64,000 nucleotides of DNA from Sipunculus nudus (Eukaryota; Annelida; Sipuncula; Golfingiida; Sipunculidae). Below are positions 1 to 64,000 of the stretch, piece after piece. How positions within the stretch are numbered: the stretch's first letter is position 1; each line of letters starts with the position of its first letter. Both the position numbers and the translations under genes were made by a program. The notes below the pieces were generated by a model. The model worked only from the letters and a program-made list of their open reading frames with translations, had not been told where the DNA came from and made no database searches. Where the stretch lies: positions 49,128,401-49,192,400 of the forward strand of contig CM049317.1 in assembly GCA_026874595.1 (NCBI GenBank), in the 5' to 3' direction.

Positions 1-792
1 AGGGCAAAATTTAAGGTACTGATTTTATTTTTAGGCTAATAACTTAAACCATTTACAAAATTCAGATCTAATTCTTGGGTATAAGAGTGATTCTTAATAA
101 AACAAAGTTATATACTTGGGGGAAAAAAGTGTCTAGTTTCAAAATTTTACATTCTAAGTGAGTAAATATTTCTCCTGATTCCTAACAGGGTCTATTATGT
201 TCGGGCCCATAACTTTTTGAAATAACACTTAACTGACTATATTTCTGGCAAGTATATAACAAATATGTATAACATTACTTCTGGTAAATATTAAAAAAAC
301 AGATCAGTGATTTTGATATTAGGCAGCGCTGAATTTTGATAATAGCTTTTTAATGGAAAATTGAGTTTTTTTCCATAATATCTCGAAGGAACTGACCGAA
401 ATTTTCGGTACACTTAACTGACTTTTTTTCTGGCAAGTATATAACAAATATGTATAACATTACTTCTGGTAAATATTAAGAAAAACAGATCAGTGTTTTT
501 TATATTAGGCAGCGCTGAATTTTGATAATATATTAGCTTTTTAATGGAAGATTGAGTTTTTTTCCCTAATATCTCGAGGAAAAAGACCGAAATTTTCTGT
601 ATGGTAAGAGATTTTGGCGACATCCAACAGTTTGCGAATATTTGTTTTCTTTGGTCTAACGGTTTCAAAACGTGCCAGTCGCACGGACAGACAGCTACAC
701 AGACGAACGAACAGACGGGACGACGGACGGACAGAGGACGGACAATGGACCACCACTATCGCTCAGATGACTTATAGTTAGCTGAGTTAAAA
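1..792 (-). repeat. Dispersed family A element, minus orientation
   Basis: Read on the minus strand, this begins with the family A terminus (GCTCAGATGACTTATAG... and its hairpin partner near 760-787), followed by a run of CCGT/CTGT tetranucleotides (about 680-745) and then AT-rich sequence found in other copies. Its left end lies outside the window. A ~185-bp internal duplication (226-410 and 411-600) shares the segment from CACTTAACTGACT to the CTCGA(A)GGA motif. Short open frames here have no protein character. Confidence 0.75.
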
Positions 793-1307
793 ATGCATGA
801 TCCGCGTTTAGAGTTTCTTGGCATATAAATACAGGGTACAGAATTAAATTTAATGCTGCTTACAGACACTGGTTGGAGTAACAACACCTCTGCATATACG
901 TAAAGAATACAATTTAATTTTAATTTAATAATTATTTTGAAATATTTAAAAACTGGCAGAGACGTGGAAAACAAAACAAATAATTTTAATATCCAGTCTA
1001 CTGAGACAGCAAAATCATGAACAAATATTTGCATTATATCCTATTTTTTTCTTTTCTTCATATTTTTTTTTAAACATAAATTTTACTATATATTTACAGT
1101 ATATCATATATATCTGAAGATTTAAACTGAATCACAAATCTAAATTGCATTAGCATTTTTACTAAATCTAGTCAGGTAACGTCACATTGTGCACACAGAT
1201 ATATTTCTTTTTCTAACAAATTTAATTTTTAAATTTGCAAAAAAATAAATAAATGTCATAACACTCCAGAATTCAAAATTTTCAATTGCACCGTTATTCA
1301 ATGAATT
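793..1307. other. AT-rich sequence, no gene seen
   Basis: Non-coding AT-rich DNA between a family A copy and the hAT-like element. I see no exon, RNA gene or repeat boundary in it. Confidence 0.6.
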
Positions 1308-2929
1308 GTTTCATCCAGGGTTGGGTTTTAGGCTGCCTAAAACCTGTTTTCGGCAGGGCAGAGCCTAAAACCTGCCTTTAACTGCCTGAAATAGGTTATA
1401 ACCTGCCTAAAACTGCCTATAACTGCCTCAAACCTTTCATACCCTCACCTGTCACTTGCAGTTTAACTAGGTTTCATTGTTAAACAGGTATATGCATTAA
1501 AGAAATAAGCTCAACAAATTAAAAGTGAGGAACACTTTGTTCAAACTAAATAAATTAAATCATGATAAAAAATACAACAAAAAATGAATTCATCACTATT
1601 TCAGGTATTCCATATGAACACATTTCTCTGACAGATTAATCTTGTATCCCTAAATCATGTTCTGAAGTCTCCCACCATTATTACTGCCATTACAGCCAAA
1701 TTATAAGAATGCTCATACGGTTAATCTTATAACCAGATACTTTGATTGGCATTTAGATAAATCACAAGGGATTAAATTTTGTTTTATATGCAAAAGAAGT
1801 TTTCAAGAATTTAAAAAGTTGTTCCATTTACACTGATGAATACTTTATACTGTAATCTCACTTACATATCATGTGTGTCTTGTATGCCTGTAGCTTCAAA
1901 GGGCAAAAAGCAAAAGATTGATTTTTTAGATTATAACAGATCTTTTATGCTAGCCACAAACTAAAAATATGATATCTTTTACATTATCTGTTAATGAACA
2001 AGAATATCCACTGGTTGTTTATCACCTTAATAGCTAGGTCATCCTTTGTCAAATTTTATTATTTTATGCACATACTTAGTCTTTATAATGGTGGATATGC
2101 TCTGTTAACTGAATAATGAGATTGAGAAAATAGATCCCTCATGAAACACTATAAGTATAAAACTGAAAAATGAAAAAAAATATATAGCAGTGAATATGTT
2201 TGCAAACCACAGAATACATGTATTCATAAACACTTTTGGGCCGTGTTCAACCTAAAGGCCTGAGAAACCTACATGTCATGGTCAGGGGCCCTGACTGCAT
2301 CACTCTGTAAAAAAGTTTGACTCAAGAACAGCTTATGGGGCAAGGGCTTTGATTGCATCGATCATCATAGTCATGTATGAAAGATCACCTGAACATCTCC
2401 TGGGACAAAGCAGTGGGACTTATGAATATTGGGTCTTATGACACCATCACCCTGATAAATAGTAATTAACTTGTCTAATCAAGCATGGCCTCCCCCCTGT
2501 TACCCTGCCCTACAAGGGGCTTACTGAAGGCTCTATTACATCATTCCAGGTAGCAGTACATCAGGGTAGCATCAGCAAACCCAAAGGGTCCTGATAATGA
2601 CATTACCTTGGCTAATGAAACAAAGTGCCACACAAACATGGGTTCATGCTCATAAAACATATACAGGCTCTTTGAAGACTGCATAATGCCAGCCAATAGG
2701 AAATCATGCATTACTTATACCTGAACCCTTCCAGAAGCCAAGCAAAGCCTTTTGACTGCATAACCACAGCCAGTTTGGTAGTTTATAGATATTTAAGTCA
2801 AAATTTAAACAAATATAGGTTTTAGGCACTTTTGGTGCCTAAAACCTGTTTTAGGCGGGGCAGTTTTAACCAGGTTATAACCTATGGTTAAAACCATCCT
2901 GCCTAAAACTTGCCAACCCTGGTTTCATC
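1308..2929. mobile_element. Non-autonomous hAT-like element with 8-bp target site duplication
   Basis: The element occupies 1316-2921 (1606 bp). It starts CAGGGTTGG and ends CCAACCCTG, a perfect 9-bp terminal inverted repeat of the type common in hAT transposons. Both sides carry the identical octamer GTTTCATC (1308-1315 and 2922-2929), which matches the 8-bp duplication that hAT transposases make. Subterminal regions (1324-1440 and 2816-2910) are rich in GCCTAAAACC and its complement, a likely transposase-binding repeat. No long reading frame is present, so it must have been mobilised in trans. Confidence 0.9.
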
Positions 2930-3420
2930 TATTATCAATTTATGCCTACTGAGGGGTTCAATTATATTTTGTTTAATTATTTAACATGCTATATCAGAAA
3001 AACGTGCAATCTCTTGGATTACTTCTGGAATTAATATTTCAAGAGAAGTTCTGCACATTGGATCAAAAGCACCTTTACTTTTAAAGAAATACAGTTGACA
3101 ATATCAAACCATGTATTGTAATATAATTGCTGATGGTGGACGTGGGGTTAGGGTTGGGGGGGGGGGGGGGGGGTTAGGCCCATGATAAGTGTATGTTTAT
3201 CTCAGCAGAGATGTTCTGCCTGTGCTGCATCTCTAATAAGGTTACCTTGGCAAGGCTTCATTGAAAAAGCGTGGGGTCTTGGATACTCAAAATGCAAAGA
3301 CAGAGCATCTGAAAAACTGCAATATTTAGAATAATTGGTAAGCTTATACTTTTTAATTCAGAATTCAACAGATTAAATCCACATGTATCCCAGCTGTAAA
3401 ATAATTAAATATATTACGAG
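2930..3420. other. Intergenic, with a poly-G tract
   Basis: No coding signal. An uninterrupted G run of about 17 bases lies around 3157-3174, preceded by GGGGTTAGGGTTGG, which is too short to be called telomeric. Confidence 0.5.
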
Positions 3421-3980
3421 AAAATAACGTGGCATGGTTACATTTAGGCACCTATTTTATATTTTGGCTAATATATTAAAAATTTAAAAGATTTGGATTT
3501 ACCATTAAATTATTAAACATATATAACTAAAAAAATTTCCTAGCTTTAACATTCATTGGGTACAAGTGACCAAATATTTCTTCCTGAACTTTTACAAACT
3601 GCAATATGTTTGGGCCCATTACCTTTTTATAATATATATTCAGACCTATTTTGTGGCATGTACATAGGAACTATATAGAGGAATCTTTATGGTAAATATG
3701 AAGAAAACCAGATGAGTGGTTTTGATATTAGGCAGTCCCGAAGTGTGAAAATAGATTTTTAATAAAAAATTGAGGTTTTTCCTTAATATCTCGAAGGAAC
3801 GAAGTCCTATTGACCTAAATTTCGGCATGGTAGGAGATTTTGGGGACATCTAACTGTATGGCGAATTCCAGATTCGTAGGTCCAATGGTGTCGAAACGTC
3901 CCAGTCTTACAGACGGACGGACGACGGACAATGGACCAGGACTATAGCTCAGATGATTTATAGTCAGCTGAGCTAAAAAT
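3421..3980 (-). repeat. Dispersed family A copy, minus orientation
   Basis: It ends (minus-strand 5' end) at 3980 with the AGCTCAGCTGACTATAA hairpin. A tetranucleotide run follows at 3910-3930, then the conserved interior (TGTTTGGGCCCAT near 3607, AGGCAGTCC near 3730). The 3' CCATGGGTC terminus is missing, so the copy is truncated. Confidence 0.7.
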
Positions 3981-4488
3981 TATTGTACTCATATTTCATT
4001 TAGGCTAATAAGTTAAAAATTTGTAAAATGCTGTTCTTTTTTTTGGGTAAACAATTGAATCTTAATTGAATATATTTATATCTCTCAAAAAACTATCCAC
4101 ATAAGCAATTCTGAAGTTAAGTGAGTAAATATATTTCCTGATTTTTGAAAATATGCATTATAATTGTAGCTGTGAATTCAACATATATTATGCAATTGCC
4201 TCATTTCTGGTATGCGTAAGTAAATAAGAAAATGCATACTAATTATGATAAAAAAAAGATTAGTGGTTTTATATTAGGCAGTCTTCAAGAGTCACAGGAA
4301 TGAAGTCCTACCGACCATATTTCCTGTATGCTAGGAGATTTTGGCCAGATCAACTGTTTCTATTATCTTGGATTTGTGGTTTCCATGGTTTCAAAACACG
4401 ACCTGTTAACAAAAAGATGGATGGCTGGATGGACGACAGACCATGACTATAGCTCAGATGACTCATAGTCAGCTGAGCCAAAAAAAAT
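3981..4488 (-). repeat. Second, abutting family A copy, minus orientation
   Basis: It starts at about 4488 on the minus strand with GGCTCAGCTGACTATGAGT and carries the same interior words as the copy at 3421-3980, in the same order. The two copies lie head to tail. Confidence 0.65.
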
Positions 4489-5511
4489 TATATAAAAAGT
4501 AGGATCTATTCCATTCATACATGAGATATTGCACACAATCATTTCAGACAAGCCTCAAGAACACAAATATATAACATTTTTTTTATTAAAAACAATTGTC
4601 AACAACTAAACAATCTGTGTTGTATAATGTGATCATATCTATTTTTCCTGCACATCATACACACACACACAGACATACACGACTTCAGCACCCTGGCTAA
4701 ATACTTCATGTACTTCGTCAAGTACCTTTACAAAGGCAGCCAATGGCTAAGCCCATCCCTCAGCATCTCAGGTTACAGGAAGCAAGTGTGTCAAAACAGC
4801 CTCACAGTGCCTATATATGTGTGACCAGTTCACTTTACAGTTCAAATGGGCTCAGGGTTCAGCATCAGGAGGAATGAAGAGATCTAAAGCCATTCACTTG
4901 TTTCATTACTTTGGAGTACAACTTTGGAGTGTTAACTATTAAGTACACTACTATAAACTGCGTAATTACTCATTTTTTGTTTATAAAAATTATCATGCTA
5001 CATCAGTACTAATTCTTAAATACAACCAATATATCTCCATAATACCATATTATGTATTGTATTATACATTTGATTATGCAAAGTCATACAACCACTGGTA
5101 TCTTCAGGTATCCTTAACCGTGTACACATTTATCTTTTTTAGATCCAACATATGTATTTATCTGCTCAATAGGATACATCTTTATATTTAAATCCAAAGT
5201 GTGCATTTCTTTACTGTATAGAAGGTTTATCAATTCAAGAGCATTGTTCTGGATTGACAAGATTTATGTCTTTTAAACTTGGTTGACCACACCACATGCA
5301 TCCATATCTATCTGTTATCATTAATCATTTCAAGTTTCCTGTTAGTTGGATTCATTAAAGTGATGTTTCATGTTGCCTTGAAAACCAAGTAGCAGCAAAT
5401 GTGCAAGACAAATGAATATTTTACATGTTTTGCCGCTTCCATTTAAAAAATTTGCTCTCAATGTTTCTGAGGATTTTGCCATTTTACAGTCTCATTTGAT
5501 TCTTTGCTTGT
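4489..5511. other. 3' flank of the DUF3987 gene
   Basis: AT-rich sequence downstream of the minus-strand stop at 5512. The first clear minus-strand AATAAA is at 4582-4587, about 0.9 kb past the stop, and is a candidate polyadenylation signal. A (CA)n tract lies near 4660-4680. Confidence 0.35.
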
Positions 5512-6373
5512 TTAGTAACTTTCAAGGTTTAATGTTTCACAAAGTGATTTTCCTATTGTATGGAAATCATTTCTTTTAAATTTTACAATTCTGCGGTTAC
5601 CGTTCAGTTCTTCCGTAACCTCCCCCAAACCTGCACCAGCCACGAGTGTGAAGAAGGCCTTTGCATCCTCTTTTCTGTAACTGGCCCTTCCATTCCTTTT
5701 CACTGCCGGGATCAGTTTGCGGGCACATGCCTCTGAGGTTGTAACAGTTGCCCCAAACTGAATTAGGCGTTTAATACAGGGGCCATACCGGTTTACTACA
5801 TTTCCATCGTATGGTATGGTGTTTGTGGGCCCTGCGTTCACTGGCACATCTGGTACACTTATGAAATCTGCAAAGTCTGTGCTGCCCAGAAGCTTGAAAT
5901 AGGATTCTGTAAAATATCTTATCAGTTCGATACCGCTTTCAACAGTGTTTAAGGCAATCTGTTTGTTCCAGGGCTGGTTTTGACAGGGCAGGGCATTGCC
6001 CAATTCAACAGCTGTCGGAACAAGTGCTAAATATGGGTTTGGGACCGCAGCTGCCTGCTCAGACATGGTTGAATCGTTGGTGTCAGAGACCTCTGACAAG
6101 CTGGGTGTCACTGACCCATCTGTCGACCCTGCACTTGCAGAAGGCCTGGCTTCACCTTGAGTGTGCACACTAGTGCTGTTTTGGGAGGATGCATCAGGCA
6201 ACCTGTCTGGGAGAGCTGCAGTGAAGGTCTCCCACCGTCTTTTGGCAGCCTCCAGGTCTAGGTGATCTCTCTCCATTTGTTGCACTAAGGCCATGGTTGC
6301 GGCTTGGCCAGCAATGTGAAGTGCCATGACGACTCTGCCTAAAATCCCCTTCATCTTCGAGAGGTAGCCATGC
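5512..6373 (-). CDS. DUF3987-like gene, last exon with winged-helix-like C-terminus
   Basis: An 862-bp terminal exon. It opens with HGYLSKMKGILGRVVMALH, the conserved DUF3987 C-terminal helix. A Ser/Thr/Asn-rich disordered linker follows, then a helix (ALNTVESGIELIRYFTESYF). Near the end a pattern like a small winged helix appears: IKRLIQFGATVTT, then YRKEDAKAFFTLVAGAGLG, then NRRIVKFKR. The stop is at 5512-5514. The unusual length of the linker (about 75 residues) is the main departure from shorter family members. Confidence 0.8.
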
Positions 6374-9300
6374 CTGGAAAAAATCACTACATGTCACTTT
6401 TGAACTATAAATCACATTAAAGTCTGTTCCCATTTATCAACCTCACTCTTGCGTATTATAAGTTTTTTAGCACACCAAGTCCTATCTGTACATTCCAACA
6501 GCCAAGCCTTCCACATTTCTGATCCATGATCACATGTCCTCTTAATCATTACAGTCAATTTTTCTATTCTAAATAATAGTGAGTGTATCTTCAGTAATTA
6601 CATATTACCGGATATATTTTTAACACTGTACATATACATATGTTTTCCTGTATATAGCATCAACATTAAGCCTCATGAACTAAACATTACAATCACTGAA
6701 TTTTGGATGATATATCATTCTGGATTGAGTGTGATGTGTTGTGCATCTAGTCTTAAGCAAGCTGTAAGAGCCATGACTGATTACCCTTTCTTCCATGTTC
6801 ATCAATACATCTCACTGTGCACTTTCATCATGGTAATGTAGATGACACTTAACAAATCAAGGGGGCAGGCAACAGGACACCCTCTAAGTGGTACATGGGA
6901 GCTGCCAGCAGTGGAAAAAAGGCATAACACTGGCAGGGGTTGCATCGAGCATGTGCTGGGTCAGCTTTGTAATATGACTTATGCCTGCCTGCCAATGGAC
7001 TTAAATATATGCAATGCCCTGGCATGTAGGTCTAAGCCTGTGTTTTTGTCCATCAAACAGGCACTCCCTTTGTTTGGCAAATTGCCCGTAAGAATTTTAT
7101 TTCACTTATCTTTTCCATTCCTATTATTTGCTCTGTTAGGTACATCTCTGGTACATAAGGCCACATTATGCATTACACATAAAAAAATTACCTGGTCTTT
7201 CATGCAAAATTAACAAGCACAGGATAAGAGCCAATAAATTGGGCACCTGCATTTTGGTCTGGTCAGTTTGAAGTCTTCACCTGATGTCACACCCCAGTCA
7301 ATGTGGCATGGCAGTGTCATAGCATGTTTCAAATTCTCCAAGTCCCATATCATTACATTCATATTGATACCATCTCATCTGTTAACTCCAATTTTCCTAT
7401 TGTAATTTCAGTTATCATGCATACGGAATTCATTAACTACATGAAAAACATGTTACGGTTAACCATTCATGCCTGAAATTATATGCCTTTCCAACTCAAT
7501 ACTCACTTGTCGTCATCTGTGTAATAGAACCCAGCCGCCTGTAATGCCAGACGGTTGTATTCCCGGCCCATGACCTCAGCAGCCTCTGCAGTTAATGTGT
7601 ATTCAGTCTTTCCCTCTTGGTGTGCATCCCATATTATCTATATTAAAAAAAAAATTAAGAGTAAGAGCAGTCTCACTGAAACTGGTGCACAGGATGGGAT
7701 GCTCATCCAACCCCCGGCCGATATGTTATAATCATCATTGCATTCATTGCAGGGCTGGACGTAGAATATAAACCTTTCATATACATTTCTTTAAGGGCAA
7801 ACATTTATCTATTGCCCACACACATACAACATGAAAGCATGGCGTCTATTTTTTCTTACATGACCCTAAAATATACCTTAACCCTTCCAAGATAAAAAGT
7901 CCCTGAGTATTATTTAAATCGACACACACACAAACCTACTGCAATTCATATTAATACCAAATCATTGGTCAGTTTTGGATAGAAATTTGAGAAAAAGACC
8001 ACATTTACGACTATACTGAATAGAAGAGGCTCACTCTCAGGACTTACACTATCGAAATACAGTAGAGTTCCCTTTTCCTGTGGAATTCAGGGGACAGGTT
8101 TTCTATCGTGAAAACAAATATTCTGAAATTCAGTCAGGGATCAAGATTTCATACCATAGTTAATGATAAATCTGACACCATTTTACTGAGAGGAAACAGT
8201 GTTTCCTCTGACCTACATATTTGACATATAGGAATATTGGATTTAAAACAAACTTTCTTGGTACAGATCAAACTGGTTTTATGATACGTGCGTGCCCTTT
8301 CTCCAACACTCTTCACTGCAGAGAAAAGTCAAATGACATCGCCATTGTCTGTCCGCAAGGCCTCCAATGGGGCACACCCACACAAGTGAAAAGCAACAAT
8401 AGTAGCACTTTTTTATAATTTTCAGATTTTTTTAGGTAAAAACTTATTGAATAACCTTACTGACATCCTGACTTTGTTTTATAATGTTCTCCATTTGTTT
8501 TACATCTGAATGATGGCACAAACGCACCACTGTTCAGCCGCTTAAGGATTGTCAGCTTTTCATCAAAGCATTATGCCTTTGGTTTTCCCTTCAGTGACTC
8601 CACTTCTCTGACAAGTGATAGCAAGATTATCATTTTTCAGTCATGTTCTTCCTGACGGTGATATGAGGAATAAGCTGAATAACAGCAAGTAGTTGACACA
8701 ATTCCTCTTGGGAATGAACTTGACCTGTGTCCGGACCCACAGGCTTTGGCCTCACACATAAACCTGATCAAGCACAAGCTATGTATGGATAAAACACCAA
8801 TGTGCATGCGAGGAAACTTCTCAGTTATTTTGATTGATCTCCCAGCCCAACATGACAAACTGTAATGGCTTGAGTTCAAACAAGATATGTTTGATAACCC
8901 AAGCATTCTAGCACAAACTCCTCAGTCACTTTCTGTGGATATGTGGTACCTAGCATTGCCAGACTACAATAGTTTTTAACCCATGTCCAGAAAAAACATT
9001 GGCCCGGGACTGATTAATTTAGGTCAAACACCTGGTTGAAGGCCTGTGAGAACCGTAATTACAAAAAAGGGACCCATGGGTCACGGCGCTCAGCTGTTAT
9101 ATATGATCATACAATTTGATTTGGACGAGGAGGTAGGCAAAAGCTGTTTTTTTTTTAGGTATTATAAGCTCTATTATGAGTTATGTAAGATTTTTATAAT
9201 ATCCTTGGAGACAGGGAAGAGGATTGATGTCATTAATATTATTTACAGTTGGAAATGTTGTGCTATTATCATATAGGTTTTCAAAACTAACATGCTGAAA

Positions 9301-11143
9301 TCTGTATTTCTGCATGATATGAAAATTATATCAACAGTGCTTACACAAAACAAACATGCCATGATCAAAATAAGGCATAATTTAAGGTACTTATATTTAT
9401 GCAAACTTCTTTAAAAAATTTATAAATTCAAAACTAATTTTAGGAATACAATTGATTCTTGAATAAATAATGTTATATCCCTGAATTCTCTAGCTTCAGC
9501 AATTTTCATGTTAAAGGGGTAAATATATTTCTTGTTTACAAAGTGCATTATGTTCGGGCCCATAACTTAAAACAATTTGGCAATATTCACATCATTTCTG
9601 CCATGTGCATAGAGTATAAAGAACATGTATATTATATATGATCTAAGTCAGATCAGTGGTTTTGATTTCAGGCAGTCCTGAAGTGTGAAAATAGGTTTTT
9701 AATAACAATTTGAGGTTTTCTCACAGGAACGAAGTCACAAAGACCCAGTTTCCAGCTTGGAAGGGGATCTTGTGGACATAAAACATTATGCTAAATTTTG
9801 GAGTCCTAGGTCTTACGGTTTCAAAACGTGCCACATCTATGGACAGCAGATGGACAGACAATGGACCACGAACATAGCTCAGCTGACTTATAGTCAGCTG
9901 AGCTAAAAATTTCTTTGGAAAGATTTATATGCTTGAAAAATATTTGTAAATGCAAATACATTATGAGTCCTTAATTGTACATTTAACAAAACTTTTTTTT
10001 CCGGAAATTAAGCATTTGGAAAAACGTTGCTCTACTGTACTTGGCTTTGGCTCACATGTGAATTGGTCAGACATTTGAATACTAATCCTAATCCCAGGTG
10101 AACTAGATAGAGATTTATTTACCTTAAACACCTCTGTCAGCCCTGGAACATGTGCTGGACACCGAACACTTAAACCTTCCCAAAGATTGACCAGCGGTGG
10201 GGGGGCACAAACCAAAAACCTGTCAATAAATCCATCATGGTTCTGATTTGGGTCGAGTCTATTCACAAGGTATAGTGGCTGTATGAAGCCTGTCAGGTTC
10301 AGGGCCGTTGACGACATTTTCCCACTTCCACATTTGTAGTTACGGCTCCAACTGGAACCTCCAGCCAGGGTGAGTAGTGTTTTCCTGTCATTGCCGCTAC
10401 TCGTGACCATGTTCAAGTGGTATTCCAATTCGTCGGAGAGAATAATCATTGAGTTGTTGTTTTCAAGCATCAACTGCAATAGAAATATGCCAATTGTTGA
10501 GACTAATCACAACATATGCACACACACTGACAATTGTTATTTCTAATGGGTCTTCATGCTTTGTTTCCAGGAATACCATCCTAAAGTTGGGGACATTTTA
10601 CTTTCCAAATTTATGACCTTTGGAAAGTGTAGGCTCCCTGTGAAACAGCACAACCACACAATACTTTTTGTAGCAGAATATCTCCTGAATATGTGCTGCA
10701 CATTTCCCAGACATTAATATTTTTCAGTATATTTGTAAACCAACACTTGCCTCAATACAAAGTTTGCAAATACTAAGCAAAGGGTGACTTGGCTAATATT
10801 GTGGTTGTACATACTATGAAGGGTAACTTAGATTGTCAACATGCTGTGTTAGCAATAGACTGCACCTGGTATGGTATGGTTGCAGAGGTTACTCAGCCTC
10901 TATGCTGTAGTTGCAAATACTCTACAGTGTCAATTGGTTCATTTTCGTGATCACAAATACTTGCCACTGTGATGTTGGTTAATACTTCTGGTGGCAGTTC
11001 CCACTAATAATTGCACATTCATTAATGTAAATTGTGATTGGACAGAAAAATGCTACGTCCAGGTATATCCATTACCATGGGACCCATGCGTCATGCACTC
11101 TGCTTAAATTTTGCAAATATGTAAAATATTCTATTGTCAGAGT

Positions 11144-11186
<43 letters not shown>

Positions 11187-14100
11187 CTTATGAGAAACTG
11201 ATATTAAATGGACCTCCTGCTTGGTTATAATAAAGTTATTAATATAGGAATCTAAAAGTAAAACAAGAAGAATAACTACCATTTTTGAGATACTGTGATG
11301 CATATGGAATACAGATGGACAGGCATGTGGACAGAATGGTGTGATACCTTTATTTTTTAGTGTATCCACTTTATCCAATAATCATTTTTAATTGAATTAT
11401 TTTCTTTATTTACAAGTTCAATTCTGATGCAACGCAAGACTTTAGGAATAGCATTGTCGAGAGGTTCTTTCCCATAAGAACTGCCAGCAGATGCTGAACA
11501 GTTTACACCAAACAACCCTCACTCTATTTGAATTAATACACAATGCACACAACCTGACATCATGGGTCTGCTCATTGTTCATCTTACCTCATGAAGTTTC
11601 TCAAAGGAGAACTGATTGACCATCAAACATGGTCCTCCATCAGGATCTGCCTCTGGTCCTTCCTGTTCCATCCATTGAGCTGTTAGTTCCTCCTGCAGCG
11701 ATTGCACTCCACTCTCAAGAGCCCGCTGCACACCACTCTTATTCAGTCCCTAGTGTCAACAATCATGTATCAGTTGGCCGGTTCTGAATTCCATAGATTA
11801 AAACTCAAAAACAAATCCTGTCTGACCAAGCCATTGTCCAGTTCCCATGTGATGTACTTCATTATTGGTAACAGATCTTTAATTGGGTAATTCACAGTCA
11901 ACCTTCCACTTATATATATAGATATATTATAGATATATACCTTCTAAATATTATAATGTATATATTTACAATATGAATATTCTGGCAAATCACATTTTTA
12001 AGAATTTTTATGCCGAATGTATAGAGCTTGAAGGTGTTACAGTTGGTTGAGCACACACATATTCTTACTTCTCAAATTCAGCATGCACTATTCTCTTAAA
12101 TCACATTTCCAGTCATTGCACCCTGACCTCCTCACAACATATTCTTTTCATACAGTTGTGTCTCTCCCCATTGACTGCATGTCTAAAAACGATAATTTAC
12201 CACACACACAATCATAAGTCAACCCTGATCATTATGTCTCACCTTCTGTCCTACAAGTGCTGTCCATAGAATTGCTGGTTCAGACCAGGAGCCTCGCATT
12301 TTCATTGTTGCATTGCCACGCGTTAGACCAAGACCCACAGACAACAGAGGCACGAAGATAAATTCTGGTGGTACACCTGTAAGAACAGCGTTGGGTCATT
12401 AAACAATCAAGGCATACACACCTAATGACAAACTGTGCAATAGGATATACAGAAGGTATAATGCCTCCATGATAAAATGCCTGCCCGTTTCTTTCAATTA
12501 TAATGCATGTACCAAGTGCAAAAATTTTAACAATGCCTGCAGGCCTAATGCGAACCTGTGCAAAATTTGGGAGTATGAATAGGTTTATTTTTAAAATTTC
12601 ATATTGATCCTCATATTTGTCCTCAATACATTCATTAGTCATTATGATTTTGGCAAAATGGACGTTACAAACCTGCAAGTTTAGGACTAGCACATTTTAA
12701 AACTAGATTGTATCAGTGACTCTCTTTCGGATACGTTCTTTTTGTCAAGGAGGCTTATTGTGACAGATGAATGGAAAATTTGGCACCATGGTTTTGGAGA
12801 AGAACATTTTTATTAGCTTCTTCCCTATAAAATCTATAAAAATAAACAAAATCCAATAGAATTTTTAGATGATAATTTTTGGGAAAAAATCTTGTGATGT
12901 TAGCTCCTGCCCTTTTTTGAGATAGCTATGATGCACAACAGATGAAGGAAACGCCAAACAATTGCATAAGCTCACAGATTCGCTAAAAATGGCAACCAAG
13001 TTTTTTCAAATTTAGTTCAAAATTATATTTTGAACAGTCTGGGCATTCTGCATCTAGATGATGTGTCTAGATTCAAGAAACATTGTCTAGAAGTCTAGAC
13101 ACATTGTCTAGACACCAGACTGAGTCAGGTCAGTTGCCGTAGTGATGTCTGGACCCCACCTGGTTATACCGAGTGACCTCTTGACTTGGCTGCTGAAACT
13201 CAGCATGTAGTCAAATCTGTTTTTAATCACAGAAAGCCTTTTTTCTACTGGCTACACTACTTTTTTAAAGCTGAATTTATCCAATGTATTCTTTTCAAAC
13301 TTGCAGTACCCTTCCATAGAATAATTATTTTAGAGTTGAAACCAAACAGCTTAACAGTTTCATTATAAAACAGATATAAAACATAAAAGCAAGAAGAGTC
13401 TAAAATTACATTGTAAAAATATCATCCATGTAGGTGGCGTCACCAATACATCAATTTCTGATATGACAAACATAGAATTTGTGTGTGATACCTCCAGCCA
13501 TTTCTGAGAATAAATTTTAGTGTGCTTTCTTGCACAGATGACTAAATTCAACCTCCTGAAACTCGGCCAAAATTCTCCAAACTGGGACCGAACTTGAGAG
13601 GCATTGTTTATGGTACAATTGGGCTGGACATTTTCAGATAAGAAGCTATTTCTGCTTTTCCCCTGTAAAATCCTTGAAAAAGCAGAAAAAAAAAATAAAA
13701 TCCCAGTTTTTCATATAACTGATTACTTGCAAAAAAGCTGATTCCAGCTCCTGCCATTTTTGAGTTAGCGATGGTTCATGTACAGGCGACGTAGATGCCA
13801 CACCATCTCATAAGCTCACATGCTTCCCTAAAAATATCTCTGTATACATGTTCTATTTCAAGCTGAATATCTCACCCCTACTGCAATATTTGGAAGAGCA
13901 TACACTGCAAACATTATTTCAGGTAGCAATTTAACAGCAAACCTGTGTACAACAAAGCTATCTGATTTGTATAGATGTGCACAATTTCATGTGGATATTT
14001 CTATCCTATATATTCCATCCTTTGAATAAGCATAATACACTGCCAAAAGAAGCCTACATTTCAGGCAGTTTCCTTAAACTTGTCATGATTCAGGCAATTG

Positions 14101-14433
14101 GGTTGACCAAGCTCGGCCAAGGCAGGCAGGTTTCCCCAAGGCAGACAAAGCTCATTGCCACTGTTCTCAGTATATCCAATTACAACTTCCATATTTAGAC
14201 ACATCATCAGTTTCATAATATTTATATACTGCAAGGTGTTTCCAAAGTTGTTAGAACTTTCTCTTCAGTGGTTTCTGAACTATTGCACCTACCAGCTTTT
14301 TGGGCTTCCACAAGTACAACCTGTCGCAAGCTTGAACTCACTGCTTTTTGCCAGTCCAGTTTAACTTGTTGGGCATTACGGTACCTTCGCATGGCCTCAC
14401 TTTTCTCCAACATCTTGGGCTTCATCTTGGCAC
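5512..14433 (-). CDS. DUF3987-like P-loop protein gene, six exons, 5' end open
   Basis: Exons on the minus strand: 14433-14293, 12376-12243, 11749-11588, 10473-10123, 7637-7507 and 6373-5512. All five introns start GT and end AG, and phases match across every junction (1, 0, 0, 0, 2), giving 592 residues to a TGA/TAA-type stop with no internal stop. The order of motifs fits DUF3987: a P-E-F-rich segment, a modified P-loop GQKGLNKS across the second junction, Walker B MIILSDE, a GFIQP...DGFIDRF block, then HGYLSKMKGILGRV. The family is found in bacterial and mobile replicons next to primase or helicase modules and also occurs in invertebrate genomes. Function here is unknown, though NTP binding is likely. 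No start codon fits in the first exon, which opens in mid-codon, so one or more upstream exons are missing. Confidence 0.8.
6374..7506 (-). other. Intron of the DUF3987-like gene
   Basis: A GTGAGT...CCAG intron of 1133 bp. The plus-strand open frame at 6842-7213 inside it has no recognisable domain and lies antisense to the gene. Confidence 0.65.
7507..7637 (-). CDS. DUF3987-like gene, exon e
   Basis: A 131-bp exon starting IIWDAHQEGKTEYTLTAEAA and ending GFYYTDDDK. Acceptor TATAG, donor GTGAGT (consensus), leaving in phase 2. It corresponds to the helical segment after the core in DUF3987 proteins. It is too short to be noticed as a free-standing reading frame. Confidence 0.8.
7638..10122 (-). 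other. Intron of the DUF3987-like gene, holding a family A element
   Basis: A 2485-bp intron. Its proximal half holds the complete family A copy at 9064-9909. The stretch 8460-8935 is slightly less AT-rich and gives broken minus-strand peptides (for example VRPKPVGPDTGQVHSQEEL) with several stops. It may be a decayed coding fragment, but I could not identify it. Confidence 0.55.
9064..9909 (-). mobile_element. Family A element with both termini, minus orientation
   Basis: It runs from the AGCTCAGCTGACTATAAGT hairpin (minus strand from 9906) to CAGCTGAGCGCCGTGACCC (minus strand ending near 9071). This 0.85-kb copy is compact and has both ends. The palindrome GACCCATGGGTC is at 9071-9082. No open frame of note. 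Confidence 0.75.
10123..10473 (-). CDS. DUF3987-like gene, exon d (Walker B)
   Basis: A 351-bp exon, 117 codons, phase 0 at both ends. It carries MIILSDELEYHL (Walker B), LTGFIQPLYLVNRLDPNQ and HDGFIDRFLVCAPPPL. The donor GTAAAT at 10122 gives a phase-exact join to the exon at 7637. Without splicing the frame reads on to a stop at 9961, which I take to be intron read-through. Confidence 0.85.
10474..11587 (-). other. Intron of the DUF3987-like gene with (TA)n
   Basis: A GTAAGA...TTGCAG intron. It contains a (TA)18-like tract at 11149-11184 and a degenerate CCATGGGACCCATGCGTCAT word near 11077, probably an old family A end. Confidence 0.6.
11149..11184. repeat. (TA)n microsatellite
   Basis: Pure TA run inside an intron of the DUF3987-like gene. 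Confidence 0.9.
11588..11749 (-). CDS. DUF3987-like gene, exon c
   Basis: A 162-bp exon beginning GLNKSGVQRALE, which completes the P-loop (K-S) and its following helix. An acidic segment and a V-N-Q-F-S-F-E-K-L-H-E end follow. Donor GTAAGA. Confidence 0.8.
11750..12242 (-). other. Intron of the DUF3987-like gene
   Basis: A 493-bp AT-rich intron from GTGAGA to ACTAG. No further feature seen. Confidence 0.65.
12243..12376 (-). CDS. DUF3987-like gene, exon b
   Basis: A 134-bp exon encoding VPPEFIFVPLLSVGLGL, then SEPAILWTALVGQK. This is the strand and start of the P-loop that precede the Walker A lysine in DUF3987 proteins. Donor GTGAGA. It leaves in phase 0, in the middle of the nucleotide-binding loop. 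Confidence 0.8.
12377..14292 (-). other. Intron with two family B repeat copies
   Basis: A 1.9-kb intron. Two minus-oriented family B starts (CATAAGCTCAC, the complement of GTGAGCTTATG) occur at about 12966 and 13810. Related sequence follows each one on its left (12720-12980 and 13560-13840: TTCTCCAAA, CCCTGTAAAATC and AGCTCCTGCC words shared). Confidence 0.55.
14293..14433 (-). CDS. DUF3987-like gene, exon a (most 5' secure exon)
   Basis: A 141-bp exon, acceptor CAACAG before 14433 and donor GTAGGT after 14293. It enters and leaves in phase 1. The product is basic and helical (AKMKPKMLEKSEAMRRYRN...), with K/R-rich residues typical of the linker before the NTPase core. Confidence 0.75.
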
Positions 14434-17002
14434 CTGTTGAAAACAAGGTACTAGTTTCCAGGCTGTATGGGAGGAGCATTCCATTTTATAAATCATTAAA
14501 ATTTATAAATAAACTTTAATCTCAATTTTTTGTCTTAGTAAAAATTTAGTTTAGTATGTTATAGTTAGACAGATCATATAATATATCACATATATAATAT
14601 CATATATTCCAGTACTTTCAGTAATCTATCTGTTACTATAACTGAAACTATACTACAGCATTTTAGCATCGATAACTACTACTATTACTATTACTTGCCT
14701 TCTATTAGGAATACTATTACTTTTATTTAATATAAAATATAAATACACTGAACTACTTTATTATGAATATATTCATGCATTTCATGTGTACATGTGTACA
14801 GCCTTAAATATTTCCAGCAAGATAAGTACATCACATTCTGCAGCATCACATTCCACTGTCAGCTGACAATAACCTGCCAAACATACCATGTACACTTACA
14901 AAGGACTTCTCCAATGTTTTATGACCATGCCTACTTAATGAATCAACATAGGAACCAAGCGTTAACCTCAAGCCAAATTCTTTGTCCAGTGCCCATACCA
15001 CTTAGGTTAGTATTACATATGTCCAGGCAAAATTTAAATAGTAATCTGATCTTATTTTCTACTATATTATGCATTCTAAATGATATATAAGAGTTGTTTT
15101 CAGTCAGATTTTCAATTTTTAACACTGAATGGTTATGTACAGTTCAAAACTTGGATATTTATTTATAAATACACAATATTATATTAATTTACATTTTTTA
15201 TTATATGGCATTTTTTATTTTTATTTTATTAATTGGTACAGTTACGTTCATAGGTAATATTCTTTTCAAATCTCCATTTTAACAAAAATAAGGCCATATG
15301 TGTTCATGATGTGCAAATAACATCCACAGTAATAACAGCCAAAAATGTATTGTGGCAAAAAATAGAGTTACTACTATTTTGATTTCTCGTAATAACTTCC
15401 CATATTTGCAACATGCAGATCCATTTTTGGCTTTACAATTTGTTCATTGGTTCAATAAATTAATATCCCTGAAAATGTTCATAGCTTTAACAATTCTCAT
15501 GTTAGGTGCTCAACTATCTTTCCTGATTTTTTACCACGTCTTTCTTATTCGGGCTCATATCCCACAAATATACACCATACACTGTGAAAAATTTACATAA
15601 ATGACACAATGTCCCATGATTTTCTCGTGACATTTGCCCATTAACACTCACTAACAGTAAACTGCCACTTGAGTTATGTGTGGAGTAACATGTATATAAC
15701 CTGATAACATGCTTTACCTGCATGCTGAATCAGCCTGTTTCACTTTACTTGCGACCCAATAAAAGGGAAATTTTTACTCCTCTTTTAAAGAGGAAAATTG
15801 GGGGGGGGGGCTATTGAGGAATACATGTCAGATGTTAACCATGAGAACCCCCCCCCCCCCCCCATGGACATACCAGCATGTCCCTGGAGCAAGCTAAGAC
15901 AACCCCCCCCCCCCCTCCCCCACCGGACAAAATAGATGACCCCTCAGACCAGGACAAGCCACTTCATAGGTTCACAACAAATGCAAGAGCACTTTCACAC
16001 TAAGGAACAAGCTCTTGTGTGTCTGGCCAGTCTGTATGATTTGAGGTGAGACAGAAACCTTCTAAATATACAGCTATATTCAGTTTTAAACCAAATCCAA
16101 TCCAATTTCTGTAAGATGTATTGATCAATAATTATTATATTTTCTGTTATTCTAAGGAACCCAATGGGTCATTTTGTGCAGCAGAAGTTGACCCTCAAGG
16201 CTTAATCTCAAATAAATTCAAATGGAGACAATTTATAAGAGGAAACGTAATACAGGCCATAGATGATTGATCTAATTTTCAATATTGTTGCAAAATATTT
16301 TGTAAACTGACCACATGTTTCCTAATGCTGAAACTAAAGCATGTAAGCACTATGTGAACATAAGATCTATACTTTTATAATGATAATTGGTTGCCTTTTT
16401 GATAAGCTGTTGACTGTTCAGGTGTTAACACATGTTCAGTTCCATGCTATTTTTTCATATTAAAATCCACACGTGGAAGGACTAGATGGTGAGTAGAGAA
16501 AGAGAGAGGGAAAATAATGATTTGAGTTACAACACCTCTGTATATCTGTATATATTTCTTTTTTAAATAAATTTTATGCAGTTGCAATAAGTCTGTCCCC
16601 AGTGCTCAGGTGCTTGGAGTTACAACACATTTACATTTACATACAGGATATGACATTTAATTACATAGTGCTCATAGGAAAAAGGGAGTAAGGCCCAAAA
16701 CAATTAAAGGTATGGTTCTCATGCATCGCCCGCGTCAATTTTAACCTCTCAACTTTTTATTTTGATTTTCATCTGTCAAAAAGAGAAAATAATACTATTT
16801 TGATGCGACTTCCTCTGTCATGTAGTGCTTTTACCTGTTTAGCAAGAATTTTTTTTTCAAGATAAGTTTTTGCATGCTTTTCCCTGATCATATGACATAT
16901 TTATTGAAACATACAAAAAAGGTAAAAAAAAAATACTGCCCGCCCACAGTAATTTCTGAAAAAAGAGGGCCTGAGAACCATTTTTTAAAATATTTTTGGG
17001 CC
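14434..17002. other. Repeat-rich region without a secure gene
   Basis: AT-rich DNA with a degenerate minus-oriented family A copy at about 15170-15600 (TTCCTGATTTTTTAC and CGGGCTCATA words as in other copies). Poly-G or poly-C runs occur near 15801, 15847-15863 and 15903-15916. There is a short (CTATTA)n-like patch near 14680-14700. If the DUF3987 gene begins further upstream, this region is its first intron. Confidence 0.45.
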
Positions 17003-17034
17003 AAATGGCAGACATGGGGTCTATTACAGATGTT

Positions 17035-17169
17035 CTATTACTATTACTATTACTATTACTTTCAATTTCTGATATTACTATTACTATTACTATTACCACA
17101 TTTTATCTTCTATTACTATTACTATTACTATTACTTGGGTATCTATTACTATTACTATTACTATTACTT
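17035..17169. repeat. (CTATTA)n hexanucleotide array, left
   Basis: Three blocks of period-6 CTATTA separated by short unique sequence. The poly-Tyr and poly-Leu peptides it encodes are artefacts of the repeat. Confidence 0.85.
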
Positions 17170-18404
17170 AAACTGATGAGTGGATTCTAGACCTTGTGCA
17201 GCCATGAGTGCTATAAACTAGCACTACAATCATGTTTAAATAATATTACAAGCACCTATATCATCCAGTTATAACCTACACAATTTTCTTATACTGTGTC
17301 TGTCATTTACAAGAAGCCTAATGATACTGGAGATCTTAATTATTTCAGCTTCTTTAATTATGCTTTTTTTTATATTTTGAAACCTCAATGATTATTAGGA
17401 CGCTTAAAGTGGAAATGATAAGATAATTGTATGAACTCTTGAATACATGTAATTTAAAAGCAACCCATTTTACAGGCCCTGGCATATGTAAAATATTGAT
17501 TTATAATAATAATATGCATACTTGTACATTTTATATCATTTTCATATATATTTCACATAAATTTATTTTATAGTACATACTTCCATTAAGATTTAATCTT
17601 CTTTCTCATAGTTAATAAATTAAGATTCTCAGTGTAACTAAAAATTGTCTCCAAAGTAATCATAGATTTCATGATTATTGCATATTATTATTTAGTATCA
17701 AAACTGACAATTCAGTCCTTTATGTATGTATCAGGAGAGGAATTTATGTAGGGCTGTGTCCTGTTTCCCAATCCTTATAAATATATCCAATAAAAATACT
17801 GTTTACGTCAAGATTCTGGACAGATTCTAAGTACCCCATCTTCTCGGGTGTATTATTTTATCACATCTTGAGAGTGAACAGAGAGCTGGTAAACTTTACA
17901 ATAATGCTAGCATGGATGGCTTTTATTCTTCAGGCATGCCCTTCTTCATTGCAGCAAAACCAGCATAGGATAATTTAGGAATATAGAGAGTGATTTAAAC
18001 TTACATCAATTTTACAAAACAAATAAAATATTATATATATCACTTTCACAATAAATTTGGTATTAAACAATCATGTACTTTAAATTTTGTACATAAAAGG
18101 ATCTAATTATTTGATATCAAAATTTCACATATTAAATAATAAAACATTAACAGTTACTTATATTCTCATATTATATAATCAGATAAATTAATATCGTGAA
18201 AAAAATGGTTCATTTATTTTTCAAAATATAATTAACATAATTTTAGATATTGAATGAAGGTCTGCAAAATTGGTTCTATGAAATAACAGACAAGTATTAA
18301 AAGAATAGTTTTAAAAGAATATGTATATAAATTAACTAGATCATACATGTGATTGCAGTATCTAAATGAATTTAGTACTGGTATGAGTTTATATAGCCGT
18401 GACA

Positions 18405-18795
18405 AACACGACTTAGTTAGGACCCCCTACTGAGATGTGACACAAGCCAAATTTAGAACCGCCCTGCAAGTCCACGCCACGCTCCACGCTTTATAACCAT
18501 ATCTCCGCATGCAGGCAGGCAGCAGGCAGAAATCTCCGATACATGCAGAACAATATACGAATATATTGGGTTATAACGGAATATTTAACACACATAGTAG
18601 GTGTCGTTGGAGAGATAAGAAACTTATTAAAATTTCTAGTGGGTTTATTTGAAGTGACACGATACTTGTAAGCAATGAGGCGTTGTCAAAATTGACGAAA
18701 ATATTTGCATCCTCATTAACTCGATCCTCAGAGTTAGATGTCCAGGCAGTCTGGCAAGCCAGTAATCTGGCCGTAATGTCAGAGGGCTGATCTAG
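18405..18795. promoter_or_regulatory. CpG-enriched patch within the hexanucleotide element
   Basis: CpG is rare in the surrounding kilobases but frequent here (CCACGCCACGCTCCACGC near 18473-18490, AACGG, GTCGTTGG, GGCCGTAATG). On the minus strand a TATAAAGCG word sits at about 18494. It could be an unmethylated promoter or a captured host fragment. I cannot decide which. Confidence 0.25.
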
Positions 18796-19339
18796 CGCAA
18801 GAGTTTATATAGCATTGTAGGCTTCAATACTTTATGGGTAGTGAAAACACCATAAGCTTATCATGAACATTTTGGGTCTGCAATGTATCTGGTTTCATAT
18901 TATATTTTTCTGAATGTGTGTTATTGTAATCTGTATGATTAAAATGCAAAGTGGTTTGTCAAAATAAATCAAGGTACATTTCAGAATATGCACATGGATT
19001 GATGGATTTGAGATAAGATGTACATGTCACAATAATAATACACTATTTATCTGTCTCTTAACATCAAACATGCCTCTGTTTATCCATGGTTTACTAATCA
19101 AAAGTTCAGATTGTGCCAGGTTACTTATTTGGCTGTGACCTGCTCTGTCCAGTACTCTTATGTAATTAGCACCAGTGGTCACCAGCATTGTGGCAGCTAA
19201 CCCATGCTTGCCTCAATAAACACATCCTGGGCAATTTACCTGGACAAGAACTGAGTCTGTTCAGCATTATTTGCTGATAAGCTTCATGATCAAGGGGCTC
19301 ACAGGAAGTAATAGAAAGTAATATGTATTACACTATTAC

Positions 19340-19470
19340 TTTGTCTTCTTTTTCTATTACTATTACTATTACAGCTCAAATTTTTGAGTCTATTACTATT
19401 ACTATTACTATTACATGGAAAAAGCTGTAATAGTCTATTACTATTACTATTAATTATTATTATTACCCCA
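19340..19470. repeat. (CTATTA)n hexanucleotide array, right
   Basis: Three blocks of CTATTA, the last decaying into ATT trinucleotides, directly followed by the inverted terminus ACCCCATGTCTGCC. Confidence 0.85.
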
Positions 19471-19482
19471 TGTCTGCCAAAT

Positions 19483-22400
19483 GGTTAACTGCTTAACATT
19501 TTTGGATTTTTTTAAAACAGCAATTCTTATTTCATTTTTTTGCATTACATCAATTTTTTTCCACAATTCATAATTGCCTCTTTATTTATTGAAATTTTAC
19601 TCATATATTATCAAATTCAGCAAACAGATGGGTTTAATTATATTTTAAATGATTTAAGGGGAAATTAATTCTGCTACACATGTGTACACATGGCATCTTC
19701 TGGATTAATCCTTGAAATACTATTTTAAATTTTGTTTTGTACAATGGAATGGAAGCACCTTTAATGAAATACAGTTCAAACAATAACAATTATAGCAATT
19801 CACTTGGAGGTGGTGTTTTTTTATTTTTTCTTGGGAGGGGGGGGGGGTGACATGAGAATAATTCTTAACCTATTGAGGCATGGTGGTGGACCAGTGTGCC
19901 ATCACTAACAAGGATACCCAGGCAGGGCTTTAGTGACCAGAGATGCTTGCATGAAAGGGCAAAAATACAATAGAGACCCTAAGCTTTCATTTCCACAATT
20001 CAGCATTTAACAGATTGATGAATTCTGTGTACCTGCTGTAAAAATGAAATTGAATGTATTTACATGACAAAGTTGCGCAAATTAACAGCACTGAATGTAG
20101 TATATTTATGCTAATTACTGATTCTAATCAATCAGAACTATAAATATATTGTAATGTTGGGTATACAACGGAATGTATACTTAGCACTTTGGGATCAAAA
20201 TGTACAAAAAATTAGCCACTCCCTAATTTGTTGAGGCCTGACAGCACAGAACCCAATGAGAACATTCTGTTTTCTCTTTGTATATATATGTGAGAGCACC
20301 TGATTCTGTCAATATCAGAATTTGGACTCTTATCGTCAAGAAAGTACGTGCTTAATATGTGTAAGATACACACAATTTTCATCTTCATTTTTTTTAAATA
20401 CAGCTAACACACAGCCATTATTGAATGATTGGGACATTGCTTGGATTTGTGAGGACAGAAATATGACCATGGCAGGGGATGCATTGGTTTGCATTGAACC
20501 ACCATGTTTGAAATGACTTATATACACACATCTTTATAAAATAAAATATAAATTCAGTATGTGTTGGGAATTCCAGTTTTTTAGACAAATCACTTATAAT
20601 GAGCATAATGTGAATAATGTTTCTTTGTATACCCATGTTCTTGTATAATTAGCAACCTTTTTCCATCCTAGGACACCATGATTTAAAAAAAAAAAACTGG
20701 AAAATAACTATTACTGCTCATCCACATTTTACAATCCCTCTCATCTTTAGATGTTGCACCTATATCCCCAGCTATCCATTCTATTGAAACCTTACTTTCT
20801 TTTGATGTACTGTACATTTTAGGTCTGCATGTTCAGTGGACTGGACCATCATTCTTTACATCTGTATGGCCTTTTAAGAGGATGCGGTTAGTTTTAACCC
20901 ATACCTTTTTCATCTAGACTAGGCCCATATATCAGGGACATATAACATGTCAGAGGATGGTGTTGTTACATTTTCATGATGACAAGTATCCATTACCCTG
21001 CTGAGGTTAAGATTCAGATAGATAACTGGCCATGGTATGGACATAAAGATGTGAGACAAAGGTATCAAGGGTTTCAAATTACATTTGAAAAGGATAAAGA
21101 GCACCCTCAAACCATGGATGTCTGTGGATAGAATTTCTCCTAACAGCAGGGACCTAACAGCAGCTATTTGGAAAGAAAAAATTAAATATTTAGCCAAGAA
21201 AGATCACTTAAGGCACTTGCTGCTTGCGTAATTCCAGTAAACTGCCTCCAGGGGATTTGCCTGATAATTAGGATAGGGAAGAAACCGGGAAAGTGCCCTG
21301 ACAACACTAATATCAATAGGTTCAATGCTTGCAGAACCAAATTCTTAACAGGAACATACATATATTTGATTGGCTGGGTAAATGCAGCCATATCTAAAAA
21401 TTAGCATGGAAGTCTACAGTTCCTTCCACAGTTTTGCCATTGTTATATTTTTTTCAACATCTCAGAAATTATATTTTTTCTAAAGATTTTTACATTGGAA
21501 TAGTGCTACGCAAGGATTTCTATCACGGACCAGAACCAGAACAATTTGGTTTCAATACAACAGACATAATAGGGCTTACTTAATAGGCCTCTGGGGATTT
21601 TACGATGATTTGTTATCTCTTACATATGCCAGAGGTACATAAAATTAAATGAATCACATTCAATAGACTCTACATAGATGCTACTATTTGAGTTCTATAC
21701 AGAAATTATGATCAAACCATGAGCAACATATCTGTACCTTTCTCATAATAAAAAAGGAGTTATTCCTTAATTTTTACACAACCTTCAAACATTTAAATAC
21801 TCAATACCCAAATTTGTTTGCTGTACATTTACTGAACAGTCAAACCAAGGTCACTAGAGGCATTTATGAAAAAAAAATCCTGAAATCCCACTTTTGTACA
21901 CTTTTGTTTCCTGGGACAAACAATACCCTTAGAGGGTCATGTCATGTGAACTTGCCCAAGTTTGAACCTCAGATATTATATTAAATTATCTGGGGTAGAT
22001 ATCTTGTCCGACTCACAATTAATGGATACATTTTTTTTCTGATACTCATAACCGGTTCTTACATGGAATTGACCTTGTTGATCTCAGCAAGATGCTAAGG
22101 CCTCCTTTTCTTTTAATCATATGATGAACATTTTGATAATGAGATTACTTTGGCTTTTGGCTACACAATTATGATCACTGACTTTATAATACTGAAAAGC
22201 ATTACTTTGACAAACAAGTCACAGCATGCACACACTGTTTGCCACATTGACCTAACATTGGCATAACTTATGTTCTCCAAACCACTACCTCCAGAGAGAT
22301 TAATACATTTGGCGACAGGTCAGATCAGTAACGAGCTAGAACATACCTCCAGACTAGTGTGACAGAGTGTCTATTTTTACATGGGACTCATTATATCCTA

Positions 22401-22849
22401 TTAGTCCATAATGCACTTGTGTGTCTCATACCCCAAGGACCGCTATTCACCAATGCATCCCTTGCTCAACCCCTCCCCCACCCCCCCCCCCCTAAGGGCA
22501 CTCTAATCTACTTTCTAGAATGTAATTTACTGACAACATTTCTTTTTATCAATTTAGACAGCTGTTTACCTCATGAGGGTAGATTTTTAATATTACTGTG
22601 CACTGATAAATATCTGCCAAAACTTACTCTATACTATTCACATAATTTTTAGTGGTCTAGCTGCTTATATACAATTTTATAGTGATTTAGCTCAGACTGC
22701 ATGTACTGCAATTCTTCTCCTATTAAACTTTCAATATGTTAAATGTTGCAGGAAGCACTACTTCTGAAGGGTTGAACGTTATTTGCATTTTGATATTACA
22801 CCTTATTTAATACTTGCAAATCTTGTTTTCAACAAGTCCCCCTCATCCC
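19483..22849. other. Intergenic or intronic, no gene seen
   Basis: AT-rich sequence with a poly-G run near 19843 and a C run near 22478-22493. Open frames of 60-97 codons here show no motif, and frames overlap on both strands. Confidence 0.5.
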
Positions 22850-23700
22850 CGGTATATCAACCACTTTGGTACCCGTATTAACCTTTAACGGTCTTTGGTT
22901 TTCATGCACCATGGATTTCGTTCATTACACAATCAGCACAGATCAGGCAATCAATCCAAAACTTAGAGGACTAACCTTTTGTGCAGTGCAGATTCCCACC
23001 GATATGCAATCACTCACGGTCTCGTGTTCCCGGTCTGTATCAAATATATATAAAGATGATTTGTTGTTACTTCGCACTTCAAACTGGTAATGCAGGCTCT
23101 TGTTGCTTGCCGTCTGATAAACCCAACGTAAGTACAGGTCAGCCAATCATAGCACAATCTGCCCCGTGGGCCTATTGCTCACCAACCGAGGCGCTAACTG
23201 GATGCTCCACGGAAGAGGTCCAGCCTCCGTCATCATTACACAGTAATCTGATAAGGAAAGGCAATAAGGTGCCACGCCTGGCTGACCCGGAAATGGTCGG
23301 CTTGCCGAAATGGTTTGTAGAATTTTGGCGTGGAGCATGTCCAAGACTGCTGGGTAAACCGGTACGCTTGCGCTTAACAGGTGTTGCGTAACCTTCGAAC
23401 TGTATTGGAACTACGATGTCAAGGGCGGTAAGGGGATACCAGTGGCCAACTCTGTTCAACTGGTGTCCGTTGCGAACCCTGCATGCTATTTCGGATGGAA
23501 CCGGTGTTATTTCCTTATTGGCGAAAACTGTCAGTTCTCCTCCTTCCCAGTAGGATCGACATCAACTCGCACATATCAACACCTGCTCCTGCATTTTTTC
23601 GGCATGTCATATAGCTGTCTCGGTCAGGTGAGTACCAGCCAGGCCAAGGGCCATTTTATAATGGTTCGGTTTACTTACTGGTAAACCCACTGACCTCTGT
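22850..23700. promoter_or_regulatory. CpG-rich patch, candidate promoter or 5' exon region
   Basis: CpG dinucleotides are dense here (roughly one per 22 bases by eye) and scarce on both sides. The patch is also richer in G+C. A consensus plus-strand donor, CAG followed by GTGAGT, lies at about 23625-23634, and a good minus-strand donor, GTGAGC, at 23182. This fits a CpG-island-like transcription start region, perhaps bidirectional, or an exon of older coding sequence. Confidence 0.45.
23183..23561 (-). CDS. Candidate upstream exon of the DUF3987-like gene
   Basis: On the minus strand a frame is open from 23561 to a GTGAGC donor at 23182 and contains no ATG. It leaves in phase 1, exactly the phase needed by the exon starting at 14433, and would join as SVG-AKMKPK. 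The peptide includes YWEGGELTVFANKEITPVPS and a basic VKRKR stretch that could be a nuclear localisation signal. The phase match has a one-in-three chance of being accidental. A competing plus-strand frame overlaps it (to 23391). I recognise no domain. The acceptor and true start are unknown. Confidence 0.3.
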
Positions 23701-25090
23701 AACAGGTCTGTATTGTTAATAAATGTGGCATTCCCATTTATGTCTCCATGAACTTTTATATCGCGCCAGAGGATACAATAAGTGTAATTTAAAAAAGGGT
23801 ATTAGCGACATTGTAGTCAATCTGACTTACAAACAAAAAAAAAATAATTTAAAGGTAAACGGGTTGGAATATTAATTTTGAAAATTAAAGCTCCAAAATG
23901 CAGCATTACATTGCATGTAATATAAAGGAGCCACTCTAGAACATGGGCCTCAGGGCGACTGTAGGATCACTCAAGCACTGTCTCTACGAGGTTATGAGTG
24001 TATATGGACAAACGTACTGATGTATAGGATTATGTAATGGAGGAGAGTGTAAGTGGCAGATAAAAATAAGTGGCAAAATCAAGCAGCAGTACAACTTCAT
24101 GCATATCCTAAGGTTGTTTGGCTGAAGCCTGCAATCTTAAGTAGTACCAATATGAATCAGATAGTATGTTAACCAAAATTATTGCTTATGCACTGCATTA
24201 CATACACATAAATGCAATTATATACCAGATCCAATTTAGTGTATTACTTTATAATTTATTTTAGGTCAACCTGACAATTTGGCGGGGGGGGGGGGGGGGA
24301 TAACAGCAAATCAATTTAGTTTCACATGTTTTAGAACAGACACTGACAACTAAAGTACATAGTAGTGTAATAAACAATGTATGTACTATATACTTATCTG
24401 CCTTATTATATCTTGTTCAATTACACATTGTATTTCAGGGGCATGTAATTGAATACATGTAATTGTATCATTGCCTGAAAAGATCCGATGATTAATGCAC
24501 TGCAGGCCTATGAAATTTGTTGTACATAGTGGTTTGGCAATACACCCCTTTGATTCCCTTTGCATAGAAACTCTATAAGATAATGGAAAAAACATTGAAT
24601 AAGACAACTGAAATTTATTTTCAACATGTAAAATTGTGTTAAATGCCTTTAGTACTGTACTGTTACTATTTATTGGAAATTCAGACTCTATACATCCATT
24701 TCAAGCATACCTCAGAAACACATAGTTATGTTCCCAATTATTAGTACTTAACATATCTGATATTTGATAAGTGCATAACATATACTACATATATATCTAC
24801 TCATATGTATATATTAAAATAAATATAGTTCTTATAAAATTATCTACATTATATTATTTATGTAAGTCAGCAGCATTCATTTGTTGAAATACAAATTTTT
24901 CATCAGTATCGCATATTTGACCTAGAGGACAATGTTTAAAACATTTAAGTTATCAGTATGCAAGGACTATTAATTTTTGTAACACCCATTCAGTAATGTT
25001 GGAACTTAACATAGTTGGTATTTAATATTTGTTTCCCAGTGCCATATGATAAGAGTAGTATTTTCCAGTAATTTTTAGTGTCATACCTGC
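23701..25090. other. Intergenic, no gene seen
   Basis: AT-rich sequence with a 17-base G run at about 24283-24299. No exon, RNA gene or repeat edge recognised. Confidence 0.5.
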
Positions 25091-25095
25091 TACAG

Positions 25096-25130
25096 CTCTC
25101 TCTTTCTCTTTCTCTCTCTCTCTCTCTCTA

Positions 25131-25210
<80 letters not shown>
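25096..25210. repeat. (TC)n followed by (TA)n microsatellite
   Basis: A CT-rich run of about 35 bases passes directly into about 75 bases of TA. Confidence 0.9.
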
Positions 25211-25213
<3 letters not shown>

Positions 25214-25214
25214 G

Positions 25215-26371
25215 GTGATTGAGGGATGCTTATTTCTAATTCCCCTAGGAGTTATAAATCCCCATCTTAGAAGGAAAAGCTAAGTTTTTGTTACAATGGA
25301 AGTGCTTATTTCCACTCCCCCAGGGAGTGGAAATAAGGGATGCTCATTTCCACACCACCCCCTATGAGTTACCAATCCCTATGATGTAGATGGAACAGGT
25401 TTGTTAGAATAGATATTCATTTGGAGCAGCTCTATAGGATAACACTGATGAACTATATATAAAAATAAAACATGAGTGTTAATCATTGTTATTGGGCTTA
25501 CCTTTGAGATGCATATCTATCTAATCAGTATTGTTACAATGGTCTTAAAGGACCCCTTGTTACATTTATAGTTTTAATTTTTCTTTAAATCTAAGATCTA
25601 GTAATTTTTGCCTACTTTGACACCACGTACAGTATCATCACTGAAAATGATTCAGATGAAATCAGTGGTATGGTAAATTAATGAAACAACCTACCAGGGT
25701 ACAGGTGCCAGTCCAGTTTAACCAGTCTGGTCTGGGCTTTACCTTGTATTCTGAGACAAGAGCTGATGCACCAGTCTGAGCATATGGACACAAAACCAGA
25801 ACTCACTAATGAGGTGCCAACAGTCTACTGATAAGGACTCTCAGCCAGTTTATCAAGTAATGTCGAATTCTCTTACTCTCTATGTGTTACTTTAAGTTAG
25901 ATCTCATGATCCATATACAAATTTTAAAAAAGATTAAACAACTAGACCTAAAATCTATTTGGCACTGCAGAAAAAATATAAATCTATAGATATGTCTTTT
26001 AAACTTTTTGTCACACATAACTGTAATATAATTGTCAGGGGTAACTGTTTTAAACTTTAATGTTAAATGCATTGAAATAAAAATCAATTTCAATATAAAA
26101 ACTGAAAAACTTAAATGTTTCAAGATCTTATTTCTAGAAATGTGTAATTGTCTCATGTCCCTGCTATCCCTATCATGTCTATAGAAGAAGTTCAGAGAGG
26201 ATTTTGTAAAGAAAAGCAATTATTAAACTACGTTTATCACTGACAGAATAAACGCCCCAGTTTTGGTCACTTAAACTGCCAAAACACTCAGAGACTTCCC
26301 AGGGAGTGGAAATAAGGCCTGCCTTGTTACAAAAGCTATTCATTTACAGCAGCATTATAGGATAACATTGA

Positions 26372-26430
<59 letters not shown>

Positions 26431-26525
26431 CTGCCAAAACACTCAAAGACTTCCGGGGAGTGGAAATAAGGCCTGCCTTGTTACAATAGCTATTCATTTA
26501 CAGCAGCATTATAGGATAACATTGA

Positions 26526-26563
<38 letters not shown>

Positions 26564-26579
26564 TATATATACACCAAAT

Positions 26580-26640
<61 letters not shown>

Positions 26641-27290
26641 ATAAAAATTGAATGTTATTCGGCTAACTTTTCAGAGGCAAATCTATCTAATCAGTATTTT
26701 GAGAATGATCTTAAAGCACCCTATGATACCTTTATATTCTTATTTTTTCCTGATTTCAAGTTCTGGTTATTTTCATATATTTTGACAACACAGTCACATC
26801 ATAGAAAATGTTTATGGTGAAATTAATAGTATGGCCAAATACTGAAACAACCTACCAGAGTTCAGGTGCCAGTCCAGTTTAAACATCTGGGTTTAACCTG
26901 GTATTCTTAGCCCAGAGCTGATGGCACTAGTCTGAGTATATGGACACAAAACCAAACCCCACTAATGAGGTGGCAAACAATCTTCTGAAAAGGACCCTCA
27001 GTCAGTTATCAAGTAATGTCAAAATTTTCCTCATGCTTTATGAGCTACCTTTAGATAGTTCTCATGATCCCCAACTTTAGTATAAATTTTCTTAATGATT
27101 AAACAACTAGACCAACAAAAATTTCATTGGCACTCCAGAAAAATATAAATCTATATGACTTTGAAATTGTTTGGCAATTATAAATGTTCTATAATTGTCA
27201 GTGGTTACTGCAATTTATTCATGTGTTAAACTTTGTATTAAAAACATTTAAATGAAGCAATTCAATATACAAACTAGGAAACAAGGCAGC
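25215..27290. repeat. Duplicated ~1.1-kb segments carrying (TA)n
   Basis: The order of words in 25300-25860 (GGAGTGGAAATAAGG, GCAGC..TATAGGATAACA, ATCTATCTAATCAGTATT, AACAACCTACCAG, GATCCATATAC) recurs in 26285-27090. Inside the second copy a ~153-bp unit (CTGCCAAAACACTCA... to a TA tract) is itself duplicated (26276-26428 and 26430-26560). A third partial relative lies at 28560-28680. TA tracts are at 26376-26429, 26528-26562 and 26583-26635. Confidence 0.65.
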
Positions 27291-28763
27291 TGACAATGTC
27301 GCCTGCAGGGTGTTGGTAAAAGTTCAAGTATTTCAGCTTCTCACAAGTACATGTCCAAGTACAGGTACTTAAACTTAATTGTGTACTTAAGTACAAGTAC
27401 AGGTGTCAGCAATTAATTACAAGTATAAGTACTTTTATTCCTGGGCCAGCGTGACATAGCTGTCTATATTTGCCTTCTCATGTGTGTCTTGTATGCTCAT
27501 GTTTGACATGGTTCTAGAGGATTTATACAAGTCCCGGTGCTATCCTGAAATGTGAGCATACTTTTATATAAGCAAGATGACAGCTATTAAATGTGAATGT
27601 GGAGAATGATGGATGGGAATCTTGGTGATTGTTTGGGCTGGCAGAGCCCAATATTTGGGCAAAATATCCATTATGTTATTAATTAACAGTGAATAATAAT
27701 AGTATAATTATGTATGGGGTAATAGTAGTGTAATAATAATAGAAATATTAAATAACTAATTTTCAAAGTAATAGTTATAGTACTAGATACCAAACTTGAG
27801 ACTAACAGTTACAGTAATAGATTTCAAGTTTTATAATACTAACTTTTACAGTCCTTGACTGAAACACTAAACAGAGGTCAAGGATGCAGTGTTTGTATGA
27901 TCATGCCCATGTAAAAACACAGGAAGTTGTTGTGTAATTAGTCAGATAATACCCAACTAGATAAAACCTGTGTTTGTGTTGATTCATTAACTTGGCTAGG
28001 TCAATTAACACTGCAGTGGTGCTGTACCAGTTCTCATATTATGTAGGGCTAGTCATGCATTGACAGCTGAGGCTAGATCAACAGTGCTGCTGTTGTCTGA
28101 ATAGACAGTCCAGCTAGATCAAGTCTTTGGAGTCACTATACAGACACAGTTGAAGTGGTACAAGACCACCGCCCCAGTCTGTCTGTTTAGACAATTAGAT
28201 GAATAGACAGTCTGATTGCCATCACCTCTTATAATGTCCAATATGTGTGAATTGGTGATGCCACACACAGTGAATGAGGTCTTGTTTGTACCAATCAAAT
28301 ACTGTCTTGCAGTCTAAGTATAGGAGGCTTATCATGTGTATTAAAATTCGGCTCAAATGACTTAAAAAATGACTAGTCTAATGAAATGCAATAACTTGGT
28401 AATAGGTATGAATGCACCCAGCTTTGGTGTTTATGAAAATGATTAGGTTGATATGAATGTTACAAGCAAGGACTGGGCACATGGCATGTCCTATAATCAA
28501 GATAAAGAAAGATACATAAATGGAGGTGCTCCTTTCAACTCCCCCCCCCCCCCCCCAATGCTTATTTCTACTCCACCTAGCAGTTACCAGTCATATTATA
28601 TGAAACAGATAAGCGTTTGCTAGAATAGATATTCATTTAAAGCAGCACAATAGGATAACATTGATAAATATATATAGTTAACAGTGACCCTCTCTCTTTT
28701 TTTCTTCCTCTCTCTCTCACTCCCTCTTTCTCTTCTTCTCTTTCTCCCTTCCTTTTTAGTTCA
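27291..28763. other. Intergenic with remnants of transposon ends
   Basis: A CAGGGTGTTGG word at 27306 is followed by AAGTACAAGTAC repeats, like a single hAT-type end. No partner or target duplication was found. At 27714-27745 ATGGGGTAATAGTAGTG resembles the right end of the 17003-19482 element. A C run lies at 28540-28556. Confidence 0.35.
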
Positions 28764-30193
28764 CTCTGTGAACTTATGCCATGGCGCAGCATCTGCCGTC
28801 CACTGTCCACTGTCAACTGTCCACCGTCCACCGTCTGTTACCAAATATCTCAACAGCCACACCAGTTACCTTCATGAAACTTTGCAGAATAAATGATCAT
28901 GGGATGGACATGCAAAAATAAGCTTTCGGTGGCACCATGTTGACCTACTTTCTGTGGGATGAAATGGTCTTTTCCATTTCTTCCAAGATAAGTCATAATG
29001 TATTAGTATTTTGGCCTTCATATCATAGTCAACAGTTCCTTAGAAGAAGGGGAATATTTGTGTGTAAATTCAGTCAGGTCATTTTCAAGATGGCGTCTCT
29101 ATGGAACTTCAAATCATGTCGATCGCAAAATATGACAACTTGATGTGTTTCCATACAGGATGTATTGTCTGTTACTAAATATCTGAGGAACTGCTGCAGC
29201 CTTCAGTTTCCAATTTCACAGGAATATTGATCATGTGACTGCTCAATGATTTTGACCTCCAGGTGGCGCCACCTGTGTTGACCTACTTTCTACAGGCTGT
29301 AATGGTCTTTTCTCTTTTTTCCAAGATATGTCATAAAGTATAAATACTTTGGCTTTCATATCTTAGTTAACAGTTATTAGGAGGAAGGGAAATAATAATT
29401 TTAGTATAAATTCAGTTAAGTCATTTTCAAGATGGCATATCTACGGAACTTCAAAATGTGACAATTGCAAAATTTGACAACTTGATGGTTTCCATACAGG
29501 ATGTATTGTCTGTTACCAAATATCTTAGGAACTGCTGCAGCCTTCAGTTTCAAATTTCACAGGAATATTGATCATGTGACTGCTCAATGATTTTGACCTC
29601 CAGGTGGCGCCACCTTTGTTGACCTACTTTCTGCGGGACTAAATGGTCTTTTCCACTTCTTACTAGATAAGTCACAAAGCATTAATATTTTGGCCTTCAT
29701 ATCATAGTCAACAATTCCTTAGAGGAAGGGGTATTATTTGAGTAAAAATTTAGTCAAGTCATTCTCAAGATGGCGTCTCTATGGAACTTCAAATTTTGTC
29801 GATCGTAAAATTTAACAACTTGATGTGTTTCCATACATGATGTAATGTCTGTTACCAAATATCTTAGGAACTGCTGCAGCCTTCAGTTTCAAATTTCACA
29901 GGGATATTGATCATGTGACTGCTCAATGATTTTGACCTCCAGGTGGCGCCACCTTTGTTGACCTACTTTCTGCGGGACGAAATGGTCTTTTCCACTTCTT
30001 ACAAGATAAGTCACAAAGCATTAATATTTTGGCCTTCATATCATAGTCAACAGTTCCTTAGAGGAAGGAGAATAATTTGAGTATAAATTTAGTCAAGTCA
30101 TTCTCAAGATGGCGTCTCTACGGAACTTCAAATTTTGTCGATCGTAAAATTTAACAACTTGATGTGTTTCCATACATGATATATTGTCTGTTA
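28764..30193 (+). repeat. Family B element with four ~339-bp tandem units
   Basis: It begins GTGAACTTATGCCATGGCGC and a (TCCACCG/TCCACTG)n stretch. Tandem units starting GTCTGTTACC follow at 28833, 29167, 29508, 29847 and (partial) 30186, with periods of 334-341 bp. Three units carry a perfect palindrome AGGTGGCGCCACCT (29261, 29602, 29941). The first extends to 16 bp, CAGGTGGCGCCACCTG. There is no open frame across units. Confidence 0.85.
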
Positions 30194-30532
30194 CCCTTGT
30201 TAAAATCAGGAAATAAAATGATGTAATCAAAAAGAAAGGTATTAATGCAAATATTGTTTAATTATCCTGGCTCAATATATTTGGAATTAACATGATTTTC
30301 TTTGCCTCTTCAGCCTTCGGCCTCATGTAAGCATTTAATTGTTATGAATAAACTTTTCCTGTGACCGGAGCTGTTGATTTCAATTTCATATTTTTCATGT
30401 ATATGCCAACTTTAGGGCAGTTTTAACTCCAACCATACCCTTCCACCACCCACTGATTCCTTTTTCTTGGCACTGTGAATAATAGTTCTATTGATATAGC
30501 ATGAAATATAATAATTACAGAAAATATATACT
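30194..30532 (+). repeat. 339-bp direct repeat, copy 1
   Basis: By eye identical to 32197-32535 (offset 2003 bp), from CCCTTGTTAAAATC to AAATATATACT. It breaks into the tandem array on its left. Confidence 0.85.
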
Positions 30533-32196
30533 TAACACAAAACATGTTAAAGCTATTCCCATAAGGATTTAATATGTTAAAATCTGAAATCTGAAAATAA
30601 AATATGCTGAATTAGGCTGGTTATTGAATTTTTTTGGAGGCTCTTGTCGTATTCCCCTACATTGTCAAGCAGTCCACTTTGGTGATTCAGTGATTAGGTC
30701 ATTCAGTGCACATCTCTATGCTCCTTAGGCTGTAGGCATAATGTAAGATGTCCCCAAGATCTCCTACCAGGCTGAAAACTGGGTCTTTGCGACTTTGTTC
30801 CTTTGAGAAATTAAGGGAAAACCTCAATTTTTAATTAAAAACATATTTTCACACTTCAGGCCCTAATATCAAAACCACTCCTCTGTTTTTCCTCATATTT
30901 ACCATAAATACTCCTCTAAATAGTTCCTATGTACATGCCAGAAATAAGGTCTGTATTATATAATTTAAAAAACTTATGGGCTCAAACATAATGCATTTTG
31001 TAAAAAATCAAGAAAGATATTTGATTGCTTAACACAAAACATGTTAAAGCTATGGACTTCTTTTCCATTAATATAACTTCAATTAATCAACATTAAATTG
31101 TATATCCAAAATTAGATCAAAATCTTTTAAATTTTTAAAATTATTAGCAAAATTAAAAATTTGTACATTAAATTTTGCCCAACTTTTGCCACGTTTTTTT
31201 CCTGTAAGTACTGTGGATTCAGTTTCACAGCATGTGCACATAAGGATTTAAAAAATGTTAAAATCTGAAATTTGAAATAACAGCTGCAAAATTAGGCTAG
31301 TTATTAAATTGTTTTGGAGGCTCTTGTTGTGTTCACTTACATTGTCAAGCAGTCCACATTGGTGACTGTAGGTCATTCTGTGCACCTCTCTATGTTTGGC
31401 ATAATGTTATGCATTCCCATCACTAGGGCAAGCCCTCTCTCCACTGAGTTGAGCTTGGTCAGGCTGTCTGCAGTTAATTCTGTACCACAAGGCGCTTTTT
31501 CCTGTCCCCCACCCCACCCCCACCCCATTCTGTTGACAGACCTGTACTATGAACTAGATGAATCTTAAAATTAACATTTTTTTCAGCAATCAGCAGTAAC
31601 AACGGAGACCCCTCCCCCCACCCACCCTGTCAATACACAGGACTAATAAACAAGATGAATCTTATAATTTTAATGGTAAATTAATTCTTTTTGATGAGAC
31701 TTGGACAATTTTAATTTTTTAAAGAAAAAAATTTCAGGAATGTAATCCTAATATTCAAATGTGATAAAATGTAATTGCTAACTGATAAGATTTAAGAAGA
31801 TATAAATAATTTGTAGCATTTCTTTCATATCTCTTACAGTTTGCAGGGCCTAGAGGTGAATAACACTGTTAACTTAGTATTAAAATTAGGAATATTGGTC
31901 AAACTTTGTGGGATTAATTTTTAACATAATGGCCATATATTTCCCTTTGGAAAACTTAATTACCTTCAAACATTATTTGTTTATGAAATGTTACTTTTAG
32001 TTATCACTTACCGTAAACCTATTTGTTCCCTAGGTGCATCACTAAATGGTTTAGCTCATGTCCATTATTTATACAGAGTTTTAGCAGGGCCATTTTCTCA
32101 TATAGCTTTTCTAATGATAATAAACATGGAAAACCAAAAGAAATTTGCAGTTACTAAATTTTTCCACAGTTCAGCTGAGCGATGTGACCCATGGGT
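30533..32196 (+). repeat. 5'-truncated family A copy between direct repeats
   Basis: It carries the family A interior from ATGTAAGATGTCCCCAAGAT (30739) to the 3' terminus CAGCTGAGCGATGTGACCC with palindrome GACCCATGGGTC at 32186-32197. A TTAAAGCTAT... to TTTTGGAGGCTCTTG segment appears twice (30540-30640 and 31030-31325). Confidence 0.65.
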
Positions 32197-32535
32197 CCCT
32201 TGTTAAAATCAGGAAATAAAATGATGTAATCAAAAAGAAAGGTATTAATGCAAATATTGTTTAATTATCCTGGCTCAATATATTTGGAATTAACATGATT
32301 TTCTTTGCCTCTTCAGCCTTCGGCCTCATGTAAGCATTTAATTGTTATGAATAAACTTTTCCTGTGACCGGAGCTGTTGATTTCAATTTCATATTTTTCA
32401 TGTATATGCCAACTTTAGGGCAGTTTTAACTCCAACCATACCCTTCCACCACCCACTGATTCCTTTTTCTTGGCACTGTGAATAATAGTTCTATTGATAT
32501 AGCATGAAATATAATAATTACAGAAAATATATACT
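32197..32535 (+). repeat. 339-bp direct repeat, copy 2
   Basis: Same as 30194-30532. Here it follows the natural family A end, so this copy is probably the original flank. Confidence 0.85.
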
Positions 32536-33229
32536 GAGAGACAAAGGCATTGTGACCCCCCCCCCCTCCCCCCCCATATATAATCCTTCCACCTGTGGGG
32601 AGTGGGGTTATGGAAACTGTATAACAAACATAAAATAGAAAAAAATGGTATCAGGAAACCGGAATTCCAATAATTGGACCTCATTAGACAAATGTGTAAC
32701 ATTTTGATCTGTCAACAGCTTATCAAAAAGGTAACCACTGGAAACACATGGTCATGAACGCAACATCATTGTTAGAACATTTTCTTCAATCATTTCAACC
32801 AACCATGCCCTAGATAGCCTAAAGAGCAGACTTACTATAAATGTTGATGCAATTTAGAATTTTTAATCAACTTACATTTTCAAATATAATTGATATATAC
32901 TTTACATGTATAGTTAAATTTATAATTTTTAAAAAAAATTCCCCTAAACGGAACATTAATATATTACAAAAATGAGGATATAATGCAAACATTTGTTCAG
33001 TTAATTTCTGTCTCAGTAGAATGGGAAACAAAAGATTAGCTTTTTTCTTCTATCTCTCTGTCATCATAACAAACTTATCAGAAATTATTGTATTGCTGTC
33101 AGAGAAACAACAAACAAAAGACCACCTCATGGTTTAGCCATTTATATACATAAACAGCTGAGCCCTTATGTAACCCTTCACCATCACACAACACTAGATT
33201 TTGAGTCATCTCTTCTGTATATTCACACT
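32536..33229. other. Intergenic, no gene seen
   Basis: Poly-C runs near 32556-32573, then AT-rich sequence with no coding signal. Confidence 0.5.
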
Positions 33230-33570
33230 TAGACTCACTCATTGTTTACCTCTGTAGGTCACTCACATGTCCCATTAGTAACTTCTTCTCTGAACTCGAA
33301 GTTTAAGTCTCTCAAGTTGACCTCAACCTGCTTAAAGTGATCATGGGCGATTTCAATTTTGACATTTGGAATATAATATATAAAACCAAATAGACACATT
33401 TATGTAATCTCTTTAAATGTCAACAACTAGTCAGAGAACAAAACCAGTCACCATGGAAATACCATAGATCTGGTCTTCACTAATAGTTAACATGCCTCAT
33501 TCACAACATTAGCAAACACATGGTCAGATCACAATATATTATAAGTGAAAATCCCCCTATTCTTTAATTC
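33230..33570 (+). pseudogene. Decayed LINE-type endonuclease fragment
   Basis: Three hallmarks of the apurinic-like endonuclease of non-LTR retrotransposons occur in order and at normal spacing, but in different frames: VIMGDFNFDIWN (from 33337), NTIDLVFTNS (from 33458) and WSDHNI (from 33521). They correspond to the GDFN, DLV-TN and SDH motifs. Stops and frameshifts between them show the copy is dead. No reverse transcriptase region follows. Confidence 0.75.
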
Positions 33571-34320
33571 AGATCAAACATGGCAACCTCTCATGGCTTA
33601 ATCTACCATTTGTCTCTATAGATACTTTTGGAGACATTCGAGTGATGTAAACTTGATAACTACATTGTGCAGTGGTTTTTCGTGACGTAGGGTACTACTT
33701 GGATAAAAACATACCATTTTGACACCATATTTTGATATGCCTAGAGTGACATTTTTAGGCCACTTAAAACTAATGCCCTGTCGTCAGGTGCTCTCAGGAT
33801 ACAATGATTTCTGCCGTAGCTTCTGAATTTTCCTGGTCTTTGAGGTCACCCTTTGGTAAACATTGGTTCCTGGGAAGCTGATGAAGAAGGGTTTTGAATG
33901 CACAATGCCTGGCAATGCAGTAACATTGCCCAAAATAGATCTTGACTCTTGTGCAGAGATTGCTGACATGACACTTAACTTCTCTAGCCATTTTTTAGCA
34001 TTTCAATTTGGACCTGTTTAACAAGACATTTTACAAATATTATATTCTGTCCTCAAGTGTTAAGTAAGTCCTGAAAAGCTGGTACACTGGGAATTGATTG
34101 ATCAGTTCAGTTCTGCACTACGAGGTGTTGATCTTCTTTGACAAATCTGGAAATTCTCCACATCCCTGCAGATTTAATGTGTTCACTAAAATTTGTGGGT
34201 TCAGGTGACTCGTCGCCTTTGCACATTCCACACTAAAAGCAAGTGGAAATTACCAACCATTCCATTGCAGCAACCTTAAATGGATTCACATAGCTTTTAG
34301 CAGACATGAAGGCACTCGGA
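33571..34320. other. Intergenic, no gene seen
   Basis: The overlapping minus-strand frames at 33784-33991 share the same bases and have no recognisable domain. Confidence 0.5.
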
Positions 34321-36177
34321 TTTTTAGCTCAGCTGACAGTAAGTCATCTGAGCTATAGCGATCACTCTATCGGTCGTCCATCTGTCTGCCTGTCTGTCCA
34401 GCTGTCTGTCTGTCCGTCTGTTTGTCCATTAATCTGCACAAATTGTAACGGCTGGAACTAGCATCTTGTAAATTGTCATTCTGAGAGGTCCATGATAAAT
34501 CTCCTTTGGAACCAGAAATTAGGTCACTGTAACCCATAATTTTTGAGCTATGCATGGGGCCCCATAGTACCCCCCAGAATAGTAAAATACCTATTGATCA
34601 TGAGATGTTTCATCAGTTCCTGCAGAATGGTGGCACCACCTGTATTTTTCAATTTTTTACAAATTTTTCTCTATTTTTGAGAACTTTAAAAATATGAACA
34701 TCTGTTAACAGGGCACAAATCGTAAAGACTGGACCTAGATTCTTCATTCTTGACATAGTGAGAGACCTATGAAAAGTCTCCTTGAAAACCTGAAATAAAG
34801 TCTGTTACCCATATCCCCTGAGCTGTGGGGCTCCCAATTACCCCCAGAACAATGGATAATTTGATAAAAACAAACTGCAACATCGCAATAACTACAACAC
34901 TGATGGTCATGATTTTTGGCATACATATTGATCAAGAGGTGTTTCATCAGTTTCTAGAGACTGGTGGGGCCATCAATATTTTTTTATTTTTTACGAATTG
35001 TTTTTTTTTTCCAATTTTGAGACCTTGAAAAATGTGAACATCTATTAACAGGGCACAAATCGTAAAGACTTGACCTAGAATCTTCATTCTTGACCCACAG
35101 GGAGACCCATGAAAATGGAAACCTGGAGTTAGGTCTCTGTCACCCATATCCTTTGAGCTATGGCACTCCAAAGTACAGCTCAGAATAATGGAATATTTGA
35201 TACAAAAGCTCAAGTATCTGAATAACCAATGCATAGATCACCATAATTGTATGCATGGATATTGATCATGGAGTGTTTCATCAGTTTCTGCAGACTGGTG
35301 GCACCACCTGTATTTGTTCAGGTTTTTTCCGAATTTTGTTCTCTATTTTTGAGACCTTTAAAGATAAGAACACCTGTTAACAGGGCACAAATCATAACAG
35401 ATGGACCTGGAATCTTCATTCTTGATACGCAGGTAGACCCATGAAAAGTCTACATGGAAACCTGAAATTAGGTCCCTTTTACCCTTATCCTTTAATCTGT
35501 ATGGCTCCAAAATACCCCCCCCCCCCTGAATAATGAAAAATTTGATACAAAAACTCCAGTATCTCAATTACTACAATACTGATGGTCATGAATTTTGGCA
35601 TGCTTATTGATTATGAGGTGTTCCATCAGTTTCTGCAGACTGGGTGTGCCACCTCCTTTTGTTTTAATTTTTGCGCATCTTTTTTCTCTATTTTTGTGAC
35701 TTTTAAAGATGTGGTTATCTGTCAACAGGGTACAAATCGTAACAACCGGATCTAGAATCTTCATTCTTGCCATGCAAGGAGGCCTATGAAATGTGTCTGT
35801 AGAAACCTGAAGTTAGGTCTCTGTTTCCCATATCCTACTACCTATAGGACTCCAATTTTAGTATCTCCAGAATAATTGATAATTTGATAGAAAAGCTGAA
35901 GTATCTGAACAACTAATGCAGAGATCACCATGATTCTTTGCATGGATATTGACCATTAAGTGTTTCTGCAGACTGGTGGAGCCACCTGTATTTTTTTTTA
36001 AAGTTTACGCATTTTTTCTCTTTTTTTGAGATATATAAATACAGACACACTCTTGGCCTGTTGGTTGATCTGTTTGATACTTTAGTTGAATGGGTATATA
36101 CTACCATTCAGTTGATAAAATTTCCTTTTGCAAATCTCTTTCCAGTCAGCTGTGCGTCATGACCCATGGGTCACTTA
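34321..36177 (+). mobile_element. Family A element with internal ~340-bp tandem modules
   Basis: The 5' end TTTTTAGCTCAGCTGAC, with its hairpin, is followed by a CTGT/CCGT run (34380-34425). The 3' end is CAGCTGTGCGTCATGACC, with GACCCATGGGTC at 36161-36172. Between them are one partial and four fuller modules, starting ACAGGGCACAAATC at 34708, 35048, 35380 and 35724. Each ends near a TGGTGGCACCACCTG-like palindrome. Non-coding, about 1.86 kb, both termini present. Confidence 0.8.
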
Positions 36178-36558
36178 AGCTTGTTAAGGCAACAAGCCTA
36201 CTGGACTGTCAGTGGCGGCATCTTAATCTGAGATCAGCACGTACTGTACTTGCCATGATTTGAACCGCAAAATAATATCTATTAACAACAAGTCCAGTAG
36301 GATCGAATGGTTTACAGAAAAAAATTAGTTTAACTGCACACCTATCAGATTCTTCAGGAGCTAATTAAATCTTTCTGGTTAATCAGTACTATTTTGGGTG
36401 TCCAGTGTAAACTGCTATTGTCTAAATTCTGCACTCAGGAAGGAACTATTGTATATGCTCCTTTCTCTCTACTACTGCAACTATGGATCAATCCTTCCCT
36501 CTCACTGAATAATGGCTCACTGGAATAATGTATGCAAGCATAATTTTTACTCTTGCAG
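36178..36558. other. 5' flank of the KDZ-like gene
   Basis: Unique-looking sequence between the family A element and the first coding exon. A CTCTTGCAG acceptor at 36550-36558 suggests a 5' untranslated exon lies upstream. I did not find a convincing promoter. Confidence 0.35.
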
Positions 36559-36593
36559 ATCTGACTTGTGCATAGTGTGTTCGACCCTGGAAA

Positions 36594-37505
36594 ATGCCAA
36601 AGTACCAGATCCCTGTGACATGGCTGAATTGCTTGGCCTTCGCTGCACATCATTATCCACTACATACACCGAAAAGATGGACCCGTGTACAGGAATTCTT
36701 ACAGGCACATGTGGATTTCACTGGTGATGTACCCAACAACTTATTGGTGACACTAGGATCTGGAAAGAAAACAGTTCTTTTTGAATGTCAAGCCTCCCAT
36801 TGCAGGGAGGTCTACTTAATGTTTGCCAGAGATGCCCCAGTTGTTGGCTTTGAGGAACTACAGGACTTTGCCAAGATATTCTTTAAGAAAAGTGGAATAC
36901 ACTCAGTTCACAAACCTACAGTCCTCCTACCCAAGGAAAAAGTTTGTCCATTGTGTAAGAAGGTTATTGAGATTGACTATAGACCAAGTTTTCCACAAGT
37001 GTTCACAAAAGCTGGGGTGTCAACTGCTGTGTCCTTTCATGGAAGGTGTACAGAATGCAGACTATCAAGAATGCACTCTTTTTACACACAGGACAAACAG
37101 TCAGGAGGCCCAGCCTCTAAAGTTTATCAACTACAGGATGTAGATGAATTCTTCATGGTCAGTCGCGAGACTGTTTTTGAGGTTTCCCTGTTAGCGCAAT
37201 TCCATGCAGCACTAACAGTCAGTGGCTGTTCTTTTGGATCCACTGTTGACGCTTACAATGCTGAACATGCATTATGTCCTCCTAATACATGCATGCCTGG
37301 TCACTCTTGCACCCAACTTTCCAGCCAGGTGTCTGTCTTATTGCATAGGGACCGCATGGAGGATGCCTGGTTCATCTGGAGACTCCTTCTGCAAAAGGGA
37401 TATCAGGACTCACTTGAGGTCTCACAGCAACAACATGGTCATCGTCCTGACCTGGAAGTCCTCTGCAAACAAGCATATGATGATCTTCTCTTGAAAAAAA
37501 ATCCT
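36594..37505 (+). CDS. KDZ-like gene, exon 1 (CxC5-like region)
   Basis: A 912-bp exon, exactly 304 codons, ending KKNP before GTAAGT. It holds the N-terminal helical domain, the C118-P-L-C and C152-x2-C155 pairs and the conserved FFMVSRETVFEVSLLAQFH segment that typifies CxC5 proteins. An upstream in-frame stop (36573) supports this start. Confidence 0.85.
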
Positions 37506-40500
37506 GTAAGTTTTTATGCATTTTTTTTCACATATAAGCATTTTTTTTCACACCAGTGATGTAAATTGATCCCAAACCTTGCTGTGGCTGACCATCACAA
37601 AGTCATATATAGGACAGTATCATATCTTTGGCTGTAATCATGGCATCTGCTGGATCAATTTTCTGGACAACTTTTTTGGTCCAGTAAGATGACAGATTAT
37701 TATTTTGGTATATATCACAGGGTTTCCACCAGCATTAAAGTTTGGCAAGTCAGCAGACATTTCCCCTGAGTAGGCACCTAAAAAAGTACCCCTAAAGTTG
37801 CTGTATGTTAGCATTATATGAACTTGCTGGTCACATACAGATGGTATTCAGTTCATTAGCACACTGACAGTCTCTTTTTCACTTAAGGACGTCTTAAATG
37901 TGACAGCCAATTGTAGCTCTATATGGCCATCAAGGGTCCCTGTCACTTACCTGCTCTAAACCAAACAGGCCACAGTCACTGAACTGTTGTCTTTTAATTA
38001 GCCTTCCTAACGGCAGGTCTTCAGAGCTATATCAATCACTCAAAGTCCATTGTCCAAGTGTCTGATGGTATGTCTGTCTGTCAACCTGTCCCAAAACTCA
38101 ACTGCTTGATCAAGAATCTTCTAGCCTGACATCCAAGAAGATAAATATCCATGTATTCATGAATCTTTGTGTCGTATATCTATATCCTCCTGGCTAGAAG
38201 TACCTCCCCCCCCCCTGAATAAATGATAATTAAATACAAAAGGTCCAGTATCTGATCAGTGACTGCCATGATTTTTTGTGACAATTGATCAGTGAGTGTT
38301 TCATCAATTCATGTGCACTGCTGGTGCTCCTTGCAATTGTCTATCGTTTTCCTAAAATTTTCTCAATTTTTTTAAATTTCATGGATACAGTCATTTGTTA
38401 ATAAGGCTCAAATTGTAATCATTGGACAAAGAATTATTTGACTTAATTGACGTTGCAGCTATGGGGCTTTTAAAGTACCCATCAGAATAAATAAAATTTG
38501 ATTCAAAATCCCCATTTTTTGATAAATAATGCATCAATTGCAATAAATACTCCCATTTATATTGACCATAATTAATTTTGTCCATTCAGGTATAATGGTG
38601 TCACCACCTGCTTTTCTTCAATTTTTTAGCTCAGCTGACTATAAGTCATCTGAGCTATAGTCGTGGTCCATTGTCTGTTGTCCGTCCGTCTTGCCGTCCG
38701 TCTGTCTGTCCGTCTGTCTGTCCGTAGATGTGGCACGTTTTGAAATCCGTAAGACCTAGGAATCCAAAATTCTGCATAATGTTAGATTTCCCCAAGATCT
38801 CCTACCAAGCTGAAAACTGGGTCTTTGCGACTTTGTTCCTTTGAGAAATTAAGGAAAAACCTCATTTTTTTTATTAAAAACCTATTTTCACACTTCAGGA
38901 CTGCCTAATATCAAAACCACTGATCTGTTTTTACTCATATTTACTATAAATATTCCCCTATATAGTTTCTATGTACATGATAGAAATTGTGTCTGTATTA
39001 TATAATTTAAAAAAGTTAAGGGCCCAAACATAATGCATTTTGTAAAAAATCAGGAAAGATATTTGATCACTTAACACAAAACATGTTAAAGCTATGGCCT
39101 TTTTTCCAGTAATATAACTTACACTAATCAACATTAAATTGTATACCCAAAATTAGAACAAAATCTTTTAAATTTTTTTAAATATTGACAAAAATAAAAA
39201 ATTGGTACCTTATATTTTGCCCAACTTTGAGCATGGCACTTTTTTTACTGTAAGTACTGTGGATTTAATTTTCACAGCATGTTTTTGTTAGCATTTTGTC
39301 TGTTTACACCAAAATTTGAGACCAGTTGATCAAAAAGTGTAGATTTTATTCAAGTTTTCAAGCACCATGTATCATATTGTTTACATTAAGCTAGTGTTAA
39401 GCAGTTTGCAAGAGCTCAGCTCCCAAGCTTCAGTTTTCAGTTCCTAAAATTTGGCATACAATAAGATGTCTCCAAAATCCCCTACCATGCCAAGATTTGG
39501 TCACTAGGACTTAATACCTTTGAGATATGAATGAAAATCTTCATTTTTCCATTAAAAACCCATTGTTACCATTCAAGACTGCCTAATATCAAAACCATTG
39601 ATCTGACTTTAATCATATATTATACACATATTTTTCTACACATTCTCTATGCACATGCCAGAAATGATGTCAGTATTGCGTAATTGTTTTAAGTTATTGG
39701 CCCAAACATAATGCACTTTGTAAAAGAATCAAGAAATATATTTATTCCCTTAACAAGAGGATTGCTGAAGCTAGAGATTTTTTGTCAGGGATGTAACATT
39801 GTTTAATCAAGATTCAATTGAATACCCAAAATTAGTTCTGAATTTTTCAAATTTTATAAGTTATTAGTATAAATATAAAATTAGTACCTTAAATTTTGCC
39901 AAACTTAGGCCAATTGTTTCCTGTGAGCACTGTTGATATAATTTTCATATTATGCACACATAAGGATTTCAGCTTTTGGTTTAGAAAGCTGATAGAAATT
40001 GGCCAAAAATTGTAGCTTTTATTAATGTTTTTATGAGACCATGTCAGAGATTAGCTCTCCCCAGCGACTCTTGAGTAACCTGTATGTTGACCTAGTTGAC
40101 CTTTCATCAAATTATGCATGCTTTAGGCCTGGCATACACGGGGGCAGCCAGGCAGCTTATGGCCAGCCACAGTTGATCCAGGTGTCCAACCAAACTTATC
40201 TAGTACTTTTAATTAACAACATAACAATAAACAATAAATAAATAAATTTTGTTTTTTTTATAACAAATTAAATAAAAATAGAAAAGAAAAGGAACCTGTT
40301 AGTTGATGAGTAACAGAAAATTAACTTGCAGTTACTGAGGATGTAAGAATATTGTATGGATGGATAGAATGTCAATGTCAGTGTTATTCCAAATAACACC
40401 ATGCAGTCACCTATGGTCTTTTTCAGTTAAATTTTAATGATAAAAAAAAATATATAACATATTATTCATTACTAATCATTAGGGATCATATGAAGGAAAT

Positions 40501-42685
40501 TAATGATAGACAAAGATGCAGTTGATAATATTAATCTGGATTCCTACTAAGTCTAGTGTGTAGATTGATGTGAATTAGTTCAAAATGAATATATTACATT
40601 TATTTTTTTTAATATGAATAAAAGCCATAAAAACAGTTACTTATGATCATTATTTAAATATGTGATTTTTGTAAATTTTGGATTCTCAACATCATTCTTT
40701 AGTGAAAACTGAATAAATACCAGACAAGTTGCGAATACTTTGCAAATGTATTTGATTACGAATATGAATATGCACTCCACTATAAAATTTCTTGCATAAG
40801 AATGTGAATTCAGGTAAAAATGAAAGTATAAGAATACCAGTGCATACACTTTCAGAATGTATTCATGAAAACATTCATGAATATATTCTTTGTTATTATT
40901 TAATAATCAATTAAGTTGTATTTTATTTTAAAAAATCATACAATTTATTATTTTAATAAAAATTATATTTGGGACAATTTGTAATTATTTTTAATAAATA
41001 GCTAAACCTATATATAATATGTTCTGCTTATAAGTTATATGGCCAAGTCAAAATCTGTGTGACAATAGCACTCCATTTGTTAATAAAATAAATGAAATCA
41101 ATCCTCTTCCCTGTCTCCAAAGATACTATCAAAATCATACATAAGCTAAACACCAGCAACTCATTATACAGCTTATATTTATTTCCACACAAACAAGCAT
41201 TTGCCTCATTTCTAAATCATATTTTTTAACATATATAACAGCTGAGCGCCGTGACCCATGGGTCCCTTGTTTAACAATTTTTAGCTTTTTTTGAGACTGT
41301 CAAATGACAGCAATCATGCCAGTGTCTCACCTAAGGTTTCACCTGGTGACCTGAAACCAGGTTTGTTTTATGAAACTTCACTTGCAGAAGACAGGTGGTG
41401 CCAGCTGGTTGTTTTTCTCTCATCAGATCACAGCAATATCAGTGTTTGAAGTGATATTATCTTTTATGCATTTTTGATCATAATTAGTTTATTCAGTCTT
41501 TCAAGACTGGTGGCACCACTTATTCTTATCAAACCTGTTAGCTCATGAGGTGGTGCAGATTCATAATGTCAACAATTATATGAACAGGAAAGGTTATAGT
41601 ATATATCATGAAGACTGATTTGGCGCAGATAAGATTTATATAATCAGTCATTTATATTAAAATATTATTAAACTTTTCATTATGCATACATTTAATAAAT
41701 ATGAAGGAAATTATGATAAATAAAGGCACAATTCAAAATTGGGAAATCTCAATCAAGTATCTTAATAGATGTTTATTGATTTGCACATTTAAAAGATATA
41801 TCTTTTGGGAAAAAATAAATATCCATTTGTTACATAATGTAGTGTTATCTGATTGTGAAATAATGTAATATTCTGTAAATATAAATCAATATATCACTTG
41901 TGAACTATACCAATTGGTGGGCTGATCATTGAGTTTTATCGAAAGTCAGCCGCTTTGCAGCCACTTTCAAGCGCTCAATTATCAAAGGCAACTATCGATT
42001 ACATCATAATCATGATTTTTTTCCCCAGAATTCCTTCATGTTATAGGCAAAAATTATTCTTCCTTCATTTTACAACATTCCGCACTTCATATAATGATTC
42101 TGTGTTCCCAAATAATTTCCACATGTACCTGAGTGAGACACGGTAGATGCATCATTATGATCAAACTGATATCTGGCAATGAAAATCAAACAACAGTGAC
42201 CGGATTTTTCAAACAAAAAACAAACAGAAATAATTACCCAGAAGCCTTTATGCAGTTAACATTTTACAAATAAATCATACATGATTTATTTTTACACAAA
42301 AAAATATGTAGGCCTGTGACATTTTTCTGGCGGGCTTGAGAAACCAGTATGCATGTCAGCAGTCATCAGAATTGTTATAAAATTAAGGTCCTTGCTGATG
42401 TTGAAGTTAAAATAATAGGCGCGAGTATTCATGAGGGCCAACAAGTAGATGTCCTTGATTATGGTTTATTTCTTGATTATAACAATAAATTACAATGAAA
42501 CTTTGAATAGCATATTCTCAGTAATACAAGGAAAATATAAAAAAAAGCAAAAACTTTTTTCTCTAGGTAGAGTTAATGAGACACACAATCGCAATCTCGC
42601 CTAGGCAAGATCACAATTGCAATCTTGTCTAGGGGAATTTAAAATCCACCTGGATGTCAATCTCTTCTCTGACACACACACACAT

Positions 42686-42746
<61 letters not shown>

Positions 42747-45700
42747 TATTTATATAATCTTTATCACTTAGACTTATATCTGCTGAGACATGGGGCTTAA
42801 AAGTACCCCCCCCCCCCATAAAAAAAATACAAAGCCACAAATTCTTGATTATTATTCACTGAATTGTCATCAGTCTGACATTGAATATTGACCATGACTA
42901 GTTTTGTCAGTTTCCAAAAAGTGGTTGCGCCTCCTGTATTATTCAAGTTGTGAGCTTATGGGATGGGGTGGCATCGTCCGGCGTGTGTCGTCTGGCATCT
43001 GTCCTCTGTCGTCTGTACATTAACCCATACTATCTTGAAAGTGACATGAGTTATCTTTACAAACTTTTATGCCAAAAAGTTTAAACATCTAAAAACTCAA
43101 TCAAATTTTTTTTTTTGTGCCTAACTGCATTTTCTTAGATTTTCTAGGGAAAAGGCTAAAAAAAGCTTTAAAAATCTTCTCCTGCAAAACTGCTCAACCA
43201 AATTGTCCAATATTTTACAGAAATGATTCCTGAAACACTCCCTCAAATTTGTTCAACTGGTTTAAGTTTGATGATTTTTAGCCGAGTTTGATATTTGTCA
43301 TCTGTCCAAAAAAGCATACTAAAATTATACAATCCCAGAAATTTGTTTCAGCTATCATCACCAAATTTTATGCCAATGTTGGTCACATGAGTCATATCTG
43401 AAATTGAGGTACTGGTGGCACCACCTGCCTGGCCTTTTTTGTACGGGGGTCATCAATGCCTGTATCATACTGATGGCTACAATAAACTTCTCTGAAACCA
43501 TATGGCCAAATGGTTTAATATCGCACAGAAATGATCCTAGGGTAATGCTTTTTGAAGTTAGTTCAAATGGTCTCAGTTCAGTGTCTTTTGGCTTAGTTAA
43601 TGGAAGCTGAATTTAGTCATATGCCATAACAGTCCTTTTTAGCTCAGTGGCTACAAAGTTCTTCTTCTCAAAAAGCACTAGGCAAAAATTTTAAATCTCA
43701 CACATTAATTATCCTTAGATGTTGACAATTCAAGTTTGTTAAAATGGTTTTGGTACAGTGATTTTTGGCATTGTTATAGGAATCTTTACTTAGCCATTTG
43801 GCTGAAGTTTCCAATATGAGTTATAAATATGCACAACATGTTTTGACTGATGCCACTGAAGCCAATTATATTAGTATTATACGAGAATAATCCCCTGAAT
43901 AATTCTTATAATATTTGTCTTTTATGGTTCCAAAGAATGAATTGAGTCATTTTACCATATGTACCTGTGTGAAGCAGATACTTCTAGCCAGGCACCAGTT
44001 TACCAGCATCAGTTACATCATGCCTCTAGACATTTTGATTTCCGGTTATCTGTGGTTAATATTGACAAAAATGTTTTTATAAGCTTCTATAAAATGAAGA
44101 TTTATAATTTAAGTTATTCCTAATGCCAGGCAGTGTTTACAATCACAGGTATACAGCTGTCTGCGGGTATATAAAGATGACTCTACATGGATAATAAATA
44201 TTTGGTATCCATGCTCAACTTAATTCAAGATTTTGCCATCAGTGATATGTATCTGTATTATAATTTTGCATTCAATATGCAACTGTAGTAATTTCTAGCA
44301 AACCTGTCAGCTTATGGCATGGTACCACGTTGTGTGTCCATGAGTTGTCTGTACATTAAACTATACTATCTCAAAAATGGCAGGAGCTAGCATCACCAAA
44401 CTCTATGCAAAAAAACAGTCATCTACAAATTATATCCTATTTTGTATATTTTTGGACCCTGTGCTATGACTTCATTTTTATTGGGAAAAGCTTTTAAAGC
44501 TTCTTCTCCATAACTGTCAATCCAGACAAATTGTCCAATATTTCACAGTAATGATCACTTGAACAATCATTGTCGAGTTTGTTGGAATGGTTCCAGTTTG
44601 TGAAAATGGCTGAGCTACAAGAAGATGAACTTATTCATCTTTCAAAAAAACATACTAAAATATCTGTCCCTGAAACAGTTGAAGCTATCATCACCAATTT
44701 TTATGCAAATGTTTGTCACATATGTGATTAGTCGTATCTGAAACTGCATGAAGTGTGGTGCCACCTGCATTGATCTGTTTTTTACCAGCAAAAATGGACT
44801 CTTCTAGTTAAAACATGGTTTAATGATGATACTGTCCAGCTGATTAATTTTAACTCAATTTACAAGAATTATTCTATGGTAGAGTTCTGCCAGTTTTATT
44901 AGACACACTACCCATATGCATATGGTATTGAGGCTTCGGATAGACTGCTATCAAAACAGAAATCACCTACATCTACTGGTCAGTTAGTCACCCCCACAGC
45001 CTCTGCACAACTTTTGTTTAGCAGTATGATGTTAGAACACCCAAGTTCACCTTCACATTTATTATATGGACCTTTCTTATCTTTCCAGTGGGCACTCCAT
45101 AGATGTTCCATCAAAGGATGTCAGGAGGGCTACCTGACCATTGATGGCAATGCCAAAATCCGCAGAGCCGTATGTGCCGCACCAAGGACAGCTGTCAAAA
45201 TGGGACCAACTATGCCAAAAGTGTTTCAGTCTTGTCCAAATTCACCACTCATGGGAGGCAAAAACCGAGCACCATCAAAGTATTGCAAAGAGCATCAAGA
45301 TCTCATTCAAGGTAAACAAATCATGACTTCCTGTCAAGGCTGCTTTATTTCTTACAATGATTGTACATCTCTCATCCCAACTGCCATAGTATGAGGGTAT
45401 ATCCAATTTTTGCATGACCTTGCTTCCTCTGATTAATACCTTATTCTTCACCAGCCTCTTTTGTTAACTAAACACACTTTTATACATCCTTGGGTATCCC
45501 AACATGGCCTCTAAGGTTGTGACACTTTGGAACAAACTTCTGAAACTTTGCATACAAGCAACTGGCCCCATGTTATCCTATCCAAACTGTAATAAGGTCT
45601 TGCTACATCATTTCACTGAGAACTATGGATGTATCCAAACTCTTTTCTACAAAAAGTTCTACAATTCAGGACTATCCACTTTAAAAACCTCACACCTCAT

Positions 45701-48700
45701 TTATTTCAACTATAGAGAAATATACCATCTCTATTAATTACAGTTACGTATATGTCTGATATTTCCTCATTACCAAGTTAAATAGAGGGTTTAATGCAAA
45801 AAACGAAATGTTTCTTGTGAAAGTTGCAATTTGGCTCCATCAGTGTTTCTTCTATTTATCTGGTTACTGTTGACGTTCACAGGTTTTCACATTTATGGTA
45901 TCCCAAAACTATCACTATGGTCTCATGCAGAATCCAGTGAGCCAATACTACCATCTTTTACAGTTCACCATTATAGCAATATGCAGGGTTTTGTTATGAA
46001 GCCGTCATAGTGCATGCATTCATCCAGTCACCGGTCTCCATACCGCCCCCATAAACCGTCCCACTTGTCTTGTTCTTTCCATCATTATTTCTTTAATATA
46101 TTTTTTAATTTTTTGTAAATTACCTCTAAATATACTTGGAGTTAACATATTGGTTTTTTTTTATCATCAGTTTGCCTCTGTGATCACAATACTTTGTCAG
46201 GTTGCAAAAACTTATAACCTGAACATTTCATGTGCCTTCACTAGGTGTGAACCTGCAATGTGATTGGATACAGATTTATAACCATCCACATTATTGGGTA
46301 GTGATTGTTAGCAATTGTCTATACCTTAGGTAAACATGTAGCCTAATATCTTCACCTGCGATATTTAATGTATCACCATGATCCCTAAACAAGGGCAACA
46401 GTGTTCAGACACATGTTAAATTGTTTATATCACCACCCGTACTTGGCCAGGCTGGTAGCATATAACAAGTGTTCCATGTGCAAATTTTCACTGTGGCAAC
46501 TTTTTATTGCATGTGAATGATATTGATACAGGTAGTATACAACCAAGAGTGCTGATAATTTAACGTAAAAGGCAGGTTCAAGATTGACTATTTGAACCCT
46601 GGTATGCTGTTGTGTACCTGTACAGCTCTAGTTACAGGGTTCACTCCTTGAAAAAAAAATGAGTATCTCGCATAACAATAACCTCAAGGGTCCCATCTAA
46701 ATTTATTTAGATTATTCTGATATTCAAGATCCAACTGTTATGTGAAGGGTTCAGCCATGTTATCATTGACTGGTTTTGCCTTTAAATTTGTATATTTATT
46801 GCACAGGTTTCCTTTAGGACAGAGGCCTTGTACATCAATAATATAAAAAAAGTATATTTTCTAGAAAACAATGCATGTGTGTTAACTCTGTTTTAAAAAT
46901 AAGGCCTGATTTGGATTTGACCACTGAAAATTAATCATCAAGATGCTGCCTACAGGCTTTATTTTGGGTGATTTATCTTTATGAAAACCTTCACTTTTAC
47001 ATTCAGTTCTAACCTCTTTTATTTATTTATTTATTTATTTTCTTTGGCGGAGGTCACTACCTCAATTAATCTAATGCTGATTTTTCTAATTCTTAACCTT
47101 AATATTCATTCTGCAGAATTACACTTTCAATATGGACTACTTTTCTTGCTTCCTATCATTAATTATTTTGTTTCCTGAGGGCACCAAGGCCTAGTGTATA
47201 CTGCACCTGAAGGTCCTGGATGTATAATCATCCCCATTGCTGGGACTTAACACCGAGCAACCCCCCCCCCCCCCCCAAACCGAAAAAAATGATGCACTTG
47301 TATGTTAGTGTTACACGACTGTGGTTCACAACCCTACCATTCAGGTTGCTGAGCAGTCATCTGGGTGGGGGCATGTCATGCAACAACTCACTGCCTTGGC
47401 TCAAATTCGAATCCACAATCTACTAGCTTTGAGTCCTTCACTCTATTCCTGAGCCACAGAAACTTTTTTTCACATCTTATATTCTATTCCAAAATGGGTG
47501 CATATGCAGCCATTAAGAAATTTTAGGTCAAACACCAAGATAATCTAACATCCAATATTCACTCCTTTTTTAAGTTAGTGAAATAAATTTTCCAGTCCGC
47601 TTGCTGTCCACCTGTCTTCCAATGTACATTGCATATGCAACAGAAAGTGCACCTGGAGAACATATACTGCATAGTGTTTTCCCACCAGTCTTGATGAAAT
47701 CACATTGTGCACTAATTTTCTTTTGGGGGCCAGGTTTTTTTCCCTCTAATTCGTATATGTTTGTAATTTATGTCCCCTTATGAGAATGTCTTAATTTGTA
47801 AATATTTGTACCGAACAGTTCAAGCATCTCCTCATTGCTTTTATTGGCTGGTATATTAACCAGATGACTGTAGAAAATGGGGATATGGGTCATTTAATGC
47901 ATTTGTTTAAAATATGCCTCAGTATAATAATCATGATTCCCTTCATTTCTCCAGCTGATACTGACAAACTCCTTGAAAAGAACAAGAGTGGCTCGAAGAA
48001 TACTGAAGTTCTTCAGTGCAACACTCAGCCTGGTACACATGCCTTGATGGACAACAGGAGGTTGACAAGGAAGAAACCATTGCTGCCCTCTGAAGGTAAT
48101 CCACAGTCTCACTAGTAACATTTCCTGGTTTTTACTGCCAAATAGCCTGGGTTAATTGCAGCTTATCCCAAGAAAACATCATACACCTCTGACAGAGCAA
48201 ATATATGCCCACCTTTGGTTGCCCATGGATGTAGTTTGACCTGTTATGTACAAAACTAACTAATGACCTAACACTCTCTGGCCTTTGGTATTTATTGTAA
48301 ACAGTCTTTATTATTTTGCCATAATCAAAGTTTTGCATAATTTACTACTTCATGTTCCACTTTCATGTCAGTCTACTATGTGGTTTTTATTCTCTCCCTC
48401 ACTTCGGTTTTTACCTCAGCGGATTGTAAGTCCTTTGTGCTATCGTCATGGTCCTTTGTCAGATGTCACTTGTCCTGCCGTCGGTGTGGCCGTTTTTGCT
48501 TGTTGTATGGTTGTCCGTCTGTCCATTCACAGGGCATGTTATAAAACCATTGGACCTAAAAATAAAAAATTATCCATACAGTTAGATGCCTCCAAAATCT
48601 CCTACCATCTCCTAAAATTGGGTCACTACAACTTCATTCCATCAAGATATTATGGAAAAATCTCCATTAACCATAAGGAACCCATTGTTACACCTTAAGA

Positions 48701-50482
48701 CTGCCTAATATCAAAACCACTGATCTGTTTTTGATCATATGTAGTATGTTCTTCTAAATATTTTTACAAACATAGCAAAAAATAGGTCAGTATTGCGTAT
48801 TGTTTTCTTGTTATTGGCCCTAACATAATGAAATTTTTAAATTTTAGGGAAATTTATTTACTCACATTACATGAAATTGATGAAGCTGGAGACTTATTTT
48901 TCAGGGATAAAACTTGTTTACTCAATATTCTTTTGGTTACCCAAAATTTGATCTGAATTTTGCAAATATTTTAAGTTGTTAGCATAAATAAGAAATAAAT
49001 ACCTTAAATTTTGCCATACTTTTGCAATGGCTTATTTTCCCTGTTAGCACTGTTGATTTAAATTACACAGCATACATACACCAAGATTTAATTCTTATAA
49101 ATCTGAAATTTCAAGGGATTGGATTGAAAAGAGTAGATTTCATTCAATTTTTCATACACCATGTCAAGTGATGTGTACATCAAGCTCACCTAGTAGTACA
49201 ACCTTCACTTTTGTTATGTAACACCCACTCCAGGCAGCTTGCTTTGGCTCAGCTTAGTCACTGCTGGCAGTCTCCCCCTCTGCCCTGACCCCCCCCCCCC
49301 TCCCCCACACCTTCTTAACCCCCTCATATGGTGCATAATTTAGACCATGTTATAATTTTCAATATTTGATTCAATCCTATTCAAATATTGTTACATTTTA
49401 CATTTGGTATTGTACTACCAGGGTTACAACGATAAAAGTGCTCAGTTAATTATGTCCAATATTAAGTAGTCTATTGCTATACAAGTATGCATGTTCATCA
49501 GATAAGGAAATGCTTATTTCAGAAAAGTGAACACTTCACCAGGTGTGAAATTAACTATTAATTCAAAAATTAAATTATGGCTGAGATAGTTATTAGCACA
49601 ATGATATTGTTTGTCCTGCATGCAACCAACAGTGTGTATACTATCATTTAAAAGATGATTTTATTTTATCAAATTAACTGAATCTTTCTTGTTTGGTGAA
49701 ATACACTAAGCATGTACATCCTTTACTGTAAGTCATTTGAGCCATAGCTGTGGTCCATTGTCCATCGTCAGTCCATCTGTCTGTCCATCCTGGTGTTTAT
49801 CCATAAGACAGGCTCATTTTGACACCATTCAACCTACAAATCGAAAATTTTGCAGACTAATAAATGTCCACAGTTCCTCCTACCAATCCAAAAAATGGCT
49901 CACTGTGAGTGTTCCTTTGAAAAAGTTAGGAAAAACCTCAATTTTCCATTGACAACCTATTCTCACATTTCAGGTCTGCATAATAACAAAACCACTTACC
50001 TGTTTTTCTTAATATTTATCAAAAGTCTTCTCCGATGTATTTCCTATATACATGTCAGAAATTAAGATTGTAAAGTGTAATTATTGTAAGTTATGTTCCT
50101 GAACATAATGATCTTTGTGAATTCAGGAAAAATATTCACTCACTTAATATCATATTTTTGGGTAGCTGAAGAATTTTTTTCCAGTATATAACTTTCCTTA
50201 GTTAAAATTCATTTGTTCATCCATAATTAGTTCTGAATTTTATACATTTTTTAAGTTATTAGCATACAAATGAAACCAGTACCTCAAATTTGACCCAACT
50301 TTCAACATGGCACTTTTTTTTCCTGTGAGTACTCTTAATTTAATTTTCACCACATGTAAACATCAGTATTTAATTTGTATACATCTGAAATTAGAAAATA
50401 AAAAGTTCAAAATATGGCTGCTAATTAAATTTCTCTGGAGGTTCTATTGTTGTCTCATAATTTGTCAAGTTTCAGGTGTATA

Positions 50483-50533
<51 letters not shown>

Positions 50534-53280
50534 CAGTTATCAAATTTGCCTATAAGTAGTGTTGATATAACTTTTATGTGCTGCATGTGTATTGATTTAA
50601 GCTATTAAAGTATGATATTTGAGAGCAGCTTATATATTCAGTTGTGTAATATTGCAGTTGTAAAATTTAAAAAAAATGATATTATAACATAAATTAAGAA
50701 ACAATTGAAACTTCATATATTATCTGTTTTGCGTGACTACCAGTCTGTCTGTCCTTTCCTAAATATCAAGTTATTCTGAATGAACAATTTTATCATGTAA
50801 GCATTGTTAAATGACGTGAAAATCCTATGTATATACACCAATAATGCAGATATTTTCAACTCCCATGATTCCATCCCCCCCCCCCCCCCCACCAACAGCA
50901 CCAACAACAACAAATCCTTGCATTTATGGACTGGGAACATTAGTTATATTTCAAAGAATATATTTTATCAATTAAAAAATATATATATTTGATAATATAT
51001 ATTATAAAAATAAATACAATTGAACAAGTTTGTAAACTACAGAAATATAACTATTTATCCAAGAGCCAACCAATGATCATGGTAATAATATACATCTTAT
51101 GTTCTCAAACTGCTCACATGCTTCAATTATAACAATAAAGAATGCATGGTTTGGTCACAAAAAAATTTTTTGCAACAGTGTCCTTCTCATCAGTACAATT
51201 ATGTAAACCAGCCATGGCCTATATTACCTTTTCCTCTTAAACTTAATTGCCATTTGATATTATTTTGAGGTCAACATCAGCTGAGCATCAGCAGGGCCTT
51301 TCTTCATAATTTTAAAGTCAATTTTCTCTGTTTTTGTGTCCTTTGAGGATCCAGTCTTCCATTAACAAAGCACAAATCGTACTTACTAGACCTGGAATCT
51401 CCTGAATAGGCATCCTGAGCGGTCAATAAAATATCTCGATGGAAACCTGAAGTGTGGTCTCTTATACCTTTATCCTCCAAACTATATGGGGCTCAGAGGT
51501 ATCCCCCATAACACTTGAAAATTTAATACAAAAGCTCCACTTGCTAAACAACTAATTATTACAGTGATCACCATGAGTCTTTGCATGGATATTGATCAAG
51601 GGGTCTAACAACATTTCTGCTGAACAAAGGTGCCATTGGGATTTTTCTTATTTTTATGCTTTGTTTTCTCTATTTTGGAGATTTGTAGAGATGCCATCTT
51701 CCATGAACAGGGCCAAATTTTATAATGTCTGGACCAGGAATCCTCTAAATTGACATTCATTGAGCTCCATGGACAGTCTTCATGGAACATGATATTAGTT
51801 CTCTGTTACCCATATCATCCAAGCTATGGAGCTTAGAAGTACCCCCCAGAATAAACAAATATTTTATACTAAGGCTTCAATTAATAACTGAACATCAGAA
51901 GATGCAGTCTTCTTAACAGGGCACAAATCATAACCATAGACATTCATACGGAGGTCCACTACATATCCCTTTGAAACCTGGATTTTTGTCACTGCTTATC
52001 ATAACCTCTGACCTATGGGGCCCATACATCCCTCCCCACCCCCACCCTTGGAAAACTTAGGTCCTTTACCCATATTCTTTGAACCATGGGAATTATGAGT
52101 CCCTAACCCCCCCCCCCGAGCAATTGAATATTTGATACGCAATTATGGCACAACAACTGTTGCACCTAAAATCCTCAATCTTGATATACAAGGAGATTAA
52201 AAGAATATCTTTGTATACCATAACTTGGTCTTTGTTACCCAATTGTCTAACTATAGAAATTGCACCTCTCCCCAGGGATAATTGAACAATTCATATCAAA
52301 GCAAACTCTGATCATAACCATTGCACCTAGAATAGTCCAACCTGATATAAAAGAGGCTTCATAAGTTCTCCTCAGAAACCTGAAATGAGGAAACAATGGC
52401 CTATATTCTATTAAAAACTACGCATGTTTGAACACTCCAGAAATCATCAAAATACACACAAAAAAACATATTTCCTCAGGAATGGCTGGATGGATTGTCA
52501 AATAAATTTGGTGCTTATGGGTATTGATGGACTTCAGCAAATATACATTAATGATCATGACATCTACATTTTTAATTAGATACCCATGCAAGGATAATTT
52601 GTCCTCATGTCAATCACCCAAACTTCTTGACATGTTGGTCACTTGTTTTTATTTTCACATATCATTTCCAAAAACTTGGGACTGTTTCAATAAGGGGAGT
52701 TTTTCATCTATTGGTGTATTATTTCCTTGGTTGAAGCTTGTATTTGATTCGAGAAACTACAGCCATAATATCAGTCATGTTTGTTTTTTATTGCTGAATA
52801 AATGCCTCTATACTGTCCTTTGGATCTGGCTTGTATTGTTGTTAATAACGCATGTTCCACTGATCTAAACTTATGTTAATGGCAAACAGAGTCATTCTTT
52901 CAGTGGAAATATGAGGGCTAGTTGAGAAAAGAGGTAATATGTTGTGTGTACTTCATTTTGTTTGCTTGCAGGTAGACCTCCCCCCTCCCCCCCCCACCCC
53001 CTTTCCATTTGCCTATGGCCCAATCCCCCACAAATGGGGTTTATAGCGCCCATTCCCACTATGCACTTTCCAGATCACAAGTTGTTCCATCAACCTTGTT
53101 AACCACCTAGTTTAACCTCCAGTGGGATGATGTAGTGTAGTCCATTCATTAGGTCCTATATCTTGTTAATTATTTAAAGTGCCTCCTAATTGTTCCACTT
53201 CCTCACTTGGCTTATGATTGGGCACATTACAAATGGACTTATTTTACACACCATTGTGGTGGTAACCCACACACAATAAA

Positions 53281-53315
<35 letters not shown>

Positions 53316-53345
53316 TTTTATAAAAATATATATATATATCTAAAA

Positions 53346-53377
<32 letters not shown>

Positions 53378-54272
53378 ATATTTATATTATTTATCAGGTA
53401 GGATTGAGACAGAGGATATAACGAGATGGGATATAAATAGGGTTTATACCTATCAACCAGGGTTTTTAATAAGCTCTTGATAAAAGCCTTTCCTGCTTTC
53501 CTCAGTGTCTGTCCTTCCTACATGAATAGAACCTTTGCCTGTTCTTACTGTAGATTGTCCATCGACTGTTCTGTCTGTGACTCATGTCTAACCTCATTAC
53601 TCTTTGTTCCAAACAGGTACCTCATATCCACTAGACAAAGTACTCACAATAGCCTTGTGGGACATGAAATGCAAGACACCTCTTCATGCAGAGTCTACCA
53701 AAGAGCTGCCACTACCTGATGATTCATCCACAATGACAGGATGCAAAGAAGAACAAAAACTTACCAGGTTCCATGAAACGACAGCAGGTGTTTTAGCCTT
53801 TGTGAAGCCATGTGGGGTAATAGTCAGATTACTGGAAATGTACACATGTGAGTCCAGTAGTCAGGTATTCAGTGCCTTATTGGCACTGTACGAGGAGTAT
53901 CCTGATGTCTGCAGATACATAGGCTATGACAGAGCTTGTGAACTGCATCCCTTTCTATGTAGGCTAGCAGACAAAGGAAATCCAGGTGCACGTTTGCTGC
54001 TGGAGAACTGTGATTTCTTAGTGGATATCTTTCATGTGACCAAACATGTTAAGGAGACATGCATGCCTCTTGAAGGTTCAAAGTGCCGCTACCACCCCCA
54101 GTTAGACAGGTTTGCAGCAATTCATGGAACCAATACAGAAAGTGCGGAGCAAGCATTCAGCTGGCTAAACCGGTTTAAATTAGTGGTCCGTAAAATGACT
54201 GTGCATAAATTCAAATGGATGCTTCAGGAAGCAGTGCATGCCAGAAATACCCATGTGTCAACTAAACGGTGA
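36594..54272 (+). CDS. KDZ transposase-like protein, CxC5 and CxC6 clusters, four exons
   Basis: Exons 36594-37505, 45089-45311, 47955-48095 and 53617-54272 join through GT-AG introns with matching phases (0, 1, 1) into 643 residues. Residues 118-155 hold CPLC and CTEC, a CxC5-like zinc cluster. Residues 305-374 hold CSIKGC, a lone C, C and CKEH, a CxC6-like cluster. The RNase H-fold core can be followed: TIDGN (D323), a TAGVLAFVKPCG block, GYDRACELHP (D530), a H-K-H/C/C/H cluster, and NTESAEQAFSWLNRF (E600). These match the D-D-E pattern of KDZ transposases, which cut and paste DNA. The ATG at 36594 has A at -3 and an in-frame TAG 21 bases upstream. Large introns full of other repeats and no visible terminal repeats suggest a resident, perhaps domesticated, gene rather than a fresh insertion. 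Confidence 0.85.
38623..41271 (+). mobile_element. Family A element, full length, in intron 1
   Basis: The hairpin AGCTCAGCTGACT (38628-38640), ATA loop, AGTCATCTGAGCT (38644-38656) opens the element. CCGT/CTGT repeats follow to 38725. The end is CAGCTGAGCGCCGTGACCC, with GACCCATGGGTC at 41253-41264 and CCTTGTTT after it. At 2.65 kb it is the longest copy here, and it is the best reference for the truncated one at 56180-58207. Confidence 0.8.
42673..42750. repeat. (CA)n(TA)n compound microsatellite
   Basis: A CA run passes into TA, inside intron 1 of the KDZ-like gene. Confidence 0.9.
42950..44800 (+). repeat. Two family B copies in intron 1
   Basis: Starts GTGAGCTTATGGGATGG (42951) and GTCAGCTTATGGCATGG (44306) are followed by shared words (TACATTAA.CTATACTATCT, AACTG.TC.A.CC, CAAATTGTCCAATATTT, GGTGGCACCACC or GTGGTGCCACC). 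About 1.35 kb apart in the same direction. Confidence 0.6.
45089..45311 (+). CDS. KDZ-like gene, exon 2 (CxC6-like region)
   Basis: A 223-bp exon after TTTCCAG, with donor GTAAAC, phase 0 in and 1 out. It encodes WALHRCSIKGCQEGYLTIDG onward. The cysteines and CKEH form the zinc cluster, and IDGN may supply the first catalytic aspartate. Confidence 0.85.
45312..47954 (+). other. Intron 2 of the KDZ-like gene
   Basis: 2.6 kb of AT-rich sequence with a (TTTA)n patch near 47018-47040 and a C run at 47261-47277. No other exon is needed by phase. Confidence 0.65.
47390..47465 (-). repeat. Possible tRNA-like head of a SINE
   Basis: On the minus strand TGGCTCAGG (A-box-like) is followed about 45 bases later by GATTCGAATTT (B-box-like). 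This is the arrangement of a degenerate polymerase III promoter. No cloverleaf was worked out and no 3' tail is clear. Confidence 0.25.
47955..48095 (+). CDS. KDZ-like gene, exon 3
   Basis: A 141-bp exon after TTTCTCCAG, with donor GTAATC, phase 1 on both sides. It encodes a Lys/Asn-rich linker (DTDKLLEKNKSGSKN...) ahead of the catalytic core. Length and phase are the main evidence. Confidence 0.75.
50481..50531. repeat. (TA)n microsatellite
   Basis: Pure TA run in intron 3 of the KDZ-like gene, at the end of a family A relative. Confidence 0.9.
53281..53390. repeat. (TC)n and interrupted (TA)n
   Basis: CT repeats followed by TA blocks broken by TTTTTATAAAAA. It lies about 230 bp before the last KDZ-like exon. 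Confidence 0.85.
53617..54272 (+). CDS. KDZ-like gene, exon 4 (catalytic core and stop)
   Basis: A 656-bp exon after CCAAACAG, entering in phase 1, TGA at 54270. It carries GCKEEQKLTRFHETTAGVLA, GYDRACELHPFLCRL, DIFHVTKHVKETC and GTNTESAEQAFSWLNRFK, then a helical tail ending STKR. It is the most conserved part of the protein and an unbroken frame. Confidence 0.9.
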
Positions 54273-56179
54273 CAGAGTTCTCCTCTGACCGGCTGTTACC
54301 ATCATATTTCTTTCATGGCTTATGAGAAATAATTCATGGAACAATCCTTAGATCAAATTCACATACCATTTGGTAGTTGGATTTCAATGTAGTCTCACAA
54401 CCCTCTGGACTACGCGCTATATAAGTAGCTTTTCTTTTTCAAAAACAAATGTATTTGTTATTCTAGAATTTACCTTGTGTGCCAATGTAGGGTTCCCCTC
54501 GGGTGCTTTTTCGACTATCTTTGTTTTCATTCACAATGTTTGGATTCATGGCATGTTCTTAGCAGGGCTCGTTTATTGGCCACTCCAATTTGACATACCA
54601 CTTATTTCGCCCCATCCACACCAATAAATTATAAAACTGTCAGGGTTGACCATGTTTTACAGTGCCAATTTTCTAATAGTACACTTTAACATGAATATAA
54701 TGGAATCTTTGCGCAGGTTATACCCCATAATAATTTTTCAAATTTGTTTCAATACAACATTATATTTGAGCTTAACCTCTGTATGCCTTTCGGAAGAAGA
54801 AATTCATGTTGTGAGCTTTTGCCTGCCATGGTAATATGGTAGGTTGAGCACCAGGCCTCCTACAATTCCTGTATCATCTTGTTGGCATGCACCAGACATG
54901 ATTCTAACCACAAACAGCTATTTTTTCTCCAATTTGTATGCCTTATAAGCGTTATAAGGTGCATTTTTATCTAGTCCTGCCCCTGCATCTTTAGGAATAA
55001 CCCCCGCCATCACCACTGTTAAGTATTCTTGCCTCGTTGCAACAAGAAACTTATTTATCAGCATTACTCTTCGAATAATACCCACTATCTGATCATGGTA
55101 AAAGCTGTGTACACAAATCAAACGTTCAATCTTTAGGCTGAATTCTCATGGCTGCTACTCTGAGTAAAGATTACCACAAGATCCCCATTACTCATGGAAC
55201 GTCACTACCAGGAGACATTGCTAGCAACAATCTATGCATAATGTACTTTTGGTTTTACAATGTCGCCTTCCTACCAGATGTGTCATGTGCGAGTGAACTG
55301 GGCTGCAGGACACAAGATGAAATCAGCCAAAACTCTGGCATGGATAAACTTTAATACTCGTTGATACAGCACCTGTTACATACAAACTCTTTCCCACATG
55401 GTAAAAACATTCACTTCTAACATTAATGTACAAAAGTCGCTTTAGTACAGAGTGGTCACTTCTCAACTTTGATTCATCAGTTTTAGACCATGCTTTTCTC
55501 TCTACTTGCTTTGATTAATCATTGCCTAATCCCTTTACCATAAGTGGATATTTTTTCCACAAAATTCACCCTTCAGTTCTACACCAGATAATATATAATT
55601 TGGTTTCTGACTCAGACATGCTCGAAACTGCTAATCACATCTGAGGGGTTTCAGAGTGTGACATCGACAATGTTCTGCGGCATATGCTTACCCCTGCAAC
55701 GGAATCCAGATGTTGTATTTAAAATAGTGCAATCTGAATAAACCCTTTGTTTCAGGGTGTATAGGTAACTAAGTGTAATTGTGTGCTTTGGTCGATAGAC
55801 GTTCATTGTTTATTTGTGTAAGTCGCTTACGAATTATATACCGTGGAACTGCACTATTAATTGTACACATTGGGATATTTCATTATGATATGTCAGTAAT
55901 TCAAATAAGCCCAGTATGCCCACACTGCCTGACAGGAGGGAAACGGGTTTCCAGAATATACCACATTACGCAAAGGGTGCCCAGTAGAGCAATTATGTGA
56001 AAATTTTAACTCCCTGTTTGAATATAATGAATAAATATTATTTGAAGATAAATTGAGTATATTTTTTTTTTTCTGAACAATATTGTAGAAGGTATTTGTA
56101 CGGATGAGAATGAATCTTATTATGATCCATATGGCCACGTCTATTTTACTATCACACCAAGGCATCATTAGACTAGTAA
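54273..56179 (+). other. 3' flank of the KDZ-like gene
   Basis: Candidate polyadenylation signals AATAAA at 54623-54628 and 55737-55742. The open frames at 54370, 55148 and 55779 lack any domain and I treat them as untranslated or intergenic sequence. Confidence 0.4.
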
Positions 56180-58207
56180 TTTTTAGCTCAGCTGACTATA
56201 AGTCATCTGAGCTATAGTCGTGGTCCATTGTCCGTCATCCGTATGACCGTCTGTCTGTCCGTCCGTCTGTCCGAATGTCTGTCTCTAAGACTGGCACATT
56301 TCGACACCATTGGACCTACTAATCTGAAATTCACCTACAGTTAGATGTCCCCAAAATCTTCTACCAAGCCGAAAATTGGGTCAATAGGACTTCATTCCTT
56401 CGAGATATTAAGGAAAACCTCAATTTTTATTAGAAATCTATTTTCACACTTCAGGACTGCCTAATATCAAAACCACTGATCTGGATTTTCTCATATTTAC
56501 CATAAATATTCCTATATATAGTTCCTATGTACATGCCAGAAATCAAGTCAGTATTATTTAATTTAAAAAAGTTATGGGCCCAAACATAATGGACTTTGTA
56601 AAAAAATCAGGAAAGATATTTGGTCACTTAAGACCAAAAGTGTTAAAGGAAGGGACTTTTTTTCAGTAATACAACTTTCATTGATCAAAATTTAATTGTA
56701 TACCAAAAATAAGTTCAAAATCTGTTAAATTTTTTTTAATTTTGGCAAACATAAAATTGGTACCTTAAATTTTGCCCAAGTTTGGCCAAGGCACTTTTTT
56801 CCCTGTAAGTACTGTGGAGTAAATTTTCACAGCATGTTTATGTTAGCATTTTGTGTGTTAACACCAAAAATTTGAAACCAGTTGATCAAAAACTGTAGAT
56901 TTTATTCAAGTTTTGGGCCCAAACATAATGCACTTTTAAAAAATCAAGAAATATATTTACTCCCTTAACAAGAGGATTGCTGAAGCTAGAGATTTCTTGT
57001 CAGGGATGTAACATTATTTAATCAAGATTCAATTGAATACCAAAAACTAGTTCCGAATTTTTCAAATTTTATAAGTTATTAGTATTAATATAAAATTAAT
57101 ACCTTACATTTTGCCCAACTTTGACCATGGCACGTTTGTTTCCTGAGAGCACTGTTGATATAATTTTCATATCATGGACACATAAGGATTTCATCTTTGT
57201 AGTTTAAAAAGCTGAAAGAAATTGGCCAAATATTGTAGCTTTTATTAATGTTTTTATGAGACCATGTCAGACCCGGACTGAATCCAGCCCCTTTCAGTCA
57301 CCTGTATGTTGACCTTGTTGACCTTTCATCAGATCATGCATGCTTGAGCGAAGCATACTCTGGGGCAGCCAGGCAGCTAATACCCAGCCACAGTTGCTCC
57401 AGGTGTCCAACCCAACTCATCTAGCAGTTCTTTTAAAATATACATAACAATAAACAATAAATTAATAATTAGTGGATGAGTAAGAGAAAATTAACTTGCA
57501 GTTACTGATGATGTAAGAATCTTGTATGGATGGATAGAATGGAATGTTATTCCAAATAACACCATGAAGTCACCTATGGTATTTGTCAGTTATTTTAATG
57601 ATAAAAAAAATAAATCATATTATTCATTACTAATCAGTAGGGATCATATGAAGGAAATTAATGATAGACAAAGATGCAGTTGATAATATTAATCTAGATT
57701 TCTACAGTGTTTAGTGTGTAGATTGATGTGAAAGTAGTCCAAAGTAAATATATCACATTTATTTTTTTTAATATAAATAAAAGCCATAAAACCAGGTACT
57801 TATGATTTTTATTTAAATTTGTGAATTTTGTATATTCTGGATTCACAACATCATTGTCTGGCTAAAACTGAATAAATACTTGACATGGTGCGAATGCTTT
57901 GCAAATGTATTTGAATACGAAGTTGAATATGTACTGCATATGAAAAATTTTATTGCATAAGAATGTGAATTCAGGTAAAAATGAAAGTATTTGAAAACCA
58001 GTCCAGATACTTTCAAAATGTATTCATGAATGCATTCATGAATATATTCTATCATATGATTTTCTTATTATTTTTTTAAATAAAAATTATATTGGCACTA
58101 TATTTGTTATTAAATTTTAATAAATAGTTAAACTCTTATTATATGTGATGCTTATAAGTTATATGGCCAAGTCAAAATATGTGTGACAATAGCACTCCAT
58201 TTGTTAA
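56180..58207 (+). mobile_element. Family A element cut off by the satellite array
   Basis: It starts TTTTTAGCTCAGCTGAC with the same hairpin (56185-56213) and follows the 38623 copy closely to CACTCCATTTGTTAA, where satellite begins. It lacks about 340 bp found at about 39360-39700 in that copy and all of the 3' end (about 170 bp including the palindrome). Confidence 0.8.
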
Positions 58208-61200
58208 TTTGCGGAATTCCTAGATGAGCACCCCTCTGTGTATAACCGTCCAGGGCTCACCCTACCGGTGGCTTCAGGGAACTTCAAAGTTGCTAAATTG
58301 CCGGCAATTTGCGGAATTGCTACATGGGGACCCCTCTGTGTATAACCGTTGTGAGCTCACCCTACCGGTGGATTCAGGGAACTACAAAGTTGCTTAATTG
58401 CCGGCAATTTACGGAATTGCTAGATGGGGACCCCTCTGTGTATAACCGCCGGGGGCTTAACCTAACGGAGGAATCAGGGAACTACAAAGTTGCTAAATTG
58501 CCAGCAATTTGCGGATTTGCTAGATGGGGACCCCTCTGTGTATAACCGCCGGGGGCTCATCCTAACGGAGGAAAAAGGGAACTACAAAGTTGCTTAATTG
58601 CCGGCAATTTGCGGAATTGCTACATGGGGACCCCTCTGAGTATAACCGTAGTGGGCTCACCCTACCGGAGGATTCAGGGAACTACAAAGTTGCTAAATTG
58701 CCGGCAATTTGCGGAATTGCTACATGGGGACCCCTCATTGTAAAACCTTGTGGGCTCACCCTACCGGTGGATTCAGGGAACTACAAAGTTGCTAAATTGC
58801 CGGCAATTTGCGGAATTGCTACATGGGGTCCGCCCAGTGTATGGCCGTCGGCGGCTCACCCTACCGGTGGATTCAGGGAACTACAAAGTTGCTAAATTGC
58901 CAGCAATTTGCGGAATTGCTAGATGAGCACCCCTCTGTGTGTAACCATCCAGGGCTCACCCTACCGGTGGCTTCAGGGAACTACAAAGTTGCTAAATTGC
59001 CGGCAATTTGCGGAATTGCTACATGGGGACCCCTCTGTGTATAACCGTTGTGAGCTCACCCTACCGGTGGATTCAGGGAACTACAAAGTTGCTTAATTGC
59101 CGGCAATTTGCGGATTTGCTAGATGGGGACCCCTCTGTGTATAACCGTGGTGGGCTCACCCTATCGGAGGAATCAGGGAACTACAAAGTTGCTAAATTGC
59201 CAGCAATTTGCGGAATTGCTAGATAAGCACCCCTAAGTGTATAACCGTCCAGGGCTCACCCTACCGGTGGATTCAGGGAACTACAAAGTTGCTAAATTGC
59301 CGGCAATTTGCGGAATTGCTACATGGGGACCCCTCTGTGTATAACCGTTGTGAGCTCACCCTACCGGTGGATTCAGGGAACTACAAAGTTGCTTAATTGC
59401 CGGCAATTTACGGAATTGCTAGATGGGGACCCCTCTGTGTATAACCGCCGGGGGCTTAACCTAACGGAGGAATCAGGGAACTACAAAGTTGCTAAATTGC
59501 CAGCAATTTGCGGATTTGCTAGATGGGGACCCCTCTGTGTATAACCGCCGGGGGCTCATCCTAACGGAGGAAAAAGGGAACTACAAAGTTGCTTAATTGC
59601 CGGCAATTTGCGGAATTGCTACATGGGGACCCCTCTGAGTATAACCGTAGTGGGCTCACCCTACCGGAGGATTCAGGGAACTACAAAGTTGCTAAATTGC
59701 CGGCAATTTGCGGAATTGCTACATGGGGACCCCTCATTGTAAAACCTTGTGGGCTCACCCTACCGGTGGATTCAGGGAACTACAAAGTTGCTAAATTGCC
59801 GGCAATTTGCGGAATTGCTACATGGGGTCCGCCCAGTGTATGGCCGTCGGCGGCTCACCCTACCGGTGGATTCAGGGAACTACAAAGTTGCTAAATTGCC
59901 AGCAATTTGCGGAATTGCTAGATGAGCACCCCTCTGTGTGTAACCATCCAGGGCTCACCCTACCGGTGGCTTCAGGGAACTACAAAGTTGCTAAATTGCC
60001 GGCAATTTGCGGAATTGCTACATGGGGACCCCTCTGTGTATAACCGTTGTGAGCTCACCCTACCGGTGGATTCAGGGAACTACAAAGTTGCTTAATTGCC
60101 GGCAATTTGCGGATTTGCTAGATGGGGACCCCTCTGTGTATAACCGTGGTGGGCTCACCCTATCGGAGGAATCAGGGAACTACAAAGTTGCTAAATTGCC
60201 AGCAATTTGCGGAATTGCTAGATAAGCACCCCTAAGTGTATAACCGTCCAGGGCTCACCCTACCGGTGGATTCAGGGAACTACAAAGTTGCTAAATTGCC
60301 GGCAATTTGCGGAATTGCTACATGGGGACCCCTCTGTGTATAACCGTTGTGAGCTCACCCTACCGGTGGATTCAGGGAACTACAAAGTTGCTAAATTGCC
60401 AGCAATTTGCGGAATAGCTAGATGGGGACCCCTCTGTGTATAACCGCCGGGGGCTCAAACTAACGGAGGAAAAAGGGAACTACAAAGTTGCTTAATTGCC
60501 GGCAATTTGCGGAACTGCTACATGGGGACCCCTCTGTGTATAACCGTAGTGGGCTCACCCTACCGGAGGATTCAGGGAACTACAAAGTTGCTAAATTGCC
60601 CGCAATTTGCGGAATTGCTACATGGGGACCCCTCATTGTAAAACCTTGTGGGCTCACCCTACCGGTGGATTCAGGGAACTACAAAGTTGCTAAATTGCCG
60701 GCAATTTGCGGAATTGCTAAATGGGGTCCGCCCAGTGTATGGCCGTCGGCGGCTCACCCTACCGGTGGATTCAGGGAACTACAAAGTTGCTAAATTGCCA
60801 GCAATTTGCGGAATTGCTAGATGAGCACCCCTCTGTGTATAACCATCCAGGGCTCACCCTACCGGTGGCTTCAGGGAACTACAAAGTTGCTAAATTGCCG
60901 GCAATTTGCGGAATTGCTACATGGGGACCCCTCTGTGTATAACCGTTGTGAGCTCACCCTACCGGTGGATTCAGGGAACTACAAAGTTGCTTAATTGCCG
61001 GCAATTTGCGGAATTGCTAGATGGGGACCCCTCTGTGTATAACCGTGGTGGGCTCACCCTATCGGAGGAATCAGGGAACTACAAAGTTGCTAAATTGCCA
61101 GCAATTTGCGGAATTGCTAGATAAGCACCCCTAAGTGTATAACCGTCCAGGGCTCACCCTACCGGTGGATTCAGGGAACTACAAAGTTGCTTAATTGCCG

Positions 61201-64000
61201 GCAATTTGCGGAATTGCTACATGGGGACCCCTCTGTGTATAACCGTAGTGGGCTCACCCTACCGGAGGATTCAGGGAACTACAAAGTTGCTAAATTGCCG
61301 GCAATTTGCGGAATTGCTACATGGGGACCCCTCATTGTAAAACCTTGTGGGCTCACCCTACCGGTGGATTCAGGGAACTACAAAGTTGCTAAATTGCCAG
61401 CAATTTGCGGAATTGCTACATGGGGTCCGCCCAGTGTATGGCCGTCGGCGGCTCACCCTACCGGTGGATTCAAGGAACTACAAAGTTGCTAAATTGCCAG
61501 CAATTTGCGGAATTGCTAAATGAGCACCCCTCTGTGTATAACCATCCAGGGCTCACCCTACCGGTGGCTTCAGGGAACTACAAAGTTGTTAAATTGCCGG
61601 CAATTTGCGGAATTGCTACATGGGGACCCCTCTGTGTATAACCGTTGTGAGCTCACCCTACCGGTGGATTCAGGGAACTACAAAGTTGCTTAATTGCCGG
61701 CAATTTGCGGAATTGCTAGATGGGGACCCCTCTGTGTATAACCATCCAGGGCTCACCCTACCGGTGGCTTCAGGGAACTACAAAGTTGCTTAATTGCCGG
61801 CAATTTGCGGAATTGCTACATGGGGACCCCTATGTGTATAACCGTTGTGAGCTCACCCTACCGGTGGATTCAGGGAACTACAAAGTTGCTAAATTGCCGG
61901 CAATTTGCGGAATTGCTAGATGGGGACCCCTCTGTGTATAACCGTGGTGGGCTCACCCTATCGGAGGAATCAGGGAACTACAAAGTTGCTAAATTGCCAG
62001 CAATTTGCGGAATTGCAAGATAAGCACCCCTAAGTGTATAACCGTCCAGGGCTCACCCTACCGGTGGATTCAGGGAACTACAAAGTTGCTTAATTGCCGG
62101 CAATTTGCGGAATTGCTAGATTGGGACCCCTCTGTGTATAACCGTGGTGGGCTCACCCTATCGGAGGAATCAGGGAGCTACAAAGTTGCTAAATTGCCAG
62201 CAATTTGCGGAATTGCTAGATAAGCACCCCTAAGTGTATAACCGTCCAGGGCTCACCCTACCGGTGGATTCAGGGAACTACAAAGTTGCTTAATTGCCGG
62301 CAATTTGCGGAATTGCTACATGGGGACCCCTCTGTGTATAACCGTAGTGGGCTCACCCTACCGGAGGATTCAGGGAACTACAAAGTTGCTAAATTGCCGG
62401 CAATTTGCGGAATTGCTACATGGGGACCCCTTAGTGTATAACCTTGTGGGCTCACCCTACCGGTGGATTCAGGGAACTACAAAGTTGCTAAATTGCCAGC
62501 AATTTGCGGAATTGCTACATGGGGTCCGCCCAGTGTATGGCCGTCGGCGGCTCACCCGACGGTGGATTCAGGGAACTACAAAGTTGCTAAATTGCCAGCA
62601 ATTTGCGGAATTGCTAGAAGAGCACCCCTCTGTGTATAACCATCCAGGGCACACCCTACCGGTGGCTTCAGGGAACTACAAAGTTGCTAAATTGCCGGCA
62701 ATTTGCGGAATTGCTACATGGGGACCCCTCTGTGTATAACCGTTGTGAGCTCACCCCACCGGTGGATTCAGGGAACTACAAAGTTACTTAATTGCCGGCA
62801 ATTTGCGGAATTGCTAGATGGGGACCCCTCTGTGTATAAACGTGGTGGGCTCACCCTATCGGAGGAATCAGGGAACTACAAAGTTGCTAAATTGCCAGCA
62901 ATTTGCGGAATTGCTAGATAAGCACCCCTAAGTGTATAACCGTCCAGGGCTCACCCTACCGGTGGATTCAGGGAACTACAAAGTTGCTTAATTGCCGGCA
63001 ATTTGCGGAATTGCTACATGGGGACCCCTCTGTGTATAACCGTAGTGGGCTCACCCTACCGGAGGATTCAGGGAACTACAAAGTTGCTAAATTGCCGGCA
63101 ATTTGCGGAATTGCTACATGGGGACCCCTCAGTGTATAACCTTGTGGGGTCACCCTACCGGTGGATTCAGGGAACTACAAAGTTGCTAAATTGCCAGCAA
63201 TTTGCGGAATTGCTAGATGGGGACCCCTCTGTGTATAACCGCCGGGGGCTCAACCTAACGGAGGAAAAAGGGAACTACAAAGTTGCTAAATTGCCGGCAA
63301 TTTGCGAAATTGCTACATGGGGACCCTTCTGTGTATAACCGTCGGGGGCTCACCCTACCGGAGGTTCCTGGGAACTACAAAGTTGCTAAATTGCCGGCAA
63401 TTTGCGGAATTGCTACATGGGGACCCCTCTGTGTATAACCGTTGTGAGCTCACCCTACCGGTGGATTCAGGGAACTACAAAGTTGCTAAATTGCCGGCAA
63501 TTTGCGGAATTGCTAGATGGGGACCCCTCTGGGTATAACCGTAGTGGGCTCACCTTATCGGAGGAATCAGGGAACTACAAAGTTGCTAAATTGCCAGCAA
63601 TTTGCGGAATTGCTAGATGGGGACCCCTCTGTGTATAACCGCCGGGGGCTCAACCTAACGGAGGAAAAAGGGAACTACAAAGTTGCTAAATTGCCGGCAA
63701 TTTGCGAAATTGCTACATGGGGACCCTTCTGTGTATAACCGTCGGGGGCTCACCCTACCGGAGGTTCCTGGGAACTACAAAGTTGCTAAATTGCCAGCAA
63801 TTTGCGGATTTGCAACATGGGGACCCCTCTGTGTATAACCGTGTCGGCTCACCCTACCCAAGCTTTCAGGGAACTACAAAGTTGCTAAATTGCCAGCATT
63901 TTGCGGAATTGCTACATAGGGACCCCTCAGTGTATGGCCGTCGGCGGCTCACCCTACCGGTGGCTTCAGGGAACTACAAAGTTGCTAAATTGCCGGCAAT
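58208..64000. repeat. 100-bp satellite in higher-order repeats
   Basis: About 58 head-to-tail units of 99-100 bp, typically TTTGCGGAATTGCTACATGG at one end and AAATTGCCGGCAA at the other, richer in G+C and CpG than the rest of the window. Unit variants recur in a fixed order: a ten-unit block at 58308-59306 is repeated at 59307-60305 (period 999 bp, one unit being 99 bp), then shorter nine- and seven-unit versions follow. The array is open at the window end. Short frames in it come from the 100-bp period being read in all three phases. Confidence 0.95.

Follow-up and report, generated by a model that had tools for sequence, protein, structure and literature searches.

In alpha-satellite higher-order repeats (HORs) diverged monomers are ordered into nearly identical multimers; the alpha-satellite monomer is 171 bp long and carries a CENP-B box, with TTCGNNNNANNCGGG as its core. 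The array analysed here resembles these HORs in that its diverged monomers also form nearly identical multimers, but it has a 100-bp unit, only 60 units, a family dispersed in the genome and a location inside what is very probably a transposon. Satellites outside this class are also on record: the sections of PMC5537241 on the bivalve satellite SSUsat describe it without HOR organisation, and in Crassostrea gigas satellite arrays are carried by Helentron elements, according to the relevant parts of PMC7492417 and PMC8268682. The latter are similar to our case in that arrays are dispersed by mobile elements, whereas the copies studied here differ from the Helitron/Helentron class in having TIR ends and, in some copies, target site duplications (TSDs).

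Two groups of DNA transposons are also comparable. Tetris of Drosophila virilis is a foldback transposon with tandem-repeat TIRs of up to 1,735 bp made of 220-bp repeats; in the parts of PMC4079207 that describe it, no transposase was found and the element was assigned to Mutator. In contrast to Tetris, the present family reaches 66–72 kb, has unequal arrays, one of them with HORs, and contains a KDZ frame. Kyakuja-Dileera-Zisupton (KDZ) elements include giants of 30.3 kb in Ectocarpus and 31.7 kb in Chlamydomonas (PMC12477816, in part), and KDZ1–3 of Cryptococcus, with TSDs of 4–8 bp for KDZ2 and KDZ3 (PMC12810828, in part). As far as these portions of the two papers go, our elements resemble the KDZ elements described there in their KDZ domain, TIRs, large size, nested insertions and accessory genes; a CxC5 frame in the window is a candidate for the CxC zinc cluster of KDZ transposases, and 8-bp TSDs match in some copies. 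The giants are more than twice the sizes cited there, and satellite arrays at inverted termini and a DUF3987 companion frame are further differences. No foldback KDZ element was among the papers listed for KDZ, foldback and giant transposons and HOR satellites, which is no proof of absence.

Higher-order organisation of the array

The window is the whole analysed stretch of 64,000 bp from Sipunculus nudus. At its right end Tandem Repeats Finder reports an array with period 100, 58.0 copies and 88% matches. The start is at 58206; the earlier note had put it at 58208. Cut at a conserved anchor, the array gives 58 units of 99 or 100 bp each in the window, and as a whole it comprises 60 units (5,961 bp), ending at window-equivalent 64166. 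At a clustering level of 3.5% the monomers fall into 17 types, which follow one another as A [BCDEFGHBIJ][BCDEFGHBIJ][BKEFGHBIJ], directly followed by [EFGHBLBIJIJ][EMGHBIJ] EMDNBODNPQ. The corresponding features are:

58206..64000, + strand: right subterminal satellite array, 58 of 60 units, running on to 64166 (Tandem Repeats Finder, anchor cut)
58306..59304, + strand: HOR block 1, 10 units, 999 bp
59305..60303, + strand: HOR block 2, 10 units, identical to block 1
60304..61202, + strand: derivative block, 9 units
61203..62301, + strand: derivative block, 11 units, with internal unit duplications
62302..62999, + strand: 7-unit block, the basic multimer
63000..64000, + strand: distal units, more irregular, adjoining the right terminal domain of the transposon

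Monomer types are ordered in a clearly non-random way. When the labels were reduced to 11 coarser types, there were 25 repeated 4-mers of types, while 2,000 shuffles gave 0.41 on average and never more than 5, which bears out the earlier claim that variants of a unit of about 100 bp recur in a fixed order. Units 2–11 and units 12–21 agree in every letter over 999 bp, just as the earlier note had read them. Beyond these two blocks the sizes are 9, 11 and 7 units; the derivatives of 9 and 7 units had been described correctly, but the 11-unit block between them had been omitted. Mean monomer identity inside one 10-mer is 88.8% (0.82–1.0), whereas five corresponding 7-mers are 97.9–100% identical to each other. 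The comparison of identity within and between blocks, which had been proposed as a check, thus agrees with an HOR satellite, i.e. a fixed type order and multimers much more alike than their monomers.

The exact match at lag 999 starts at 58285 and is 1,109 bp long, and such identity could come from duplication during assembly, an explanation which is compatible with a transposon. We regard it as improbable, since comparable block duplications are present in copies on other contigs: in the array of C17, 451 bp match exactly at lag 1,899, and FGHI repeats occur in the arrays of C2a and C9. A coding role of the array is not plausible. The region 57500–64000 is overlapped by 56 stop-to-stop frames of at least 40 aa; those in the array do not exceed 165 aa and none continues through the 100-bp unit. 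An RNA role was rejected as well, as the whole window gave no Rfam match at the gathering score and no tRNA. The monomer core consists of 46 conserved bp and contains the palindrome AAATTGCCGGCAATTT; the exact core motif had no matches in viral_contigs and genome_contigs.

A probable giant element around the window

The right end of the array adjoins a conserved 140-bp terminal domain. The other terminus of this copy is located 2,291 bp before the window begins, beside about 12 units of the same monomer that form a short array in inverted orientation, and the whole window therefore lies inside one 66.6-kb element; outside positions 1..64000 remain its outer 2.3 kb on the left and 306 bp on the right. 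From left to right, a terminus and the short inverted array are followed by a long interior with transposase-like and accessory frames, by the long direct array and by the second terminus. We consider it very probable that this is a KDZ DNA transposon of giant size and foldback-like build whose termini carry satellites, the window array being the right subterminal one:

C12:49126110-49192706 (window -2290 to 64306), + strand: one giant transposon, 66,597 bp, with both termini located and a second giant copy matching at both ends
1315..2922, no strand: 1.6-kb insertion without counterpart in the C17 giant or the C2a copy
27570..42729, no strand: 15.2-kb stretch holding the CxC5 frame, missing at the matching place of C17

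The terminus patterns have 54 (left) and 44 (right) matches with at most two mismatches, and reversed controls have none. A correctly oriented right end within 120 kb pairs with 16 of the 54 left ends; with flipped strands there is one pair. At 18 of 22 array clusters a terminus is found within 1.5 kb on the outer side (chance about 1e-4 each), and the sole inner-side terminus is that of a 1.5-kb element, C8, with both ends close by. Of 12 compared array loci, 11 have the right terminal domain in common, and the homology breaks off at the same point, within a few bases. TIRs are present; read by eye, they are imperfect and about 20 bp long: AGGTGGGGARCYGTYGGTTT. Tandem repeats lie in the inverted termini of C11, C7, C13, C2a and the window element, as in foldback transposons. 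In these five, for which both ends were mapped, the opposite arrays have the same monomer in inverted orientation but are very unequal, with 7–13 versus 51–95 units, which counts against the proposed reading.

Eight-bp TSDs match at 8/8 positions in 4 of 17 elements and at 7/8 in one more, with the other 12 below 7/8; the maximum across 272 mismatched pairs was 6/8. Within this set C11 has a manually placed right boundary, the two C3 copies are not independent because their flanks are shared, and the TSD is clean at offset 0 only in C16. Neither giant copy has a TSD. Between 28000 and 58300, the 25 longest of 215 inverted pairs are AT-rich simple repeats and not TIRs. No simple empty site was seen at the 39688–41081 homologue, as the sequence after it is unlike the right flank of the element.

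The second giant copy, C17 (71.9 kb, on another contig, C17:52827242-52899181), matches the window element wherever it was read, i.e. at both ends and in one 2.5-kb sample of the middle. Its left 5.8 kb match at 97.7–98.5%, 103 of 9,879 aligned bases differ in the roughly 10 kb of interior that adjoin the array on its left, and the junction between interior and array is identical in position. The compared flanks, 25 bp on each side, differ. Shorter copies of 1.5–22.7 kb have the same termini and several also have part of the interior. C2a (22 kb) is collinear with the giant at 1.3–2.0, 3.1–3.6 and 5.2–8.0 kb, and again from 58.2 kb (241 bp, 77%) through the array. C13, C11 and C7 have the arrays and termini of the giant and match its interior in one 210-bp stretch, so that they need not be simple deletions of it.

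These copies help to weigh two alternatives. The termini around the window might belong to two separate short elements with mostly host DNA in the 66.6 kb between them, as the missing TSD of the window copy would allow. This is very unlikely, because both termini recur in C17 together with stretches that match at the left, in the middle and at the right, in different flanks, and C2a joins the same left interior to the same right end. Alternatively, a dispersed satellite could by chance have inserted in, or been captured by, unrelated transposons. The sparsely shared interiors of C13, C11 and C7 would fit this, as would the satellite-like arrays on mobile elements that the oyster reports describe in part (PMC7492417, PMC8268682), but there is little probability left for it when the arrays keep one orientation with respect to the terminus, which is on the outer side in 18 of 22 clusters, and opposite ends carry inverted arrays.

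The analogy to a centromere drawn in the earlier note did not hold: despite a true HOR pattern with 97.9–100% identity among corresponding 7-mers, a centromeric or pericentromeric satellite of the alpha type is extremely unlikely for an array of 5,961 bp that ends 166 bp outside the window (an early end had been named beforehand as refuting), has related arrays dispersed on at least 12 large contigs instead of one long array in one region per chromosome, and has transposon termini at 18 of 22 clusters. A 100-bp unit does not correspond to alpha satellite, and the CENP-B-box core has no exact match in the window, which is weak evidence with 0.02 expected by chance. Most likely, the window array is not a centromere.

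Frames carried by the element

Four open reading frames characterise the interior:

53592..54272, + strand: frame with KDZ transposase domain PF18758, probable exon (Pfam E 1.2e-7)
36576..37559, + strand: frame with CxC5 zinc-cluster domain PF18718 (Pfam E 2.9e-7)
9961..10506, - strand: frame with DUF3987 domain PF13148, accessory gene (Pfam E 3.4e-11)
5512..6393, - strand: 293-aa frame without Pfam match

A KDZ frame is inside both giants and is identical over 222 codons in C17; the PF18758 match has 32.1 bits (cut-off 26.6). The best KDZ Pfam matches of the genome lie outside the element family, whose three rank 7–9 of 9. The CxC5 frame is probably the N-terminal part of the transposase gene. 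It lies 16 kb from the KDZ frame in the window; C9 and C10 have a CxC5 frame some 10 kb upstream of a KDZ frame on the same strand. The 293-aa frame probably belongs to the DUF3987 gene as its downstream part, and 8 of the 14 short paired elements contain the last 61 residues of this frame. NCBIfam matched none of four proteins, and PHROGs one of two, a weak helicase match of the DUF3987 frame (E 0.018).

Two of these frames were placed relative to the termini. Among 55 loci matching the 5512–6393 frame, 19 have a terminus no more than 80 kb away, lie on its inner side and are oriented as expected; none is on the inner side in the opposite orientation and two are on the outer side. For 10 KDZ matches the numbers are five (two at one place), none and none. 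CxC5 has no match anywhere on C17 and both DUF3987-side frames have stops there, so autonomy is putative at best.

Probable array turnover within single copies

Neither the 7-unit nor the 10-unit multimer turned up in the two related arrays nearest to this one, which indicates that they were formed locally and recently. For 43 of 59 window monomers the closest monomer is in their own array and not in C17 (11 ties), and for 54 of 59 it is in their own array and not in any of 11 other arrays. The earlier proposal of higher-order organisation with very recent local homogenisation is thereby supported, and the pattern seems to have arisen inside the single copy that holds the window. Such homogenisation is not general: the counts are 13/57 in C13, 6/25 in C2b, 1/8 in C3 and 0–4 in five young copies. 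Array lengths and multimer patterns vary from copy to copy. Five near-identical copies, with inner flanks 98.5–99.7% alike, have differing arrays of 32–49 segmented units.

Arrays probably expand, contract and homogenise by unequal exchange or replication slippage within each inserted copy, a turnover that would generate private HORs; the two identical 999-bp blocks would then be the latest such event in the window copy. A KDZ transposase from full-length copies may recognise the termini and move giants and deleted derivatives, with the arrays as putative extra transposase-binding sites. In two left terminal domains the best agreement with the core motif is 14/21, equalled by 5 and 10 of 500 simple shuffles; there is nothing in two right terminal domains, where 345 and 396 of 500 shuffles are as good, so that the terminal domains support the binding-site idea weakly. 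We tentatively suggest, with rather less than even confidence, that the HOR arrays are clusters of transposase-binding sites (46-bp core, AAATTGCCGGCAATTT) enabling movement of 66–72-kb KDZ elements in an animal, and that each insertion evolves its own HOR. If this is true, HORs can form without a centromere and without selection on chromosome segregation.

The family joins three subjects, HOR satellites, foldback transposons and giant KDZ elements. A 64-kb window can sit wholly within one mobile element that is invisible from inside, and the five near-identical copies with differing arrays are snapshots of HOR birth outside any centromere.

The satellite array and its extent

The ordered unit variants and the doubled 10-unit block of 999 bp, which the earlier note had claimed for this stretch, are real. 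The satellite starts at window position 58206, and cutting at a conserved anchor gives 58 units of 99–100 bp in the window. Units 12–21 are identical to units 2–11 across 999 bp, inside an exact run of 1,109 bp, and the order of monomer types (single letters below) is strongly non-random. The basic multimer is the 7-mer EFGHBIJ, and the 10-mer is EFGHBIJ + BCD. Identity is 97.9–100% among five corresponding 7-mers as compared to a mean of 88.8% for monomers inside one 10-mer. A 46-bp stretch of the monomer, containing a perfect 16-bp palindrome, is unusually constant: 0 of 5,000 column permutations were as extreme for the 38 unique window monomers. Family-wide the constancy is less sharp (4 of 5,000 permutations; 458 unique monomers from 13 arrays, with 604 of 626 segments kept, those 95–103 bp long). 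The array stops at C12:49192566, 166 bp beyond the window and after a total of 60 units; such an early end had been named in the earlier note as counting against its satellite reading.

Two other tandem arrays are present in the window, at 28938–30195 (339-bp unit) and 34592–35836 (345-bp unit), each of about 3.7 copies. The sequence left of the satellite, 56180–58205, is duplicated about 17 kb upstream at 38623–41081 (82–85% alike), the similarity ending at the array junction.

Termini, dispersal and the giant copies

The window occupies C12:49128401–49192400 in an assembly of 1.43 Gb and 153 contigs, where a 201-bp array probe has at least 344 matches across at least 12 large contigs. An outer flank domain of about 140–167 bp is common to 11 of the 12 array loci compared, C7 being the locus without it. 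The homology stops at ...CCGACAGCTCCCCACCTCCCTC, a few bases sooner in C11 and at C12:40.64 Mb. The other end of the elements on C7, C11 and C13 and of C2a (one of the copies on C2) has a short inverted array and then a different terminal domain ending CATATAGGTGGGGAACCGTTGGTTT (read inward); the two element ends form an imperfect inverted repeat some 20 bp long. Terminus patterns match 54 left and 44 right ends, reversed controls none. Correctly oriented right ends at most 120 kb away pair with 16 of the 54 left ends, giving element sizes of 1.5–71.9 kb, while a strand-flipped control yields one pair. On the outer side of 18 of 22 array clusters a terminus lies no more than 1.5 kb away; the exceptions are C11 and C12:40.64 Mb (terminus visible but altered), C7 (truncated) and C2:12.88 Mb. 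Note that AAAACCGACAGTTCCCCGCCTCCCTC is common to 14 of the 44 right ends, a separate subfamily, and that one such end is beside KDZ frames at C12:7.13–7.15 Mb.

The whole window is inside one transposon, with the following features.

Features of the window copy (frames in window positions)
C12:49126110, left terminus, then about 12 satellite units in inverted orientation
5512–6393, minus strand, 293-aa frame, probably the downstream part of the DUF3987 gene
9961–10506, minus strand, DUF3987 domain frame
36576–37559, plus strand, CxC5 domain frame
53592–54272, plus strand, KDZ transposase domain frame
C12:49192706, right terminus (element length 66,597 bp)

A 71,940-bp element on C17 has the same ends, and the 25 bp of flank compared outside each terminus differ between the two giants. 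Its right end aligns with the window from 48237 onward, with one 60-bp gap outside the array and an identical array junction. The C17 array has 97 units versus 60, matching at 88–93% and out of register. The left 5.8 kb is 97.7–98.5% identical, excluding a 1.6-kb insertion in the window copy. In the middle of the C17 element, one 2.5-kb sample fuses the equivalents of window 26822–27570 and 42729–44485, so the C17 element lacks 15.2 kb of the window copy at this point. In the roughly 10 kb of interior left of the array, 103 of 9,879 aligned bases (1.04%) differ.

Origin of the identical blocks

If the duplication dated from the giants' split, this divergence would leave 1,109 bp free of differences with a probability of about 1e-5. 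The identical blocks, if real, would thus be much younger than that split. Unequal exchange inside the window copy fits as their origin. The 7- and 10-unit multimers of the window were not found in the C13 or C17 arrays; short runs such as ABHI, HIE and the distal BHDJKL (labels from a coarser clustering) are common to window and C17. Compared with 11 other arrays, 54 of 59 window monomers are closest to a monomer of their own array, and compared with C17 alone 43 of 59 are, with 11 ties. Own-array monomers are likewise mostly the closest in C11 (76/94), C7 (32/50) and C12:40.64 Mb (32/41); the pattern was not seen in C13, C2b, C3 or the young copies. In the latter (C2a, C9, C16, C12b, C12c) inner flanks are 98.5–99.7% alike and arrays differ by entire unit blocks, FGHI being multiplied in C2a and C9. 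Replication slippage may also have made the blocks, and an assembly error, though improbable, could lie behind the identical 999-bp copies.

Genes, deleted derivatives and affiliation

The KDZ frame has 222 identical codons in the window copy and C17; outside these, the C17 frame has D instead of H at residue 2 and ends two codons earlier, at TAA. All KDZ matches of at least 85% identity are in or beside ends of the transposon family (window copy, C17, two at C12:7.13–7.15 Mb, and C5 with 90% over 80 residues), and more distant matches occur elsewhere. Among the nine KDZ-family matches listed for the genome, the three from the transposon family rank last. The window gene order, DUF3987-side frames (antisense), CxC5 and KDZ, is found again at C10:72.10–72.12 Mb; the CxC5 frame has no match on C17.

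The 5512–6393 frame matches 55 loci: 19 are on the inner side of a terminus, no more than 80 kb away and oriented as expected, none is so placed in the opposite orientation, and two are outside. A piece of 61–68 residues from its end is kept in 8 of 14 short paired elements, as would be expected of internal deletions. Further left interior of the giant is also in C2a, C9 and C2b (the comparison of C9, C16 and C2b being incomplete), and C13, C11 and C7 have no other left interior in common with it. Among the repeats listed, another satellite, with a unit of about 77 bp that contains the telomere-like palindrome GGGTTAGGGTAACCC, occupies much of the interior of the shorter elements C11, C7, C13, C2a and C9. 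At C8:71155121–71164290 a match to the DUF3987 frame recurs roughly 25 times at intervals of about 380 bp, apparently a coding fragment turned satellite. A 436-aa frame in the C11 element interior (11226–12533 of the oriented stretch) resembles by eye a Gypsy-type reverse transcriptase and is probably a nested insertion.

Target-site duplications were sought in 17 two-ended elements, the 16 pairs and C11. Four have 8/8 matches: C16 at offset 0, C13 and C11 at offset 1, and C2a at offset 8. C12b has 7/8 at offset 5. By eye, both C3 copies, which have the same flanks, show GTGGTCAG with three additional bases on the left, and the C8 duplication is of seven bases. The remaining elements, including both giants, gave no duplication; the maximum in 272 mismatched pairs was 6/8. 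In the right flanks of C2a and C12b, where the duplication is displaced, the intervening bases resemble its reverse complement (GACTATG/CATAGTC; CACAAA/TTTTGTG), as would result from off-centre opening of a hairpin. KDZ elements are described in PMC12730594 and PMC12810828 as making 8-bp duplications, 4–8 bp in two Cryptococcus families.

Both giants, at more than 60 kb, are larger than the 30.3 and 31.7 kb reported for KDZ elements in PMC12477816. Elements of other kinds can be larger: Teratorn is given as 41–182 kb in PMC6431247. Our results indicate that the element behaves like a foldback transposon whose termini carry satellite arrays, and that it is most likely a member of the KDZ superfamily.
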